Source: Sciscionella marina DSM 45152 (GTDB taxonomy: Bacteria; Actinomycetota; Actinomycetes; Mycobacteriales; Pseudonocardiaceae). From it: a stretch of 64,000 bases of DNA. How positions within the stretch are numbered: the stretch's first letter is position 1; each line of letters begins with the position of its first letter. The stretch spans positions 191 to 64,190 of the forward strand of contig NZ_KB905387.1 of the NCBI RefSeq assembly GCF_000379465.1, in the 5' to 3' direction. Made by a program: the position numbers and the translations under genes. Under the pieces are notes generated by a model. The model searched no databases, was not told where the DNA came from, and saw only the letters and a program-made list of their open reading frames with translations. Of the stretch, positions 1-64,000 are shown piece after piece.

Positions 1-482
1 ATCGATCGTCCAGCCGTCGTCGAACAGCTCGCGCAACCATTCTTCGCTGAGTCGGCCCAGATCCGGCGTGCGCGCCCCGGGGCCGGTCGGCGAAACAGAG
101 CACCGCCACCCGGCCGCCGTGACGGCAGACTCGGCGCAGGACGTCCAGGTAGCGCCGTTGCGCTGGCGCGGGCAGACAGTGCAGCAGGCCACTGTCCAAC
201 ACCGTGTCGACGACCTCGCCGCCGGCGGATTCGGTGACATCCGCTGCGTGGAAGCGCACCGCCAGCCCGCGTGCGGCTGCCTTGTGCCTGGCGCGTTCGA
301 TCGCGCTGCGTGCGAGGTCGACGCCGAGGACCTGATGGCCGCGAGCGGCGAGGCCGAGAGCCAACTCCCCAGTACCGCATCCAGCACGGTGCCGGTGCAC
401 CATCCAGCGTCGACGAGTTCACCTAGAGCCGGCTGGGGCTCCCCGAGGTCCCACGGGACCCTCCCCCTCCGGTACACTGAAG
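1..482 (-). pseudogene. Class I SAM-dependent methyltransferase remnant, frameshifted and cut at both ends
   Basis: Read leftward, the DNA encodes pieces of a small SAM methyltransferase in different frames. Around 445-400 it reads VPWDLGEPQPALGEL, the usual lead-in to the SAM site. The GCGTGELAL glycine motif follows near 375 in a second frame, then LGVDLA and an LDSGLLHCL stretch. Near position 75 the frame changes again, to PDLGRLSEEWLRELF, running off the window edge. The join at about 383 looks like a short deletion inside the glycine motif. An IS3 element abuts the 5' end at 483. Two frame breaks and lost ends mean it cannot give the family's enzyme. The frame assignments are seen directly; the family call is from motifs. 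Confidence 0.6.
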
Positions 483-1748
483 TGGACCCTGTCGGTTGGA
501 CAGGCCGCGGTGGTTTATAGGTGGGGGGCGCCGGGGTGTTATGCCGCTTGCGGTAGCGCTTTGGTTCGAGGGTAGATCTCGTTCGGGGTTTGGTGTTCGA
601 GCGCCTGGTGGCGGCGCTGGGTGTTGTAGTAGTCGAAGTAGGTTCTGAGTCCGGCGCGTGCCTGGGCACCGTCGGTGTGGGCGTGCAGGTGGACCTCCTC
701 GTATTTGACCGAGCGCCACAGGCGTTCAACGAACACGTTGTCCATCCACCGCCCCCGACTGTCCATGCTGATCTTGACGTCTGCGGCAGCGAGTACCCGG
801 GTGAATGCGTCGCTGGTGAACTGGGCGGATTCAACTGGTCGGTGTTGAAGATCTCCGGGGCGGGGTAGGTGGCCAGCGCCTCGGTCAGGGCGTCGACGCA
901 GAAACCGACATCCATCGTGTTCGACAGTCGCCACGACAGGACCTTGCGCGAGTACCAGTCCATGATCGCGACCAGGTAGCCGAAGCCGTGGGCCATCGGC
1001 AGGTAGGTCACCTCCGTGCACCAGACCTGGTTCGGCCGGTCGATGACCAGCCCGCGCAGCAGGTACGGGTAGACCTTGTGGCCCGGTGTCGGCACCGAGG
1101 TGCGCTTGTGTGGGTACAACGCGACCAGGCCCATGAGCCGCATCAGACACTGCACGTGCTTGCAGCCCACGCCGATGCCCTCGTCAGCCAGGGCGTCGAT
1201 GAGGCGCCGGCCCAGAAACGGCCGCTGCAGATCTCATCGATACGGCGCATCAGCTCGAGGTCGCGTTCACCCACCGGTCGGGGCTGGTAGTACACCGTTG
1301 ACCGGGCAACCTGAAGCAGCCGGCATTGGGCCGTGACCGGCAGCTTGCTAGCGCGGTCGATCATGGCTCGTCTCACTTCGGGTCGAAGCGTGTGAACCCG
1401 TGATCTAAAAAATCGCGCTCCATGGTCAGCTCACCGATCTTCGCGTGCAGCTCCTTGATCTTCGCCTCGCTCTCGGCCCCACCCGGCCCGGTCCCGGCCA
1501 CGAAGGCCCCCGCGGCCGAGTCGAGCAGCTGCTTCTTCCAGGCCGTGATCTGGTTCGGGTGCACGTCGAAGTGCTGCGCCAGCTAGGCCAGCATCTGATC
1601 TTCCTTCAACACCGCCAGAGCCACCTTGGCCTTGAACTCGGGCGAATGGTTCCTACACTTACCTCGCGCCATGTCGTTACTCCTCCGGCCTCACCGGCCA
1701 TTATCGAGCAACCCACCACTCAACCCACTGTCCAGAACCCCGGGTCCA
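483..1748. mobile_element. Degenerate IS3-family insertion sequence with recognisable terminal inverted repeats
   Basis: The ends are imperfect inverted repeats: TGGACCC...TTGGACAG at 483-503 and its reverse partner CTGTCCA...GGGTCCA at 1728-1748. Between them lies a leftward IS3-type orfA/orfB pair. No obvious target duplication is seen at the two borders, and unrelated gene fragments lie on either side (methyltransferase remnant on the left, DUF3732-like tail on the right). This fits either an old insertion with later deletion or a recombination between copies. Confidence 0.75.
539..1672 (-). pseudogene. IS3-family transposase (orfA/orfB), inactivated
   Basis: OrfA begins at an ATG at 1672 with the usual HSPEFKAKVALAVLKE helix-turn-helix start, but meets an in-frame TAG at 1583-1585 before continuing LAQHFDVHPNQITAWKKQLL. 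OrfB has the N-terminal part (LLQVARSTVYYQ) in one frame near 1290. The DDE core follows (MDWYSRKVLSWRL, then EIFNTDQ) in another. The C-terminal part (DNVFVERLWRSVKYEEV, YFDYYNTQRRHQALEHQTP) lies in a third. Frame breaks fall near 1200 and 838. With one nonsense codon and at least two frameshifts it is not a working transposase. Confidence 0.8.
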
Positions 1749-2013
1749 CCTCTAACCAACCCAAGTCTGGTACCGCTCCGAGGTGGACCTAAACACTGGA
1801 AAACCTGGCCGGGACACCGACCGGGAAGCGGTCAACCGCGTGTTCCGCCTGCTCTACGACGTAGTCGCTGAACTTGCCCCCGATATGCAGGTGATCGTCT
1901 GTGACCACGCGAATCTCGTCGATGACTGGTTCCAAGATTCTGTGAAACACAACTGGCGACGCGGTGAAAAGCTCATACCCCGTGAATGGATTTCCGAAGC
2001 TACCTCGTCGTAA
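1749..2013 (+). pseudogene. C-terminal remnant of a DUF3732-like (Rad50-like) protein
   Basis: Immediately inside the IS border an open frame reads [15 protein letters not shown] and continues through [29 protein letters not shown] to a stop at 2013. The PTQV(W/Y) and VIVCDHA strings resemble the C-terminal signature of DUF3732 proteins, Rad50-like ATPase parts of phage-defence-like multi-gene systems. The head of the gene, with the ATP-binding loop, is missing, so this is a tail left by the IS3 insertion. The family call is from memory of the motif and is moderate; a profile search of the 87-codon tail would settle it. Confidence 0.45.
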
Positions 2014-2023
2014 ACGGTTGGTG

Positions 2024-2353
2024 CTACCGGTACTTCAACGGGAGCGCCAGTAGGCAGAGGCCGATCAGAACGAGAAACGCGACGCCCGCGGTGCCGAACA
2101 TGGCTTGTCGGTGTGTCTTCGCCTTACGAAGCATGACGGCGAGGGCGATCGAGGCGGCACCGCAACCGCCCGGTGCTAGCCAGAGCCAGGTCGGGGCAGG
2201 GAAGGCCAGCGCGATCGAGGCGGCGAGGATGAGGCCGCCGAATGTAGCGGCTTGCCAGCGGCCACTACGGGCGCGTTCGAGGTCCTCCTTTGAGACGCGG
2301 GGCTGGCCGCTGTACATGAACTGGTTTTCATCACTGGGATCTTGGTTGCTCAT
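2024..2353 (-). CDS. Small two-helix membrane protein, unknown function
   Basis: This 109-residue protein has a hydrophilic N-terminus (about residues 1-33, with ERARSGRW just before the membrane part). Two or three hydrophobic segments follow: about 35-53, 57-73 and 84-105. It ends in KYR. I do not recognise a family. Its start ATG overlaps the stop of the upstream 134-residue gene (ATGA at 2350-2353), so the two are probably translated together as the last genes of the ESX-associated operon. A role as membrane partner or immunity protein to the upstream WXG100-type gene is possible but is only inferred from order. Confidence 0.6.
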   Translation of the reverse strand: MSNQDPSDENQFMYSGQPRVSKEDLERARSGRWQAATFGGLILAASIALAFPAPTWLWLAPGGCGAASIALAVMLRKAKTHRQAMFGTAGVAFLVLIGLCLLALPLKYR

Positions 2354-2754
2354 AGTTGGTTGTGTTTCCCGTCGAGCCAGTTGATGCTGGAAAAGTCTTC
2401 GTCGTCATCGAACCGGACCTGTCGCGCAGGGTGCGGTGTGGGTTCGGGTGCTGGTTCGGCGTTCAGCCGATCGAGCCAGGCGTCGGGATCACGGTCGAGG
2501 AGCTCTTGTTCCTCGGCAGGTATCGCTTGTTGTAGGGCGGGAACACGATCCATGTCCGCGGTGAGCACATTGTCGTATAGATGCCGGGTGATGATCTGCC
2601 GCGGCGTAACTCGTCCGGCCAGTAGCTCGCGGGCCATCTCCGCGGTCTCGGGATGGTGATGGTCAGCCAGTTTTTCAAGCATCTTCTGCCGGTACTTGGC
2701 CAGACGAGGATCAACGAAGGGACCATTGCCGTCATCCGGAATCGAGCTGGTCAT
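2350..2754 (-). CDS. Hypothetical acidic/hydrophilic protein of ESX-associated operon
   Basis: This 134-residue protein has no membrane segment or signal peptide. The N-terminal half is charged and helical-looking (RLAKYRQKMLEKLADHHHPET, an amphipathic stretch). The C-terminal third is rich in Pro and Asp, with a DDDEDF run near residue 118. I do not recognise the family. It lies one base downstream of the stop of the broken WXG100 gene and overlaps the following membrane-protein gene by four bases, so it is a member of the same leftward transcription unit. Confidence 0.6.
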   Translation of the reverse strand: MTSSIPDDGNGPFVDPRLAKYRQKMLEKLADHHHPETAEMARELLAGRVTPRQIITRHLYDNVLTADMDRVPALQQAIPAEEQELLDRDPDAWLDRLNAEPAPEPTPHPARQVRFDDDEDFSSINWLDGKHNQL

Positions 2755-2755
2755 C

Positions 2756-3270
2756 TTATTTCACCCCCGGATTGTGGTAGGGCTGTGGGAGAGGTTTCGC
2801 GTTGAACAGGCCACTGGAGATGTATCCATCGATGTTGTCCGCCGCGATACGCACGATGCTCTGTGTTTTCGACTGCAACGAGGTCAGCTCGCCCCAGGCC
2901 TTGATGACGTTGCGGATTTCCAGGGTGATCGCGCCACCGGCAGCGAGCGGACCGATGAAGGTCTCGGCGGTGGCGCCTCCCACGGCTGCTTCGACGCCGA
3001 TCCAGAACACCGTGTCGAAGATCGTGGTGATGGTCCCCTGGACCTCTTTTGCATAGGCCGAAACGCCCACGCGGCATCATGGTACTGCTTGCTGAGTCCG
3101 CGTAACGCCTGTTCGTAGTCGTGGAATGTGTTGCCCAGTCCGTCGAAGTATTGATAGGCGGAGTTGGCGGCGTTCCCGGTCCAACTCGAAGTCATGTTCA
3201 GCGCGTTCGATTGAATGTCGGTTCCCATCGCCGCACAGCATCCAGCGACGGCATCGAGAGCCTCGCTCAT
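2756..3270 (-). pseudogene. WXG100-like ESX substrate, frameshifted (possible toxin-like C-terminus)
   Basis: From an ATG at 3270 the frame reads MSEALDAVAGCCAAMG and contains the helix-turn-helix core with SSWTGNAANSAYQYFDGLG, a WXG motif typical of ESX-secreted proteins. At about 3071-3079 the homologous reading jumps to another frame (VGVSAYAKEVQGTI). That frame continues with a hydrophobic Ala/Gly-rich segment (VEAAVGGATAETFIGPLAAG) and ends at 2756. Joined, the protein would be about 171 residues. The ATG overlaps the stop of the upstream gene (ATGA). A single-base deletion in this lineage, a sequencing error and programmed slippage all fit; no slippery heptamer is evident. Confidence 0.6.
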
Positions 3271-3845
3271 CTTCGCGATCGATTTCCATCCCCGACGAGC
3301 GCTTTGGTGGCTTCGGCGGCTGGGTTGAAACCGAACGCGAGGTCGAGGCCTTTCTGGATCATCGTTCCCGGGCTCAGGTATCCGCTGATGGTGTTGATGA
3401 CCTCGAATGGATCTTCGAAGTCTTGAGGCTCGCCCGGTGGTTTGAGTTTCCCGGCGGCGTCCTCTTTCGCCATGATCGGCCCGGCCTGGTTGCTGCCCTG
3501 AAGCCAGGGCATACCGCGTTGTGGGGGCGCAGGCGCGCTGGGATAGGTTGCATCGAGTTTCGCTGCTTGTTCGCGCTCGGTGCGCTCGTACATCGTGGTG
3601 GTCTGCCGCATCGCGTCGGAGCAGTCTTCCAGCAAGCTCGACATCCGTTGCCCGGCATCACGCACTTGTGCGCTGGTTTGCTCGGCTTTTGGATCGATCT
3701 CACCGAAGAGGCCGCTGGCGCTGCCGGCTGCCGGGCCGTTGAGGTTCGTGGCGACGTATTTGTCGATGGAACCGGCAGTCTCGTGTGCTTGCTTGAGCAG
3801 GTTCGTGTACAGCTGCAAGGCCGTCGTGTTGACTTCGAATCCCAA
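3267..3845 (-). CDS. ESX/WXG100-superfamily secretion-associated protein
   Basis: The 192-residue frame has N-terminal helices (VNTTALQLYTNLLKQAHETA, then a long Ala/Gln-rich helix through MRQTTTMYERTEREQAAKL) like the N-terminal domain of ESX-secreted or ESX-associated proteins. A Pro-rich linker and a C-terminal part follow. The open frame reaches far upstream, but upstream codons overlap the lipoprotein gene, so I place the start at TTG 3845, preceded by AAAGGGGGAGAG 18 bases after that gene's stop. It is followed with ATGA overlap by the WXG100-type gene. Substrate and partner are unknown. Confidence 0.6.
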   Translation of the reverse strand: MGFEVNTTALQLYTNLLKQAHETAGSIDKYVATNLNGPAAGSASGLFGEIDPKAEQTSAQVRDAGQRMSSLLEDCSDAMRQTTTMYERTEREQAAKLDATYPSAPAPPQRGMPWLQGSNQAGPIMAKEDAAGKLKPPGEPQDFEDPFEVINTISGYLSPGTMIQKGLDLAFGFNPAAEATKALVGDGNRSRR

Positions 3846-3862
3846 CTCTCCCCCTTTGGTTC

Positions 3863-4387
3863 CTACTTGCCCCGTATAAGCCGAGAAATCACAACTCTTG
3901 CAAGCGATGTCGCGGTGTCGCAAGCCTTGGTCGTATCGCCTGGCATTCCGGTAAAAACGCCCAACTCCACACGTGAGGTCTGCCCGACCCTGATTGCGGC
4001 CACGCAGGAGCTGGATTGACTGACCAGCTGTCCTGGTTTCCCGGCAACCTGCAGTGGCCGCACCGAATCGTAGGTCTTCGGTAGCCGATGGTCGTTCGGG
4101 TCCACCAGATCGCCCACTCCCGGGCCTTCCACCAGCGATTCCGTCACATGAAACCCGTCGCCGCGGTACCGGCACGCCCGCGCGCCAAGAGCGTCCTTCC
4201 GCTCTCCAGCTCCTACACCAAACTGTTTCACCTCGGCCGCGGTCAACGAACACGGATCGGCGCCAGCCAGGACCGTGCTCGGCGTCGACGTGGTCGCTGG
4301 TACTGGCATATCGGAATCGGAACATCCCGCTGTAAATCCGGCAACGAGTGCCGCGATCCCAACGCCGACTGCTACACGCCTTCGCAT
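3863..4387 (-). CDS. DUF3558-family lipoprotein
   Basis: This 174-residue protein has a classic lipoprotein signal: MRRRVAVGVGIAALVAGF followed by the lipobox TAGC (Cys22), then a Thr/Ser/Pro spacer. The mature part has DPCSLLTAAE-like (DPCSLTAAEVKQFG) and ACRYRGDG motifs, matching the DUF3558 domain common in mycolata and Pseudonocardiaceae, often beside WXG100/EspG genes. It is predicted to be anchored on the outer face of the cytoplasmic membrane. Four bases separate it from the EspG-like gene upstream. The domain's biochemical role is not known. Confidence 0.8.
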   Translation of the reverse strand: MRRRVAVGVGIAALVAGFTAGCSDSDMPVPATTSTPSTVLAGADPCSLTAAEVKQFGVGAGERKDALGARACRYRGDGFHVTESLVEGPGVGDLVDPNDHRLPKTYDSVRPLQVAGKPGQLVSQSSSCVAAIRVGQTSRVELGVFTGMPGDTTKACDTATSLARVVISRLIRGK

Positions 4388-4391
4388 CGAA

Positions 4392-5192
4392 TTAGCCTCT
4401 CATACGGTCGGCGGGAGCAATGGGGTGTAGTGAGGTCGCCTGTTCACAAAGCACATCGAGTTGTTCGGCGAAGGCGTCGCTGGTGGCGGGGAGGCAGAAC
4501 AGGTAGCGGTCACCGTGGTGGTTGGTGTGCAGGGTGTTGAACCAAGTCCCTTGGCGTCCGGTAACCACGCCGAGTGCGGTTGGTGATTCGTGGACGCGTC
4601 CGCCGCGATCGCGGGTTTGGACGAACACTTCGCCGCCACCGTCGTGATCGGTGATCAGGGCGTGGATCAGGTTGAGGTCGTCGTCGGCGCGGGTGTAGTT
4701 GTTGTCCACGAAAATGTCACTGACCGCGGGCTCGGGCACCGGTTTGTCCAGCGGGTACCAGATCGGGGCGAACTCGGCTGGTTCTCCGAGGGGGAGCTCG
4801 GCATCCAGCGCCTTGACCAGCCCGTCGGTATTGATCTGGCGGATATAGACCCCACCTTTGGCGTATGCGGCGAGCACAGCCTCGGGGCCACGCCGGGCAG
4901 CGATGGCGTTCCACTGTTCGTCTCCTGCGGCGAACCATCCGAAGTATGCCAGCTCGGGCTGGCACAGCGCCTCGAACGTAACCGCGACATCCCGGTCGAG
5001 ACGACCGTTGGGTTCCAGCAACCCGGCCTTGTCCAGAGTCTCCAGCGAGGCGCGGGTGGCTGCGCGGTCCTCGCTGCTGTCGCGCCATACCGGTGTGCCG
5101 CGCAGCACGCGTGGCAATTCACCGATACCGAAGTGCGTGAGCGCGCGTTCGAGGTCGGCGCCCACGCACAACAGTTCCCCCTTGGGAAGCAC
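4392..5192 (-). CDS. EspG-family ESX secretion-associated chaperone-like protein
   Basis: The 266-residue protein matches the EspG layout. The N-terminal region has HFGIGELPRVL, the middle of the protein WRDSSEDRAATRASLETLDKAGLL and FEALCQPELAYFGWF. The C-terminal half is rich in beta strands. EspG proteins bind PE/PPE- or WXG100-type substrates in the cytoplasm and guide them to the ESX machine. The GTG start at 5192 is preceded by GAAGGA at an 8-base spacing and sits just after the stop of a small upstream frame. It heads the run of lipoprotein and WXG100 genes; no ESX ATPase or membrane core genes are in the window, so the secretion machine must be elsewhere. Confidence 0.75.
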   Translation of the reverse strand: MLPKGELLCVGADLERALTHFGIGELPRVLRGTPVWRDSSEDRAATRASLETLDKAGLLEPNGRLDRDVAVTFEALCQPELAYFGWFAAGDEQWNAIAARRGPEAVLAAYAKGGVYIRQINTDGLVKALDAELPLGEPAEFAPIWYPLDKPVPEPAVSDIFVDNNYTRADDDLNLIHALITDHDGGGEVFVQTRDRGGRVHESPTALGVVTGRQGTWFNTLHTNHHGDRYLFCLPATSDAFAEQLDVLCEQATSLHPIAPADRMRG

Positions 5193-5194
5193 CG

Positions 5195-5359
5195 CTATGA
5201 TCCTTCGTCTGTTTTCGGGGGTGTCTCGACTTCACCGATGACCGGCGGCGGGGTCCTCGGAAGGTCCCCGACGATCTCGTTACCGTTCTCCCTGCTGACC
5301 AGGTAAGACTTCTGCTCGTGCTCCTTGTCGTCCTGCTTCCCACGGCCAGTACCGGTCAT
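5195..5359 (-). CDS. Short hydrophilic ORF upstream of espG-like gene
   Basis: A 54-codon frame starts at ATG 5359, runs through MTGTGRGKQDDKEHEQKSYL and ends ETPPKTDEGS at 5195, two bases before the EspG-like GTG. Its ATG overlaps the stop of the next ORF upstream (ATGA). It is very hydrophilic and Pro-rich at the end. I do not recognise it. The tight spacing on both sides argues for real translation; the lack of a strong ribosome site argues against. Confidence 0.35.
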   Translation of the reverse strand: MTGTGRGKQDDKEHEQKSYLVSRENGNEIVGDLPRTPPPVIGEVETPPKTDEGS

Positions 5360-5637
5360 CGGCGTTCCGCTCGCGCCAGGACGCCCCGCTGTTTCGGCCG
5401 GTTTAGGAGCTCGCGGGCGCCGCTATAGTATTTGCACGCAACTGCGCGCAGCCCTGTGTGCTGCACGTTTAGGTTCGCATCCTGTTGGGCAGACAGCAGC
5501 GCAAGGACCTTGCGGTGTCTTGTCGAGCTGCGGAGAAGCCCGTAACTCTTTGGGGCGTTCGGCCCAGCCGATGCGCAAATCGTACGCAGCGTCACCTTGA
5601 AGAGGGCGTGTTTCGGCCTGGACAGGTCAGTTGTCAT
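5356..5637 (-). CDS. Hypothetical 93-residue protein, uncertain
   Basis: The frame begins at ATG 5637 (MTTDLSRPKHALFKVTL) and ends in RGVLARAERR, its stop overlapping the next ATG. It is basic and has no membrane segment or motif I recognise. Codon third positions are less GC-rich than in the EspG gene, and the ribosome site (GCAAG) is weak, so it may be a chance frame or decayed gene between the ESX operon and the IS5 element. Confidence 0.3.
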   Translation of the reverse strand: MTTDLSRPKHALFKVTLRTICASAGPNAPKSYGLLRSSTRHRKVLALLSAQQDANLNVQHTGLRAVACKYYSGARELLNRPKQRGVLARAERR

Positions 5638-5756
5638 CTTGCGGCGTTGTCATCACCATAATTGCGGCTCTGCTGATCCCGGGTGCGGGCGCACCGCAGG
5701 GACCCCGCCGACCTGGTTCCCGCCCGCAGCGAGCGAGGATTCCCAGACGCACTCTG

Positions 5757-6766
5757 AGAGCCCGTTGCTGAACCTATTTGGTGAGGCGTCGGCTGGTGAT
5801 GCGGATCATGTTCTAGTGGACCATTGCTTCGTGATGTTCGGGTAGGTGTTCGTGGTCGCGGGCGTATCGTCGGTGGCGGGTGATCCAGCTCAGCGTCCGT
5901 TCCACCACCCGTTGTTTGGGTAGGACCTGGAATCCGTTGACGTCGTCGGATCGTTTGACGATGGCCACCGTGATCCGCGCTGTGGTCTTGGCCCAGTCCA
6001 GCAGCTTGCCCGCGTAGCCGCCATCGGCCCAGACCAAGCGCATACGTCGACACGAGGCGGCCAACATGGCCAGCAGGGGCCGAGCACCGTCGCGGTCCTG
6101 CACCGATGCGGCGGTGACTATCACGCACAACAGCAGTCCCACTGTGTCCACGGCGATGTGGCGTTTGCGGCCGTTGATCTTCTTGCCCGCGTCGTAGCCG
6201 CGACTGGGACACGCGACGGTCTCGGCGGCTTTCACCGACTGGGAGTCGATGATCGCTGCTGTGGGCTCGGCCGTGCGGCCCTCGCGTCATCGCACCCGGT
6301 CTCGCAACTCGTCGAGTACCTGCTGGGTGACGCCCGCGGCTTCCCAGGCGGCGAAGTAGTTGTAGACCGTGGACCACGGCGGGAAATCCGTTGGCAGTGC
6401 TCGCCATTTGATGCCGTTGTCAACCAGGTAGAAGATCGCGTCCACGACCGCCCGGCGGCAGTGTGTCTCCCGTCGACCGCCCTTACCCGCCAGCCACGGC
6501 GGATCAGGCAGCAGCGGATCGATGACCGCCCACTGCGCATCGGTTGTGTCCGACGGGTACCGGCGAGCACGACCCGCATCGGACACCTGATGGAACAGGG
6601 CCAAACGACAACACGCACTGCCCAGCCCGACCCCACCGGACGCGGTACGCCACGATAACAATAGAACTCCTGGTAGAACGGCGCTTCAGCACCGCTCGAC
6701 CTACCAGGAGCTCCCTCACCATCAACAACGACACGCCCACCCAGGACCAGTTCAGAAACGGCCCCT
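5757..6766. mobile_element. IS5-family insertion sequence with imperfect terminal repeats
   Basis: The left end, AGAGCCCGTTGCTGAAC at 5757-5773, pairs with the reverse complement of the right end (GTTCAGAAACGGCCCCT, 6750-6766), 14 of 17 bases matching. It carries one leftward transposase gene with a premature stop. It lies at the left border of the biosynthetic cluster, 192 bases from the first methyltransferase gene. No certain target duplication is seen. Confidence 0.75.
5813..6586 (-). pseudogene. IS5-family transposase with in-frame stop
   Basis: From GTG 6586 the frame reads VSDAGRARRYPSDTTDAQW, the usual start of this IS5 subgroup. The DUF4096-like N-terminal domain (GIKWRALPTDFPPWSTVYNYF) follows, then an in-frame TGA at 6284-6286 and, in the same frame, the DDE catalytic part (AAIIDSQSVKAAETVAC, KKINGRKRHIAVDTVGLLL, VWADGGYAGKL, VVERTLSWITRHRRYARDHE). 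A single nonsense change therefore separates the two halves; the C-terminal half alone lacks the N-terminal DNA-binding part. Confidence 0.8.
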
Positions 6767-6958
6767 AAGGCCACGCCGCGGTGCGACGATATGGACCTGG
6801 TAGCCCTGGGGGCTAGGAGGGCGGGGGTCTATCGCGGTGTAGGCAGCTGGCTGAATTGGGCACCCGGGCGTTGCTGGTCGAGCGGGACCGGCGGCCCACC
6901 GGGCACGCGGATCGGGGTTCTGATCGCTACCGGCCAAACACCATGGGAGTACGGTTTG

Positions 6959-7981
6959 TTAGGCCCGTTCTGCGGTGAACACGGTGTGCATGGCCTTTTC
7001 ATTGGTGTACACACGGAAATCGGTGAAGCCTGCCTTGTCGAGCATCCGTTCGTAGGTCTCAATCGAATGGGTCTCTCCGGTAACCGTCATCGTGAGCATG
7101 ATTACCGAGAACAGGTATGAACCCGGATTGGTCTTGGGTGTGTCGTCCCTCGTGCGAGTATGTCCGGAAATAGCAATGCGCCCACCAGGACGAACTGCCT
7201 CCGCCACGCGCTGTAGGAGTTTGATCGCCTCGTGCTCGGCGAAATGATGCAGGACGTTGGTCACCATGGCGATGTCGTACGGGCCGCCAAGGGCCACCTC
7301 GAACATGTCGCCGGCAAGTGGTGTCCACCTGTCGAGTAGGCCGAGGTGTTCGGCGTTCTGCTTCGTGTACTTGAGTACATGCGGCCAGTCGAGACCGGTG
7401 ATACGAGCCTTTGGCTCGCGTTGAGCGAAGAAGAATCCGTAGGATCCGTGACTGCAAGCGACGTCCAGGACCCGTGCCGAATCTTGCTTCACGGCCCAGG
7501 GAACCAGTTCCTCGGCCATCAATGTGGCAGCGCCATTTTGGAACCAGTTCATGTGCGCGGCAAAATCTTCCCAATAGGAGAAGTCCGGACTCAGTGCATT
7601 TTCGTTCATAACGGTTCCACCGTTGCGGACCGCCTCAGCCAGTCGCCACTGCGCCTCCCATTCCCATCGGCTGACACCGATCTTCATCGCCGAACCGAAA
7701 TACTGTTCCCCGCTGCTCACCAGGTAGCGTTCGCCGCCCTCCGGGAGCAGGAAACCACCGCTGTTGGACTCAAGAAGATCTATGGCGACCAGAGCATCCA
7801 GCAGGATACGTGTGCCGCGCGGATCGGCATCGATTTCGACGGCAATCTGCGATGGGCTGTTGGCGCCCCGATGGATGGCGTCGAAAACCCCCATGTCGAA
7901 TGCGGTGCGCAGGAGGCTGGTCTGTACATATCCCCGCATAATGCCATGTAGAGACTTGGACGTCACCGTCGATGCAGTCAT
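6959..7981 (-). CDS. SAM-dependent O-methyltransferase (dimerisation + Methyltransf_2)
   Basis: This 340-residue protein has the winged-helix dimerisation domain of small-molecule O-methyltransferases (about 10-95: HGIMRGYVQTSLLRTAFDMG) and a Rossmann SAM domain. In the SAM domain VLDVACSHGSYGFFFAQ (about 174) binds SAM, with ITGLDWPHVL and ALGGPYDIAMVTNVLHHF (about 232) further on. The SAM loop has Ala-Cys-Ser in place of the usual Gly-Gly-Gly. It probably methylates a hydroxyl of the aromatic polyketide or its sugar. It is the first gene inside the cluster's left edge and diverges from the SnoaL-like gene across a 197-base promoter region. Confidence 0.8.
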   Translation of the reverse strand: MTASTVTSKSLHGIMRGYVQTSLLRTAFDMGVFDAIHRGANSPSQIAVEIDADPRGTRILLDALVAIDLLESNSGGFLLPEGGERYLVSSGEQYFGSAMKIGVSRWEWEAQWRLAEAVRNGGTVMNENALSPDFSYWEDFAAHMNWFQNGAATLMAEELVPWAVKQDSARVLDVACSHGSYGFFFAQREPKARITGLDWPHVLKYTKQNAEHLGLLDRWTPLAGDMFEVALGGPYDIAMVTNVLHHFAEHEAIKLLQRVAEAVRPGGRIAISGHTRTRDDTPKTNPGSYLFSVIMLTMTVTGETHSIETYERMLDKAGFTDFRVYTNEKAMHTVFTAERA

Positions 7982-8178
7982 CAGTTTTCCTTAACGATGA
8001 AGAGGAGATTTCGCGGTAACGATGGGGCATCTCGTTCGAGAAGGAATCCAAGCTCGATGGAGCCCGGCACACTTCGAACCCTTGGTTGCGACTAGGGCAG
8101 GGAGATCAGAACTGGATCGACCCTCGAACACCGTGCCACATGCTGACCTCGCTCGCACTTTCGTGAACGGAGGACGAA
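7982..8178. promoter_or_regulatory. Divergent promoter region between O-methyltransferase and SnoaL-like gene
   Basis: The 197 bases separate two divergent starts and must hold promoters for both. The rightward gene has a strong ribosome site (GGAGGA, 8169-8174, five bases before ATG 8179). No clear palindrome or consensus -35/-10 pair stands out. Confidence 0.4.
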
Positions 8179-8625
8179 ATGGCCGCACAAGCGGATTCGC
8201 CGGAGCTGTCGGACAGCGAACTGCTGTACCTTCGCGTTCAGTCCTTTTATGCGTGGCAAATGCAGTTACTCGATTCGGGAAAGGTCGAGGACTGGGCGGA
8301 CACCTTCACTGAGGACGGTGTGTTCGATGCGGCCGGGCTCCCGAAGCCGGTCTCCGGCCGCGAGCGTATCCGTGAAGGGGCCCGGCGGGCGGCCGAGGAT
8401 CGGGTGAACAGCGGAGTAACGCATCGGCATTGGCTCGGCATGCTCACTCTCGAACGGCGAGCTGATGACGCGGTGTTCGCACGAAGCTACGCGTTGGTCA
8501 TCGAAACTCTTCGAGGTGGGATACCGACATTGCACCGCAGTACGGTCTGTGAAGACGTGCTGGTGTCGAATGGAAGCGGGTGGCTCATTCAGAAACGTCT
8601 TGTCAGCCGCGATGACCTGGACTGA
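8179..8625 (+). CDS. SnoaL-like / NTF2-fold protein (cyclase or hydroxylase type)
   Basis: The 148-residue protein has the SnoaL_4-type NTF2 fold: an N-terminal helix (FYAWQMQLLDSGKVEDWADTF), FTEDGVFDA, a central helix with SGRERIREGARRA, then THRHWLGML and strands RSTVCEDVLV and GWLIQKRLVSRDD. Members cyclise or oxidise aromatic polyketides or act on related hydrophobic substrates. GGAGGA precedes the ATG. Codon 30 is a rare TTA. Its last 23 bases overlap the end of the convergent regulator gene. The exact reaction cannot be read from sequence. Confidence 0.7.
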   Translation: MAAQADSPELSDSELLYLRVQSFYAWQMQLLDSGKVEDWADTFTEDGVFDAAGLPKPVSGRERIREGARRAAEDRVNSGVTHRHWLGMLTLERRADDAVFARSYALVIETLRGGIPTLHRSTVCEDVLVSNGSGWLIQKRLVSRDDLD

Positions 8626-9325
8626 TCCAGCTCGATGGCCGGTAGGGGGAAGGTGGCGCGAAGTTCGCCAAATGACCCCGCGGTACCGGCAGCCGAAATC
8701 GATCGTATGATGCGACCGCCTTGTTGACGGCGTCGATACGTGATTCCGCCCCCAACTTACGGAAGATGTTCCGCATATGGCGTTTGACCGTGCCTACGGC
8801 GATCACGAGATGCTTGGCGATCTCCTCGTTCCGCATTCCTTGCGCCACGAGCAACAAGATCTCCTCTTCGCGTCGCGAGATCCTTATATTCCGCTCTATC
8901 GCATTCCCCACTGCCGACTCGTTCGACCGAGTCGGGAGTATCCGTTGAGCTGCTATGTATCGGATGGTGGTGACAAGTTCTATTCGCGTTATGCTCTTGA
9001 TAAGGCAATCGGATATGCCGAGCAGCCGAAGACGTTCGGTGGTTAACTGATCGAGATGGGACGTGAGCACGACGATACGGCAATTCGGGGAGATCTCACG
9101 CATTCTACGGATGCCTCCCGGAACGGAACCAAAGAATATACTGATGTTCAACAAGAGAATATCAGGCAGGCTTCTCGCCAGTAACGAGCATGCCGAGTAC
9201 TCAGAATTCGCGGTCCCGAGAACGAGGATATCGGACTCGACCGAGAGTCCGTACTGCAAGGCATCGGTGAACAGCTTGTCGGGGTCGACGAGTAAGACGG
9301 ATATCTCGCGACAGCTCTCTCCCAT
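8603..9325 (-). CDS. LuxR-type response regulator with atypical receiver domain
   Basis: This 240-residue protein has an N-terminal receiver domain (about 8-125) and a C-terminal LuxR/FixJ helix-turn-helix (about 150-215: ISRREEEILLLVAQGMRNEEIA, AVGTVKRHMRNIFRKLG). The acidic pocket LLVDPD and a conserved Lys (LIKS) are present. The residue at the phosphoacceptor position is Asn60 (DILLLNISIF) instead of Asp, so phosphorylation control is unlikely. It is probably a phosphorylation-independent or ligand-sensing pathway regulator, like some cluster-located atypical regulators. ATG 9325 has a strong GGAGGAG site. It follows the SARP gene in the same direction, 94 bases downstream. Confidence 0.8.
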   Translation of the reverse strand: MGESCREISVLLVDPDKLFTDALQYGLSVESDILVLGTANSEYSACSLLARSLPDILLLNISIFFGSVPGGIRRMREISPNCRIVVLTSHLDQLTTERLRLLGISDCLIKSITRIELVTTIRYIAAQRILPTRSNESAVGNAIERNIRISRREEEILLLVAQGMRNEEIAKHLVIAVGTVKRHMRNIFRKLGAESRIDAVNKAVASYDRFRLPVPRGHLANFAPPSPYRPSSWISPGHRG

Positions 9326-9419
9326 ATGCTGCTCCTCCAGAAAGCGCGCCGGGTCGAGACCTTGTGGAATGTATTGTCGTCAAGCTTGGTGGTTGCGAGT
9401 ACAGGTTTCGTGGTGCTCA

Positions 9420-10208
9420 TCAGTAGGTCGCAGCGTAGCGCTCATCTTCTCCCAGTACGCTTCCGCGTAGCAAGGACTCGTGGAGTTCCTGCAATTCCCT
9501 TGACGGCTCCAGCCCCAGCTCTTCACGGAGCACCGCACGCATCCTTCGATACGCCTCGAGTGCATCCGCCCGCCTTCCCGTAACACTCAGCGACACGATG
9601 AGCTTACCGTGTAACCATTCGTTAAGCGGATAGACGCTGATCAGCGAACGCAGTTCCGGGATGAGTTCATCGTACCTGCCCAGCCGCAGGTCGGTTTCGA
9701 TGCGCATTTTCAATGCCTCGAAGCGCTCCTCGGCCAGTCCCGCGACATCGATCTCGAGCACCGGACCCAGCGAAACATTGGCCAACGGCTGACCACGCCA
9801 CAACTCCAGGCTTTTGCGTATGGACGTGGCGGCTTCCTCGAATCGACCAAGGGCAAGCTGCTCCCTGCCATACGCGCATAGTGCGCGAAATCGATGCACA
9901 TCCGTCTGATTCGGTTCGAGATCGAGTAGATATCCAGGCGTTCTTGTCTTGACCAGCTGTTCCGCGTCACCCTCGTTGGCTTTTGCGAGTATTCTTCGGA
10001 TTTGATAAATGTAAGTTTGCGTTGTCGTAACCGCGCTTCGCGGTGGATTGTCTCGCCATAATTCCAAGATGAAAGTATCGATGCTCACATACTTGGGGCT
10101 TCGAAGCGCCAGGAGCGAGAGAACATTCCGAACTTTCGGCGCCGCCACCGGAAGAAGTCTAGAAGTTGACGTAACCTCAAGTGAGCCCAATAGGTTGAAT
10201 TGTAGCAC
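9420..10208 (-). CDS. SARP-family transcriptional activator
   Basis: This 262-residue protein has the two SARP domains. The OmpR-like winged helix is at about 1-95 (FNLLGSLEVT, KVRNVLSLLALRSPKYVSIDTFILELWRDNPP, TTTQTYIYQIRRIL, TRTPGYLLDL). The BTAD tetratricopeptide-like domain is at about 100-250 (EAATSIRKSLELWRGQPLANV, DALEAYRRMRAVLREELGLEPSRELQELHESLL). SARPs activate antibiotic clusters by binding heptamer direct repeats near the -35 box. It diverges from the aminotransferase gene across an AT-rich 326-base gap and is the likely pathway activator. Confidence 0.9.
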   Translation of the reverse strand: MLQFNLLGSLEVTSTSRLLPVAAPKVRNVLSLLALRSPKYVSIDTFILELWRDNPPRSAVTTTQTYIYQIRRILAKANEGDAEQLVKTRTPGYLLDLEPNQTDVHRFRALCAYGREQLALGRFEEAATSIRKSLELWRGQPLANVSLGPVLEIDVAGLAEERFEALKMRIETDLRLGRYDELIPELRSLISVYPLNEWLHGKLIVSLSVTGRRADALEAYRRMRAVLREELGLEPSRELQELHESLLRGSVLGEDERYAATY

Positions 10209-10534
10209 CCCAGTGCCTCCCCAGTGTCAAGAATCATGACCGCTATCGATAGCAGCACATCGGTTAGAGTTGTGCAATATTAGTTGTCGACAACAATCTC
10301 ATAATTACTCCATGTGAGTGATCGTGCTACAACCAAAGTAGTATTCCTTTGGGTGACAACCGAATCGATGGATAGCTGTCGATTGCATCGCTGTGTCGTG
10401 CACTGGTCACCATACGATGCGACGCTTGTGTGCCGGTCCGGTGCGAACGTGATCTCGAACTGATCTCCATTGTTCATGGAAGTCGAGCTGTGAAGCTCTC
10501 ACAGAGGATCTACTGGGAAGAGGGCAGGACCATT
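10209..10534. promoter_or_regulatory. AT-rich divergent promoter region with two perfect palindromes
   Basis: No gene is seen in these 326 bases between the SARP gene and the aminotransferase. The stretch is visibly richer in A+T than its neighbours. It holds two perfect 12-bp palindromes, GCTATCGATAGC at 10242-10253 and GTTGTCGACAAC at 10283-10294, which are candidate operators. The right end carries the ribosome site of the aminotransferase (AGGGCAGGA before ATG 10535). Confidence 0.5.
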
Positions 10535-11650
10535 ATGGCGGTATCGGTGTGGGGTTATTTGGATGAGTACCGCGAAGAACGTGCAGATCTGCTGGATGCG
10601 GTCGACACCGTGTTCGGATCGGGTCAGTTGGTACTCGGTCGTAGCGTCACGAAGTTCGAGGATGCGTTCGCTGAGCATCATCAGGTTCGCCATTGTATCG
10701 GGCTGGACAACGGGACGAATGCCATCGCGCTCGGACTGCGGGCGATGGGAGTGGGCGAGGGCGACGAGGTGATTACGGTTGCCAATACCGCCGCACCTAC
10801 GGTCGTAGCCATCGATACCGTCGGTGCCAAACCGGTCTTCGTAGATGTGTCCCCGGATACCTATCTGATGGATGTCAGTCAGGTCTCACGGGTGATCACG
10901 GAGCGGACCAAATGTCTGCTCCCGGTACACCTGTACGGGCAATGTGTGGATATGACAGCGTTACGTAACGTAGCCGTCCGGTATGAGTTGCCGATTCTGG
11001 AGGATTGCGCCCAGTCGCACGGAGCACGCCAGTATGGCGAGATCGCCGGTTCGATGGGAAACGCCGCGGCTTTCTCGTTCTATCCGACGAAGGTGCTCGG
11101 AGCGTACGGAGATGGAGGGGCGACGATCACCTCGGACCCCACCATCGCCGCGAACCTCAGACGGCTCCGTTACTACGGTATGCACGAGCGTTACTACGTC
11201 GTCGCCACCCCTGGCTTCAACAGTCGTCTCGATGAAGTCCAAGCGGAGATCCTGCGTCGCAAGCTTGCCAGGTTGGACGGCTATATCGCACGTCGGCGCG
11301 CCATCGCACAGCGCTATGCCGCAGGGCTTGCCGATACGGGGCTCGTTCTCCCGTACGTGGAAGCGGGCAATGAGCACGTTCACTATCTTTATGTAATCCG
11401 CCATGTTGCCCGGGACGAGATTATCGGGGCAATGCGCAGCTACGGCGTCAACCTCAATATCAGTTATCCGTGGCCGGTACATACCATGACCGGGTTCGCA
11501 CATCTTGGGTACCGGGAGGGATCGCTTCCTGCGACAGAAGAGCTTGCGAACGAGGTTTTCTCGCTGCCGATGTATCCGAGTCTCTCCGAGCGGGAGCAGG
11601 ACAAGGTCATCAATGCCTTGCGTGAGGTGCTGCTCGGGCTGGGGCGCTGA
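10535..11650 (+). CDS. NDP-hexose 3-aminotransferase (DegT/DnrJ/EryC1/StrS family)
   Basis: The 371-residue PLP enzyme shows the family's marks: [30 protein letters not shown] split over residues 53-85, the Asp-containing [11 protein letters not shown], and the PLP lysine Lys186 in [16 protein letters not shown]-terminal strings such as [18 protein letters not shown] fit the sugar aminotransferases. It should place an amino group on C-3 of an NDP-3-keto-deoxyhexose using an amino-acid donor. The open frame extends upstream, but ATG 10535 has the ribosome site and matches the family start. It is followed by the 2,3-dehydratase gene, the preceding step. Confidence 0.88.
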
Positions 11651-11724
11651 GCGGACTACGGAACATGGCGCACAGGCGCGGTGCGGGGAATGCCCCGGAG
11701 TACCGACAACCTTGAAGGACCACC

Positions 11725-13149
11725 ATGACGAATGTTCGAGTCGCTGTTGAGAGTCCAGAGGATATCCGCGATGCGGTACGGTTGGCGGAATCTGCGGCCT
11801 GCGTGAACGGTGCCCAGTTCGAATCCGTATCCGAATTTGACCAGTGGTTCAGCGAACGGCGATCAGCGAACCGGTTCACCGTCGAGCGAATCCCATTTTC
11901 CGCGTTGGACAAGTGGTATTTTTCGGAGCCTGGCGGAAACATCGTGCATGACAGTGAACGGTTTTTCACGGTTTCCGGGTTGCACGTGCACAGCAGTGAT
12001 CGCCCTGAGGCCGAATGGTCGCAGCCGATCATCAACCAGCCGGAGATCGGGATTCTGGGCATCCTCATCAAAGAGTTCGACGGGGTGCTGCACTGCCTGA
12101 TGCAGGCGAAGATGGAACCCGGCAACGTCAACCTGTTGCAGCTTTCCCCGACGGTACAGGCGACGCGAAGCAACTACATCGGTGTGCACCGGGGTGCCCA
12201 GGTGCGGTATCTCGACAGTTTCGTCGCGCCGCGGTCCGGTCGGGTGATCACCGATGTCCTTCAGTCGGAACACGGTGAATGGTTCTTCAGGAAACGCAAC
12301 CGCAACATGATCATCGAGGTTACCGAGGAGGTGGCATTACACGAGGATTTCTGTTGGCTCACCATCGGGCAGATCCACGAACTGCTCCGTATCGATCACG
12401 TCATCGGCATGGATACGAGGACAGTGCTGGCCTGTGCTCCGATGGTCGGCGTGGAGCTGGAGACTGTGCAGGAGTCGGCATCGACTGGCCATTCGGACCG
12501 CGACGTGTCCGGGGGAAGGAGCGGCTTGCTCGATGTGCTGAGCCGGTTCACCGAGGGAAAGGCGCGCCGTGATCTGTCCGTATCGCCGATCGATCTGATG
12601 GATGTCCACGGGTGGGTGCGATCCGAAACCGGTATCACAGCCGAGGTTGCCGGTGATTTCAGTGTGCTCGCCGTCGGTGTCGAGGCGGGGAGCCGGGAGG
12701 TCAGCCGCTGGACACAGCCGCTGTTCGCCCCGTCCGAAACGGGCCTGATCGCCTTTCTGATCAAGTACGTCGACGGTGAGCTCCACGTACTTGTACATTC
12801 CCGATTCGAGCCCGGACTACTCGATTTCGCGGAATTCGGTCCGACCGTCCAATGTGTTCCCGAACGGGAAATGGCCCGTTCACCGAGTGAGCGACCACCG
12901 TTCTTCGATGAGGTGTTCACTCCGGCGCCGGAGCGGATCCGATTCGACACGGAACTCTCCGAGGAGGGCGGTAGGCTTTACCATGCCTGTGCTCGGTACC
13001 GCATCGTCGAACTGGCCACGCCACTCGATGTCCTGCCAGAGGATTACGCTTGGCTGACACTCGGACAGCTCAGTGTCCTGTTGCGGCACAGTCAGTACCT
13101 CACGGTGCAGGCACGCACCCTGATCGCCTGTCTCAGTTCCGTGCGATGA
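11725..13149 (+). CDS. NDP-hexose 2,3-dehydratase
   Basis: The 474-residue protein is an internal duplication, as in all NDP-hexose 2,3-dehydratases (EryBVI/TylCVI/EvaA type). Each half carries a W(S/T)QP(I/L) motif (WSQPIINQPEIGILGILIK at about 92, WTQPLFAPSETGLIAFLIK at about 330), a PG(N/L) segment and DEDYAWLTLGQ-like motifs (DFCWLTIGQIHELL, DYAWLTLGQLSVLL). It removes the C-2 hydroxyl of NDP-4-keto-6-deoxyglucose, opening the path to 2,6-dideoxy sugars. Codon 205 is TTA. It is followed by a convergent ketoreductase gene nine bases away. Confidence 0.9.
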   Translation: MTNVRVAVESPEDIRDAVRLAESAACVNGAQFESVSEFDQWFSERRSANRFTVERIPFSALDKWYFSEPGGNIVHDSERFFTVSGLHVHSSDRPEAEWSQPIINQPEIGILGILIKEFDGVLHCLMQAKMEPGNVNLLQLSPTVQATRSNYIGVHRGAQVRYLDSFVAPRSGRVITDVLQSEHGEWFFRKRNRNMIIEVTEEVALHEDFCWLTIGQIHELLRIDHVIGMDTRTVLACAPMVGVELETVQESASTGHSDRDVSGGRSGLLDVLSRFTEGKARRDLSVSPIDLMDVHGWVRSETGITAEVAGDFSVLAVGVEAGSREVSRWTQPLFAPSETGLIAFLIKYVDGELHVLVHSRFEPGLLDFAEFGPTVQCVPEREMARSPSERPPFFDEVFTPAPERIRFDTELSEEGGRLYHACARYRIVELATPLDVLPEDYAWLTLGQLSVLLRHSQYLTVQARTLIACLSSVR

Positions 13150-13158
13150 CCGAGGAAC

Positions 13159-14142
13159 TCACTGCTCGGCGGAGCACAGGGCCGCGATGGTTCGGTCGAG
13201 ACCGGCTAGCAGTCCGACGCGAGGGTGCCATCCGGTCGCGTGGCGAAACGCGGTGCAGTCGTATTCGACGCCGATGAGATCGCTGGCTGCGGCGGTATCG
13301 GGAATGTCGACGGAGCTCAAAGATACCGGTGAACCTCCGGACTTGGCCGCGACGAGTTTCGCGATGCTGCCGAACAACTCGGCGAGCGGGGTTCCCATGC
13401 CGCTTCCGACGAGGTAGTGCTCGCCGGCCAGATGATCGCCATACCGCATGGCACAGACGAAGGCACGGGCCGCGTCCTCGACGAATAGCAGGTCGCGCGT
13501 GACTGTTCCATCGCCCCACATCGGCAGCGATTCGCCGGCGATCGCCTTGCGGATCATCGTGGTGACGACACCGCGGTCGGTGGCGCTGGGAACCGGGCCC
13601 GGTCCGAACACCGTGGCAAGGCGCAGCGCGATGGCGCGGACGTGACCGGCGCGGTGTGCCTTTTCGAGTGCTTGTTCGGCGGCGAGTTTCTGTGCGTCAT
13701 AAGCATTGTCCGGCGCATCGGGCTCGGTCCCGTCGATACGCCCGATTCCCGCGGTGCCGACCTGGGATCCGGTTCCGGCTTGCACGATCAGCGGAGCGCG
13801 GCGGGTTCGGGAGAAGAGATCGATAAGCTCGAGAACCATACCATGGTTGATCCGCTCGGCGTCGATCTCGGCCGCCCGCGTCGTGATTCCGGCCAGGTTC
13901 AGCACTACATCGGCGTCGCGTACGGCCTCGGCGAGCTGCCGGGGATTCGTCAGATCCGCGACCCGCCATTCCGGGCGCTGGCTTCGTCCGGACGGCCGGG
14001 CGGACCGAGTCACGGCGCGCAGGCGTACCGGCAACGGGATGCACGCGGTGAGTACGCCCGCGCCAAGAAAACCCGATGCGCCGAGTACGACGACCAGGGG
14101 AAGTGCGCTCTCGGCGTTATGGTCAGGAACGACATCCGACAT
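13159..14142 (-). CDS. NDP-hexose 4-ketoreductase (extended SDR)
   Basis: The 327-residue protein is an extended SDR: NAD(P) motif GASGFLGAGV near the N-terminus, LNLAGITTRA, and the catalytic YxxxK as NAYDAQKLAAEQ, then LRLATVFGPGP. It fits deoxysugar 4-ketoreductases of the EryBIV/DnmV/EvaE type, which set the C-4 configuration in the last nucleotide-sugar step. The frame opens at 14178, but ATG 14142 (MSDVVPDHN) gives a more usual start; ribosome sites are weak for both. It diverges from the C-methyltransferase gene. Confidence 0.8.
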   Translation of the reverse strand: MSDVVPDHNAESALPLVVVLGASGFLGAGVLTACIPLPVRLRAVTRSARPSGRSQRPEWRVADLTNPRQLAEAVRDADVVLNLAGITTRAAEIDAERINHGMVLELIDLFSRTRRAPLIVQAGTGSQVGTAGIGRIDGTEPDAPDNAYDAQKLAAEQALEKAHRAGHVRAIALRLATVFGPGPVPSATDRGVVTTMIRKAIAGESLPMWGDGTVTRDLLFVEDAARAFVCAMRYGDHLAGEHYLVGSGMGTPLAELFGSIAKLVAAKSGGSPVSLSSVDIPDTAAASDLIGVEYDCTAFRHATGWHPRVGLLAGLDRTIAALCSAEQ

Positions 14143-14271
14143 GGTCGGTATTCTAATGGAAATGTTCGGCGATATCACGGTCTGAATCTCGACGAAGAGC
14201 CAATCACGGCTCGATCGCTAGCATGCATCATGGGGATGTCCGATTTCGCAACGAATCCGAGGGAATCCAGC

Positions 14272-15519
14272 ATGCACAACATTGGTGACGATTCGACCAC
14301 CGCCGCTCGGTGTCATGTCTGTGATGCGCCACTGTCCGAGTTCGTCGATTTCGGGAAGCAGCCGCTCTCCGATGCGTTCGTGCGGCCAGATGGGATCCGG
14401 GATGAGTTTTTCTTTCGACTCGCTGTCGGATTCTGTCCTGAATGTACGATGGTTCAACTGATGGACGAGGTGCCGCGGGAACGTATGTTCAACGCGGAAT
14501 ACCCGTATCTTTCCTCTGGATCCGCGGTCATGCGCGAGCACTTTCGGGATACCGCGCGCGAGTTCCTGGGTACGGAACTGAACCGATCGAATCCGTTCAT
14601 CGTCGAACTGGGCTGCAATGACGGCGCCATGCTTGCCACGATCGCCGATGCGGGTGTCCGCCACCTGGGGATGGAGCCTTGCTCGGGTGTCGCGGAACTG
14701 GCCAGAGGCAAGGGGATTCAGGTACGTAGTGAGTTCTTCGAGTACGGTTCGGCCCTCGATATTCGGGAAGGTTACGGTCCGGCCGATGTCATCTACGCTG
14801 CCAATACGTTGTGTCATATCCCTTACATGGACTCGATACTGCGTGGCGTGGACGCTCTGCTCGCGGACGATGGGGTGTTCGTATTCGAGGACCCCTACTT
14901 CGCCGATATCCTTGAACGGACCTCTTTCGACCAGATCTACGACGAACACTTCTTCTTTTTCTCCGCACGTTCGGTCCGCGAGCTGAGCCGGCGGCATGGC
15001 CTCGAGCTCGTCGACGTGCGAAGGCTGCATGTCCACGGAGGCGAGGTGCGCTATACGCTCGCGCGGACCGGGCGACGTGTTGCGCGGCCCTCGGTCGCCG
15101 AATTGATAGAACAGGAGTGGTTGGCTGGGGTTGCTGACCCCGGGACTCTCGACCGGTTCCGTGGACACGTGGAGACTGTGCGTTCGGAGCTTCGGGATAC
15201 TCTCGAAGACCTACATGACCGCGGGAAGCGTGTCGTGGGTTATGGGGCGACCGCCAAGAGCGCGACGGTCGTGAACTACTGCGGTATCGGGACCGAATGG
15301 GTTCCGTTCGTCTGCGACAGTACACCGGCAAAGCAGGGAAAGCTGATGCCCGGTTCACATATTCCCGTGCAAGCGCCGGAGGAGTTCGGTCGGCCGTTCC
15401 CGGACTATGCCCTCCTTTTCGCATGGAACCACGCTGAGGAGATCATGGCGAATGAGCGAGAGTTCCGCACGGGTGGCGGTCAGTGGCTGCTATACGTTCC
15501 CCGCGTCCACCTGCGTTGA
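14272..15519 (+). CDS. NDP-hexose 3-C-methyltransferase
   Basis: The 415-residue protein matches TylCIII/EvaC-type sugar C-methyltransferases. There is an N-terminal zinc-binding domain (CHVCDAPL at about 13 and CPECTMVQL at about 57, four Cys). The SAM domain has VELGCNDGAML near 110 and VIYAANTLCHIPY. The C-terminal domain has GYGATAKSATVVNYCG near 320 and FVCDSTPAKQGKLMPGSHIPV. It adds a methyl from SAM to C-3 of a 3-keto-sugar. ATG 14272 is preceded by GAGGG; an in-frame ATG at 14230 is less well placed. Its last 30 bases overlap the convergent N-methyltransferase gene. Confidence 0.88.
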   Translation: MHNIGDDSTTAARCHVCDAPLSEFVDFGKQPLSDAFVRPDGIRDEFFFRLAVGFCPECTMVQLMDEVPRERMFNAEYPYLSSGSAVMREHFRDTAREFLGTELNRSNPFIVELGCNDGAMLATIADAGVRHLGMEPCSGVAELARGKGIQVRSEFFEYGSALDIREGYGPADVIYAANTLCHIPYMDSILRGVDALLADDGVFVFEDPYFADILERTSFDQIYDEHFFFFSARSVRELSRRHGLELVDVRRLHVHGGEVRYTLARTGRRVARPSVAELIEQEWLAGVADPGTLDRFRGHVETVRSELRDTLEDLHDRGKRVVGYGATAKSATVVNYCGIGTEWVPFVCDSTPAKQGKLMPGSHIPVQAPEEFGRPFPDYALLFAWNHAEEIMANEREFRTGGGQWLLYVPRVHLR

Positions 15520-16242
15520 TCCATCGAAGGTGCCGAGAAGTAGACCGCGTGGATAGTGTGTGTTCTCGATTGATTCCAGCTTCAGTCCGGCACCTTCGAA
15601 CGCGGTACGAAACTGTTCTCGGGTGAAGAGGGCAAGTCGGTGTTCACTGACGAAATGCCGGATCCCGGTCTTGTTATCGGCGACGAGGAAATGGATCTCG
15701 AGGATACAGGAATCCTCGGACCTTGTAGAGTGGGAAACCCGCGCTATGGTGCGTCCATCGACCGTGAAGACGTCGCTGACGAGCATACCGGGCCGGAATT
15801 TCTCCGGAAACCACCACGGCTCGATGAGCAGCAGTCCACCCGGGTTGAGGTGTCCCGCCATGCGCCGCACCGTTTCGTCCAGCTCTTCGGTTGTCCGAAG
15901 ATAGGCGATACTCGCGAACAGGCAGGTGAGGACATCGTAGCGGCGGCCGAGATCGAGCTCGACCATGTCCGCGTTGTGAAATCGAACCCCGGGGAAACGG
16001 GGTTCGGCGATCGCGAGCATGTGTGTGGACAGATCGACGCCCTCGACACTGCCGAACGCCTCGATGAGGTACGGCAGATGGCTACCGGTACCGCAGGCGA
16101 TGTCCAGGGCACTCTCGGCATGCGGCAGGCGTGCGCGGACGGTGTCGAGGAGCGCTTCCGCCTCGGCGGAGTAGTCCTTTCCACGTCCGCGGTACACCTG
16201 GTCGTAGATCTCGGCGAGTTCGGCTTCGTACGCTGAGGTCAC
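15490..16242 (-). CDS. Amino-sugar N,N-dimethyltransferase (DesVI/TylM1 type)
   Basis: The 250-residue protein closely follows the DesVI/TylM1 pattern: AEIYDQVYRGRGKDYSAEAE at the start, SAM motif LDIACGTGSHLPYL, LTCLFASIAYL, LLIEPWWFPEKF and HFVSEHRLALFTREQF. These enzymes dimethylate the 3-amino group of NDP-deoxyhexoses before transfer. GTG 16242 has an AGGAGGG site just upstream and is preferred to the longer frame from 16302, which would overlap the glycosidase gene. It follows the GH78-like gene by 13 bases, so both are probably on one transcript. Confidence 0.85.
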   Translation of the reverse strand: MTSAYEAELAEIYDQVYRGRGKDYSAEAEALLDTVRARLPHAESALDIACGTGSHLPYLIEAFGSVEGVDLSTHMLAIAEPRFPGVRFHNADMVELDLGRRYDVLTCLFASIAYLRTTEELDETVRRMAGHLNPGGLLLIEPWWFPEKFRPGMLVSDVFTVDGRTIARVSHSTRSEDSCILEIHFLVADNKTGIRHFVSEHRLALFTREQFRTAFEGAGLKLESIENTHYPRGLLLGTFDGSTQVDAGNV

Positions 16243-16255
16243 GGTGCCCTCCTGC

Positions 16256-18160
16256 TCATCCAAGGTGATCGGGGTAGATGACGATCGTGTGTTGTCCGGC
16301 ATGTAGAACGCGGTCGATGCCGGCTTGTGCGTCGTGGTCCCGGTGCGTTCCCAGGTAGGCGACCGTGCCTGGTGGTACCGAGATTGCGGCCGTGGTCACC
16401 CCGGCCGTGCGCCGCCAGTTCACGGTGATCGGTCCGTGCGGGGTTGGCACGGTGCCGCGAATCGTGCTCGGCCCGCTTCGTGGCGGAGTGAGCCTCCAGG
16501 TGCGGTAGCCGGCGGCGCTGGGGCTTACCCCGAGCAGATACCGGCTCAACACCCAGGTCGGTGCGGTCGACCACCCGTGGGCGAGACTCGAACTGCCACC
16601 GGGAACCGTGCAGTCGGCGGTGAGGTGTTCCCATAATGCGCCCGTGTATGCCGGTCCCGGGGTGACCATCGGTCCCCACGTTGTTCGTAGCAGCCGCAAT
16701 CCGCTGTCCGAAGCGCCGGGGATCGTGAATCGGGCTTGCAGTTCGAGGCCACTGATGAACGGGCTGATGAGGTCACGGTATCCGCTGTCTCGGCTGAACG
16801 GGATGGGACCGCATGCTTCCCACAACCGGGTACGCAGCACCTGAAGTATGCGCTGCGCCCGCTGTGGAGAGGCGATGCCGTACACGATGGCGGCGACATT
16901 CGCGTCCTGGGCAATCGGTCCGCGGATGGTGTCGCTGATGTCGTAGACCCCGGTCTTCGCATTGAACAGTCTCGCGTTCACCGCGGCACGGAGCCGTTCG
17001 GCCTCTCGCGAGTACTCGTGGGCGCTCGCGTATTTGCCGAGTGCCGCGGCGAGTACCGCCGCGTCCCGCAAGGCTCGGTGGTAGATGGCGTTGAAGGCGG
17101 TGACCGCTCCCGTTTTCGGCCCGTCGTAATGATCCCAGTCGGCCCCGTCTTCCGCGGTCGTGCGCAGTAGTCCGAGCGGTGTCGTCCTGCTTGCGTTCCA
17201 CTCGAGTTCACGGTGGACGGAGGGCCAGAACTCGGCAAGGAATGCTCGGTCGCCGCTTTCCCGGTAATACTCGGCAAGGCAGAGCACGAAGTACATCGAG
17301 TAGCTGGCGGAGTAGAACCGTGCATCGCCACGCGGTCCGGAGAAGCCGGGCATCGCCGCCTTGCCGGACCCCAGCAGGCGAAGCGACTGCCGGATGTAGT
17401 CGTACGCGGCCGGGCCGAACACCTGGGTGATCGTGGGGATCTGTTGGAGCAGATCTCCGCTGAACACGAGCCGATCGCGTTTGGCGCCATCATAGATCAC
17501 CGGTCGGTCCCCGCCATCCGGTGTGCCGGGCCGCGTCATACCGATCCGCACCGTGTAGGCGCCTGCCCGCCATATCGCGTCGAGCAGTGGGTCGTTCGAC
17601 CGGAATTCGCCGGGCGCACCAGCACGACCCGGATCGTAGTAGGTCGTCTCGATGCCGAACGAGGACAACCTGACCGAGCCCGCGGTGGTCAGCCTCAGCG
17701 ATACGTAACGTTCGCCGCCCTGCACTAGTGGACGCTGGAGGTCACCAGGCCCCTTGATTCGGAATTCGTGGTGCCGCAGCGGATCGAGACCGGGGCGAGG
17801 GAAGATCGTCGATTTCGGCGCGTCCCCTTCCGGGCCGAGAAACCGCCGGGATTCGCTGTAGGCGGTGCGGAGGACCGGTTCTCCCGAGGCACCGGCGACC
17901 CGGATTCGGGGGATCCCGCCGACGTCGCGGCCGAAGTCGAGTACCACGGTCGGATCCGGCCTGCCCGCCCGCGCGGTGAGGGTGGTCTGGCCCCGGCCGG
18001 TGACCAATGCCTCGGCGTCGCCGACTTCCCCGCGCACGCCGGCGATCGAGACCGGCCGCAGGACCGTATGCCCCGTAGACGTTGCCGGGTCGTTCGGGGC
18101 GAATCCGGACAGGCCCACCACGAGCACCGCCACGCACCCCAGACTCGCAACCGACCGCAT
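16256..18160 (-). CDS. Secreted GH78-like alpha-L-rhamnosidase-family glycosidase
   Basis: The 634-residue protein begins with a signal peptide (MRSVASLGCVAVLVVGLSGF, cleavage likely after residue 20-30). It has a beta-sandwich part with VVLDFGRDVGGIPRI and a six-hairpin (alpha/alpha)6 region, in which RPVIYDGAKRDRLVFSGDL near 220, DGADWDHYD near 340 and HGWSTAPTWVLSRYLLG near 555 match GH78. A C-terminal beta domain follows (TPHGPITVNWRR). It should act outside the cell on a deoxysugar linkage. Sitting in the sugar operon with the N-methyltransferase, it may trim or activate an exported glycoside; this role is inferred. The exact substrate cannot be read. Confidence 0.75.
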   Translation of the reverse strand: MRSVASLGCVAVLVVGLSGFAPNDPATSTGHTVLRPVSIAGVRGEVGDAEALVTGRGQTTLTARAGRPDPTVVLDFGRDVGGIPRIRVAGASGEPVLRTAYSESRRFLGPEGDAPKSTIFPRPGLDPLRHHEFRIKGPGDLQRPLVQGGERYVSLRLTTAGSVRLSSFGIETTYYDPGRAGAPGEFRSNDPLLDAIWRAGAYTVRIGMTRPGTPDGGDRPVIYDGAKRDRLVFSGDLLQQIPTITQVFGPAAYDYIRQSLRLLGSGKAAMPGFSGPRGDARFYSASYSMYFVLCLAEYYRESGDRAFLAEFWPSVHRELEWNASRTTPLGLLRTTAEDGADWDHYDGPKTGAVTAFNAIYHRALRDAAVLAAALGKYASAHEYSREAERLRAAVNARLFNAKTGVYDISDTIRGPIAQDANVAAIVYGIASPQRAQRILQVLRTRLWEACGPIPFSRDSGYRDLISPFISGLELQARFTIPGASDSGLRLLRTTWGPMVTPGPAYTGALWEHLTADCTVPGGSSSLAHGWSTAPTWVLSRYLLGVSPSAAGYRTWRLTPPRSGPSTIRGTVPTPHGPITVNWRRTAGVTTAAISVPPGTVAYLGTHRDHDAQAGIDRVLHAGQHTIVIYPDHLG

Positions 18161-18239
18161 CGTGCCTCCCCGCGCTACCTACCCGGGGAGCTCAGCATGG
18201 TCCGATCGAGGAACGATCGAACCCGATATCGGGTGGCTC

Positions 18240-18863
18240 CTACTCGGAAGCGTCGGCGCGAGCGGCCTCGGCCACGGGTGCGCGGGCCATCGCCGCGCGA
18301 AGTCCGTCGATGATCAGGCTGACTTCGAGAGCGAACTTCTCCGTCACGGCGAACACGGCTTCCGTCTCGCTGATGTGCTCGCGCGTTGCCGGTTTGTCCG
18401 TGCTGCCCTTGCCTTCGTCCTGGGACTGTTCCTGGAGCGTGAAGCCGGTTACGTGGCTCATGATGGTATCGGTGGCCAGCGCGGCGAGGCGCGCGCTCGC
18501 CCCGGCCTCGCGCAGTAGTCCGGTAAGTCGGTTGGCGCCCTCGAGCAGGGCCTCGGTGGGCAGGGCGGTCACCACGATCCGTGCTCCGTCGCGATAGGCG
18601 AGCAACGCCTCCCTGGTCACTCGCGCGAACTCGGCGACCTGCTCGGGCCACTGCTTGGCCTCGATGGGGTGTTCGCGAATCCGGGCGCCGATGCGGTCCG
18701 CCATGGCCTCGAGCAGTGCCTGTTTGCTCGGAACCTGCCAGTAGATGGATCCGACATGCACGTTGAGCCGTTGCGCCAGACGTCGGGTCGTCAATGCGTC
18801 CAGCCCTATCTCGTCGAGCAGCTCCAGGGCCGCGTCCACGACCTGTTCACGTCCTAATGCCAT
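18240..18863 (-). CDS. TetR-family repressor of the divergent MFS pump
   Basis: The 207-residue protein has an N-terminal helix-turn-helix (VVDAALELLDEIGLDALTTR, RLAQRLNVHVGSIYWQVPSK) and a TetR_C-type ligand-binding domain (MADRIGARIREHP, LLAYRDGARIVVTA, IMSHVTGFTLQEQ, FALEVSLIIDGL), close to TetR proper. ATG 18863 has AGGAGGT upstream; the longer open frame is less likely. It diverges from a DHA2-type MFS exporter with a palindrome between them, so it probably represses the pump and releases on binding the cluster product or an intermediate. Confidence 0.88.
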   Translation of the reverse strand: MALGREQVVDAALELLDEIGLDALTTRRLAQRLNVHVGSIYWQVPSKQALLEAMADRIGARIREHPIEAKQWPEQVAEFARVTREALLAYRDGARIVVTALPTEALLEGANRLTGLLREAGASARLAALATDTIMSHVTGFTLQEQSQDEGKGSTDKPATREHISETEAVFAVTEKFALEVSLIIDGLRAAMARAPVAEAARADASE

Positions 18864-18898
18864 CGCACCTCCTGGGTATTCCGGGCCCATCCTGCCAC

Positions 18899-18934
18899 TT
18901 GAGCGGTGCTCAACAGTCTTGTACATTGTTCAAG
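18899..18934. promoter_or_regulatory. Putative TetR operator pair between tetR-like and MFS genes
   Basis: The 106-base divergent gap contains TTGAGCGGTGCTCAA at 18899-18913 (perfect 6-bp arms). It also has CTTGTACATTGTTCAAG at 18918-18934, a 17-bp palindrome with one mismatched pair. The second has the size and symmetry of TetR-family operators. Binding is inferred. Confidence 0.6.
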
Positions 18935-18969
18935 TGAGCTGTTCGACGAGGCGGACCTGAGGAGTGACG

Positions 18970-20568
18970 ATGGCTGATTCGCGGGCACCCGCGACCGAGT
19001 CGGGTGGCAGGATCGGTGGGCGCGGGGTACTGGTCGTGGTGATCGGCCTGTTGTTCCCGATGCTGCTCGGAGCCCTTGACCAGACGGTGGTGTCCACCGC
19101 GATGTGGACCATCACCAAGGAACTCGATGCCGCCAACGGGTTCGCGACCATGTCCTGGGTGATGACCGCGTATGTGCTCGCGGCGACCGTGACCATGCCG
19201 CTCTACGGGAAGTTCTCCGATCAGTTCGGCCGTAAGCGGGTCTATCTGTTCTGCGTGACGGTGTTCCTGATCGGCTCACTGCTCTGTGGGCTGGCCCAGA
19301 CCATGGGGCAGCTGATCGCGACACGGGCGATCCAGGGAGCGGGGACCGGCGGCATTCTCTCCCTGACGATCGCGATCATCGCGGACTTGATCCCGCCACG
19401 GGAACGAGGGAAATGGCAAGGGCTCTTCGTCGGGCTGATGATGCTCGCCGATGTGCTCGGCCCGCTCGTCGGCGGTTTCTTCACAGAGGGGCATCATTTC
19501 CTCGGTACCACCGTGACCTGGCGCTGGGCGTTCTACCTTAACGTCCCACTCGGTATCCTCGCGATCATCGTCGTGTCCACCGTGCTGCGCTTGCCCGCCG
19601 AACGGCACCACCGTCACCGCATCGACTTTCTCGGCGCCGGTCTGCTCGTGTTGGGCACATGTGCCGTGCTGCTCGTGTCCGAATGGGCGGGGAGTTCGTA
19701 CTCGTGGTCCTCGGCGCCGATCCTGGGCCTGCTCATCGGTGGAATCGTGTTGTTGGCGCTGTTCTTCGGCTACGAGCGTAGGGCGGCCGAACCGATCATC
19801 GCGCCCAAGCTGTTCCGGAATCCGGTGTTCACCGTCTCCAATTTGATCGGATTCCTCGTCGGTTTCGGGCTGTTCGGCTCGATCGTCTACATCGCTCTGT
19901 TCCTGCAGCTCGCCAGGGGAATGACCCCGACCCAGGCCGGGCTGAACCTGGTTCCGATGACGTTCGGCACAACGGTGGCCGCGATCGTGTCCGGGCGACT
20001 GACGAGCAAACTCGGACGCTGCAAGCCTTTCGCGGTGCTCGGCACGGCCATCGCCGGTGTCGGGCTCCTGCTGCTCGGCCTGTTCCTGCGCGGCGATATG
20101 TCTCTCGTCCTGCTCGGCGTGTGCACCTTCGTGCTCGGACTCGGACTCGGAACGGTCATGCAGATTCCCATTCTCGCCGTGCAGAACGCGGTCGACCTCG
20201 AAGACATCGGAACCGCCACCGCGACGACGACCTTCTCGCGTTCGCTCGGGCAGGCTTTCGGGCCGGTGGTCGCCGGTGCGATCCTCACCGGGCTGTTCAC
20301 CACGCAACTGGCGGCATCGGGGAGGGCCAATCCACTGACGAACGGGGACATTTCGTCGATCTCGAGCCTGCCGACCGGGCAACAGCACACGGTGCTCGAC
20401 GCCTATGCCAGTTCGGCGAGCTCACTGTTCCTGATCATGGCCGCGGTCATGGGCGCGGCGTTCCTGGTCTCGCTCGCCATGAAGGACCTTCCGTTGCGGG
20501 GCGAGGACGAACCGCAGTCGGCCGAACGCACAGCCGTGCCCGGGGACAGTGGATCCATCGAGGCTTGA
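18970..20568 (+). CDS. MFS drug exporter, DHA2 (EmrB/QacA) family
   Basis: The 532-residue membrane protein has 14 predicted helices. Motif A appears as GKFSDQFGRKRVYLF after helix 2, and LDQTVVSTAMWTI in helix 1 is typical of DHA2 pumps; ATRAIQGAGTGGILSL in helix 4 matches the family's motif B region. It should export hydrophobic or aromatic compounds with proton antiport, probably the cluster product. ATG 18970 follows GAGGAG by about six bases; the GTG at 18964 overlaps that site. It is under the divergent TetR-type gene. Confidence 0.9.
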   Translation: MADSRAPATESGGRIGGRGVLVVVIGLLFPMLLGALDQTVVSTAMWTITKELDAANGFATMSWVMTAYVLAATVTMPLYGKFSDQFGRKRVYLFCVTVFLIGSLLCGLAQTMGQLIATRAIQGAGTGGILSLTIAIIADLIPPRERGKWQGLFVGLMMLADVLGPLVGGFFTEGHHFLGTTVTWRWAFYLNVPLGILAIIVVSTVLRLPAERHHRHRIDFLGAGLLVLGTCAVLLVSEWAGSSYSWSSAPILGLLIGGIVLLALFFGYERRAAEPIIAPKLFRNPVFTVSNLIGFLVGFGLFGSIVYIALFLQLARGMTPTQAGLNLVPMTFGTTVAAIVSGRLTSKLGRCKPFAVLGTAIAGVGLLLLGLFLRGDMSLVLLGVCTFVLGLGLGTVMQIPILAVQNAVDLEDIGTATATTTFSRSLGQAFGPVVAGAILTGLFTTQLAASGRANPLTNGDISSISSLPTGQQHTVLDAYASSASSLFLIMAAVMGAAFLVSLAMKDLPLRGEDEPQSAERTAVPGDSGSIEA

Positions 20569-20620
20569 ACGCCCACGTGCATCCTCGCGGGCGACAACGG
20601 TCAACGGGGAACGGAACGAT

Positions 20621-21382
20621 ATGGAACTCGGATTAGACGACAAGAACGTCTTCGTCACCGGCGCGACGGGTGGTATCGGTGCGGCGATAGCGCGAGCCTT
20701 CCACGCCGAACACGCGAACGTAGCCCTCGGATTTCACACGGACGAGGAGCGGGCCCGCGGAATGGCCGAGGAACTGAGGGATCACCGGGCCACGGCACTC
20801 GCGGTGCGCTACGACCTCGCCGAGACCGGCTCGGTTCGCGCGGCCGTCGAGACCGTGACACGGCAGTGGGGCCCGGTCGATGTGCTTGTCGCGTGCGCTG
20901 TCCGCTGGCATACACCGGAACTGCGCGCCGGCCGGTTCGAGGACGCACCCGCGCGGCTGTGGGAACCGGTGGTCCAGGACAACATCACCGCGACCGTGCA
21001 CACCGCGCAGGCGGTCATCCCGGGAATGCGTGCCAGGGGCTGGGGACGGATCGTGCTGCTGTCCTCGCACGTTGCCCGCGACGGTGGACCTGGCCTCGAG
21101 TTCTACGGTGCGGCAAAAGCGGCGCTCGAGGGCTTTGCGCGTAGCCTGGCCCACGATGTCGGCAGGGACGGCATCCTGGTCAACCTCGTCAGTCCCGGCC
21201 TGGTGAGCACCGAACGGGTGCTTGCCAAACTGCCCGCCGAGCTCAGGGAACGCGAGCAGCAGCGCACGCCGACGGGCGTGATCAGCAGCCCGGACAGCGT
21301 CGCGCGTGCCGTCGTGTTCCTGAGCTCGGCCGCGAACGACAACATCACGGCAGAGACGGTGACGGTTTCCGGTGGTCGCTGA
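20621..21382 (+). CDS. Classical SDR oxidoreductase
   Basis: The 253-residue protein has the NAD(P) motif TGATGGIGAAIA (residues 14-25), the catalytic Ser in VLLSSHVARDG and YxxxK as FYGAAKAALEGFA. The SPGLVSTE string and C-terminal ITAETVTVSGG fit FabG-like ketoreductases. The start is ATG 20621 (GGGGAACGG upstream), 52 bases after the MFS stop. In this cluster it may reduce a keto group on the polyketide or a post-PKS intermediate, for example after oxygenation; the actual substrate is unknown. It ends seven bases from the convergent glycosyltransferase. Confidence 0.75.
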   Translation: MELGLDDKNVFVTGATGGIGAAIARAFHAEHANVALGFHTDEERARGMAEELRDHRATALAVRYDLAETGSVRAAVETVTRQWGPVDVLVACAVRWHTPELRAGRFEDAPARLWEPVVQDNITATVHTAQAVIPGMRARGWGRIVLLSSHVARDGGPGLEFYGAAKAALEGFARSLAHDVGRDGILVNLVSPGLVSTERVLAKLPAELREREQQRTPTGVISSPDSVARAVVFLSSAANDNITAETVTVSGGR

Positions 21383-21389
21383 TTCCCGC

Positions 21390-22598
21390 TCAGACAGCCT
21401 CGGCCAGCCGGGTAGCGACCTCGGCCGGGCTCGGCTGCGCACGCATCTCGTCACCGAGATGCTCGGTCGCCTTGTGATAGGCAGGGTCACCGAACAGCTC
21501 GTCGAGTTCGCGCGTGATCGCCTCGGCGTCGGCATCCCGGTGGAGAAGGTGGCGTCCGATACCGGTCGCGGCGATGCGGTCGCCGAGCAGCATCGGCAGC
21601 GGGCGCGCCGAGATGGCGAGCTGGTTCGCCCCGGCGGTGACCGCGGCGAGGGCGGTCGCTCCACCGGAATGATGCACCACCGTGGTGCATCCTGGAAGCA
21701 AGACATGCAGCGGGAACGAGGTGAGCACGCGGATTCTCGGCCACTGCGCTTCGAGGTCCGCCAGCTGCGCGGCCTCGGTCTTCGCGACCGCGAGCACGAT
21801 CTCGACATCGCGGCCGGCCAGCGATTCGACGATGTCCCGCACCGTGCGCACGCTTTCCGGGCCACTCGTGCGCGCCGTGGAAAGGCCCCACGTCACACAG
21901 ACCCGTGGCCGCCCAGGCTCGATGTCCAGCCAATCGGGAATGCTCGTCGTCCCGTTGTACGGGACGAAGCGCAGCGAGGTCCTGGAGACCTGAGTGTCGA
22001 GGCACATGCTGGGTGGGCAGGTGTCCAGCCACCAGTCCGGCTCGTCGCGCGGCTCTACACCGTAACGCGCGAACAACCGCTCGAACTCCGGCGAGGGTTC
22101 CGTGCCGAGGTCGATGTTCTCCAGCCGGTAGATCATGGGGTCGCCCCAGTGGAAGCTCGCGCACGGCACGCCGAGCACCGCTGCCGCGACGGCTCCGGCA
22201 TAGGTCACCCCGTCGTAGACGATCAGCTCGGGTTTCCAGGAACGGGCGAAGGCGACGAGATCGTCGACCATCGCCTCGGCGATCGTGAACGCGACGGCGG
22301 ACAATTTTCGCACCAGCGCTCGCCCGGTCGGATCGAGCGATTCATGGTCGGTGATCCGTACATTCCGGTCATCGTTTTCCGTGTAGGATTCGGAAAGCCG
22401 GTTCTTCTGGATTACCTGTGCGGACTCGAAATCGGTGCCGACCGGCACGGCGTGCATACCGGATTCCAGGATGGGATCGACGAGTCCCGGTGCTCCCGCG
22501 ATCCGTACCTCGTGCCCGGCGGCACGGAAGGCCCAGGCGAGGGGAACCATCGGGTAGTAGTGCGAAAGCCACGGGTAGGTCACGAACAGGACGCGCAA
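21390..22598 (-). CDS. Deoxysugar glycosyltransferase (GT1, EryCIII/DesVII-like)
   Basis: About 402 residues of GT-B fold. The N-terminal domain has RVLFVTYPWLSHYYPMVPLA and GHEVRIAG for acceptor binding. The C-terminal domain has RPRVCVTWGLST, IRVLTSFPLHVLLPGCTTVVHHSGGATAL (the HHSGG nucleotide-sugar motif) and a LPMLLGDRIAATGIG segment. It transfers the NDP-deoxyaminosugar to the aromatic aglycone by O- or C-linkage. I place the start at TTG 22598, where AGGTG sits six bases ahead; GTG 22607 and GTG 22631 are alternatives. It is the only glycosyltransferase in the window; no separate EryCII/DesVIII-type helper is seen. Confidence 0.85.
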   Translation of the reverse strand: MRVLFVTYPWLSHYYPMVPLAWAFRAAGHEVRIAGAPGLVDPILESGMHAVPVGTDFESAQVIQKNRLSESYTENDDRNVRITDHESLDPTGRALVRKLSAVAFTIAEAMVDDLVAFARSWKPELIVYDGVTYAGAVAAAVLGVPCASFHWGDPMIYRLENIDLGTEPSPEFERLFARYGVEPRDEPDWWLDTCPPSMCLDTQVSRTSLRFVPYNGTTSIPDWLDIEPGRPRVCVTWGLSTARTSGPESVRTVRDIVESLAGRDVEIVLAVAKTEAAQLADLEAQWPRIRVLTSFPLHVLLPGCTTVVHHSGGATALAAVTAGANQLAISARPLPMLLGDRIAATGIGRHLLHRDADAEAITRELDELFGDPAYHKATEHLGDEMRAQPSPAEVATRLAEAV

Positions 22599-22732
22599 TG
22601 CTTCCACCTTCCGGTCGGCCGATGCGGGCACACGGCGCGCCCGTGGCTCTACGATGTGGGAGGCACGTCGATATCGAATCGAGGCGTCCTCGAGTCACGG
22701 GTCACCGCGTCCGCTTTCCGAGGACGGTCTCG

Positions 22733-23668
22733 ATGACTGGGCCGGATCCGCTGCTCGTGCTGTCCGAGGTCGGCATGCGGTTCGGGGAACACACGGCGCT
22801 GGAGGGGATCTCCTTCGCGGTCCGCCCCGGCGAGATCGTCGGTTTGCTCGGACACAATGGGGCGGGAAAAACGACCACGATCCGATTGTGCAACGGGGTG
22901 CTGCAGCCGAGCTCCGGACAGGTGCGGCTGTTCGGGCGGGACCCGATGCGCGAAGGTGACTCGCTGCGCGAACGCACCGGGGTCGTAGTGGAGAACGCGG
23001 CGGTCGACGAACGTCAGAGCGCGCGCGAATTGCTCCTGTTCTTCGCGCGGATCCACGATCTACCCCGCGCCGAGGCCGAGGAACGCGTCATACGGTTGCT
23101 CGGGGACTTCGGCCTCGCCGACCGAGCGGACGATCGCCTCGCGACCTTCAGCCGTGGCATGCGCCAGAGTGTCGCGCTCGCCCGTGCCCTGCTGCACCGT
23201 CCGGAGCTGTTGCTGCTCGACGAACCGACATCGGGGCTCGATCCACAGGCCGCCTACCGGTTGCGCACCATGATCCGGGAGATCAGCGCGACCCATGGTG
23301 GGGGGATCCTGCTTTCCACCCACGACCTGCACGAGGCCAGGGAACTGTGCGACCGGGTGGCGGTGGTGCGCCGGGGACGGCTGCTGGCGTTCGCCGAGCC
23401 GGTGGAACTGGCTCGGCGCTGGTCGGTCGAATCGGTGGTGCACGTGGACGCCGAGGGGATCGAACCGACCCTCGCCGAGCTGCCCGCCGGTGTCGTGCTG
23501 CGGGAACGCTCGGGCATCAGGTGCGTATTCGCGGTGCGCGACCCGGAACTGATCCCCGAGCTCGTCACGAGGATAGTGCGCGCCGGTGGCCGCGTACACC
23601 GGGTCGAGCCGCTGCGTCCGGACCTGGAGGGCGCCTACCTGCGGCTGCACGAGGAGGAACCGGTATGA
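22733..23668 (+). CDS. ABC transporter ATP-binding subunit (DrrA-like)
   Basis: The 311-residue protein has Walker A GHNGAGKTTT, Q-loop region, signature FSRGMRQSVALARALLH, Walker B LLLLDEPTSGLD and the switch His in LLSTHDLHEA. The extra C-terminal domain after about residue 225 resembles DrrA/CcmA-type exporters. It pairs with the membrane subunit whose ATG overlaps its stop (ATGA at 23665-23668). Together they form an ABC-2 type exporter, likely for self-resistance to the cluster product. The upstream open frame is an artefact; ATG 22733 fits the family start. Confidence 0.88.
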   Translation: MTGPDPLLVLSEVGMRFGEHTALEGISFAVRPGEIVGLLGHNGAGKTTTIRLCNGVLQPSSGQVRLFGRDPMREGDSLRERTGVVVENAAVDERQSARELLLFFARIHDLPRAEAEERVIRLLGDFGLADRADDRLATFSRGMRQSVALARALLHRPELLLLDEPTSGLDPQAAYRLRTMIREISATHGGGILLSTHDLHEARELCDRVAVVRRGRLLAFAEPVELARRWSVESVVHVDAEGIEPTLAELPAGVVLRERSGIRCVFAVRDPELIPELVTRIVRAGGRVHRVEPLRPDLEGAYLRLHEEEPV

Positions 23669-24474
23669 GGCCACGGATCGCGTTCGCCTTCGCCGAACGG
23701 GACATTCGGCTCGCGATCCGCACCCCCAGCGTGTATCTGCCGCTCATCTCGACGCCGGTGGTCTCGCTTGTCGTGCTTCCCGTCGTGCTTGTGTTCGTCA
23801 CCCGGGCGTTCGGTGACTCGGCGCTTGCCGGGACATTGATCGGCTGGATGCCGCGCGCACTTTCCGCCCAACTGGACGCTTTTCCCGCCGCCGACCGGCT
23901 GACCGTGTTGACCCTGCGGTATTTTCTCGCGCCTCTGTATCTGATCACCCCGGTGATCGTGACGAACACGATCGCCGCCGATGGGTTCGCCGGTGAGAAG
24001 GAACGCAAGACCCTCGAACCGCTGCTGCACAGCCCGGCCACCGATGCCGAGCTGCTCACCGGCAAGATGCTTGCCGCGTGGCTGCCCGCCGTGGTGGTCG
24101 GGATCGGCGGTTTTCTCGCCTATACGGCGGTGGTGGACATCCTGACGGCCATCACGATGGGACAGCTACTGCTGCCGAGCCCGAGCTGGGTGGTCCTCGC
24201 TGTGTGGACCGCTCCCGCGATGTCCGCTCTGGCACTGGGTGCGATGGTGCTCCTTTCCGCGCGTGCGGGCACGTTCCAGGGCGCGTATCAGCTCGGCACG
24301 ATCGTCGTTCTGCCACCGATTCTGCTCATCGCCGGGCAGGTTCTCGGACTGTTCGTGCTGAACACGCTGTTCGTTTTCGTGCTCGGGGCCGTGTCATGGA
24401 TACTCGCGGTGGGAATTCTCGCATTCGGCGCGAGGCGCATCACCCGGTCGTCGATGCTGGGACTCACGCACTGA
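23665..24474 (+). CDS. ABC-2 type transporter membrane subunit (DrrB-like)
   Basis: The 269-residue protein has about six hydrophobic segments, with an N-terminal cytoplasmic lead (ERDIRLAIRTP) and a central loop IAADGFAGEKERKTLEPLLHSP, a motif typical of ABC-2 permeases just before helix 3. It ends in the usual basic tail. Translation is coupled to the ATPase gene by a four-base overlap. Eight bases separate it from the convergent cyclase gene. Confidence 0.85.
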   Translation: MRPRIAFAFAERDIRLAIRTPSVYLPLISTPVVSLVVLPVVLVFVTRAFGDSALAGTLIGWMPRALSAQLDAFPAADRLTVLTLRYFLAPLYLITPVIVTNTIAADGFAGEKERKTLEPLLHSPATDAELLTGKMLAAWLPAVVVGIGGFLAYTAVVDILTAITMGQLLLPSPSWVVLAVWTAPAMSALALGAMVLLSARAGTFQGAYQLGTIVVLPPILLIAGQVLGLFVLNTLFVFVLGAVSWILAVGILAFGARRITRSSMLGLTH

Positions 24475-24482
24475 CGACGGGG

Positions 24483-25256
24483 TCAGGATTCCTCGAGTAA
24501 AGCCACCGCACGCGCCCACCCGGCGCCCGCGCCGGTGATCTTCACGGGGAAGCATGCCAGCCGGAAACCGTACGGTGGCAGTGAGTCGAGGTTGGTCAGC
24601 CGCTCGATCTGACAGTACTTTCGATCGCGTCCGATGACATGCGCCGGCCAGAGCACGGCTGGCTCACGGCTTGCGGTGTATCGCTCGATGATGTCGCCGA
24701 ATGGCGCGTCGAGACTGAACGCGTCGGTCCCGATAACGCGGACGCCAAGGTCGAGAAGCAGATGCACGCCCGCGCCATCGAGACCGATGAAATCGGTGAA
24801 GTAGCGTTCGGTTCCCGCCCACTCCTGCGCGCCCGTGTACAGCAGCACGATATCCAAGGGGCGCGGCGTGTAACCGACCCGATCGAGTTCGTCCCGCAGG
24901 TGGTCCGCCGACGCGATGTGCCCTTCGGCCTTGCTGATATCGAGCACTACCGCGGGACGATAGAACCAGTCGAGTGGGAGCTGGTCGATGGTCTCGGGCA
25001 CCCCGTAACTCGCGGTCGAACCGTAATGCGCCGGTGCGTCGACGTGTGTTCCGGTGTGGGTGGTGAGCGTCAGGGTGTCCAGTGACAGGAACTCCCCATC
25101 GGGCAGATCCGCGGGATCCAGCCGCAGGCCGAGTCGGGCGCGGACCTGTTCGCTCATATGGCGCGCCCCCTCGGCCGGGCTCAGGATGGTGTGCGAGATC
25201 TGGTCGGCCTCGGGCTGGCCCGCGTCGATGGGTGCGGACAGGTCGACAATGCGCAT
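24483..25256 (-). CDS. Metal-dependent cyclase-family protein (DpsY/OxyN-like)
   Basis: The 257-residue protein belongs to the pfam04199 cyclase/kynurenine formamidase superfamily. The metal site is the HTGTHVDAPAH motif (about residues 67-77), with LDWFYRPAVVLDIS, LLYTGAQEW and GVRVIGTDAFSLDAPFGD further on. Relatives in aromatic polyketide pathways (DpsY, OxyN, MtmX) help close later rings of the poly-beta-ketone. It probably assists second or later ring closure here. ATG 25256 starts the family motif MRIVDLSAPI; the longer open frame overlaps the monooxygenase gene. It is the last gene of the long leftward PKS operon. Confidence 0.8.
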   Translation of the reverse strand: MRIVDLSAPIDAGQPEADQISHTILSPAEGARHMSEQVRARLGLRLDPADLPDGEFLSLDTLTLTTHTGTHVDAPAHYGSTASYGVPETIDQLPLDWFYRPAVVLDISKAEGHIASADHLRDELDRVGYTPRPLDIVLLYTGAQEWAGTERYFTDFIGLDGAGVHLLLDLGVRVIGTDAFSLDAPFGDIIERYTASREPAVLWPAHVIGRDRKYCQIERLTNLDSLPPYGFRLACFPVKITGAGAGWARAVALLEES

Positions 25257-25266
25257 GCCGTTCCTC

Positions 25267-26505
25267 TCAACCGATTCGGGAGTCCTGTTGGGGTTCGTCT
25301 TCCTCGATACGCGTTTCGGTGATCCGGATTCGCTCCCGGCCGTAGGCGATCTGTTCGGTGATCTTCGCCGCGATCGGGCCACGGCCGACCAGCGCCGCCG
25401 CTTTGGGCCGCAGGAATCCGGCGAGCCTGCTGCGAGAGAGCATCGCTTTGCCCTGCAGGCGTTGGATGCGGAACAGGCGGTCGATGGCCGGCCGCCGGTT
25501 CGCCTCGAACTCCGCAAGCAGTTCGGTGCTCGCCGCGCCGCTCCGCAGGGTTTCCAGCAGTATCGGGTGGATCACGGCGGCATCCTGGACCGCGAGATTG
25601 ATGCCCTGGGCACCGAGAGGGCTGTGTGTGTGCGCGGCGTCGCCGATCAGTGCGAGTCCCGCACGGACCCAAGGCCGGGTGTCACCGGCGAACACGTCGA
25701 GGAGCGAGAAGTCCCGCATGCTCGTGATGTGCTCATCGATCAGCTCGGCGTACGGTGGCGCGGCCCACCGCAGGCGCTGCTTGACGTGCCCGAGTCCGTG
25801 CCGCGAGAGATCAGCGTATCCCTTGTGTCGCAGTGTCATGCCGAGCTGAACACTTCCCGGGTAGGACGGATAGGCGAGCATCGGAGTCCCCTCGGCCCGG
25901 AAGATGTGCGCTACCGGAGCGGGCGCGGCCGCTGGCAGGCGGAACCACAGCACATCGAAGTCGAAATCCTCGCTGCGCCGGTAGTCCAGCCCGGCGAGCT
26001 TGCGCGTTTTCGAATAGCGCCCGTCGGCTCCGACAACACAGTGCGCGCCGATTGTGCGGCGCCCACTGGTCACGACACCCCGTACCACTCTCTTTTCCAG
26101 GATCAGTTCGCTGATTTTCTCGCCTGGCAGGTAGTGGAAGGACTCGTAGGCCCGGCAGGCATCCAGTAACGCTTGGAGCAGGTGCGCTTGAGGGACGCTC
26201 AGCAAGTAGTCGTAGGGCGGGCCGAGACGGCGGTAGTCGATATCGATGAGCGTCCTGCTCCCCTCGCTGAGCCGGAACCGGGCCAGCTCGTACCCGCCCC
26301 GTTCGCGGGCCGGGGCAAGCACTCCCAGCGCGTCGAGCACGGCGAGTCCGCCTGGCTGGAGGATTTCCCCGCGGTACTCCCGGGCAAGTGAGCGGCTTCG
26401 CTCGACAACGGTGACCCGGCAGCCGGAGCGCAGCAGGAGCAGGGCGAGCGTCATCCCGGCCGGGCCGCCGCCGATCACGCAGAAATCCGTTGTGGTCTCG
26501 GGCAT
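25267..26505 (-). CDS. FAD-dependent aromatic hydroxylase (PHBH-like)
   Basis: The 412-residue flavoprotein has the FAD motif VIGGGPAGMTLALLLLRSG at the N-terminus, the DG motif CVVGADGRYSKTRKLAGL and the GD motif LALIGDAAHTHSPLGAQGINLAVQDA. Its size fits the shorter p-hydroxybenzoate-hydroxylase subgroup. It should insert oxygen into the aromatic or partly cyclised polyketide using NAD(P)H and O2. It lies ten bases upstream of the cyclase gene and 12 bases after an SDR gene in the leftward operon. Confidence 0.85.
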   Translation of the reverse strand: MPETTTDFCVIGGGPAGMTLALLLLRSGCRVTVVERSRSLAREYRGEILQPGGLAVLDALGVLAPARERGGYELARFRLSEGSRTLIDIDYRRLGPPYDYLLSVPQAHLLQALLDACRAYESFHYLPGEKISELILEKRVVRGVVTSGRRTIGAHCVVGADGRYSKTRKLAGLDYRRSEDFDFDVLWFRLPAAAPAPVAHIFRAEGTPMLAYPSYPGSVQLGMTLRHKGYADLSRHGLGHVKQRLRWAAPPYAELIDEHITSMRDFSLLDVFAGDTRPWVRAGLALIGDAAHTHSPLGAQGINLAVQDAAVIHPILLETLRSGAASTELLAEFEANRRPAIDRLFRIQRLQGKAMLSRSRLAGFLRPKAAALVGRGPIAAKITEQIAYGRERIRITETRIEEDEPQQDSRIG

Positions 26506-26517
26506 CTTCCCTCCGTC

Positions 26518-27282
26518 TCAGGCACGCAGTGCGAGTCCGCCGTCCACGGTGAGCACCTGACCGTGCAGCCATCCCGCTTCAGGCAGGCACAGCAGCGCGA
26601 TCGTGTCGGCGACCTCCTCGGGCGTGGTGAGCCTGCCGGTCGGGGTCCGGGCGAGCAGCTGGCGCAGCAGCTGTTCGGGCACGGTCCCGTCGGCTTTGTC
26701 CAGTTTCGCTGCCGAAACCACATTCACCGATATGTCCCGTGGAGCGAACTCGACAGCCAGATAGCGCGCGAGGCTCTCCAGTGCTGCTTTCGCCATGCCG
26801 AGACTGGCGTAACCAGGGACGACGCCGCGCGCCCCGGAACTGGAGACGGCCACGAGCCGCCCGGTCTTATCGGTGAGCAGTTCGCCAAGCCGCTCGGCCA
26901 CGCGGAGCAGCGGAAGGGTTGAGACGGCGAAGTCCGCGTGGAATTCCTCGACCTTCGGGGCGAGCGCGGACATCTGATGCCAGGAGGAGACATTGTGTAC
27001 GAAGATGTCCAGCGCACCGTGCTCTGCGTGCACCCTGTCGAGTACCGCGCGCGGCGCGTCCACTTCGGAGAGGTCCTCGTGTATCGCGGTAACCGGCTCC
27101 GGTGTTCCGGAAAGTTCTCGTACCGTTCGTTCGGCGGCCTCCGCGGAGTGTCCATAACTGAAGTACACCCGTGCTCCCCAAGCGGCCAGTTTCGTGACGG
27201 TTGCCCGGCCGACGCCGCGTGAGCCACCGGTGACCACGGCGGTTTTCCCGGAGAGCAGTAGGTTCCTCGAAGCTTGCGGCAT
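26518..27282 (-). CDS. SDR with enoyl-reductase-type Yx6K active site
   Basis: The 254-residue SDR has TGGSRGVGRATV for NADP(H), HNVSSWHQMSAL in place of the usual NNAG, and VSSSGARGVVPGYASLGMAKAALE, where Tyr and Lys are seven residues apart (Yx6K) as in FabI/FabL enoyl reductases instead of classical YxxxK. The C-terminus TVDGGLALRA is standard. It may reduce an enoyl or quinone-type double bond, or a ketone, on the polyketide. It lies seven bases from the O-methyltransferase gene in the same operon. Confidence 0.75.
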   Translation of the reverse strand: MPQASRNLLLSGKTAVVTGGSRGVGRATVTKLAAWGARVYFSYGHSAEAAERTVRELSGTPEPVTAIHEDLSEVDAPRAVLDRVHAEHGALDIFVHNVSSWHQMSALAPKVEEFHADFAVSTLPLLRVAERLGELLTDKTGRLVAVSSSGARGVVPGYASLGMAKAALESLARYLAVEFAPRDISVNVVSAAKLDKADGTVPEQLLRQLLARTPTGRLTTPEEVADTIALLCLPEAGWLHGQVLTVDGGLALRA

Positions 27283-27288
27283 CGGTCG

Positions 27289-28329
27289 CTACTCCTTCTC
27301 GGCGACGAGGACCGTATCCCGTCGTACCGTGTCCAGCTCGAGTATTCTCGTGACCCGGAATCCGGCCTCGGTCGCCCATCGCGCGCAGTCCTGTGTGCTG
27401 TACTCCGAACCTCCTTCGCGCATGACGCGGACGTTCAAGCTGGTAAGGATCTTCTGCGCGTCACGACGTTCCGCATCGAGCATCTGGTCGTAGACGATGA
27501 CGGCACCGCCGGGTTCTATCGCCGGATAGGCGCGCTGGAGCAATGTCTGGCGTTCCTGCGGCGCCCAGTCGTGGAGCACGTGGCCGAAGATGACGACATC
27601 GGTGCGCGGGAACGGATCGGTGAAGAAGTCGCCTGCCTGGAAACTGACCCGGCCCGTGGTGCCGAGCAGCTTCATGTGTTCGGTGAAATAGGATTCGAGT
27701 GCGGGAATATCGAAGACCGTGGCGTTGAGATGTGGCTCCGCGCTGACGATGGTGGCGGCGACGTTTCCGCGTGCTCCACCGGCGTCGACGATGCGGTGAT
27801 AGCGGGACCAGTCGACGCATTCGGTCAACCGGTCGGCGGTCGTGGAATTGTGCGCGTCCATCGAGTCCAGGAACGGCTCGGCGAGCTTCGGGTCGGAGAG
27901 CTTCTCGGCGAACGCGTTCCGGCCGCCGATCCCGTCGGAAACCGGGTTGCCACTGCGCAGCGCTTCGGTGAGCCGCCCCCAGGCCGGATAGTGCTGGATG
28001 GTGCTGTTCCGAACGAGTCCGCACAGCGAGTGCCGAGCCCCCGTGGTGAGGAACTCACGCGCCATATCGGAATTGCCGTACCGGTCCCCGTTCCGTTCGA
28101 GCAGGCCGATGGCGAACAGAGCGTCGAGGAAGTCCTGAGTCAGCCGGGCATGCAGGCCGAGTCGTGCGCGGATTTGTTCCTCGGTCAGTGGACCGGAGTC
28201 GGCAAGCGTGTCGAACAGGTCGATATCGACGGCTGTGTGCAGCACCTTAGACTCGCTGAACGCCCGCGCGATCCGCAGGATTTCCCTTGCCGCTCCGAGG
28301 TCTGGGGTTTTCTCGGGTGTGCTAGTCAT
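27289..28329 (-). CDS. O-methyltransferase of the acetylserotonin type
   Basis: The 346-residue protein has a dimerisation domain (FSESKVLHTAVDIDLFDTLA, ARLTQDFLDALFAIGLLER) and a SAM domain (IVDAGGARGNVAATI near 182, VIFGHVLHDWAPQERQTLLQRAYPAIEPGG). It resembles TcmN/DnrK-type polyketide O-methyltransferases. His-Asp in FGHVLHDW is the usual catalytic-base region. It should methylate a phenolic hydroxyl. Its ATG overlaps the end of the following FAD-monooxygenase gene by eight bases. Confidence 0.85.
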   Translation of the reverse strand: MTSTPEKTPDLGAAREILRIARAFSESKVLHTAVDIDLFDTLADSGPLTEEQIRARLGLHARLTQDFLDALFAIGLLERNGDRYGNSDMAREFLTTGARHSLCGLVRNSTIQHYPAWGRLTEALRSGNPVSDGIGGRNAFAEKLSDPKLAEPFLDSMDAHNSTTADRLTECVDWSRYHRIVDAGGARGNVAATIVSAEPHLNATVFDIPALESYFTEHMKLLGTTGRVSFQAGDFFTDPFPRTDVVIFGHVLHDWAPQERQTLLQRAYPAIEPGGAVIVYDQMLDAERRDAQKILTSLNVRVMREGGSEYSTQDCARWATEAGFRVTRILELDTVRRDTVLVAEKE

Positions 28330-29989
28330 GGACCTTGCCTTTCGGTGCCGGTACGGCCAGCTGAACTGGACGAGTTTTCCTTACGAGGTGAATGGGCGCG
28401 ATCGCCTCTTCGAAGACCGCATGCCCGAGCGTTCGGCCGCGCGCGGCGAGGTAACCATCGGGGCGCACCAGTGCCCAGCCGTTGTCGGTGGAGCCGAGCG
28501 TGGCGCGGATATCGCCAAGCGCATCGACTATCGGCCTCGTCGCGGTTGCGCACGTCGCATCGTCGGCGATGGTGCGTACCGAAAGCCAGTCGCTGTGCCG
28601 CTCGGCTAGCTCCGCGCCGACGGTGTGCACGGTCTCGTTTCCGGAGAAGACGAAAAGGCTCCATGAGGGTTCGCGCAGTTCGGCGAGCAGGGCGAGCCAG
28701 CCCGGTCGACCGGCTTGGGATTCGGTGATCTGGCAGAACCGTTCACCGGGTACGGGGCCGTTGCGCGACCGACCGCGCTCCGGGACCGTCAACGGGCTGT
28801 CCGCGTAGGCGAGCCGTAGTCCGGAAACCCTGCCCAGGATCTTGCGCTGGAGGCGCCGGCGGATCTCGGGAACCGCACGCACGATGGCGAACACTACGGG
28901 CAGGGCGAGCCCGGCGAGTGTGTTTTTCAGCTGCACCAGGAAAGTGGCCCGGTTCGTCGTCTGCAACAAGGCCTCACCGACCGGTACGCGTTCGGCGCTG
29001 TAGGTCTCCAGTAGTGCGGGCCCGGCGAGGCCGCGGGCGACCATGGCGAGCTTCCAGGCGAGATTCACCGCTTCCTGGATCCCGGTATTGAGGCCCTGTC
29101 CGGAAGCCGGGCTGTGCACATGGGCAGCGTCACCGGCGACGAAACAGCGGTCGAGCTGCATTCGGGGAACCATGCGCTGTTGGAAGGTGAACACCGAACT
29201 CCACTGCGGTTTCTCGATTCTGGTCGCTACCCCGAGTCCCTTGCTCAGCTCGGCGGAGAAGCGTTGCGCGATCTCCTGCGGTGGAATGTCCCGTTCGGTG
29301 CGCGCGGTGTCGAGCAGGCGCCAGCGACCGTCCCGAAGCGGCGCCATCATCAGGGTGCGCCCACCGGTGTGCACCCAGTAGATGCTGTCGGCAGGGACAT
29401 CGGTGTGTACCCGCGCGTCGGCGATCATCCAGGTCTCGCTCGACTGGCCGAGCAGCGGGAGTCCGAGAGTCTTTCGCACTGTACTGTGCCCGCCGTCGCA
29501 GCCGAGCAGCCACGGAACGGCGAACCTGGATACCGTGCCATCCGCTGCCCGCAGTGTCGCGTGGACCTGGTCACCGAGCTGCTCGAAGGTCTCGAGCCGC
29601 ACGCCCCATTCGACGGCGATGCCCCTGCGGTGCATGGCATAGCGGAGTGCCTGCTCGGTCTGTTCCTGCTCGATGGCGAGCGTGAAGGGGTATCGGGTCG
29701 GCGTTGTCGTGTAGTCGGCGCTGAGCCTGGTCAGTTTCTTCCCCTCGCGGTACAAGGTGAACGCGGTGATCCGTTGCCCACGCGGGAGTACATCCGCGAT
29801 CACGCCCATCTGGTCATAGGTTTCCAGGCAGCGGGGATGGGTGGCGATCGCGCGGCTCGTGTCCGCGGGTCCGGTTCGCGCGTCGATCACCCGGACCCGA
29901 AGGCCGTGCCGGCTCAGTTCGTGCGCAGCGACGAGCCCGACCGGCCCCGCTCCGACGATGAGGACTTCGGTACCCGATTCCGTTGTCAT
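28322..29989 (-). CDS. FAD-dependent aromatic polyketide hydroxylase (TcmG/PgaE-like)
   Basis: The 555-residue protein has the three-domain pattern of polyketide hydroxylases: FAD motif VLIVGAGPVGLVAAHELSRHG, a substrate domain, DG motif LLGCDGGHSTVRKTLGLPL, GD motif CFVAGDAAHVHSPASGQGLNTG, and a C-terminal thioredoxin-like domain after about residue 420 (GWALVRPDGYLAARG). Family members hydroxylate angucycline, tetracenomycin and related rings, sometimes twice. It lies 27 bases after the ABM-type gene and before the O-methyltransferase gene in the same operon. The position it oxidises is not readable from sequence. Confidence 0.88.
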   Translation of the reverse strand: MTTESGTEVLIVGAGPVGLVAAHELSRHGLRVRVIDARTGPADTSRAIATHPRCLETYDQMGVIADVLPRGQRITAFTLYREGKKLTRLSADYTTTPTRYPFTLAIEQEQTEQALRYAMHRRGIAVEWGVRLETFEQLGDQVHATLRAADGTVSRFAVPWLLGCDGGHSTVRKTLGLPLLGQSSETWMIADARVHTDVPADSIYWVHTGGRTLMMAPLRDGRWRLLDTARTERDIPPQEIAQRFSAELSKGLGVATRIEKPQWSSVFTFQQRMVPRMQLDRCFVAGDAAHVHSPASGQGLNTGIQEAVNLAWKLAMVARGLAGPALLETYSAERVPVGEALLQTTNRATFLVQLKNTLAGLALPVVFAIVRAVPEIRRRLQRKILGRVSGLRLAYADSPLTVPERGRSRNGPVPGERFCQITESQAGRPGWLALLAELREPSWSLFVFSGNETVHTVGAELAERHSDWLSVRTIADDATCATATRPIVDALGDIRATLGSTDNGWALVRPDGYLAARGRTLGHAVFEEAIAPIHLVRKTRPVQLAVPAPKGKVHD

Positions 29990-30016
29990 GGCAAGCCTTT
30001 CCGGTTCGGTCTCCGC

Positions 30017-30316
30017 TCAGTCGAGAATGGAACTGCCTTCACGTACGGGCGAGTACATATCGGGTTCGACCGAGGCGAGCGCGACAAGGCGCTGGACAAG
30101 GTCCTGGAAACCCGCGCTCTTGATGGCGTTCTGGTGCGCTTCGGCGGTGATCCACCAGGCGATCTCGACGAAGACCTCTGGCTTGTTGATCGAACGCAAC
30201 AGGGCGTACCGAACGTAGCCGGGCTGCTTTTCCATGTATCGGGTGAGCTCCTCGCTCACCTTCTCGAATTCCGCGATATCGCCGTGCACGGTGAGCTTGT
30301 TGACCAGTGTGACCAT
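30017..30316 (-). CDS. Antibiotic biosynthesis monooxygenase (ABM) domain protein
   Basis: The 99-residue protein has the ABM ferredoxin-like fold signature: LVNKLTVHGDIAEFEKVSEEL, PGYVRYALLRSIN, FVEIAWWITAEAHQNAIKSAGF. TcmH/ActVA-Orf6 relatives are cofactor-free and oxidise anthrone-type intermediates to quinones. This is the likely quinone-forming step. It follows the acyl-CoA ligase gene by 23 bases. Confidence 0.85.
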   Translation of the reverse strand: MVTLVNKLTVHGDIAEFEKVSEELTRYMEKQPGYVRYALLRSINKPEVFVEIAWWITAEAHQNAIKSAGFQDLVQRLVALASVEPDMYSPVREGSSILD

Positions 30317-30339
30317 CGGGTTTTCTCCTGTATCCTCGG

Positions 30340-31899
30340 TTATCTACTTGGAACATGTGCGGAAAGCAGCCGTTCCCGGATCGCCCGGCGCGATATCTTG
30401 CCGTTGGCCTCTCGTGGAATACGGTCGACGACATCGAGAAACCGAATGTGTTGGTATGCCGAAAGCTGCTCGTTCGCGAACTCCGTCAGTCGGGCGGGGG
30501 AAATAGCGTCGAATTCCGGGTCTATCCGGACCAGTGCGTAGGGAACCGCTCCGCTGAACTGGTGCGGAATGTCCACGACGACGCATTCGGCGACCGCGGG
30601 GTGAGCGGCGAGCACCCCTTCGAGTTCGGCGGGAGCGACCAGCTCGTTGTCGCATTTGAACACGTCTTTGATGCGGTCGACGAGATACAGTGCGCCATCG
30701 GCGTCGACATAACCGACGTCTCCGGTGCGCAGCCAGCCGTCCCCGGTGAGCGCCCCGGAATCGGGATCGGCGAGATAGCCGAGCATGCGCTGCGGACCTC
30801 GAATACACAGCTCCCCTTTCTGTCCGGGGAGAACCTCGCTCCCGTCATCGAGGGACACGACCCGGCACTCGGTTCCGGCAAGGGGATAGCCGACCGATCC
30901 GGGTTTGGGGGAAGTGAGGCTGTCGGAGTGGGTCAGGGGTGCCGCCTCGGCGAGTCCGTACCCTTGCAGCACCGGGACACGCAGACGTTCGGAGAGGGTG
31001 CGAGCGGCTGCGGCGGGCAGTGCCGAGCCGCCGGAAAGGATCGCGGTGACGGTCTCGAGCGCGGGCAGTTCCTCGTCGCGCGCGGCGAGGGTGGCCAGGT
31101 GTACCGGCAGGCTGTAGAACCGGTGTGCGCCTTCGGAGTTGGCGAGTTCCAGTGCGGCGACCGAATCCGTGGCGTGACACAGCGTCTGCCTTGCCCCGGC
31201 GTAGATCGCCGAATTGAGATGCATCAGGTGATAGCAGGGCAGATGGTTGAGTATCCGGGTTTCCTCGGTCAGGGCGTGGGCCCACGCCACCTGCGCGGCA
31301 TTGCTGACCAGGTTCCGGTGCGAGAGCATCACCGCCTTGGGTGCCCCTGTCGTTCCGCTGGTGAATTGCAGACATGCCAGGGAACCGGGCCCGGGATCCG
31401 GTGCCCCGGGGGTCCGGTCGGCGCCGTCCCGCAGGAAACCGGCTAACCGGGGCGCACTGTCGTCCTCAGGATCGAGGGCGATGATGCGCAGGAGCTGGGG
31501 GATATTCCGGGCGAGCGCGGAGAACCGGTCGACGAGGGAGCGTGGCACGAAGACCATCCGAACCTCGGCCGACCGTAATATGTGTTCGAACGCGGCGTCG
31601 CGAAGGAGAGGGTTGATCGTGACGATCGTGTTACCACTGCGGGCGATTCCGTAGAACACGGCGGCGAATTCGACGCTAAGTGTCGTGACGACACCGACGG
31701 CGTGCCACGCACCGAGCTTGCTCGCGATGATACCGGCACAGCGGGTGGCCGTACTGTCCAGCTCAGCGAAGCTGATATCGGCGTCCTGCGTACGGATCGC
31801 GGTGCGCTCCGGCCAGGCGGTGGCCGCCGCGTGCAGAATCCCGTCGATCGTGGTGTCCGGGACCGTCCTGCTGTCCCGTCGTGGGCTGCGCTCAGACAC
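30340..31899 (-). CDS. Acyl-CoA synthetase / AMP-dependent ligase
   Basis: The 519-residue ANL enzyme has the P-loop LQFTSGTTGAPKAVMLSHRN, A5 motif GYGLAEAAPLTHSD, A7 region GWLRTGDVGYVDADGALYLVDRIKD split around residues 390-410 and the catalytic lysine region EANGKISRRAIRERL. It activates a carboxylic acid as acyl-AMP and then acyl-CoA. Type II PKS clusters such as oxytetracycline carry similar ligases with unclear roles. Here it could activate a free starter acid or rescue hydrolysed chains; both are inference. Its start overlaps the aromatase gene stop by eight bases. Confidence 0.82.
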   Translation of the reverse strand: MSERSPRRDSRTVPDTTIDGILHAAATAWPERTAIRTQDADISFAELDSTATRCAGIIASKLGAWHAVGVVTTLSVEFAAVFYGIARSGNTIVTINPLLRDAAFEHILRSAEVRMVFVPRSLVDRFSALARNIPQLLRIIALDPEDDSAPRLAGFLRDGADRTPGAPDPGPGSLACLQFTSGTTGAPKAVMLSHRNLVSNAAQVAWAHALTEETRILNHLPCYHLMHLNSAIYAGARQTLCHATDSVAALELANSEGAHRFYSLPVHLATLAARDEELPALETVTAILSGGSALPAAAARTLSERLRVPVLQGYGLAEAAPLTHSDSLTSPKPGSVGYPLAGTECRVVSLDDGSEVLPGQKGELCIRGPQRMLGYLADPDSGALTGDGWLRTGDVGYVDADGALYLVDRIKDVFKCDNELVAPAELEGVLAAHPAVAECVVVDIPHQFSGAVPYALVRIDPEFDAISPARLTEFANEQLSAYQHIRFLDVVDRIPREANGKISRRAIRERLLSAHVPSR

Positions 31900-32773
31900 G
31901 AGACTGCTCCTTCAGCTGGTGCTCGACAGTGCTCAGGTTCTGCTCCCGGTCCGCGATCAGCTCGGCGCGTACCCGTTCGCGCGATTCGGCGATGCTCGGT
32001 CCGCCCGTCGTCCGGGGCGCGAGAATGACCGTATCCCTGCTCGTGATCCGAACGCCGTCTCCGGTCTCGGTCAGCTGGTACCGGCCGAGATGGGTCACCC
32101 GGTCCTCCGGACAGCTGATCCGCTTGTGCACGACCAGGCGCGGAGGCAGCAGCACCCGGACCGGTTCGGCCGTATCCGGGAGGTGGTCCGACAAGATGGG
32201 GGTGCCGACCAGGTGTGCGTAGGCCCGGTCGAGTTCAGTGTCGAGGGTCCGTGCCCGCACCACTGTCAGCGACCGGGAACGCAGCGATGCCTTGTTTTCC
32301 GCGGCGTACTTCAAGGTCTCCAGGTATCGCCTGCTGTTCGTGCGCATCCGTTCGCCGATCTCCTCGGCCACCGGTTCGGGTTCCACGGTGCGGTAGTCGT
32401 GCCGCATCAGCGCTCGGGTTTCGCCCGTTGCGGTGCGATGAAATTCCCATTCCCCGGTCACCCGTGTTCTGGCCTCGACGGGGGCGAGGTTTTCGAAGGA
32501 TATCCGGGACCGATCGGGATCGAGTTCCCGGCGCGCATCCCATTGCCGAACCGAGGCACTCGCCATGGACCAGTGGCGTACGGTATCGGCTCCGGGGCCG
32601 CGATCGAGATAGCGCGCGTGCACGGCGGGTGGGTGGAATCGTGGCCAGGACTCGACATCGGCGACGAGACCGAACACTGTCCGCTGATCGGCGGCCACCG
32701 TGATCTCCTCGATCACGGTTCGAGTATCCCTTGTGGACACTGCTGCTACCTCGTGTTTCTCTTCGGTGCTCAC
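31892..32773 (-). CDS. Didomain aromatase/cyclase (SRPBCC), second copy
   Basis: The 293-residue protein has two START/SRPBCC domains. The first (about 15-155) has VIEEITVAADQRTVFGLVADVESWPRF and FENLAPVEARTRVTGEWEF. The second (about 160-290) ends GPSIAESRERVRAELIADREQ. This layout matches didomain ARO/CYCs of reducing type II PKSs. The GTG start at 32773 overlaps the stop of the other aromatase gene (GTGA). Domain 2 lacks an obvious SWPER-type entrance motif (it starts YAHLVGTPILSD), so it may be diverged in function. It may act on a later ring than the first copy. Confidence 0.78.
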   Translation of the reverse strand: MSTEEKHEVAAVSTRDTRTVIEEITVAADQRTVFGLVADVESWPRFHPPAVHARYLDRGPGADTVRHWSMASASVRQWDARRELDPDRSRISFENLAPVEARTRVTGEWEFHRTATGETRALMRHDYRTVEPEPVAEEIGERMRTNSRRYLETLKYAAENKASLRSRSLTVVRARTLDTELDRAYAHLVGTPILSDHLPDTAEPVRVLLPPRLVVHKRISCPEDRVTHLGRYQLTETGDGVRITSRDTVILAPRTTGGPSIAESRERVRAELIADREQNLSTVEHQLKEQSRV

Positions 32774-33711
32774 GAGCGCGCTTCGACAAAGGACTTCATG
32801 GCAAGCAGGGTCGCCGTGCTGTTGGCGCCGAGACGGTCCCGGACGAATCGGCGGGCGGTCGCGGCATCCGTACCCTCGCCGAGGACGTCGAGCTTGTCTT
32901 CGGCGAGCACGACGGTGTGTCCCGCGACGACCTCGGTGTCCTCGCCGCGCGGGCGGATCACCCAGGTTCCGGTGTGCGCGCGCATCAGGGCAGGCGGCAC
33001 CGTTTGTTTGTAGACGATGCGTTCCCCGGGGAAGCAGATCCGCACCGACTCGGTCCGGTGTGTGGAACCGTCGGCGGTGCACGTGTGCATGGTCATCGAC
33101 TGCACTCCCGCGGTGTTCTCCACCAGATCCATCGCGGACACGTGCTCGAGCCGTTCGGGCCAGGATTTCGCCGCATAGAGGAATTCGTATGCGGCCTCAG
33201 GGGTGCCCCGCACGAGTACCGAGTCCTCGAAGCTGTGTTCGAGATCCGCGCGGCGGTGCTGGGACTCGGCGATCGATTTGATGTTCGCCAGCTCGGTTGC
33301 GCTGTTGTGCTCGGTGACCTCGGCGACGTGGTCGAGATCGGCGGGATCCGCGCCGATGACGGAGAACTCGTGGTCGAGTACGAGCCGAGTCCGACCGTGC
33401 GGCCCTTCATCGACCGACCACAGTCCGCTCATGGCCGCGACCGGAGGTGCCGGGATTTCCTGCCGGAACCGGATGCGGCGGGACTGTTCGGCAACGCTCC
33501 GGATGGACGTCCAGTTCTTCACGGTCCCCGCGGCCAGCGCCCAGATGTGCAGCCGTTCCCGCCCTCCGGAAAGATCCTCGCGTTCCACGTGCAGGCATGG
33601 CGTGAAGTAGCGTGGCCATTCGCGCGCACCGGCGACGATCGCGTAGACGGTCGCCGCGGGTGCTTCGATCAACGTCTCGTGCCTGGTTTTTCCAGGAGCG
33701 CCGGTAACCAT
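32770..33711 (-). CDS. Didomain aromatase/cyclase (SRPBCC), first copy
   Basis: The 313-residue protein carries two SRPBCC domains: TLIEAPAATVYAIVAGAREWPRYF near the start, and VLVRGTPEAAYEFLYAAKSWPERLEHV near residue 165, with VVLAEDKLDVLGEGTDAATARRFVRDRLGANS at the end. It is the classical first-ring aromatase/cyclase expected after C9 ketoreduction (ActVII/DpsF type). It lies 32 bases downstream of the ketoreductase gene and is translationally coupled to the second aromatase. It acts on the ACP-bound, C9-reduced chain. Confidence 0.85.
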   Translation of the reverse strand: MVTGAPGKTRHETLIEAPAATVYAIVAGAREWPRYFTPCLHVEREDLSGGRERLHIWALAAGTVKNWTSIRSVAEQSRRIRFRQEIPAPPVAAMSGLWSVDEGPHGRTRLVLDHEFSVIGADPADLDHVAEVTEHNSATELANIKSIAESQHRRADLEHSFEDSVLVRGTPEAAYEFLYAAKSWPERLEHVSAMDLVENTAGVQSMTMHTCTADGSTHRTESVRICFPGERIVYKQTVPPALMRAHTGTWVIRPRGEDTEVVAGHTVVLAEDKLDVLGEGTDAATARRFVRDRLGANSTATLLAMKSFVEARS

Positions 33712-33743
33712 GTTCGATCGCCTTTCGGTGCGTGGAACGGAGG

Positions 33744-34526
33744 TCAGTAGCTGCCGAGGCCACCACAGACATTGAGTGCCTGTGCGGTGATCGAGGCGGC
33801 TTCCGCAGTGGTCAGGTACTCGACGAGACCGGCGACCTCGTCCGCCGTCGAGTACCGGCCGAGCGGAATCTTGGCCTGGAAGTCGGCCAGGATCTCCTGC
33901 TCGGTTACCTTTCCGGCATTGGCGTACGCCTCGCGGATGCGCGCCGCCATCGGTGTCTCGACATATCCGGGGCAGACCGCGTTGACGGTGATGCCGCTGG
34001 TGGCCAGTTCCTTGGCGAGCGCCTTGGTGAAGCCGATGACACCGGCTTTGGACGCGGAATACGGAGCGCCGAGCGGTACCCCCTGTTTACCGCCGGTGGA
34101 GGCGATGTTGATGATGCGGCCATCGCCGGAGTTGCCGAGTTCGCCGGTGGTCAACGCTTCCCTGGTGAGCCGGAAGACACTGTTCAGGTTGGTCTCCATG
34201 ACGTCGTCCCACAGTTCGTCGGTTATCGAGGCCGTGTAGCCGCCACCGCTGCGGCCCGCGTTGTTGACCAGGACACTGATCGGCCCAAACCGGTCCACCG
34301 TGGCCCGTACCAGCTTGTGCAGCGTATGCGGATCACGCACATCGGTGGCGATACCGTCGCCCCGCAATCCCTCACCGGTGAGTTCGGCGACAGTTTCGTC
34401 GACCGCCGCCTCGTCGCGCGCGCACAGGAATACGTTCATGCCGCGCCGGGCAAGCCTGGCGGTGATCGCGCGGCCGATGCCGCTTGTTCCGCCCGTGACC
34501 AGTGCCGTGGCCTGATTGTCGGTCAT
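33744..34526 (-). CDS. Type II PKS C9-ketoreductase (ActIII-like)
   Basis: The 260-residue SDR has NADP motif TGGTSGIGRAI, NNAGRSGGG (the GRSGGG loop is specific to ActIII-type polyketide ketoreductases), INIASTGGKQGVPLGAPYSASKAGVIGFTKAL with catalytic Ser and YxxxK, and CPGYVETPMAARIREAYA. It reduces the C-9 carbonyl of the nascent poly-beta-ketone and steers first-ring closure at C7-C12. It lies 90 bases after the CLF gene and just ahead of the aromatase pair. Confidence 0.92.
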   Translation of the reverse strand: MTDNQATALVTGGTSGIGRAITARLARRGMNVFLCARDEAAVDETVAELTGEGLRGDGIATDVRDPHTLHKLVRATVDRFGPISVLVNNAGRSGGGYTASITDELWDDVMETNLNSVFRLTREALTTGELGNSGDGRIINIASTGGKQGVPLGAPYSASKAGVIGFTKALAKELATSGITVNAVCPGYVETPMAARIREAYANAGKVTEQEILADFQAKIPLGRYSTADEVAGLVEYLTTAEAASITAQALNVCGGLGSY

Positions 34527-34616
34527 GTCCTGCCTCCGTGCCGCGTTCGCGGTGTGTTCTTCTCGACCGTGCCGGTTCGGTTTGGAGATCCGGCCTAGTG
34601 TGGTTGGAGCCGTGGT

Positions 34617-35876
34617 TCAGGCGAATTCGGTGACGACGATCGCTGAGTTGAAACCACCTCGGCCGCGGGCGAGCACGAGCGCCGCGCGCAGCCGGGCAGC
34701 ACGCGGTTCGTCCCGGACCAGGTCGAGGCCGTACTCCTGCGGGAGGTCGCGGACATTGACCGTCGGCGGGATCACCTGGTCCCGGATGGCGAGCAAAGCG
34801 GTGGCCACGTCGAGGGAACCGCCGCCCGCGTACAACCGACCTGTCATGGTTTTCGGTGCCGTGACCGGAATCCCGTGCCGCCCGAAGATCGTGGCGAGCG
34901 CCGCGGCTTCGGCGCTGTCGGCGGTTGCGGTTCCCGCCGCATCGGCGAAGACGACGTCGATATCCGCGGGACCGAGACCGGCATCATCGATAGCGAGTTC
35001 CGCGGCCCTGCGCAGGCCCGGTTCCCGCGCGGGGTCTCGCGAGTCGAACGTCGCCGCGTAGCCCGCGATCTCACCGTAGGCTTCCGTTCGGCGTGTACGC
35101 ACGGAGTCGTCGTCCTCGAGAATCAGCATCGCGCCGCCCTCACCCACGACGTGCCCGTTCACCTCGCGGTCGAAGGGGAGATACGCCGTAGCGGGATCGG
35201 TGCGGGTGCTGAGCGTGCCGCAAGCCTGATGGGCCACCCAGGCCCACGGACACAGCGAACTGTCGATCGCACCGCTGACGGTCAATCGGGCACCAGACCG
35301 TAACTGGCGGCGCGCCTGGCCGATCGCATCCAGCCCGCCGGCCTGTTCGGAGACCACGACCGCACCGGAACCGCGGATCCCGTGCCGAATCGAGATCTGA
35401 CCGGTGTTGACCGCGTAGAACCAGGCGAACGACTGATAGGTGCTGACGAAGTCGGGCCCCTGGTGCCACAGCTTCTCCAGTTCCCGCTGCCCGAATTCGT
35501 AGCCGCCCGCGGTCGCGCCGGTGACCACCGTTCGCGAGTAACCGTCCCCGTTGTCCGGCGGGGCACCGGAATCGGCGAAGGCCCAGTCGGTAGCGGCAAG
35601 GGTCATCTGCGTCATGCGGTCGGTCTGGGTCACCAGTTTCCCGGACAGGTACGCGCTCGGGTCGAAAACGCGGACCTCCCCGGCCAGCCGCGCCCAGTAG
35701 CGAGACGGATCGAATCGGGTCAGTGGCCGGATCGCGCATTCCCCGCGCAGCGTGGCCGCCCAGTGCTCTTCGGCGCCGAGCCCGGTCGGGGCGAGGATAC
35801 CGATGCCGGTGACCACGGCGCGGGTGGTCGGCGGAGTCCGTGCGATCGAACCAGCCCTGGCGACCTCGGCGGTCAT
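34617..35876 (-). CDS. Type II PKS chain-length factor (KSbeta)
   Basis: The 419-residue protein is a ketosynthase fold with Gln178 in place of the active Cys (VVVSEQAGGLDAIG), the diagnostic CLF substitution. Other marks are AVVTGIGILAPTGLG at the N-terminus and FDREVNGHVVGEGGAMLILED. It pairs with KSalpha as the heterodimer that sets chain length. Its ATG overlaps the KSalpha stop (ATGA at 35873-35876), so the two are made together. The longer open frame seen upstream overlaps KSalpha and is not used. Confidence 0.93.
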   Translation of the reverse strand: MTAEVARAGSIARTPPTTRAVVTGIGILAPTGLGAEEHWAATLRGECAIRPLTRFDPSRYWARLAGEVRVFDPSAYLSGKLVTQTDRMTQMTLAATDWAFADSGAPPDNGDGYSRTVVTGATAGGYEFGQRELEKLWHQGPDFVSTYQSFAWFYAVNTGQISIRHGIRGSGAVVVSEQAGGLDAIGQARRQLRSGARLTVSGAIDSSLCPWAWVAHQACGTLSTRTDPATAYLPFDREVNGHVVGEGGAMLILEDDDSVRTRRTEAYGEIAGYAATFDSRDPAREPGLRRAAELAIDDAGLGPADIDVVFADAAGTATADSAEAAALATIFGRHGIPVTAPKTMTGRLYAGGGSLDVATALLAIRDQVIPPTVNVRDLPQEYGLDLVRDEPRAARLRAALVLARGRGGFNSAIVVTEFA

Positions 35877-37150
35877 GGTCGCACCGTCCTGCGCAGGAGC
35901 ATCGCCGTCTGGAACCCACCGAAGCCACTCCCGACGGTGAGCGCGCTTGCCACCCGTTGTTCGCGGGCGACAAGCGGGACGTAGTCGAGATCGCATTCCG
36001 GATCGGGCTCGTGCAAATTCGCCGTCGGCGGGATGACGCCCTGTTCGAGGGCCAGCAGGCAGCCGACGATCTCGAGTGAACCGATGGCGCCGAGCGAATG
36101 CCCGACCATGGATTTGAATCCGCTGACCGGGATGCGGTAGGCATGCTCGCCAAGGCTGCGTTTGAAGGCGGCCGTTTCGTGCCGGTCGTTCTGTTTCGTG
36201 CCGGAACCGTGCGCGTTGATGTAATCGACCTCGGTGGCATTCATGCGTGCCTGGTTCAGTGCGGAACCGATCGCCTCGGCCATTTCGCGTCCGTCCGGGT
36301 GCAGGCCGGTCATGTGGTAGGCATTGCACCGGGACGCGTAACCCGCGATCTCACCGTAGACATGGGCGCCACGGGCCCTGGCACGTGCCTCGTCCTCCAG
36401 GACGAGAATGGCCGATCCCTCGCCAAGGACCAGCCCGTCGCGTGTCTTGTCGAAGGGGCGGCAGGAGTGCTCGGGATCGTCGTTGCGCCGCGAACTCGCC
36501 CGGATGACGTCGAAGCACACCGTGGTGATCGGGGAAAGCGGTGCCTCGGTCGCGCCGGTGAGTACGAGATCGGCCGAGCCCTCTGCGATGAGTTCGGCGG
36601 CGTGTCCGACGGAGTCCAATCCCGAAGTGCATCCGGTGGACACCACGTTGACCGGGCCCTCGGCGCCGATGAGCGAAGCCAGCTCCGCGGCCATGGAACT
36701 CGGTGCGAAGTGCTCGTAGAGGTGCGGGATCGTGTATCGCGGATCGACGTGCCACTCCCGTCCGAGATCGCTGCCGATGACGTACTCGCGCTCGAGGCTC
36801 GTGGTGCAGCCGACCGCGCTGCCGAGCGCAACCGCGGTGCGGTGCGAATCGAGGGCGTCGACTTCGATCCCCGCGTCCTCGATGGCTTCCTTGCCCGCGA
36901 CGAGCGCGAACTGGGCCGCGCGGTCGAGGCGGCGGATCTCCCGTGGGCTCAGTCCCTCGGCGACCGGGTCGAAATCGCATTCGGCCGCGATACGGGACCG
37001 ATACTGGCGGGCGTCGAACTGCGTGATGTTCCGCGTCGCCGTTCGCCCATTGGCGAGTAGGTCCCAGAATGCTTTGGTACCGATTCCGCCCGGCGCGACC
37101 GAGCCGATACCGGTGATCACGGCGCGCCGACTCGCGGTCCATGTCGACAT
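35873..37150 (-). CDS. Type II PKS ketosynthase alpha (KSalpha)
   Basis: The 425-residue ketosynthase has active Cys174 in VVSTGCTSGLDSVGHA, with the catalytic His motifs NAHGSGTKQNDRHE and MVGHSLGAIGS. It extends the polyketide by decarboxylative condensation of malonyl-ACP. ATG 37150 has GGAG just upstream. It heads the long leftward operon KSalpha-CLF-KR-ARO-ARO-ligase-ABM-oxygenase-OMT-SDR-oxygenase-cyclase. Unusually the ACP gene is not downstream but divergent, 156 bases away. Confidence 0.94.
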   Translation of the reverse strand: MSTWTASRRAVITGIGSVAPGGIGTKAFWDLLANGRTATRNITQFDARQYRSRIAAECDFDPVAEGLSPREIRRLDRAAQFALVAGKEAIEDAGIEVDALDSHRTAVALGSAVGCTTSLEREYVIGSDLGREWHVDPRYTIPHLYEHFAPSSMAAELASLIGAEGPVNVVSTGCTSGLDSVGHAAELIAEGSADLVLTGATEAPLSPITTVCFDVIRASSRRNDDPEHSCRPFDKTRDGLVLGEGSAILVLEDEARARARGAHVYGEIAGYASRCNAYHMTGLHPDGREMAEAIGSALNQARMNATEVDYINAHGSGTKQNDRHETAAFKRSLGEHAYRIPVSGFKSMVGHSLGAIGSLEIVGCLLALEQGVIPPTANLHEPDPECDLDYVPLVAREQRVASALTVGSGFGGFQTAMLLRRTVRP

Positions 37151-37306
37151 GAGGCTCCAATCCGTACTCCGATACCGACCGAGCTTGCCGACCGGCATTG
37201 GAGTTCTCTTCGAGCCGGTGTGGTCGCCTTCGTCTCGATCGAGACTCGAACATCCGGCGATCCCGCTTTGTCACTCTCGGCCCCGATAAGCGAAAGGGAG
37301 ACTGGT
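37151..37306. promoter_or_regulatory. Divergent promoter region between KSalpha and ACP operons
   Basis: These 156 bases lie between the start codons of KSalpha (leftward) and ACP (rightward) and must hold promoters for both PKS operons. The right side has AAAGGGAG seven bases before ATG 37307. No strong palindrome is seen; heptamer repeats for the SARP were not confidently found. Confidence 0.5.
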
Positions 37307-37558
37307 ATGCGTGAACTGACACTCGAAGAGCTCGTGGTGATCATGCGGGAGAACATGGGGGACGAGTACACGGCTCCACACGGAACGGAGTTACTCGACA
37401 TGGAGTTCACCGCGCTCGGATACGACTCTCTTGCCCTTCTCGAGATGCTCGCCCATGTCAAGCGCAAGTACGGTATTGCCGTTTCGGATGACGAGGTCGA
37501 AGGAATTCAGACCCCACGTGTATTCCTCGAAAAAATCAATGCCGCCGCCGGGAATTAA
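37307..37558 (+). CDS. Type II PKS acyl carrier protein
   Basis: The 83-residue ACP has the phosphopantetheine serine Ser41 in LGYDSLALLEML, preceded by the usual acidic helix 1 (LEELVVIMREN). It carries malonyl and growing chains for KSalpha/CLF. Codon 29 is TTA, the rarest leucine codon in these genomes. It is the first gene of the rightward operon with the acyltransferase, KASIII-like protein and type I PKS. Confidence 0.93.
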   Translation: MRELTLEELVVIMRENMGDEYTAPHGTELLDMEFTALGYDSLALLEMLAHVKRKYGIAVSDDEVEGIQTPRVFLEKINAAAGN

Positions 37559-37574
37559 CACGAGAGCCTGCGCA

Positions 37575-38591
37575 ATGGCAGAAGTCGCCCTGCTCTTTCC
37601 TGGGCAAGGAGCGCAGCAACGCGGGATGGCGACCGGTCTCTATGGGTGGGCACCGGTTTTCACCAAGGTCATCGATTCCGTTTTCGGACTGATGGGGACT
37701 GAAGGCAAACGGATCCGTGCCGATTGGCTCGGCATCTGTTCGCTGATCGATATCGATGATGTCCGCAGGGCCCAGCCGCTGTTGTTCGCGGTGGACTACG
37801 CGCTCGCCAGGATGGTTCTCAGCTGGGGTGTCACGCCGGTAGCATTGCTCGGGCACAGCGCGGGGGAACTCGTCGCCGCCACGCTCGCCGGGGTGTTCAC
37901 CCTCGAGGAGGCGGTTCGGGTACTGCTCGGCCGGGTGCGCGCGGCCGCCAATGGTCCGGAAGGTGGCATGCTCGCGGTCGCGGCTGGGGCCGATGATCTG
38001 CTCCGGTACCTGACCGGTGACGTCGCGGTCGCCGCGGTGAACGGCCCGCGCCAGACCATGCTCGCCGGTACCACCGAGCACCTGCGTTCGGTCGACGAGC
38101 GGTTGCGTGCCGATGATTTCACCGTACGTGCGGTGCCCGCTCGCAATCCCTTTCACAGTCCCGCGATGGGGCCCGTGGGACGGGAGGCGAAGCGGGCCGT
38201 CGAGAAAATCCCGTTGCGAGCGCCCGAATCGCTGATCTATTCCGGGTACACGGGGTTTCCGCTCGGTGCTGCCGAGGCGCGCGATCCCGAGTTCTGGTCC
38301 CGGCAGCTCACTGATCCGGTGTATTTCGGCCCGGCCCTGGATCGGCTGCTCGCCCGACGAGAGCTGTCGCTCATCGAGGCGGGGCCCGGCCAGACCCTCA
38401 CGACGTTCGCTCGCCGGCACCGGGCGCTCCGCAGCGGGCGAAGCGAGAGCATCCCGCTCTCGCCCGTCCACCCGGATCACGAGGCGGACCGGCAGGCATT
38501 GCTCGCCGTCGCCGACCGATTCGGAGCATCGGAAAACCTTGCCGCTACGCCTATTCCGGTCTCGGAGGCGGCGTTCGTCAACGGAAGGTGA
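37575..38591 (+). CDS. Acyltransferase (MCAT-like) for starter or extender loading
   Basis: The 338-residue acyltransferase has the substrate loop FPGQGAQQRGMA, nucleophile Ser95 in LLGHSAGELVAA and the specificity/catalytic His motif NPFHS (191-195). The first two residues differ from the malonyl HAFH and methylmalonyl YASH types. Relatives near KASIII-like genes in hybrid clusters (ZhuC/DpsD/PokM3 type) either edit the starter or load malonyl. ATG 37575 starts MAEVALLFPGQGAQ, 16 bases after the ACP stop. The KASIII-like gene follows after three bases. Confidence 0.85.
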   Translation: MAEVALLFPGQGAQQRGMATGLYGWAPVFTKVIDSVFGLMGTEGKRIRADWLGICSLIDIDDVRRAQPLLFAVDYALARMVLSWGVTPVALLGHSAGELVAATLAGVFTLEEAVRVLLGRVRAAANGPEGGMLAVAAGADDLLRYLTGDVAVAAVNGPRQTMLAGTTEHLRSVDERLRADDFTVRAVPARNPFHSPAMGPVGREAKRAVEKIPLRAPESLIYSGYTGFPLGAAEARDPEFWSRQLTDPVYFGPALDRLLARRELSLIEAGPGQTLTTFARRHRALRSGRSESIPLSPVHPDHEADRQALLAVADRFGASENLAATPIPVSEAAFVNGR

Positions 38592-38594
38592 AAC

Positions 38595-39638
38595 GTGAGA
38601 CTCGACGAGGTGTTCCTGGTCGGTACGGGGAGGTTCCTTCCTCCGGCCCTGTCCATCGAGCGGGCCGAGGAGTCCGGGCTCGTCCGGCGCAGTGCCGTCT
38701 GGCGTACCGGGATCACCTCGGTTTGCGTCTCCGAGTCCGAGTCGGGTCCGGACATGGCGGTGCGTGCGGCGGAGTCGGTGCTGGCGACCACCGGATGCCG
38801 GCCCGCGGACATCGATCTCGTGCTGCACGCGAGTTTCTACTACCAAGGTCACGACCTGTGGCCGGCCGCGTCCTATGTGCAACACCACGCGCTGGACAAC
38901 ACCTGTCCGGCCATCGAGATCAATCAGATGTCCAACGGTGGGATGGCCGCGCTCGAGCTCGCCACGGCCTACCTGCTCGCCGATGAGACGAAACGATACG
39001 CACTCATCACGACGGGAGACCGGTTCTGTGCCCCGGGAATCGACCGCTGGACGAGTGACCCCGGTACGGTGCTCGCCGATGGTGCCACGGCCGCGATCGT
39101 GTCCACGCGGGGCGGCTTCGCGCGAATCCGAAGCCTGGTGACGATATCCGATCCGAGCCTGGAGGGAATGCAGCGCGGACGGGATCCGGTCGCCGATGCG
39201 CCGCTGGCGACAAGGAAACCCATCGCGGTCGAGGAGCAACGGCGCTCGTTCATTGCGCGCAACGGGCTCGATTCGGTCCTCGACCGCATCGACTCGGGGC
39301 AGCGTGAGGTGCTGAAACTGACGCTGGCCGACGCGGGGACAGAGCTCGACCAGATCGATTGGTTCGTGCTGCCGAACCTCGGCCGCGGACGGCTCGACGA
39401 ATACTTCCTGCGCAAGTTCGACATCGATCCCGAGCACACCACCTGGTCCTGGGGAAGCCGGATCGGTCACCTTGGCGCGGGAGATCAGTTCGCCGGTCTG
39501 GGGCACCTGGCCGATTCCGGTCTCCTGCGTCCCGGGCAGCGCTGCCTGCTGCTCGGTGCGGGCGCCGGATTCAGCTGGTCCGGTGCCGTTGTGGAGATCA
39601 CCTCGATTCCCGAAGGAGAGCACGGCATCCATGCGTGA
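38595..39638 (+). CDS. KASIII-like starter-transfer protein with Ser nucleophile (DpsC-type)
   Basis: The 347-residue thiolase-fold protein has Ser113 (INQMSNGGMAALELA) at the place of the KASIII cysteine, as in DpsC of anthracycline pathways. It has Asn261 (VLPNLG) where FabH has a His. His292 and Asp297 lie in IGHLGAGD, a motif shared with KASIII-like acyl transferases that move starter or sugar-acyl groups. It likely selects or transfers the unusual starter instead of condensing. The GTG start follows the acyltransferase stop; its own stop overlaps the type I PKS start by eight bases, tying the two functions. Confidence 0.85.
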   Translation: MRLDEVFLVGTGRFLPPALSIERAEESGLVRRSAVWRTGITSVCVSESESGPDMAVRAAESVLATTGCRPADIDLVLHASFYYQGHDLWPAASYVQHHALDNTCPAIEINQMSNGGMAALELATAYLLADETKRYALITTGDRFCAPGIDRWTSDPGTVLADGATAAIVSTRGGFARIRSLVTISDPSLEGMQRGRDPVADAPLATRKPIAVEEQRRSFIARNGLDSVLDRIDSGQREVLKLTLADAGTELDQIDWFVLPNLGRGRLDEYFLRKFDIDPEHTTWSWGSRIGHLGAGDQFAGLGHLADSGLLRPGQRCLLLGAGAGFSWSGAVVEITSIPEGEHGIHA

Positions 39639-42600
39639 TTTCGACATCGTTTCTACGCCACCCGAGCCGATCGCGATCGTCGGTATCGCATGCCGATTAC
39701 CGGGAGCCGGTGACGCCAGGGAGTTCTGGCGGATGTTGCGGGCGGGGGTCGACGCCGTGGGTGAGATACCCGCACACCGGCACGTCGCGGAGTCCCCACT
39801 GCTGCGGTTCGGCGGCTGTCTCGACCGGGTGGACGGCTTCGATGCGCAGTTCTTCGGGATCTCCGCGCGTGAGGCGCGGGTCATGGACCCGCAGCAACGG
39901 CTGATGCTCGAACTGGGCTGGGAGGCGTTCGAGGATGCGCGTACCCCTCCCGAGCGCGCCCGGGGCGATAGAGTGGGCGTGTTCGTCGGCGCGATATGGG
40001 ACGACTACGCCACTCTCGCGCACCAGGCGGGTGTTCCGATCGGCCAGCACACCCTGACCGGCACACACCGCGGCATCATTGCCAACCGGATTTCTTATGC
40101 GCTCGGGCTGACCGGTCCGAGTCTCGTTGTCGACACCGGACAGTCCTCTTCCTTGGTCGCCGTGCATTCCGCGTGCCTGAGCCTGTGGAACAAGGAATCC
40201 TCGCTTGCGCTCGCCGGCGGGGTCAACCTCAACCTCGCCCCTCAGAGTGCCGAGGAGGTCATCGAATTCGGTGCGCTTTCCGCGGATGGGCGATGCTTCA
40301 CCTTCGACGCCCGCGCGAACGGTTACGTCCGTGGCGAGGGCGGTGCGCTCGTCGTGCTCAAACCCCTGACCGCGGCGCTCGCCGACGGTGACCGGATCTA
40401 TGCGAGCATTCGCGGTGCCGCGGTCAACAACGACGGCCACACCGACGGACTGACAGTGCCCGGCGAACGGGCGCAGGAGGAGCTGCTGCGCGCGGCGTAC
40501 GCGCGCGCGGGAGTGGAGCCCGGCGATGTGGACTATGTCGAGCTGCACGGGAGCGCGACCAAGGTCGGTGACCCGATTGAGGCGGCGGCTCTCGGAGCCG
40601 TGTTCGGACAAGGGCGATCGGCGCGGCAACCGCTGCGGGTCGGTTCGGTGAAGACCAATATCGGGCATCTGGAAGGCGCGGCCGGTATCGCCGGCCTGGT
40701 CAAAACGGCGTTGTCGCTTGCCAACCGCGAACTTCCGCCGAGTTTGCATTTCGTCACGCCGAATCCACGGATACCGTTGGAGCGGCTGCGATTGCGCGTT
40801 CAGGATTCCCGCACCGGCTGGCCACGCGCGGGCATCCGGTTGCGCGCCGGGGTTTCGTCCTTCGGGATGGGAGGGACGAACTGTCACCTCGTGCTGGAGG
40901 AAGCGCCCGAAGCCGCGGCGGATCAAACCGATCCGGGTACCGGAGTCGTTCCGGTCCCGCTTTCGGCCGCCTCGGCGGGCGCTCTGCGAGATGCCGCGCA
41001 CGCACTCGCGGACCTGCCCCACCGGCAGGAGATCACACCGGCCGACCTCGGCTACTCGCTCGCGCGAACCAGAGCACGACTGCGCCAGCGTGCCGTCGTG
41101 CTCGCCGAGGACCGGGCTGAACTCGATGCCGGGCTTGGTGGCCTCGCCGACCGCAAACCGGTCGCGCAACTGGTCCGGGGCGAAGCCAGGGACACCAAGC
41201 TCGCCTTCGTGTTCTCCGGGCAGGGCGGACAGCGCGCGGGCATGGGAAAGAAACTGTACGCGCGGTTTCCCGTTTTCGCCGAGGCGTTCGACGCGGTGTG
41301 CGCCGAGTTCGACCGCAGGCACTCCGGCGGCTTCCGGCTACGGGAGATCGCCTGGAGCGAGGACACCGAACCGCTCGGGCGCACCGACTACGCGCAGGCC
41401 GCGATCTTCGCGGTGCAGATCGGGCTGTATCGGTTGTTCGAATCCTGGGGAATACGACCGGATTTCGTTGTCGGGCACTCGCTGGGGGAACTCGCCGCGG
41501 CACACAGCGCGGGCGCGTACTCGCTTGCCGATGCGGTTTCGCTGCTCGTCACCCGAGCGCGGCTGATGCAGTCGCTTCCCTCGGGGGGCGCGATGGCTTC
41601 CCTGCGTGCCGGCGTGGCGGAGATACGACCGCTGATCGAAGACACCGAGGTGGATATCGCCGCGGTCAACGGGCGGGAATCGGTGGTCATCGCGGGCGCG
41701 GACGAGGCGGTGGAACGCGTCTGCGCGCGATTCGCGGCCTTGGGGCGTGAACCCAAACTGCTTTCGGTCAGCCACGCCTTTCACTCGCCGCTGCTGGATC
41801 CGATTCTCGATGAGCTCGGTTCGTTCGCGGCTGGCCTTCCCGACACTGGCCCACGCGAATGCGGATTCGTCTCCACCGTAACGGGTTCCCTGATGGACAG
41901 GGGCGAGGCGTTCCCGGCCGGGTACTGGCGGCGGCAGGCAAGGGAACCGGTCCGGTTCGCCGAGGCACTCGATTCGCTCACCGCGCTCAGTGTCGGTCTG
42001 TTCCTGGAGATCGGGCCGTCCGGGGAGCTCAGTTATCTCACGGCCAGGCATCTCGCCGAATCCGATGCGCTCGTGGTCCCGGGGACCCGGGCAGGCGATG
42101 AACCGCGCGCCACTCTGACCGCCCTCGCTCGGCTGCACACCGCTGGGGTCGAACCGGACTGGCGTGCGGTGTTCGGTCACCGACGCGTGGTGGACCTGCC
42201 GACGTATCGATTTCAGCGCGAACCGTACTGGTTCACCGATGCCGCTCCGGAAGTGCCCGCGCCTGCCGAGGCGTCGACCGTATCGATCACCGAGTCCGTC
42301 AGAGCGGTGATCGCGGCCGTGCTCGGGGTGCGGCAGGAACGGCTCGACGAGCAGGCCACCTTCGCCGATCTCGGGGTGAGTTCCCTGATGGCCACGGAGT
42401 TGTGCGAACGCCTCGGTGGAATCGACGGGGTGCGGGTGAACACCAGCGCGCTGTTCGATCACCCCACACCAGCCAGACTGATCGAATACCTTGGCGAGCG
42501 GGCCGGAGACAGTGAAACTCGAGGGTTTTCCCGAACGAGCACTTCGGGATCCGCGGAACCGATCGCGATCCTGGCGATGTCCTGCCGGTTTCCTGGCGGG

Positions 42601-45600
42601 ATCGATTCGCCGGGCGGACTGTGGGATCTCGTTCTGGCCGAAGGCGAAGCGATCTCGCCGTTGCCGGAGGACCGCGGCTGGGATCTGGCCGGGCTGGCCG
42701 ATGCCGGTGAGTCGGTGCCGCGCCACGGTGGGTTCCTCACCGGTGCCGATCGGTTCGACAACGAGTTCTTCGGCATCAGCCCACGCGAGGCAACCGCGAT
42801 GGATCCGCAGCAGCGGCTCCTGTTGCAGACCGCTTGGGAAGCCTTCGAGCGGGCCGGTCTCGATCCGCGCGGGCGCTCGGACGTCGGCGTGTTCGTCGGC
42901 GCGAGCGCGCAGGAGTACGGCTCTCGCCTTGCCGAACGCGGTGGTGAGCACGAGGGCTACCGGCTCACCGGGAGCACGGTCAGCGTGGCCTCGGGACGTA
43001 TCGCCTATGCCCTCGGCCTTGGCGGACCGGCCATGACCGTGGACACGGCGTGTTCGTCCGCGCTGGTCGCGGTGCATCTGACGATGAACGCGCTGCGCAC
43101 CGGTGAGTGCTCGCTCGGGCTCGCTTCCGCGGCGACGGTGATGTCCGAGCCCGGAATGTTCGTCGAGTTCGCGAAACAGGGCGGGCTTGCCCCGGACGGC
43201 CGGTGCAAGGTCTTCGCGGCGGGCGCCGATGGGACGGCCTGGGCCGAGGGGGTCGGTGCGCTTGTACTCGAACGCCTCTCCGACGCCGAGCGTCTCGGGC
43301 ACCCGGTACTGGCGGTGTTGCGCGGAAGTGCGGTCAATCAGGACGGGGCGAGTAACGGGCTGACCGCGCCCAACGGGCTGGCTCAGCGGCGCGTGATCGG
43401 CACCGCCTTGCGTTCCGCGGGGCTCGAGCCCGCCGATATCGACGTGCTCGAGGCACACGGTACCGGCACCCGACTCGGCGACCCGATCGAGGCGAACGCG
43501 CTGCTCGCCGCCTACGGCGAAGGGCGTGAACCGAGCCGTCCACTGTGGATCGGATCGGTGAAATCGAATATCGGGCACACTCAGGCGGCGGCGGGGATCG
43601 CCGGGATCATCAAGATGGTCGAGGCGATGCGGGCCGGTGTGGTACCGAGATCGTTGCATCTCGACGAACCATCCGAGCACGTCGACTGGTCGGCCGGAGT
43701 GCTCGCACCGCTGCACAGCGCCCGGTCATGGGATTCGGGAGACCACCCCCGCCGCGCCGCGGTGTCTTCGTTCGGAATTAGCGGCACGAACGCGCACGTG
43801 GTACTGGAGCAAGGACCGACCGATGGTCCGGAACCGCTCACCGGCCCCGATCGGTCGCGGCCTTTCGTACTTTCCGCGCCCACCCCGGTCGGGCTTCGGG
43901 CACAGGCGGGACGGTTACGCGAATACCTCGCGTCCCGGCCGGCGGCATCCCTCGCCGATATCGGGCGGACGCTGGCGACCGCACGGGCCGTGTTCGACCA
44001 TCGTGCGGTCGTGCTTGCCGAGGACCGCGAAACCCTGCTCGACGGGCTTGCCGCGATCGAACGCGGGGAATTCTCGCCCGCCGTCGTGTCCGGCAGGGCC
44101 GAGGATGGCGCGGTGGTGTTCGTATTCCCCGGCCAGGGTGCGCAATGGCCCGGTATGGCGCGCGAGCTGCTTGCCGATGCGCCGGTATTCGCCGAGCGAA
44201 TGCGGGAGTGTGCCGCAGCGTTCGAACCGCATGTGGAGTGGTCGCTTCTGGCGGTACTGCGCGGGGAACCGGGCGCCGCACCGCTTACCCGTGTGGACGT
44301 CGTGCAGCCGGTGCTGTTCGCGGTGATGGTCTCGCTCGCCGCGCTGTGGGAGTCACTGGGTATTCGCGCAGACGCGGTCCTCGGGCATTCTCAGGGTGAG
44401 CTCGCCGCCGCCTGCGTCGCCGGCGCGTTGAGCCTCGAACAGGCGGCCGCGTTGGTCGTCGCCCGCAGTAGGGAGATCACTCGGCTCGCCGGTACCGGTG
44501 GAATGGCCTCGATCGCGCTCCCTGCCGAGGAAGTCCGTCAGCACATCGACGGCCGCGCGGATGTGCACATCGCCGCGATCAATGGGCCGAGGTCGACGGT
44601 TCTGGCCGGAGCGCAGGACACGCTCGCCGGACTCGTCACCGAGCACCGGTCACGGGGGGTGCACGCGCGCGTGATCGAGGTGGACTACGCCTCACATACC
44701 CCGGACGTCGAGGTGCTTCGCGCCGCACTCGAGGAGCAGTTCGCCGGGCTCGTGACCGAGCGGCCGCGGATCCCGTGGTATTCGGCGGTCACCGGTGAAC
44801 CGGTCGCGGATCGGCTCGACGGCGGCTACTGGTACCGCAATATGCGGGCACCGGTGCAGTTCGCGCGAGCGGTGCGGGCAGCGGCCGAGCAGGGGCATCG
44901 GATCTTTGTGGAATGCAGCCCGCATCCCGTACTGACCCTCGGTGTCGAGGACACGCTCGCCGATGGCGGCAAGCCCGGCGTCGTGGTGGGGACGCTGCGT
45001 CGCGAGGAAGGCGGCTGCTCGCGTGTGCTGCGTTCGCTCGCGGAAGCTTTCGTCGGCGGAGCACGAATCGACTGGACGCGGCTGCTCCCCGAAGGCCGTA
45101 CCGTCCCCGGGGAATTGCCGACCTACGCGTTCCAGGAGAAGCGTTACTGGCTGGCGGGTAACCGCCCCGGGCTCGATATCGGCACCCTCGGGCTGGCCAC
45201 GGCCGGACATCCGATGCTCGGTGCGATGGTCGAACTTCCCGAGTCCGGTGGACTGGTCGCCAGCGGTGTCATTTCCACGCGAACGCATCCCTGGCTGGCC
45301 GAGCATGCCGTTTCCGGTTCGGTGCTGGTGCCGGCGACGGTGTTCGCGGAGCTGGCGTTGTCGACGGGAGGCCAGGTCGGGTGCGGACAGCTCGCGGAGC
45401 TCGTTCTCGAGTCACCGCTCGTGCTTTCCGAGCGCGGCGACGCGGTGACCATCCGGATCGAGCTCGGCGGCCCAGGAAAATCCGGCGAGCGGCCGATCGC
45501 GTTGTGTTCCGGACCAGGCCAGGTCTCCGGGGAGACGGAGTGGGTCCGCCATGCGCACGGTTCATTGGAGCCGGTCCGCGCGAAGTCCGTCGCGGCGGCT

Positions 45601-48600
45601 GGACACTGGCCACCCGAACGGTCCGAACCTGTCGAGGTCGGGGACTGCTATGCGCGGCTCGCCGAACGGGGACACGAATACGGCGCCTCGTTTCGGGCGC
45701 TGCGGGCGGTGTGGCGCCGCGATGACGAGATCTTCGCCGAGATCGAGCTCCCCGAAGCGCGGCGCGGCGACGGCTATCCCGTGCATCCGGCGCTGCTGGA
45801 CGCGGCACTGCACGCCCTGCTCGGCTTCGGGCCGTCCGCACAGGAGACCGAGCCGTCGCTGCCTTTCGAACTCGGCGGTATGACCGTCCAGGGCCAGGGC
45901 ACCACGAGCGCGCGTGTGCACATCACGCCGGGTGGTAGCGGGACCGTCTCACTCGCGCTCAGCGCGGACGGGCAGCCGGTGTGCACTGTCGAACGACTGG
46001 TACTGCGCCCCGCGAAGCCGGGCTGGGATCCGGGTGCCCTCGACTCGCTCTACTGGCTCGACTGGATTCCGCGCGACCGCGAGCGAAGCAGGGTGCATGC
46101 CGCGGTCCTCGGCGCGGCCGGACTCGGCGGTCCCCGACCGTATCCGGACCTGTCCGCGCTGCGGCGAGCACGGGACGTGCCGGAACTCGTGTTCACAGCC
46201 GTGGACGGTTTCGGCGGTGCCGATCCGGCCGAGGACGCGCTCACGGTCACGACCGGGGTGCTCGAACTGGTGCGGCGCTGGATCACCGAGGAACGGTTCG
46301 CCGGATCACGGCTGGTGTTCGTGACCCGTGGCGCGGTCCCCCTCGACGGTCCCACCCTGGCCGCAGGGCTTGGTCAATCGGCGGTCTGGGGACTGGTTCG
46401 GTCCGCGCAGTCCGAGCATCCCGGGCGGTTCGGCCTTGTGGACGTGGATACGGATGTGTCGTTCGATCTGTTGCTCGACGCGGTGGGGACCGGAGAACCA
46501 CAGCTCGCCATTCGCGAGGGGCGGTCGTTGGTGCCGCGCCTCGCCGAGATCGGCACACATCCGGGTATCCGACTGCCGAAGGGGCCGGGGAACTGGCACC
46601 TGGAACTGGCTCGTCAGGGCGCGCTCGATGATCTGGTGCCGCGCTCCGATCCCGCCGGTTCCCGCCCACTGGAGGCCGACGAGGTGCGTGTCGAGATCCG
46701 TGCCGCCGGGGTGAACTTCCGGGATGTCGTGGTCGCACTCGGGATGGTCCCCACCGAGCAGGGGATCGGCATCGAGGGCACCGGTGTGGTGCGCGAGGTG
46801 GGTTCGGCGGTATCTGCGTTCGCGCCGGGGAACCGGGTGTTCGGTATGATCGAGGGCGCCTTCGGCTCGTCCGCGGTCGCCGATCAGCGGCGGCTGGCCA
46901 GGGTTCCCTCGGACTGGTCGGACATCGAAGCGGCCTCGGTGCCGATCGTGTACCTCACCGCCTATCACGGGTTCGTGTCCCTCGCCGGGCTCGCCGCCGG
47001 GGAATCCGTGCTGATCCACGCGGCTACTGGCGGGGTCGGTATGGCCGCCGTCGCGCTCGCCTGCTTGCTCGGCGCCGAGGTCTTCGCGACGGCCAGCCCC
47101 GGCAAGTGGGACACTTTGCGTGCGATGGGGATCGACGAGAACCACATCGCCTCATCCCGTTCGCTCGACTTCGAGGCGGAGTTCCGCGCTGCGAGCGGTG
47201 GGCGTGGAGTCGACGTGGTGCTCAACTCGCTCACGGGTGAGTACATCGACGCCTCGTTGCGGTTGCTGGCTCCGGGTGGCCGGTTCATCGAGCTCGGGAA
47301 GACCGATATCCGCGATCCCCGGCAACTATCCGCAGAACATCCCGGAACGCGGTATCACGCGTTCAGCCTGCCCGAGCTTGCCCCTGAGCGGATCGCTACC
47401 ATGCTCGCCGAGCTCATGGACCACTTCGCGCAGGGGCGACTGCACCCGGTCCCGGCAGTCGCCGCGGACGTGCGTCGCGTTCCTGGCGTGTTGCGTCGGC
47501 TCGGTAGTGCCGCGCACACCGGAAAACTCGTGCTGACCGTACCCCGCTCGCTCGATCCGGAAGGCACCGTGCTGATCACGGGCGGCACCGGAACCCTCGG
47601 CCGCCTGCTGGCACGGCGCCTGGTCACCGAACATGGTGTGCGAAATCTGGTGTTGCTCGGTCGGCGCGGCCCGGATGCGGACGGTGTCGCCGAGCAAGTG
47701 GAAAAGCTCGCCAGACTGGGCGCCGAGGTCCAAGTGCTTGCCTGCGATGTGAGCGACCGTGCGGAACTTCGGCGCGTGCTTGAGGATATACCGCGAGAAC
47801 ATCCGCTCACCGGGATCGTGCACGCTGCCGGAGTGCTCGACGACGGACTGGTCGAATCGCTTTCGACCGGGCAGCTTTCCCGGGTGTTCCAGGCGAAGGC
47901 GAAAGCCGCCTGGTTACTGCACGAGCTCACCGCGGATACGCGGCTGGCGATGTTCGTACTGTTCTCCTCCGCTTCCGGACTTTTCGGCGAAGCTGGTCAG
48001 GCCAATTACGCCGCGGCGAACGCCTTTCTGGACGCCCTCGCGGGATATCGCCGTGCGCACGGTCTGCCCGTGAGCTGTCTCGCCTGGGGACTGTGGGAAG
48101 CGCGTGGTGGTATGACGGCACATCTCGGTGAGAGCGATCTGGTCCGCTTGCGGCGCACCGGGATGGGCCAGCTCTCGGTGGTTCGCGGACTGAGTCTGTT
48201 CGACTTGGCCGGCACCGTCGACGAAACCGTGCTGGTGCCGGTCGCGGTGCAACGGCGCGAGTTGCGGTCCGGTCCGGAGCTTCCCGCCGTGCTCGAGAAC
48301 CTGGTCGAGCCTTCACCTTCTCCCGGCGGGGAATCCGCCGATCGGGTCGAGGGAACGGCCACACTCGGCGAACGGCTGCGCGATATGCCGGAGAGCGACC
48401 GGCGACCGGTGCTGCTCGACCTGGTGCGCGCCGAAGCAGCGACTGTCCTCGGCTATCCCGAGGCCGGTGAGGTCGCGGCCGAACTACCGATGACGGAGCT
48501 GGGATTCGATTCGCTCACCTCGGTGGAACTGCGCAATCGTCTCAACTCGGCCACGGGACTGCGGTTGACATCGAACACCGTGCTTGAATCGCGAACGTTG

Positions 48601-48642
48601 ATGGACCTCATCGAGGTGATCGGAGTCGAGTTGGCCACGTGA
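39631..48642 (+). CDS. Type I modular PKS: KSQ-AT-ACP / KS-AT-DH-ER-KR-ACP
   Basis: The 3003-residue PKS has a loading module and one extension module. Loading: KSQ with Gln171 for Cys (DTGQSSS), AT with Ser617 and HAFHS 715-719 (malonyl type), ACP with Ser918. Extension: KS Cys1141 (DTACSS), AT Ser1587 with YASH at 1686-1689 (methylmalonyl type), DH His1892 (HAVSGSVLVP) and Asp2057, ER with GGVG near 2467, KR (ITGGTGTLG near 2650, LDD-type B motif) and ACP Ser2961. All reductive sites look intact. There is no thioesterase or docking tail. Predicted product: 2-methylbutyryl-ACP, from acetyl plus fully reduced methylmalonyl, to be passed to the type II PKS. Confidence 0.93.
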   Translation: MRDFDIVSTPPEPIAIVGIACRLPGAGDAREFWRMLRAGVDAVGEIPAHRHVAESPLLRFGGCLDRVDGFDAQFFGISAREARVMDPQQRLMLELGWEAFEDARTPPERARGDRVGVFVGAIWDDYATLAHQAGVPIGQHTLTGTHRGIIANRISYALGLTGPSLVVDTGQSSSLVAVHSACLSLWNKESSLALAGGVNLNLAPQSAEEVIEFGALSADGRCFTFDARANGYVRGEGGALVVLKPLTAALADGDRIYASIRGAAVNNDGHTDGLTVPGERAQEELLRAAYARAGVEPGDVDYVELHGSATKVGDPIEAAALGAVFGQGRSARQPLRVGSVKTNIGHLEGAAGIAGLVKTALSLANRELPPSLHFVTPNPRIPLERLRLRVQDSRTGWPRAGIRLRAGVSSFGMGGTNCHLVLEEAPEAAADQTDPGTGVVPVPLSAASAGALRDAAHALADLPHRQEITPADLGYSLARTRARLRQRAVVLAEDRAELDAGLGGLADRKPVAQLVRGEARDTKLAFVFSGQGGQRAGMGKKLYARFPVFAEAFDAVCAEFDRRHSGGFRLREIAWSEDTEPLGRTDYAQAAIFAVQIGLYRLFESWGIRPDFVVGHSLGELAAAHSAGAYSLADAVSLLVTRARLMQSLPSGGAMASLRAGVAEIRPLIEDTEVDIAAVNGRESVVIAGADEAVERVCARFAALGREPKLLSVSHAFHSPLLDPILDELGSFAAGLPDTGPRECGFVSTVTGSLMDRGEAFPAGYWRRQAREPVRFAEALDSLTALSVGLFLEIGPSGELSYLTARHLAESDALVVPGTRAGDEPRATLTALARLHTAGVEPDWRAVFGHRRVVDLPTYRFQREPYWFTDAAPEVPAPAEASTVSITESVRAVIAAVLGVRQERLDEQATFADLGVSSLMATELCERLGGIDGVRVNTSALFDHPTPARLIEYLGERAGDSETRGFSRTSTSGSAEPIAILAMSCRFPGGIDSPGGLWDLVLAEGEAISPLPEDRGWDLAGLADAGESVPRHGGFLTGADRFDNEFFGISPREATAMDPQQRLLLQTAWEAFERAGLDPRGRSDVGVFVGASAQEYGSRLAERGGEHEGYRLTGSTVSVASGRIAYALGLGGPAMTVDTACSSALVAVHLTMNALRTGECSLGLASAATVMSEPGMFVEFAKQGGLAPDGRCKVFAAGADGTAWAEGVGALVLERLSDAERLGHPVLAVLRGSAVNQDGASNGLTAPNGLAQRRVIGTALRSAGLEPADIDVLEAHGTGTRLGDPIEANALLAAYGEGREPSRPLWIGSVKSNIGHTQAAAGIAGIIKMVEAMRAGVVPRSLHLDEPSEHVDWSAGVLAPLHSARSWDSGDHPRRAAVSSFGISGTNAHVVLEQGPTDGPEPLTGPDRSRPFVLSAPTPVGLRAQAGRLREYLASRPAASLADIGRTLATARAVFDHRAVVLAEDRETLLDGLAAIERGEFSPAVVSGRAEDGAVVFVFPGQGAQWPGMARELLADAPVFAERMRECAAAFEPHVEWSLLAVLRGEPGAAPLTRVDVVQPVLFAVMVSLAALWESLGIRADAVLGHSQGELAAACVAGALSLEQAAALVVARSREITRLAGTGGMASIALPAEEVRQHIDGRADVHIAAINGPRSTVLAGAQDTLAGLVTEHRSRGVHARVIEVDYASHTPDVEVLRAALEEQFAGLVTERPRIPWYSAVTGEPVADRLDGGYWYRNMRAPVQFARAVRAAAEQGHRIFVECSPHPVLTLGVEDTLADGGKPGVVVGTLRREEGGCSRVLRSLAEAFVGGARIDWTRLLPEGRTVPGELPTYAFQEKRYWLAGNRPGLDIGTLGLATAGHPMLGAMVELPESGGLVASGVISTRTHPWLAEHAVSGSVLVPATVFAELALSTGGQVGCGQLAELVLESPLVLSERGDAVTIRIELGGPGKSGERPIALCSGPGQVSGETEWVRHAHGSLEPVRAKSVAAAGHWPPERSEPVEVGDCYARLAERGHEYGASFRALRAVWRRDDEIFAEIELPEARRGDGYPVHPALLDAALHALLGFGPSAQETEPSLPFELGGMTVQGQGTTSARVHITPGGSGTVSLALSADGQPVCTVERLVLRPAKPGWDPGALDSLYWLDWIPRDRERSRVHAAVLGAAGLGGPRPYPDLSALRRARDVPELVFTAVDGFGGADPAEDALTVTTGVLELVRRWITEERFAGSRLVFVTRGAVPLDGPTLAAGLGQSAVWGLVRSAQSEHPGRFGLVDVDTDVSFDLLLDAVGTGEPQLAIREGRSLVPRLAEIGTHPGIRLPKGPGNWHLELARQGALDDLVPRSDPAGSRPLEADEVRVEIRAAGVNFRDVVVALGMVPTEQGIGIEGTGVVREVGSAVSAFAPGNRVFGMIEGAFGSSAVADQRRLARVPSDWSDIEAASVPIVYLTAYHGFVSLAGLAAGESVLIHAATGGVGMAAVALACLLGAEVFATASPGKWDTLRAMGIDENHIASSRSLDFEAEFRAASGGRGVDVVLNSLTGEYIDASLRLLAPGGRFIELGKTDIRDPRQLSAEHPGTRYHAFSLPELAPERIATMLAELMDHFAQGRLHPVPAVAADVRRVPGVLRRLGSAAHTGKLVLTVPRSLDPEGTVLITGGTGTLGRLLARRLVTEHGVRNLVLLGRRGPDADGVAEQVEKLARLGAEVQVLACDVSDRAELRRVLEDIPREHPLTGIVHAAGVLDDGLVESLSTGQLSRVFQAKAKAAWLLHELTADTRLAMFVLFSSASGLFGEAGQANYAAANAFLDALAGYRRAHGLPVSCLAWGLWEARGGMTAHLGESDLVRLRRTGMGQLSVVRGLSLFDLAGTVDETVLVPVAVQRRELRSGPELPAVLENLVEPSPSPGGESADRVEGTATLGERLRDMPESDRRPVLLDLVRAEAATVLGYPEAGEVAAELPMTELGFDSLTSVELRNRLNSATGLRLTSNTVLESRTLMDLIEVIGVELAT

Positions 48643-49259
48643 CAGGGTCTACGGACCAGAAGGTTCGGGTTCGAATCCTGGCACGCTATGGAGCCACGAC
48701 GAGCAGTGGACGGGCCCTCCGATACAGGTCACTGAGTCCGTTGGTGTCCGTCGCGCAGGATCGTCGCATCGGGAGCCGGTACCGCCACCGGCCCGTTCCA
48801 TGCCGAAGGACCAACTCCCGCTTCATGAGGACTGTTGTACGACCGTCAGATGACCGGTGCGACGAGCCGGCGGTCTCCAGCGGAGCCCACCGCCGCGCTG
48901 GCAGGCCACGCGCTCCGACGCGACACCGTCAGACTTTGCAGTCACTTTCGGTGATAAGGCCGATGGAGCTGCCCGTAACCGCCTCGTCAAATCTTCGCAT
49001 GCGGTCGATCGACGGATAATGGAAAGCCACTGACCAGCAGGTTTAGGTTCGGATATTGCCTTGTTGGGTGCGCGTACTGGATCTACACACTCCTGGCCTG
49101 CCTGTTTGGCGGGCTTTTTGTGTGTGGTGGGCATGGTGGCGTTGATCCTTTCCGCTGCTTCGGTGATGTGGGGTACGGCGTCGGCGGGGAGTTTGATGGT
49201 GACGGTGATCTGGTCGGTGTCGCAACGCCCACCGATGCCTGATCTTCGGCGGATGCGCC
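48643..49259. other. Gene-poor stretch after the PKS
   Basis: No convincing gene is seen in these 617 bases. A leftward frame covering 48823-49317 has one protein-like stretch (ITVTIKLPADAVPHITEAAERI), but its remaining residues look random and it overlaps the MFS remnant. The region looks like decayed accessory DNA marking the right edge of the biosynthetic cluster. Confidence 0.5.
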
Positions 49260-49592
49260 ATGGTGCCGGCCGCCGCGATGGCAATCCTGCTCCCGATCGG
49301 GCCACCACTGATAACACTCACCGCCTTGCTGGCACTGCTCGGTGTACCCAACGAGCTGATCGTCGGCGCGAACCAAACCCACCTCTACGAACAGGCTCCC
49401 GCGAACGCGATCGGAACCATGGCTGGAATCTACCGGTCGAGCCAGTTCACCGCAGGTGCTGTCGTCACCTACTATCTCGGACCGACCAGCGGAAACCGAA
49501 CCGCCGTAGCCGCAGCAGCGATCGGACTCATGGTGATCTTCACCTTCGCCACGACGACCAGCAATTACACACGAAACGAGCTAAAAAGATAG
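49260..49592 (+). pseudogene. C-terminal fragment of an MFS transporter
   Basis: A 110-codon frame encodes the last helices of a major facilitator: PLITLTALLALLGVPNELIVGANQTHLY, then APANAIGTMAGIYRSSQFTAGAVV, a string typical of the cytoplasmic loop before helix 13 in DHA-type pumps. No upstream part with motif A or helix 1 is found in any frame, so it is a truncated remnant. Confidence 0.65.
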
Positions 49593-50170
49593 CTCCTTAT
49601 CTACGCTTCTACCATCCAGTCTCGTCACCGTCATATTCTGCGAACCGCTTTCGTAAAATCCGCAACAAAGAGCGTGGCAATCCCCCATGCAAGCGAGTGA
49701 AGTACCCACATTGCCACGGTAAGGATCTGGCCGGACGTTGCCTCGGATGGCTCGCAGCTAACCTCACCCACTGGTCGACGTGTGGAATTCCTAGATCCAG
49801 CTTCGCATCGCTCACCATGCTCGATAAGTGACCGCTCACGCCGGTTACCAAGATCATGATGGTTCCAATGGTGTTGTTCGGTTCGCGGAAGCAACACACA
49901 AACCTCAACCGCGTTTGAGCAGCGTGCGGTAGTGCTCGATCCGCAGATGGGTTCCCTTGAGTTCCGAGGTGCGCTCCGCGCCGAGCACGCCACGGTTCGC
50001 TGCCCCCGGTGACCTGCGCGCGAATATTCGCCGCCGCGACCGTGCGCGGATCTCGGCCGCTTTGGCCATCTTCGGCTCGGCGCGTTGCAGGGCGCACTCG
50101 TCAGCGCGAGGGAAGACCGCGCACCGTTTGGCATGGCTGGAACGGGGAGCGCGACTAGAAGGAGTGATGC
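49593..50170. other. Intergenic remnant DNA
   Basis: I see no complete gene here. On the minus strand near 49850 a short frame begins MILVTGVSGHLSSM, like the first strand and loop of an NAD(P)-binding protein, but the rest is not continued. The stretch is less GC-rich at 49600-49910 than its surroundings. Confidence 0.4.
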
Positions 50171-50995
50171 TCAGCTGGGCGGTACGGTCACGTCCGGGCC
50201 CCAGACGAGCACCTTGTTCTGCTCGACGTTGGCCACTTGGAAGATGACGGTTGGCAACTTGCCGGCCGCCGGGTAAGGGCAGGTGTACCACGGACTTGCG
50301 CTGTTCCCCGCAGCATGGCAGTCGCCATGGGCGGTATCGCCGCCGGTTATCCAGTACACCGCGGGGTGGTGGCCGTCAGCAGGCGGCTCGTCCTTGACCC
50401 AGAATCTCCTGCCGGCCGGGTCGAAACAGCCCCGTGCCGAGGTGGCCGATGAGCAGTGCGCGTCCGGCGGCGGCGCTCCCGCGCCGGGTCGGCCCGCGGT
50501 GGCGGTGAACTCGTCATGGTCGAGGTCGCTGGGGCGAGTTGGCGAGGCTGGCCAGAGCAACAGCGCGACAAGTACCAGTACAGCTACACAGAGTAGCCCA
50601 ACGAGGAGCAGGAGGGCGCGTGGGCGTCGCTGCCCGGCGGGTCGGGCGGAGTCTTCGGCGCCGGCGGCATCGTGCTCGGTGGCATGGCGTTCGGCGGCGT
50701 CGCGCTCGCCCGCGCCGTTTTGCCGTGGACCGAGCGTCTCGGCGAGGTCGTTCCAGCGCTGTGACCATTGGTCCACATCGCCGTCGCAGGCCTGCACATA
50801 GGCGCGGAGCACAGCGAACGAAGGGAGCTTGCTGCCGGCCGCGGCCTGCGAAAGCGCGCCTGGCGAATAGTTGGCGCGCCTGGCCATGGCGCGGTAGGTC
50901 GGTCCGCCGGCGGTGTGCCGCAACTCGCGCAAGTCCGCAGCGAACTGAGCGAGGGGACCAGACTGCACGTCGAGGGGTTTCTCCGGCCTCGGCAT
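50171..50995 (-). CDS. Helix-turn-helix protein with one membrane helix and extracytoplasmic domain
   Basis: The 274-residue protein has an N-terminal XRE-type helix-turn-helix (LAQFAADLRELRHTAGGPTYRAMARRANYS, about 15-60). A charged linker with Glu/Ala/His repeats follows, then one membrane helix (about 128-150). The exported C-terminal domain (about 155-274) has paired Cys (HCSSATSARGCF, DCHAAGN, YTCPYP). This is a common Pseudonocardiaceae arrangement thought to link an outside signal to an inside HTH. Ligand and targets are unknown. It diverges from the secreted-protein gene at 51149. Confidence 0.7.
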   Translation of the reverse strand: MPRPEKPLDVQSGPLAQFAADLRELRHTAGGPTYRAMARRANYSPGALSQAAAGSKLPSFAVLRAYVQACDGDVDQWSQRWNDLAETLGPRQNGAGERDAAERHATEHDAAGAEDSARPAGQRRPRALLLLVGLLCVAVLVLVALLLWPASPTRPSDLDHDEFTATAGRPGAGAPPPDAHCSSATSARGCFDPAGRRFWVKDEPPADGHHPAVYWITGGDTAHGDCHAAGNSASPWYTCPYPAAGKLPTVIFQVANVEQNKVLVWGPDVTVPPS

Positions 50996-51148
50996 GGCAC
51001 TAGCTCCGTCAATGGGTTGTTTCGGGTTGTTTAGCGCTTGTTCGATTGATGACAGCTGATTCTATCCCGTTGTCTCCGCAGCTCATCAACTCACGCTCTG
51101 TTACTAAGAGTCCATCCAAGTCGCGTTGACAAATGGAAGGGGACACCG

Positions 51149-52036
51149 ATGCGACTCAACAGTAAGCGGGTGGCGATCGCGGCGGTCGCGGCGAGCGCAC
51201 TGGCCGGCTTGGCGCCCGGAATCGCCGGCGCCGACGATCCGCCGCAGTTCCGCGAGTACTACTCGATCTTTGAACGCGGCCAGGCGAAGATTCCGCACAT
51301 CGCGCCGGAGCACTACGTTCCGCAAGGGCTCGCGTACTGGCCGGAGCGAGACCAAATGATCCTGTCCTACTACGACGACCGTGGCGGCAAGGCGCTGCTC
51401 AGTTTCCTGGACCGGGCCACGAGCAAGCCGGTCAAGTCGGTCTACCTGGACGGAAAGATCCACGCCGGAACGCTGACGATGAGCAAGAACTACCTGTGGG
51501 TATCGGCGACCTCGGACGCGGGGCGGCAGGTGTTCCGGTACGCCAAGTCGGCACTGGACTCGGCGGGAAACGGCGCGACGGTCACCAAGGACAAGGCCTA
51601 CACCCTGAAGGCCAGCTCGGTCATGGAGATCTATGGGGACAAGTTCTACGTCGGCCAGTTCAATAGCAAGACCAGTGACAAGATGTACCGCTATGCGATG
51701 ACCTCGGCCGAGGAGCCGGCGAAGACACCGGAGCATTCGTTCACCATCCCGTCCAAGACCCAGGGGGTGACGATCACCCCGAATCGGTTCTTCTACAGCC
51801 GGTCAGCTGGCCGGGACAAGCCCAGTGAGATCGACGCGCAGCCGGCGGGCAAGCCGATCGACAAGAAGCTGGTGGCGCCGAACATGGCCGAGGACATGGC
51901 CACCGTGAATGGTCAGCTCTACATCATCTACGAATCCGGCGCGCGCAAGTACGGCGACGCCAGCTACAAGGTCCGGACCGTGCACCACGGAAAGGCATTC
52001 GCTCGCGGGGCAGCCGAATCGAACGTGATCTGGTAG
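51149..52036 (+). CDS. Secreted protein of unknown function, probable beta-propeller
   Basis: The 295-residue protein has a signal peptide (MRLNSKRVAIAAVAASALAGL, cleavage likely at AGA-DD near 28). The mature part has repeated strand patterns (YVPQGLAYWPERDQMILSYY, GTLTMSKNYLWVSATSD, TQGVTITPNRFFYSRSAG, APNMAEDMATVNGQLYIIYESG) that suggest a propeller or strand-rich fold. GGAAGGGG precedes the ATG. It is followed 57 bases later by the phospholipase-like gene; both are secreted and may be co-transcribed. Function is not known. Confidence 0.7.
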   Translation: MRLNSKRVAIAAVAASALAGLAPGIAGADDPPQFREYYSIFERGQAKIPHIAPEHYVPQGLAYWPERDQMILSYYDDRGGKALLSFLDRATSKPVKSVYLDGKIHAGTLTMSKNYLWVSATSDAGRQVFRYAKSALDSAGNGATVTKDKAYTLKASSVMEIYGDKFYVGQFNSKTSDKMYRYAMTSAEEPAKTPEHSFTIPSKTQGVTITPNRFFYSRSAGRDKPSEIDAQPAGKPIDKKLVAPNMAEDMATVNGQLYIIYESGARKYGDASYKVRTVHHGKAFARGAAESNVIW

Positions 52037-52093
52037 GCAGCCCGGCGTAGGACAAACGCGGGGCGATTCGTATCCGAGAAAGGAATGAGAACG

Positions 52094-52525
52094 ATGAACG
52101 AAACGCGATCGAAAGGCAACTCTCGGCTGCTCAAGGCGGGCATCTCCGTGTTCGCCGCGACCATCATTTCCCTCGGCATGAGTACGGTGGCCTCGGCGGA
52201 GCAGGCCGCACCGGAGACTAAGCAGGTTTCGGTGAAAAAGGACTACTGCGGTGGGAAAGGACCGAGCAAATGGGTGCCCGACCACTGGGGGAAGGCCAAC
52301 TTCGCCGGGTCGTGCAAACGACACGATGCTTGCTACTCGCCCAAGAGCCACACCGATCGGCTGACCTGCGACCGGGCTTTCCGCAACGACATGCGGCGGG
52401 TATGTCATGACACCTACGCGTCAGGGGTCAAGCAGCGGCTCTGCCTCGGAATGGCGAATACCTACTACAAGGCCGTTCGCAAGTACGCGAAGAGCCATTA
52501 CAAGGGTTCCGGCGATCCGAGCTGA
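52094..52525 (+). CDS. Secreted phospholipase A2-like protein
   Basis: The 143-residue protein has a signal peptide ending near VASA-EQ. The PLA2 core is WGKANFAGSCKRHDACY, with His-Asp (catalytic dyad) flanked by Cys, followed by RLTCDRAFRNDMRRVC. This matches small bacterial and fungal PLA2s that cleave the sn-2 ester of phospholipids with calcium. Four to six Cys suggest disulfides, fitting export. ATG 52094 (AAAGGA nine bases ahead) is favoured over ATG 52085. Confidence 0.8.
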   Translation: MNETRSKGNSRLLKAGISVFAATIISLGMSTVASAEQAAPETKQVSVKKDYCGGKGPSKWVPDHWGKANFAGSCKRHDACYSPKSHTDRLTCDRAFRNDMRRVCHDTYASGVKQRLCLGMANTYYKAVRKYAKSHYKGSGDPS

Positions 52526-52707
52526 ACAGGGCGCATCTGGCCATCCCGATAACTGCTGCGACGGCTGCGGACTACCAGACACGCCCTCCCTGGGGGTGCA
52601 TGAACACGGCACCGGACTTTCGCCGGTGGCGACCTGGCGGTAGTCACCCGTTCCTCACCGACGCAAAGCGGGCCATGCTCGCGCTCGCCGAAGCAGCCAA
52701 CACAACG
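52526..52707. other. Short non-coding gap before IS481 remnant
   Basis: No gene is recognised between the phospholipase-like gene and the IS481 fragment. No strong terminator hairpin was seen. Confidence 0.4.
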
Positions 52708-52870
52708 ATTAGCTGTTGCGGGACATGACATTGATGATGGTGCAGAGGGCCTGATCAAGCGGACGGGTCTTTCCACGGCAGGATGAGAACCGCCAAGTCA
52801 CCCATCCGCCAGCAGGAAGACCCGTCCGTGCATCACCGGAACGCCCCTTTGTCCGTCGAAGGCGGATGCT
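52708..52870 (+). mobile_element. IS481-family end fragment with transposase N-terminus
   Basis: From GTG 52828 the frame reads VHHRNAPLSVEGG, the conserved start of an IS481-type transposase (usually continuing RRRLVERC...). The similarity ends near 52864 and the rest of the transposase is absent. The preceding 120 bases resemble the element's untranslated end. Only a stump remains. Confidence 0.6.
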
Positions 52871-52917
52871 CGGGGTGGTTTGGCGGCGTGTTGTCGGTGA
52901 CCGGGCAGCCTTTTTCG

Positions 52918-53579
52918 CTATTCGTGCGCGAAGACGTTCATCGCGGAGTAGGAGGCGTCCTCGACGCGTCGCATCGCGTCTTTGGCCCAGACGCGATCGG
53001 CGCGTGCCGTCATGGCAATGAGTGTTTCCACCACAATCAGCGCGGGTGCGAGTGAGGTCCGGGGTGTGGGGCTTTCCGAGGGGCGATGAGGGCGAGCTGC
53101 GCCGAAGTCGTGAGTGGCGATACTTCGCTGTCGGTCAATGCGATCACCTTCGCGCCGGTGGACGCAGCCGCCGCAGCGTCCGCGGTCGCGCGGTAGTAGC
53201 GATGGAAGTCGATGGCGATCACGAGATCCTCGGATGTGAACAGGCCCAGTTGCTGGGCTGTCGCGACGGGGTCCGCGGGCTGATCGGCGGCGATTCCCAG
53301 TAGTCGTAGTGACGAACCGAGGTGAGCCGCGACGGGAGTGGCGACGCCGAGGCCCAACGGCAGCAGACAGCGGGCCCGAATCAGGGCTTCCGCAGTCTCG
53401 GCGAGAATCGCGGATGCGATCGTCCGCGTCAAATGTTCGAGCTTGCGCCGGGTTTGTGCAAGGACCGCGTCGAACATTGCATCCGAGTCGTCCGGTCCCG
53501 GATCGCTGGCGCGCTCCTTGAGGAAGTGCGAGTATTTCGAGAGCGTGACCCGCAGGGAACGTACCAGCCTAACCGACAC
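52918..53579 (-). pseudogene. RpiR/MurR-family regulator, frameshifted and N-terminally degraded
   Basis: The leftward frame from 53579 encodes an RpiR-type linker and SIS domain (LEHLTRTIASAILAETAEAL, EDLVIAIDFHRYYRATADAA, GAKVIALTDSEVSPLTTSAQLALIAPR). Near 53055 the reading continues in another frame as ALIVVETLIAMTARADRVWAKDAM to a stop at 52918. The N-terminal helix-turn-helix is missing or scrambled. RpiR regulators sense sugar phosphates, which fits the sugar locus to the right, but this copy is likely dead. Confidence 0.65.
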
Positions 53580-53594
53580 GTCGACCTACAACAT

Positions 53595-53890
53595 GACGAT
53601 CTGTCGTTGCAGTACTAAGGAGAACCGGGAACTCGAGCAGCCAACGAGATCCCGAAGTTGGCGTCCGCTTTTGCGTGGACACTCGACCCGCGACAGCATT
53701 GATCGTTTCGTTCATCGATGAATACCGCCGGGTCTACGGCGCTCGTGTCGATCCGCCGTGCTTTCTGCGAGCACGGAATCCGGATCGCGCCCCGGACCTA
53801 TCGCAAGCCCGTCACCGGCCACCTTCGGACCGGGACATCGCCGACGCGTATCCGGAGAATGTCCTGCGGGACGCGCAAGGATGTCCGTGG
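53595..53890 (+). pseudogene. IS3-family transposase remnant
   Basis: Pieces of an IS3 element appear in shifting frames: KENRELEQ and ASAFAWTLDPRQH (end of orfA), then LIVSFIDEYRRVYG, RAFCEHGIRIAPRTYRKPVTG and RPPSDRDIADAYPENVLRD (start of orfB). No frame is intact. Ends and repeats are not identifiable. It closes a 1.2 kb patch of insertion debris next to the sugar operon. Confidence 0.6.
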
Positions 53891-53955
53891 CGATTCGTGG
53901 GGCCGGAAGATGACCCGCTGGCTGCGTCACCAGGGAGCGTAAATGTCACGGCCCG

Positions 53956-55398
53956 TCACGCGAGGTCGGCGCGAAGATCGTCGAGTGCGGCCGTGACACC
54001 ACGGCGCTCGATGGTGCGCAATTGCGCGCGCAGCGGCAGCAGGAATCGCCGATCGTGCACCAGTTCGCGGTGCGTCCGCTGGGTGGCGAGCATGTCGAGC
54101 ACGCGCTCGGAAGCTACCCGTTCACGGTTGTCGGCAAGCACGTCGGCGAGCGGATCGGTGACGGTCAGCGGCGTGCCGCTGTCCGAGGTGGCGGTGGCGG
54201 CGAAGGTCAACCAGGCCGCGACGACGGTGATCGCGCGAATCGGCTCAACGCCCAGCGCGAGGCATTCGCCGATGGTGTCGAAAAGGCGGATGGGGATCTT
54301 CCGGGAGCCATCGCGGGAGATCTGCTCCACCGTGTGCCGCAGTGCCGGGTTGGCGAATCGGGTCAGCACGGACTCCAGGTAGTCTGTTCCGCCGATTTCC
54401 TTACCGTACTTGACGTTCAGCGCCGGAATGACTTCGGTCTCGGCCATCGCCCTGACGAATTCGTCGAGCCGGACGTCGGCGGTGGCGGCGGCGATGGTCG
54501 GGTGATCGCACAGGGAACCCAGGTACGCCAACGCCGAATGGGTTCCGTTGAGCAGCCGTAACTTCTGTTGCTCCGCCGGCTCGACGTCGGCCGTGAACTG
54601 CACGCCTGCCGTTTCCCAGCGCGGTCGTCCCGCCGGGAACTCGTCGGTGAGCACCCACTGGCGGTACGGCTCGGTGACGACGGCGGCCAGGTCCTCCAAC
54701 CCGAGTCTGGCCGAGACCATGGCCAGATCGGCTTGCGTGGTCGCCGGGGTGATGCGATCGACCACCGAGGCGGGAAACGTTACGGACTCAGCGAGATAGC
54801 TAATCAGCGCGCGAGCCCGTCCGGGTTCCAGCCCCCGCGCGAAGGAGTGCAGCGCGGTGGGCAGCACCCGGTCCGCGTTCCTGAGGTTGTCGCAGGCGAG
54901 CATCGTCAGCGGCTCGGCGTGCGCGTCGAGCCTGCTCAGCAGACCGTCGGTGAGTCGGCCGAGCATATCCTGATCGGCGTATCCGTGCTCGGTGACCGTC
55001 AGTGTCACGATCCGCGTTGTCCTGGCGGCGATGGCGGAGGCGATGGAACCGGGCCGGGCCCGCTCCGCCGCGGTCACCGAAATCGCGCCGACGACTCCGG
55101 TTCGCGCGCGGTGGCCGTCCATTTCGGTGACGCTGTAGTAACCATCCTGCGCTTCGAGGCGCTCGGCGATCCCGGTCGAGCGCGGGCTGATCGCGAAGAT
55201 GCTCCAGCGGTCGTCTCCGTCGTCCGACAACGCTCGTTCGGTGTACCCGGCCTGGTGTGCACGATGAAAGGCACCCGGTCCGATGTGGACGATCCCCGGC
55301 GCGACACCGGAGCGCGGCCTCGGCTGCCCCACTGCGGCGGGCAGCCGTTCGAGCGCGTGTGCCGAGAGCGATGTGGGCACGTGTGCCTCACCAGTCAT
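53956..55398 (-). CDS. Mannitol dehydrogenase-family oxidoreductase (fructuronate/mannitol type)
   Basis: The 480-residue protein is a long-chain polyol/uronate dehydrogenase: N-terminal NAD-binding segment [20 protein letters not shown], then [36 protein letters not shown] and the catalytic Lys region [30 protein letters not shown]. It interconverts D-mannonate/D-fructuronate or mannitol/fructose. Pairing with a mannonate dehydratase gene (11-base overlap) favours the fructuronate reductase role. ATG 55398 fits; a GTG/ATG slightly upstream lies inside the neighbour. Confidence 0.82.
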
Positions 55399-56602
55399 GC
55401 ATGGTCCCATCGCGCAACCGGTTGATCGGCAACGACCTCGGCTCGTACGGATACCGCGCCGCCGCGTCCTCGTCGATCTCGACGCCGAGCCCCGGACGAT
55501 CTCCCGGCTTCAGATATCCGTCCTCGAAACGGTAATGGGTCATGAACACCTCCTCGGCGGGGCTGAGGTGGCCCATGTATTCCTGGATACCGAAGTTGGG
55601 CACGGCGATGTCGAGCTGCAATGCGGAGGCGAGCGACACCGGGGACAGGTCGCCGGCGCCGTGCGAGCCGGTCCGTACCCCGTACAGCGCGGCGAGGTCG
55701 AAAATCCGGCGCAGGTGGGTGATTCCGCCCGCGTGCGATACCGAACAACGGATGTAGTCCACCAGCCTGCGGGAGATCAGCTCGTGACAGTCCCAGATCG
55801 AGTTGAAGATCTCTCCGACGGCCAGCGGGGTCACGGTGTGGCTGCGCACCAACTCGAACGCCCGCTGGTCCTCCGCCGGTGTGGCGTCCTCGATCCAGAA
55901 CAGGTCGAACGGTTCGAGCGACTTGCCCAGTTTCGCGGCTTCGCGCGGGGTGAGTCGGTGGTGAACGTCGTGGAGCAGGTGGAAATCATAGCCGTACGTC
56001 TCGCGGACCGCGGCCATCATCTCGGGGGCGAAGCGCAGATAGGCCGCCGTGTCCCAGACGTTCTCGGTCGGATAGCGCCCGTCCGCGGGTTCGTAGGTGT
56101 GCCCCGTGCCGTCGTGATGAATGCCGTAGGTGCTGTCCAGGCCGGGAATCGCCGCCTGAACCCTGACCGCTCGGTACCCTGCCCCCAGGTAGTGGCCCAC
56201 ATCGCGCAGCAGGTCGTCGAGAGTCCGGCCGCTCGCGTGCCCGTAGACGAGCACGCCGTCGCGGACCGCTCCCCCGAGCAGCTCGTGGACGGGGCGTTCT
56301 GTTGCCTTGCCGAGGATGTCCCACAGCGCGCAGTCGACGGCTGCGATGGCGGTCATCGTGACCGGCCCACGCCGCCAGTACGCGCCTTTGTAGAGATATT
56401 CCCAAAGATCGGTGATGCGGGAGGCATCCTTACCGATCAACTGCGGACAGACGTGATCGCGCAGATAGGACACCACCGAGAGCTCGCGGCCATTGAGGGT
56501 CGCGTCGCCGAGCCCGGTGACCCCCGTGTCGCTGGTGATTCGCAGGGTGACGTAATTGCGGCCGGGACTGGTCACGATGACCTCGGCCTTGTCGATTTTC
56601 AT
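55388..56602 (-). CDS. D-mannonate dehydratase-family enolase (ManD/RspA)
   Basis: The 404-residue protein is an enolase-superfamily sugar acid dehydratase. It starts [18 protein letters not shown] and has [23 protein letters not shown], the metal-site and base motifs [31 protein letters not shown] and [11 protein letters not shown], all typical of ManD. The length equals the family norm. It removes water from D-mannonate to give 2-keto-3-deoxygluconate. The ATG overlaps the nagA stop (ATGA at 56599-56602). Some ManD homologues have low activity or act on gluconate, so the natural substrate is likely but not certain. Confidence 0.85.
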
Positions 56603-57765
56603 CGGTGTTCTCCTCGGCTGGAGGCAGCGGTCAGTACCCGGTCGATGTCCAGCGCATGGTCGCCGCGGCGCCAGCGGAAGCGGATCAGGTCGGCGGCCGC
56701 GCCCGGACAGAGCACACCACGCGCGGGCCCCCGGCTCGGACGGAGCAAGCGGGCCGGACGGGAGGTGGCCAGTGCGACCGATTCGGCGAGGGTGATCCCG
56801 GCCAGCGCGATCGCTTCGGCCACTCCGTCGGCGAGGCTGCGGGCCGCCCCGGCGAGAAACGGAGTGCCCAGCCGGGACAGCCTGCCGTCCGCACGCAACT
56901 CGACCCGTCCGCCTATCGAAGTTTCGTAGGTGCCCGGTGACATCCCGGCCAGTGCCACCGCGTCGGAGACCAGGAATGACCTCTCCACACCCTTCGCGCG
57001 CAGCATCGCCGTGAACACGGCGGCGGGCAGGTGATGACCGTCCGCGATGAACCCCGCCGTGAGACGGTCCTGCGCCAACTGCGCCCACAGGTAGTTCGAC
57101 AACCGGGGCAACATCTCGTGTGAGGCGTTGCCGAGGTGCGTGGACACGCCCGCTCCGGCGTCCACCGCGGCATCGATGGCGAGGTGGTCACAGTGGGTGT
57201 GGCCGATGGCGACCTGGACCCCCTTGCCGCGAAGCGCTTCGATATAGGCGAGGGATTCCGGGTAGTGCGGCGATAGCGTCACCATTCCGACAAGGCCGTC
57301 GCACGCCTGCTGCCACCGCAGAAACTCCGGCAACGACGGCGGCCGGATCCACTGACGCTCATGTGCCCCGCGCGGGCCGTCCTCCTCCGAAATGTGCGGA
57401 CCCTCCATGTGCACCTGAGCGATGGCGTGGCGCGCGACCGGGCTCGCCGCACGCGCCTGCGCGATCGCGCGCAACGAACGAAGAGTCTGCTCCTCGGAGG
57501 CGGTGACCACGGTCGGCGCGAACGTGGTGACCCCGGCCGCGCGCAGCGATCCGGTCATCGCCAGCACCGTCTCGGCGTCCACGTCGCGGGCGTTGACGTC
57601 GTGGCCCGCATAGCCGTTGACCTGGAGATCGACCAATCCGGGAGTAAGCCAACAGTCTTCGTCACCATCGTGGTCGTACTCGACCGATTCGATGACACCC
57701 TCGGCGAAGCGGACGCGCACCGCTCGTCCCGATTCCGGTTCCAGTCCGCTGATCTCCGTGCTCAT
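56599..57765 (-). CDS. nagA: N-acetylglucosamine-6-phosphate deacetylase
   Basis: The 388-residue amidohydrolase has [13 protein letters not shown] (the Q-x-N variant of the HxH site), the metal ligand Glu in VHMEGPHIS, His in [25 protein letters not shown] and catalytic Asp in [12 protein letters not shown]. It deacetylates GlcNAc-6-phosphate to glucosamine-6-phosphate and acetate, feeding NagB encoded about 4 kb to the right. ATG 57765 has GGAGGCAGG immediately ahead. It is first in the leftward operon and is preceded by the 57831 palindrome. Confidence 0.88.
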
Positions 57766-57821
57766 CCTGCCTCCCGGAGAGATCGGTGATACGGACGACG
57801 TCCGCCCGCGCACGTGGCCAC

Positions 57822-57850
57822 ACGATGACATGAAAAGCTTTTCAATGCAA
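57822..57850 (-). promoter_or_regulatory. LacI-type operator within the nagA promoter
   Basis: TGAAAAGCTTTTCA at 57831-57844 is a perfect 14-bp palindrome of LacI type. On the minus strand it sits between a TTGCAT (-35-like, 57850-57845) and CATCGT (-10-like, 57827-57822) with 17-base spacing, so repressor binding would block polymerase. Confidence 0.65.
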
Positions 57851-57892
57851 TGCACGCCGTCCCCGAGTTCCTCGGGCGTGACAGGGCTCTCC

Positions 57893-58900
57893 TCAGGCCG
57901 GGCGCGGTGCCGCGTGGCCTCGCGGGCGACGTCGAACCGCCGGGCCGGTGGAGTCGCGGATCACCAGATTTCCCTGGTAGGACTGCTGACGAACCTCGGT
58001 TGCGCCCCCGAGCAGCACCTCGACCGCCGCGCGGCCGAGCCGTGCACAGGGTGCCTTGACCGTGGTCAGCGCCGGACGCGCCATCCCCACCGGCAACACG
58101 TCGTCGCAGCCGATCACCGAGACCTGCCCCGGTACATCGATCCCGAGCTCGTGCAGCCGGGACAGCACACCCAGCGCCATCTGATCGTCGAACGCGATCA
58201 CCGCGCTCGCTCCGGAGGCGAGCACCTCGTCCGCGGCGACCGTTCCCGCGTCGTAACTCGGTGAGAAGGGGCCGCGCACCTCGACACGGAGCCCGAGCCG
58301 ATCCGCCTGTCTGCGAAGAAAGGACATCCGCCGCTCGTTGGACCAGGACGTGGCCGGTCCGGAAAGGTAGTCGAACCGGGAATGCCCCAGCTCGGCCAAG
58401 TGCTCCACGGCTTCCAACATGCCCGGTCCCGTATCGACGACCACCGAGGGAAGCTGCGGCTTCTCGCCGTTGACCAGCACGACAGCGCACTGCGCCGCCA
58501 GCTCCGCGACCTCGTCATCGCGGAGTTCGGTTGCGCACAGCACCAGCCCGTCGACCTGCTTGGCCATCTCCCTGGCGACCGTGAGCTCGCGCCGCGGATC
58601 CAGTTCGGTGGTGGCAAGAAAGACCGAGAGATCGGCGGCAGCCGCGCGATCGGTCGCCCCCTTGACCACCGGGGGATAAAACGGGTTCACGATGTCCGGA
58701 AGCAGGATTCCGATGTTGCCGGTTTTCCCGGTCACCAAGCCCTTTGCCGCCCGGTTCGGGGTGTAACCCAGCCGCTCGGCCGCGGCCAGCACCGCGCCGC
58801 GTGTGCGCTCGCTGAGCAGATCCGGCTTGCCGAACGCGCGGGAAACCGTGGCCGGTGACACCCCGGCCAGCTTCGCCACCTCGATGATCGTCGCGGCCAT
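57893..58900 (-). CDS. LacI-family repressor of the amino-sugar locus
   Basis: The 335-residue protein has the LacI helix-turn-helix (TIIEVAKLAGVSPATVSRAF), hinge region RLGYTPNRAAKGL and a periplasmic-binding-protein-like core (GILLPDIVNPFYPPVVKGA, VLVNGEKPQLPSVVVD, VIAFDDQMALGVLSRLHELG, VSVIGCDDVLP). It lies between two divergent operons and similar palindromes precede both, so it is the likely repressor, released by a sugar or sugar phosphate of the pathway. Confidence 0.9.
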   Translation of the reverse strand: MAATIIEVAKLAGVSPATVSRAFGKPDLLSERTRGAVLAAAERLGYTPNRAAKGLVTGKTGNIGILLPDIVNPFYPPVVKGATDRAAAADLSVFLATTELDPRRELTVAREMAKQVDGLVLCATELRDDEVAELAAQCAVVLVNGEKPQLPSVVVDTGPGMLEAVEHLAELGHSRFDYLSGPATSWSNERRMSFLRRQADRLGLRVEVRGPFSPSYDAGTVAADEVLASGASAVIAFDDQMALGVLSRLHELGIDVPGQVSVIGCDDVLPVGMARPALTTVKAPCARLGRAAVEVLLGGATEVRQQSYQGNLVIRDSTGPAVRRRPRGHAAPRPA

Positions 58901-58997
58901 GACGCTCGTCCCGTTCTCTCCGTCTACCTATGCCGCACCACCTTACGGGCGGTGTGCGCGGGATGAGTCCAGCGGAGCGAACCTCGGAATTCGGCGC

Positions 58998-59035
58998 TTG
59001 ACTTTGGCGAAACCCGTATGCAAACCTTTTCAATG
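58998..59035 (+). promoter_or_regulatory. Promoter and LacI-like operator upstream of the symporter gene
   Basis: TTGACT at 58998-59003 is a good -35 box. TGCAAACCTTTTCAATG at 59019-59035 is a degenerate copy of the 57831 palindrome (shared TTTTCAATG half). The -10 box is unclear. The rest of 58901-59171 shows no gene. Confidence 0.55.
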
Positions 59036-59171
59036 CTGCCGCACCGCCTCGTACACCTGGCGTTCGCGGCATCCGCACCCCGCCGGTTCGACGCGCGGAG
59101 CAGCCCGGCCCCTCATCCCGTTGCCACCGCGAACCGGTCACCATCTGCCCGATCCCGCCGGGAAACCGATC

Positions 59172-60701
59172 ATGGAGTGGAAAATGGTCATCGCCGACTG
59201 GTCCGTCCTGACCGTTTATTTCGGTGTCATGCTGGTCATCGGTTGGTGGTCGCGCCGTCGCGTGCATTCGGCGGAGGACTTCTTCACTGCCGGCGGCGCG
59301 ATGCCGTGGTGGCTTTCGGGCATCTCCCACCACATGTCGGGTTACTCATCAGCGGTGTTCGTCGCCTACGCCGGCCTCGCCTACACCACCGGTTTCGCGG
59401 TCTACGTGTGGTGGGCGCTGAGCATCACCTTCGCCTGCGCGATCGGGGCGTTCGTTTTCGCGCCGCGCTGGCCGCGGATCCGCCAACGGCTCGGCGTCAT
59501 CTCACCGCTCGAGTACCTGACGATCCGGTACAATCTGCCTGCCCAACAGATTCTGGCCTGGTCGGGCGCGGCATTGAAGGTCTTCGACGTCGCCGCGAAA
59601 TGGGCCGCCAGCTCGGTACTGCTCAACGCATTCACCGGAATCTCCGTTCCGGCGGGCATTCTGCTCGTCGGCGGGGTCACGCTGATCTACTCGACGGTGG
59701 GCGGGCTCTGGGCGGACGCGTTGACCGACTTCGGGCAGTTCGTGATTCAACTGATCGCCGCACTCGCCATGCTGGTGGCGGTGTTGGACGAACTCGGCGG
59801 GCTCTCGGCGGTGAGTACCGTCTGGGACCGGCTGCCACCTACGCACTCCGCGCCCTTCGCCGGGAGCCTGACCGCCCCGTTCTTCCTCGCCTACTGCCTG
59901 ATCAATCTCCTGTCCTACAACGGGGGAACCTGGAATCTCGCGCAGCGCTTCATCGCCGCGCCCACCTCGTCAGCCGCCCGCAAGTCGATGGTGCTTTCCG
60001 GAGTGCTCTACCTGGTGTGGCCGCTGGTGCTGTTCTTCCCGATGTGGGCGGCGCCGGTCCTGCTCCCCGGTCTGGACAAGCCGGAGCAGTCCTACGCACA
60101 ACTGGTCACCCACTTGCTGCCGCCGGGGCTCGTCGGTCTGGTGCTCGCCGGTATGTTCGCCCACACCATGGCGATGAGTTCCTCGGATGCGAACGCGATC
60201 TCCTCGGTGGTCGTTCGCGACATCGTTCCCGCGTTGCGTGGTTCCCGCGGCCGGCTCGTCGGGCGGACAGAACTGCTCGCGGGGCGCGCGGCGACGTTCC
60301 TGTTCATCGCCGCTTCGCTGGCCATCGCGCTGTCGGCGGGTTCGTTCGGCGGCGTACTCGGCCTGCTGGTGCTGTGGTTCGGCGCGCTGGTCGGCCCCAT
60401 CGCGGTGCCCATGCTGCTCGGTATGCTCCCCCTGTTCCGCAGGTGCGGTCCCGCGGCGGCGCTGGTGTCGTGGACCGCCGGGATCGTGGTGTTCGCACTC
60501 ACCAGGTATGCCTTCGCCGATGCACTCGCCGCACTGTCGAAGGGAACCGCCCAGTCGATCACCGTGGCGGGCCCGGTCGTCGCTTCGGTACTCGTCTACT
60601 GCGCATGTGGGTGGTTGTTTCCCTGGCGGGACAACGATTCCGATGAACTGGTCGATGCCATCCGCGCAGATTCTCCCGTCACGGCGGTGGTGTCACGATG
60701 A
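59172..60701 (+). CDS. Sodium:solute symporter (SSS family)
   Basis: The 509-residue membrane protein has about 13 helices. The SSS hallmark is RRRVHSAEDFFTAGGAMPWW after helix 1, and GYSSAVFVAYAGLAY, LYLVWPLVLFF and AMSSSDANAISSVVVRDI carry the family's sodium-site regions. Substrate is probably an amino sugar, sialic acid-like or uronate sugar, judged from the operon. ATG 59172 is chosen; ATG 59184 has a slightly better ribosome site (GGAGTGGAA). Its last four bases overlap the AGE gene (ATGA). Confidence 0.85.
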   Translation: MEWKMVIADWSVLTVYFGVMLVIGWWSRRRVHSAEDFFTAGGAMPWWLSGISHHMSGYSSAVFVAYAGLAYTTGFAVYVWWALSITFACAIGAFVFAPRWPRIRQRLGVISPLEYLTIRYNLPAQQILAWSGAALKVFDVAAKWAASSVLLNAFTGISVPAGILLVGGVTLIYSTVGGLWADALTDFGQFVIQLIAALAMLVAVLDELGGLSAVSTVWDRLPPTHSAPFAGSLTAPFFLAYCLINLLSYNGGTWNLAQRFIAAPTSSAARKSMVLSGVLYLVWPLVLFFPMWAAPVLLPGLDKPEQSYAQLVTHLLPPGLVGLVLAGMFAHTMAMSSSDANAISSVVVRDIVPALRGSRGRLVGRTELLAGRAATFLFIAASLAIALSAGSFGGVLGLLVLWFGALVGPIAVPMLLGMLPLFRRCGPAAALVSWTAGIVVFALTRYAFADALAALSKGTAQSITVAGPVVASVLVYCACGWLFPWRDNDSDELVDAIRADSPVTAVVSR

Positions 60702-61945
60702 CGCCACGTGCCCGCGCCCTGCTTGAGACGAGCATTCTCCCGTGGTGGGAGGACAACGGCGCCGACGACGAACTCGGCGGGGTACGCACCTGCTTCTCCA
60801 ACGACGGGACGCTTCTCACCACCGACAAGTACACCTGGTCGCAAGGGCGGTGGGCATGGCTGTGCGCCCACATCGCCCGTGACGGCCGCGCGGGGATGCT
60901 CAGCCTCGATCCGGAGCCGTGGGCTCGGCGCTCTCGCGCCACCAGTAGGTTCCTCGTCGAGCATGTGCTGCTCGACGGTCCGGTGACTGCGTTTCGTGCG
61001 GCGGCGGACGGATCCGCTCCCACGGGTGCGGGCAGCAGCGTCCTGGCGGACTTGTTCGCGGCGCTCGGGCTGATCGGCGGCGCCGCCGTGGCGGAAGGGC
61101 AGTCGGAGCGCGCCCTGTGGACGGATACGGCGACGGCACTGCTGTGTCACGCCGAGCGGCGGATCGTCGACCGGGTCGCCCCTTCCGAGCCATACCCTGT
61201 TCGTCCCGGCTTCGCCGCCGCAGCCCCGCTGATGCTGTTGCTCAACGTCGGGACCGAACTCCACGAGATCACCGGATGCCGCGACAGTGCTGCCGTCGTC
61301 GACAGGGCGCTGACCGGATTTCTCGGCGACGCACAGCACACGGGCCTGTGGCAACGCGATCGTTGGTGGGAGCTACGGCCCGACCGGGCCGAGGACCGTG
61401 ACACCCTGCTCGCCCGGCACGTCACTCCAGGGCACCTGCTCGAAGCGCTCTGGATGGCCGTGCACGCGGCGCGAGCGCGGGGGGACCGGGCACTGCCCGA
61501 GTGGCTCCCGGATCTGGCGGTGCGATGCCTGGAACTCGGCTGGGACAACTCGTACGGCGGAGTGTTCCGCTACGTCGACGGCCACCCCGCGCGCACCCCG
61601 CACCGTCCGGTCGGCCGTCTTTTCGGCGACGATCATTACGAAACGCTGGTTCAGCAGTCCTGGGACGTCAAGCTGTGGTGGGTGCACGTCGAGGCCCTCT
61701 ACGCCACGCGGCTACTCGCGCTGTGTTCCGGGCGCCGTGACCTGGCCGAGTGGTACCGGCGTATTCGCGACTACACCCTCGCGACCTTTCCCAGCCCGGA
61801 TGGGCAGGAGTGGCTTCAGGTCCGGGATCGACAAGGGCTTCCGCTGGATCAGGTGGTCGCACTTCCGGTCAAGGATCCGTTCCACATCGCACGAGCACTG
61901 CTGTTACTCAACCGTATCGACGCACACCTCAAGGAAACCGGATGA
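60698..61945 (+). CDS. AGE-family N-acylglucosamine 2-epimerase-like enzyme
   Basis: The 415-residue protein has the (alpha/alpha)6 barrel marks of the AGE family: FFSNDG-like GGVRTCFSNDGTLLTTDKYTW split at residues 27-46, QGRWAWLCAH, VTPGHLLEALWMAV with the catalytic His, DNSYGGVFRYVDG and a second His region VQQSWDVKLWWVHVEALYA. It epimerises GlcNAc/ManNAc or isomerises mannose/fructose-type sugars. With NagA and NagB next door, GlcNAc/ManNAc interconversion is the natural guess. It overlaps nagB by four bases. Confidence 0.82.
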   Translation: MTPRARALLETSILPWWEDNGADDELGGVRTCFSNDGTLLTTDKYTWSQGRWAWLCAHIARDGRAGMLSLDPEPWARRSRATSRFLVEHVLLDGPVTAFRAAADGSAPTGAGSSVLADLFAALGLIGGAAVAEGQSERALWTDTATALLCHAERRIVDRVAPSEPYPVRPGFAAAAPLMLLLNVGTELHEITGCRDSAAVVDRALTGFLGDAQHTGLWQRDRWWELRPDRAEDRDTLLARHVTPGHLLEALWMAVHAARARGDRALPEWLPDLAVRCLELGWDNSYGGVFRYVDGHPARTPHRPVGRLFGDDHYETLVQQSWDVKLWWVHVEALYATRLLALCSGRRDLAEWYRRIRDYTLATFPSPDGQEWLQVRDRQGLPLDQVVALPVKDPFHIARALLLLNRIDAHLKETG

Positions 61946-62724
61946 ACTCGTTCACCATCGACGACAGCGCTCTCGAAACCACGGTGTGCACCACCGCGGC
62001 CGAAGCGGGCTCGGCGGCAGGAACGAAGGCTGCACATCTGCTCCGCCACCTGCTCGGCACCCAACCGGTCGCCCGCGTCGCCTTCGCGGCGGCCCCGTCG
62101 CAGGACTTCTGCCTCCGGCAACTGCGCACCACCGAGGGAATCGACTGGGACCGCGTCGTCGCGTTCCAGCTCGACGACTACGTCGGCCTCCGCCCTGGGG
62201 CTCCGGGAACGTTCGCCGAGTACCTCGACAACCACCTGTTCGGCTTCGTGCGCCCTGGCACGGTGCACCGGATGCGGCTCGACGGCGACCCACGCTCCGG
62301 AGAACGGCACTACGCGGACCTCGTCGCCGAACGGCCTCTCGATCTCGTCCTGCTGGGCATCGGGGAAAACGGCCATCTCGCGTTCAACGATCCCCCGCAT
62401 GCCCAGCGACACGATCCGCAACCGACCCGCCTGGTCACCCTCGACGAGACCTCCCGAGTACAGCAGGTCAACGACGGCTGTTTCCCGACCCTCGAAAGCG
62501 TTCCGCCCGAGGCGTTGACCTTGACCCTGCCGAGCCTGCTGTCCGCGCGTTCGCTGGTCTGCACGGTCGTGGGCGAACGGAAGAAACCCGCCATCGAGCG
62601 AACGCTGTTCGGCCCGATCTCCACCGAATGCCCGGCTTCCTACCTACGCGAGCACCCCGCAGCCCACCTCTATCTCGACGCCGGATCCGCGCCATCGGAT
62701 CACCCACCGTCCACAGTGGACTAA
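61942..62724 (+). CDS. nagB: Glucosamine-6-phosphate deaminase-family protein
   Basis: The 260-residue protein has the catalytic Asp in VVAFQLDDYVGL and the GIGENGHLAFNDPP motif with its His, then RVQQVNDGCF and the C-terminal ALTLTLPSLLSAR. These match NagB, which turns glucosamine-6-phosphate into fructose-6-phosphate and ammonia. The ATG overlaps the AGE stop (ATGA). It ends the rightward operon. Related 6-phosphogluconolactonase-fold proteins lack the GENGHLAFND string, so the call is firm. Confidence 0.88.
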   Translation: MNSFTIDDSALETTVCTTAAEAGSAAGTKAAHLLRHLLGTQPVARVAFAAAPSQDFCLRQLRTTEGIDWDRVVAFQLDDYVGLRPGAPGTFAEYLDNHLFGFVRPGTVHRMRLDGDPRSGERHYADLVAERPLDLVLLGIGENGHLAFNDPPHAQRHDPQPTRLVTLDETSRVQQVNDGCFPTLESVPPEALTLTLPSLLSARSLVCTVVGERKKPAIERTLFGPISTECPASYLREHPAAHLYLDAGSAPSDHPPSTVD

Positions 62725-62779
62725 TTTCTGCGCGGATGTATCCTGTTCTTGTGCTCGATCACCGCACCGCGCGGTCAAC

Positions 62780-63517
62780 GTCGCACTCGTCGCCACGGAT
62801 GGTATCTGCGCACGAGTAAGTCGCCTCTGTGCGAACGAGCAGCGGTGGAAGATGGGCAGGCAGGGCCCGATCTTGCCGCGGGTCGCGCGGACGACTTCGA
62901 CGGGGAAGCGGGTACGTCGCCGCAGATCGCCGCCCCAGTCGTCGGTGCGCCGATTGGTTTCCTTCCACAAGAAGGCGTCGATGAGGTAATCGTGTCCGGC
63001 GTGGCTCGCCACGCCTCGAACCCGATGCCGACGGCATGGCGAGCCGCACGCGCGTAAGCGCCGATGACTTCCTGAATGCCCCGCTCGGTCGTCGCCGCGG
63101 TCGGAACACTCGCCCGTGCGAGGTAGTCCTCGGGGTACCCGGTGCGCCCCACCTGGCCCGACAGGCCGGACGGCCGCATCGGCACGAGTGCCGAGTCGAC
63201 AGGTGCCATTGCCCCCCACAACGGCCCGACGTGCCACAGCTGCGGGATGACCCGGCCGGCGGCATGAACCTCGTCGGCGACGGTGCGCCAGCCGGCCAAT
63301 GCCCTGTCATCGTGCAGGCGCGGTAGGGACGGACTGTCTGCCGCGGTCGGGTGGTCGATCGCGGCCCTCCCGGTGACGATCAGACCAGTGCCGCGCGCCG
63401 CCTGTAGCAGGCAGCAACATCCGCGCCGGGCGAGTGCTCCCTGGCCATCGGGGACACGACGATTCGATTCGGCAACTGCCGTGAGCGGATTCCCTGCGGC
63501 GTGAACAGGGTGCTCAC
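62780..63517 (-). pseudogene. Old Yellow Enzyme-family NADH:flavin oxidoreductase, frameshifted and truncated
   Basis: From GTG 63517 the frame reads VSTLFTPQGIRSRQLPNRIV and VSPMAREHSPGADVAACYRRRA, a typical OYE start. It shifts near 63400 to GTGLIVTGRAAIDHP and IPQLWHVGPLWGAM, then near 63020 to GHDYLIDAFLWKETNRRTDDWGGDL. It dies out near 62800 with the C-terminal third missing. The GTG overlaps the stop of the SnoaL-like gene (GTGA), so both were once one operon. Confidence 0.72.
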
Positions 63518-64000
63518 AGTGGGGCCAGATAGTCGAAGAAGCGTTCGGTCTGATCGACCCGCAGCCGGGTCAGCTTGCGATAGCTGATCAGCCAGCGGCC
63601 GTTCGTTTTCCGGTACTCCTCGTGGTAGTGGCCATAACCGTGGAGGTGTTCCTCGTGGTCACCGTTTTTCCACCACAGCTTGTCCTCCATCGCCCAGATT
63701 CCCCGCGCCGTGGTGTCCGAGGTGAGTTCGATCTCCGGGGTGTGACCGTGGTGCACGGTCGTCACTGCCGTCGGCCCGCCGAGCACGGCGCTGATCGCGC
63801 GGGTCAGCTTCTCCTTGCCTACCACGCGATTGGAGGTGTTCTCGGTCCGGGGCTGTTTGTCGTCCGGCAGCCCGCTCCAAGTCTCGGACACGACATCGTC
63901 GGCGTGGAGCCTCGGATAGACCTCCCACTGTTTGGTGTCCAAGCAGTGTAGCCGAGCCGCGAAGGTGCGCTTGATCTCCTCGATCGCCGACAGTTGCTCG
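63514..64000 (-). CDS. SnoaL-like / NTF2-fold protein, partial at window edge
   Basis: At least 161 residues are visible, the N-terminus lying beyond 64000. The frame stays open to the edge (EQLSAIEEIKRTFAARLHCLDTKQWE). The NTF2/SnoaL_4 pattern is clear: LHADDVVSETWSG, NRVVGKEKLTRAISAVL, TVHHGHTPEIELTSDTTARGIWAMED, HGYGHYHEEYRKTNGRWLISYRKLTRL. Such proteins often act as dehydratases or ester/ring-forming enzymes on small organic substrates. It is coupled to the broken OYE gene downstream. Confidence 0.8.
   Translation of the reverse strand, partial: EQLSAIEEIKRTFAARLHCLDTKQWEVYPRLHADDVVSETWSGLPDDKQPRTENTSNRVVGKEKLTRAISAVLGGPTAVTTVHHGHTPEIELTSDTTARGIWAMEDKLWWKNGDHEEHLHGYGHYHEEYRKTNGRWLISYRKLTRLRVDQTERFFDYLAPL

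Follow-up and report, generated by a model that had tools for sequence, protein, structure and literature searches.

A bimodular type I polyketide synthase in one protein, predicted to prime a type II polyketide synthase with 2-methylbutyryl in Sciscionella marina

The starter units of type II polyketide synthases (PKSs) are hard to change at will. That such a PKS can be primed by a type I enzyme was established with hedamycin. The accessible text of a study that deals with kidamycin describes how Kid13, with a KSQ loading module, and the methylmalonyl, enoylreductase (ER)-containing Kid14 supply "four- and six-carbon" intermediates in kidamycin biosynthesis, and how disruption of kid13 abolishes kidamycin, photokidamycin and rubiflavinone C-1 (PMC10646177). 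Transfer of acyl groups onto discrete acyl carrier proteins (ACPs) is described as well: in the portions of the sources available, ChlB3 moves 6-methylsalicylate from a thioesterase-less type I PKS to a discrete ACP (PMC9573744), and DpsC, by means of its S118-H297-D302 triad, acylates itself and loads its ACP (PMC12664062). Because Kid13 and Kid14 are an experimental precedent, not cited as such in an earlier note on the DNA analysed here, the branched-starter principle is known: priming of a type II PKS with a branched unit made de novo has been published (kidamycin, PMC10646177, in its accessible part), and the locus described below is its fused counterpart, with only one loading acyltransferase (AT).

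Here, we analyse a stretch of 64,000 nucleotides (the window), which covers bases 191-64190 of contig NZ_KB905387.1 in the 8.5-Mb genome of Sciscionella marina DSM 45152. Between 37307 and 48642, exactly where the earlier note had placed them, lie four closely packed genes, all on the + strand, for a type II ACP, a discrete AT, a DpsC-like KASIII and a type I PKS. We consider it fairly probable that they form a starter-unit cassette that primes the type II PKS of the window with 2-methylbutyryl. The genes are spaced by 16 and then 3 bases, followed by an 8-base overlap between the KASIII and PKS genes, as befits the single operon that had been proposed, and Pfam confirms the AT and the KASIII. 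The ACP (37307-37558; PF00550, 32.9 bits) carries its serine in LGYDSL and has AAAGGGAG ahead of its ATG. The discrete AT (37575-38591; PF00698, 141 bits) has the motifs GHSAGE and NPFH, and its active Ser and Arg align with those of both PKS ATs. The KASIII gene spans 38595-39638. The mechanical open reading frame (ORF) of the PKS begins with a TTG at 39472; its start is likely the ATG at 39631, which lies downstream of GAAGGAGAG at the beginning of the last eight bases of the KASIII gene and gives a protein of 3003 aa (39631-48642).

The operon diverges from the genes for KS-alpha and the chain length factor (CLF), and the - strand genes run away from position 37198. They comprise KS-alpha (35873-37198; Cys in TGCTSG; match to the actinorhodin KS 1tqy, 603 bits), the CLF (34617-35855; Gln in place of Cys in VVSEQAGG), a type II ketoreductase (33744-34526), two aromatase/cyclase genes (31892-32749 and 32770-33711; PF10604/PF03364), an acyl-CoA ligase (30340-31899), an ABM monooxygenase (30017-30316; PF03992) and, at 24483-29989, a PF04199 cyclase, two FAD oxygenases, an SDR and an O-methyltransferase.

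The type I PKS has the order KSQ-AT-ACP / KS-AT-DH-ER-KR-ACP in its single 3003-aa ORF, and Pfam detects two KS (E 6e-158), two AT (5e-150) and two PP-binding domains, a DH, an ER (ADH_N/ADH_zinc) and a KR, in agreement with the single-protein PKS of KSQ loading module and fully reducing module claimed before. The loading module consists of a KSQ domain (39667-41076, approximate edges), a malonyl-type AT1 (41200-42090, approximate edges; GHSLGE, HAFH) and ACP1 (42295-42492; PF00550); we read its KS as a decarboxylating KSQ because of the motif DTGQSSS. The extender module holds a KS (42556-43662; PF00109/PF02801; DTACSSA), a methylmalonyl-type AT2 (44116-45066; PF00698 and the motifs GHSQGE and YASH), a dehydratase (45208-46014; PF21089/PF14765), an enoylreductase (46675-47535; PF08240/PF13602; motif NFRDVVVALGMV), a ketoreductase (47563-48099; PF08659) and the terminal ACP2 (48469-48621; PF23297 match and the active Ser of LGFDSL). 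All catalytic motifs reported earlier are present on direct reading: besides those of the KSs and ATs, HAVSG...P and DAALH in the DH, HAATGGVG in the ER, GGTGTLG, FSSAS and NYAAAN in the KR, and both ACP serines. No thioesterase occurs among the 22 Pfam families matched in the PKS, again as claimed. The AT signatures likewise stand; GHSLGE in AT1 and GHSQGE in AT2 fit a malonyl and a methylmalonyl reading, respectively. HAFH is the malonyl and YASH the methylmalonyl AT signature in the accessible text of PMC10646177, so that the logical product would be 2-methylbutyryl. By standard logic, the PKS would make this acyl group on its last carrier domain, with no release means of its own.

The ER sequence (NFRDVVVALGMVP) has Val at positions 46', 47' and 52' and Pro at 53', in a numbering that we take to be anchored on Tyr52 of E. 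coli quinone oxidoreductase within its GLYP motif. According to the part of PMC6264292 at hand, Tyr at 52' goes with a 2S and Val with a 2R product, and Val at 46' and 47' is commoner among 2R enzymes; in the same source, Pro at 53' is a departure from the usual 2R pattern and less typical of the 2R group. Position 52' is Val in five of the six full-length relatives described below and Leu in that of Prauserella. The methyl centre of the predicted 2-methylbutyryl starter would thus probably be (2R). L-Isoleucine gives rise to (2S)-2-methylbutyryl-CoA, and the side-chain centre would therefore tell the two origins apart; we predict a starter made by the PKS instead of one derived from isoleucine.

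Among solved structures, the KASIII is nearest to DpsC (PDB 4xs7, 340 bits), followed by CerJ (233) and ChlB3 (192). The earlier description as KASIII-like can thus be narrowed to DpsC-like, with a nucleophile, left unmentioned there, that is Ser113 and not Cys. Residues S113-H292-D297 correspond to S118-H297-D302 of DpsC; where the genome's own FabH has Cys, His and Asn, the KASIII has Ser113, Asn261 and His292, respectively, with Asp297 in addition. Equivalents of the triad occur in 80 of 80 named homologues (80 listed of 159 confirmed). In the accessible text of PMC9573744, DpsC His266 is credited with a part in stabilising the enolisation step. The printed alignments have Asn261 at this position in the window's KASIII, Val in CerJ and Gly in 7vyu, and the same 80 homologues (80 listed of 159) have His (68), Asn (9), Ala (2) or Gln (1). 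From these residues, the KASIII would appear to transfer acyl groups but not to condense them. A fabH search of the genome gave four places, of which the KASIII is the sole one on the window's contig; this search thus revealed no further KSIII-like acyltransferase in its vicinity.

How widespread is this arrangement? The KSQ domain with part of the next linker, used as a search probe, matched 126 of 390 family genomes at E<=1e-160, most of the matches, which sit in long ORFs, probably being ordinary modular PKSs; as this probe was useless for counting, we took the KASIII as anchor instead. Matches at E<=1e-40 occur in 137 of the 390 genomes; 30 loci were listed (the window and 29 others), and 40 kb was read around nine. 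Six of these nine encode a fused PKS with 49-55% identity over nearly all 3003 aa (G086, G117, G331 from Prauserella shujinwangii, and the Crossiella group G186, G188 and G189). All six retain KSQ, HAFH and YASH, along with the catalytic His and Asp of the DH, the motifs of the ER and KR and the serine of each ACP; in the three Crossiella PKSs, Asp replaces the Gly of the DH motif. KS-alpha and CLF lie inside the fetched 40 kb in five of the six (not in G189), and a match to the discrete AT lies in the fetched regions of three only (G331, G086 and G117). A seventh genome, G062, encodes a fused protein with three KS domains, a third KS being found also in a PKS of Actinomadura litoris (G392), and the 40 kb read around the KASIII of G265 and G364 contain no PKS of the fused KSQ kind. 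The scan of named species covered flanks of <=10 kb, so that more distant PKSs are missed, and found a KSQ-type I PKS in 13 of the 80 homologues listed (of 159). Loading module and extender KS share one ORF in six of these loci (L061, L087, L088, L089, L090 and L115, of which L061, L087 and L089 are genomes already counted among the family loci) and lie on separate ORFs in seven (L059, L060, L064, L067, L068, L075 and L080). L088 encodes a three-module protein; the ORF of L090, labelled as fused in the KASIII tree, reaches the extender KS before the contig ends, and that of L115 is cut by a contig end and can be read only to residue 1110 of the window's PKS. Two plasmid searches, with 13 and 39 records, gave only matches under 60% identity, which are uninformative on the product.

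In a KASIII tree of 89 rows, 17 of them labelled with a KSQ-type I PKS, the window's KASIII sits in a 17-row clade (100/100) that holds 14 of the 17 PKS-labelled rows and three unlabelled ones: G062, unlabelled despite its fused three-KS protein, L070 (Streptomyces sp. SA15), around whose KASIII 20 kb of sequence contain no type I PKS, and L063 (Nocardiopsis flavescens), where 40 kb contain none. The remaining three labelled rows are Crossiella, elsewhere in the tree. Two clade members, L068 and L075, have the Kid13 order AT(QAFH)-KSQ-AT(VAGH)-ACP. Asn stands at position 261 in each of the 11 fused rows (ten labelled as fused and G062) and in none of the seven split rows, which all have His. 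These counts represent non-independent events, as three of the fused rows are related Crossiella, and the Fisher value for the contrast takes no account of relatedness. On the tree, this amounts to about one gain, one loss, a separate gain in Crossiella and further gains in L119 and L136; with so few changes, the link between Asn261 and a fused PKS is only suggestive. Streptomyces sp. Root431 (L119) has Asn261, yet 40 kb around its KASIII contain no type I PKS, which speaks against a strict link; L136 (Kitasatospora xanthocidica) and L070 also have Asn261, with the KASIII near a contig end in both.

The pathway that we infer from these genes, domains, motifs, conserved residues and the KASIII clade, including its substrates, transfer between carriers, stereochemistry and final structure, would run as follows. 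AT1 would load malonyl onto ACP1 and KSQ would decarboxylate it to acetyl; the extender KS would add one methylmalonyl unit, and KR, DH and ER would reduce it fully to (probably R) 2-methylbutyryl on ACP2. Because the PKS has no thioesterase, we propose that release from ACP2 falls to the Ser-His-Asp KASIII, which would hand the acyl group on to the discrete ACP or directly to KS-alpha, whereupon KS-alpha and CLF would build an aromatic polyketide with a sec-butyl group at its starter end. From its position and fold, the discrete AT is likely an editing or loading AT of the DpsD/ZhuC kind. The available portion of PMC12664062 describes the DpsD homologues ZhuC and EncL as editing thioesterases that strip acetyl from ACP, and GilQ as loading propionyl; HedF, the counterpart of Kid13 AT1-1, is said to play no part in the formation of the hedamycin side chain in that of PMC10646177. 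Editing seems the more likely role here because the CLF keeps Gln and could start acetate chains; the AT would probably clear acetyl-ACP or otherwise favour the C5 starter.

The de novo 2-methylbutyryl starter put forward in the earlier note is likely in the light of the domain order, the AT signatures, the lack of a thioesterase and the shared operon, and also because the KASIII clades with Kid13/Kid14-type loci, loss of kid13 abolishes the aglycones, and the relatives keep the domains and AT motifs. Several points count against this explanation: AT motifs can mislead, as those of Kid13 failed to predict its substrates in the accessible text of PMC10646177; the module might iterate; Pro at ER 53', and Leu at 52' in Prauserella, deviate from the 2R pattern; Nocardiopsis flavescens belongs to the KASIII clade but lacks a type I PKS in 40 kb; the discrete AT has a match in the fetched regions of just three of the six full-length relatives; and the relatives CerJ and ChlB3 serve ester pathways. 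Indeed, KSIII-like acyltransferases of the same fold form esters in cervimycin and chlorothricin, and with deoxysugar genes and a glycosyltransferase in the window, 2-methylbutyryl might be made but used as an ester or amide on a sugar or the core, the KASIII being CerJ-like or part of a ChlB3-like relay. We regard this as unlikely, since the KASIII matches DpsC (340 bits) far better than CerJ (233) or ChlB3 (192), has a Ser and not a Cys nucleophile, clades with kidamycin-type loci and shares its operon with a type II ACP and an AT, and the four places found with fabH in the genome include no second KSIII-like acyltransferase nearby.

The canonical HAFH of AT1, in place of the VAGH of Kid13 AT1-2, and the lack of an AT fused ahead of KSQ also make it quite improbable that the module iterates or takes another loading unit to give a longer or mixed starter of the sort seen with hedamycin and with kidamycin/rubiflavinone. 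Iteration is ascribed to HedU, and Kid13 also loads ethylmalonyl (accessible text of PMC10646177), and third-KS relatives exist in Actinomadura litoris and G062, but iteration with a methylmalonyl AT would yield a doubly branched chain. Adjacency by itself is no proof of a shared pathway, and the PKS could in principle serve a separate small acyl product and merely adjoin the aromatic genes. This is highly improbable given that the PKS gene follows the ACP, AT and KASIII genes in one row and overlaps the last of them, and that the same PKS type lies near the KASIII in relatives and near KS-alpha/CLF in five of the six full-length ones (fetched 40 kb; not G189).

The genes around the starter cassette bear on what the predicted sec-butyl-bearing chain may become. 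Amino-deoxysugar genes lie at 10430-16302, with an aminotransferase, a 2,3-dehydratase and a C-methyltransferase on the + strand and a methyltransferase (15490-16302), probably an N-methyltransferase, on the - strand. They match the kid-type region of S. rubiginosohelvolus at 67% (aminotransferase), 48% (2,3-dehydratase), 60% (C-methyltransferase) and 47% (N-methyltransferase), and judged on those four genes, the N,N-dimethylvancosamine-type sugar genes that are a feature of pluramycin clusters are present. The suggested comparison with a pluramycin-type cluster thus holds for the vancosamine-type sugar genes and not for the aglycone genes: nothing in the kid-type region matches the PF04199 cyclase, the acyl-CoA ligase and two FAD oxygenases match at only 25-29%, and the ABM protein at 36%. 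After this gene comparison we gave up a pluramycin assignment for the cluster as a whole; the link to pluramycin or espicufolin-like aglycones, proposed earlier, is weak. A Streptomyces musisoli cluster, with no type I PKS in 21 kb, matches better (cyclase 59%, ligase 46%, ABM 43%, FAD oxygenases 55% and 53%, SDR 52%). Pluramycins feature two C-glycosyltransferases; the window proteins scanned, a subset of the ORFs, include one glycosyltransferase, of an activator-dependent family (21390-22631, - strand; TIGR04516, 300 bits, under its cut-off of 440). Searches against the PDB place the FAD oxygenases, cyclase and glycosyltransferase in broad classes only. The product may be planar and tetracyclic, to go by a TetR/OtrB-like MFS pair and a DrrA-like ABC gene, which score under the cut-offs of the models concerned.

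What appears new relative to the literature is the fusion of loading and extension modules in one protein, a KASIII that has the acyl-transfer triad but Asn at the position of DpsC His266, and the predicted (R) methyl centre, opposite to that of isoleucine-derived 2-methylbutyrate. For the fused version, no paper was found among the literature matches listed, most subscription papers being beyond reach. More speculatively, and with doubt prevailing, the fused PKS and a KASIII acting as a pure acyl shuttle (Ser-His-Asp kept, His266 lost) might be a portable, self-contained cassette that supplies dissimilar type II clusters with (R)-2-methylbutyryl by passing it between carriers, in this genome for a tetracyclic, aminosugar-bearing aromatic product of undescribed kind, and that lineages swap, split, fuse and lengthen, changing the side chain. 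If true, nature would have combined one protein and its dedicated shuttle with various aromatic clusters, and the two could serve as an off-the-shelf part for adding branched, stereodefined side chains to aromatic cores. The (R) prediction would make the question of PKS or isoleucine origin answerable from one stereocentre, and the Asn/His difference in the KASIII would offer a clean test of condensing versus transfer only in these enzymes.

In comparison with known systems, trioxacarcin also has a 2-methylbutyryl starter that enters a type II PKS with the help of a KSIII, but there it comes from L-isoleucine (PMC9570651, in the part available). Chlorothricin shares a KSIII-like enzyme that moves an acyl group from a thioesterase-less type I PKS to a discrete ACP (ChlB1/ChlB3/ChlB2) and differs in its iterative aromatic PKS, Cys nucleophile and ester end use; the ester-pathway acyltransferases CerJ and ChlB3 both use Cys with His-Asp, where the window's KASIII has Ser113. 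Daunorubicin DpsC/DpsD share the Ser-His-Asp KASIII and discrete AT, with propionyl priming and with His266 where the window has Asn. Hedamycin (HedT/HedU, HedS, HedF) has in common a type I PKS that primes a type II PKS, a DpsC-like KASIII (HedS) and a discrete AT (HedF), but it uses two proteins, and HedU is held, in the accessible literature, to iterate with malonyl to a hexadienyl unit. The kidamycin/rubiflavinone proteins Kid13 and Kid14 share the KSQ loading module, the ER-containing methylmalonyl extender and the hand-over to a type II PKS, and according to the accessible text of PMC10646177, kid13 is required for kidamycin's branched side chain of four carbons. The two loci differ in their aglycone tailoring genes, and kidamycin has two proteins, an extra AT (QAFH) fused before KSQ and a loading AT with VAGH, whereas the window has one protein, HAFH and the extra AT as a separate gene. 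The window thus has, of the hedamycin/kidamycin-type features, the KSQ loading and reducing extender modules without thioesterase and the linked type II minimal PKS and DpsC-like KASIII, and in place of modules on two separate proteins it has a single 3003-aa ORF.

At residue 261 of the KASIII protein (38595-39638, + strand), a DpsC-like acyltransferase, the window and its homologues differ in a way that is suggestively linked to the organization of the accompanying PKS. Asn replaces the DpsC-type His in all 11 rows in which the KSQ-type I PKS modules are fused in one ORF, including G062, a genome with a three-KS protein, and in none of the seven rows in which they are split between ORFs. The Crossiella KASIII represents a separate gain of Asn261. 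The KASIII of Streptomyces sp. Root431 also carries Asn261, yet no type I PKS was found in the surrounding 40 kb.

The longer fused proteins of Actinomadura litoris (L172) and of G062 (L047 and L048) contain a third KS, which suggests that the same kind of cassette makes longer starters. A different type I PKS adjoins KASIII at L065 and L069, where its ORF has the ordinary ketosynthase motif ACSS and lacks GQSS, and, judged by match positions only, at L077 and L085; it may supply another acyl group. On the Sciscionella contig itself, a second multi-module type I PKS region lies beyond the window, at ~95-120 kb (L001, L002 and L056).

Directly 3' of the stop codon of the fused PKS (39631-48642, + strand) is a tRNA T-arm-like stretch (48658-48682), present once genome-wide, at which ARAGORN called no tRNA; it is possibly an old integration site. 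An MFS transporter C-terminus remnant, recognized by eye at 49260-49592, likely marks the cluster edge. At 52085-52525, a small secreted protein resembles, by eye, bacterial phospholipase A2 (CGGKGPS...CKRHDACY).

Within the cluster, an alpha-L-rhamnosidase-like protein (16256-18160) with a signal-like start, assigned by eye, could unmask a glycosylated product extracellularly. At 18240-20568, with both matches below the cut-offs of their models, an OtrB-like MFS efflux gene diverges from a TetR gene akin to tetracycline repressors.
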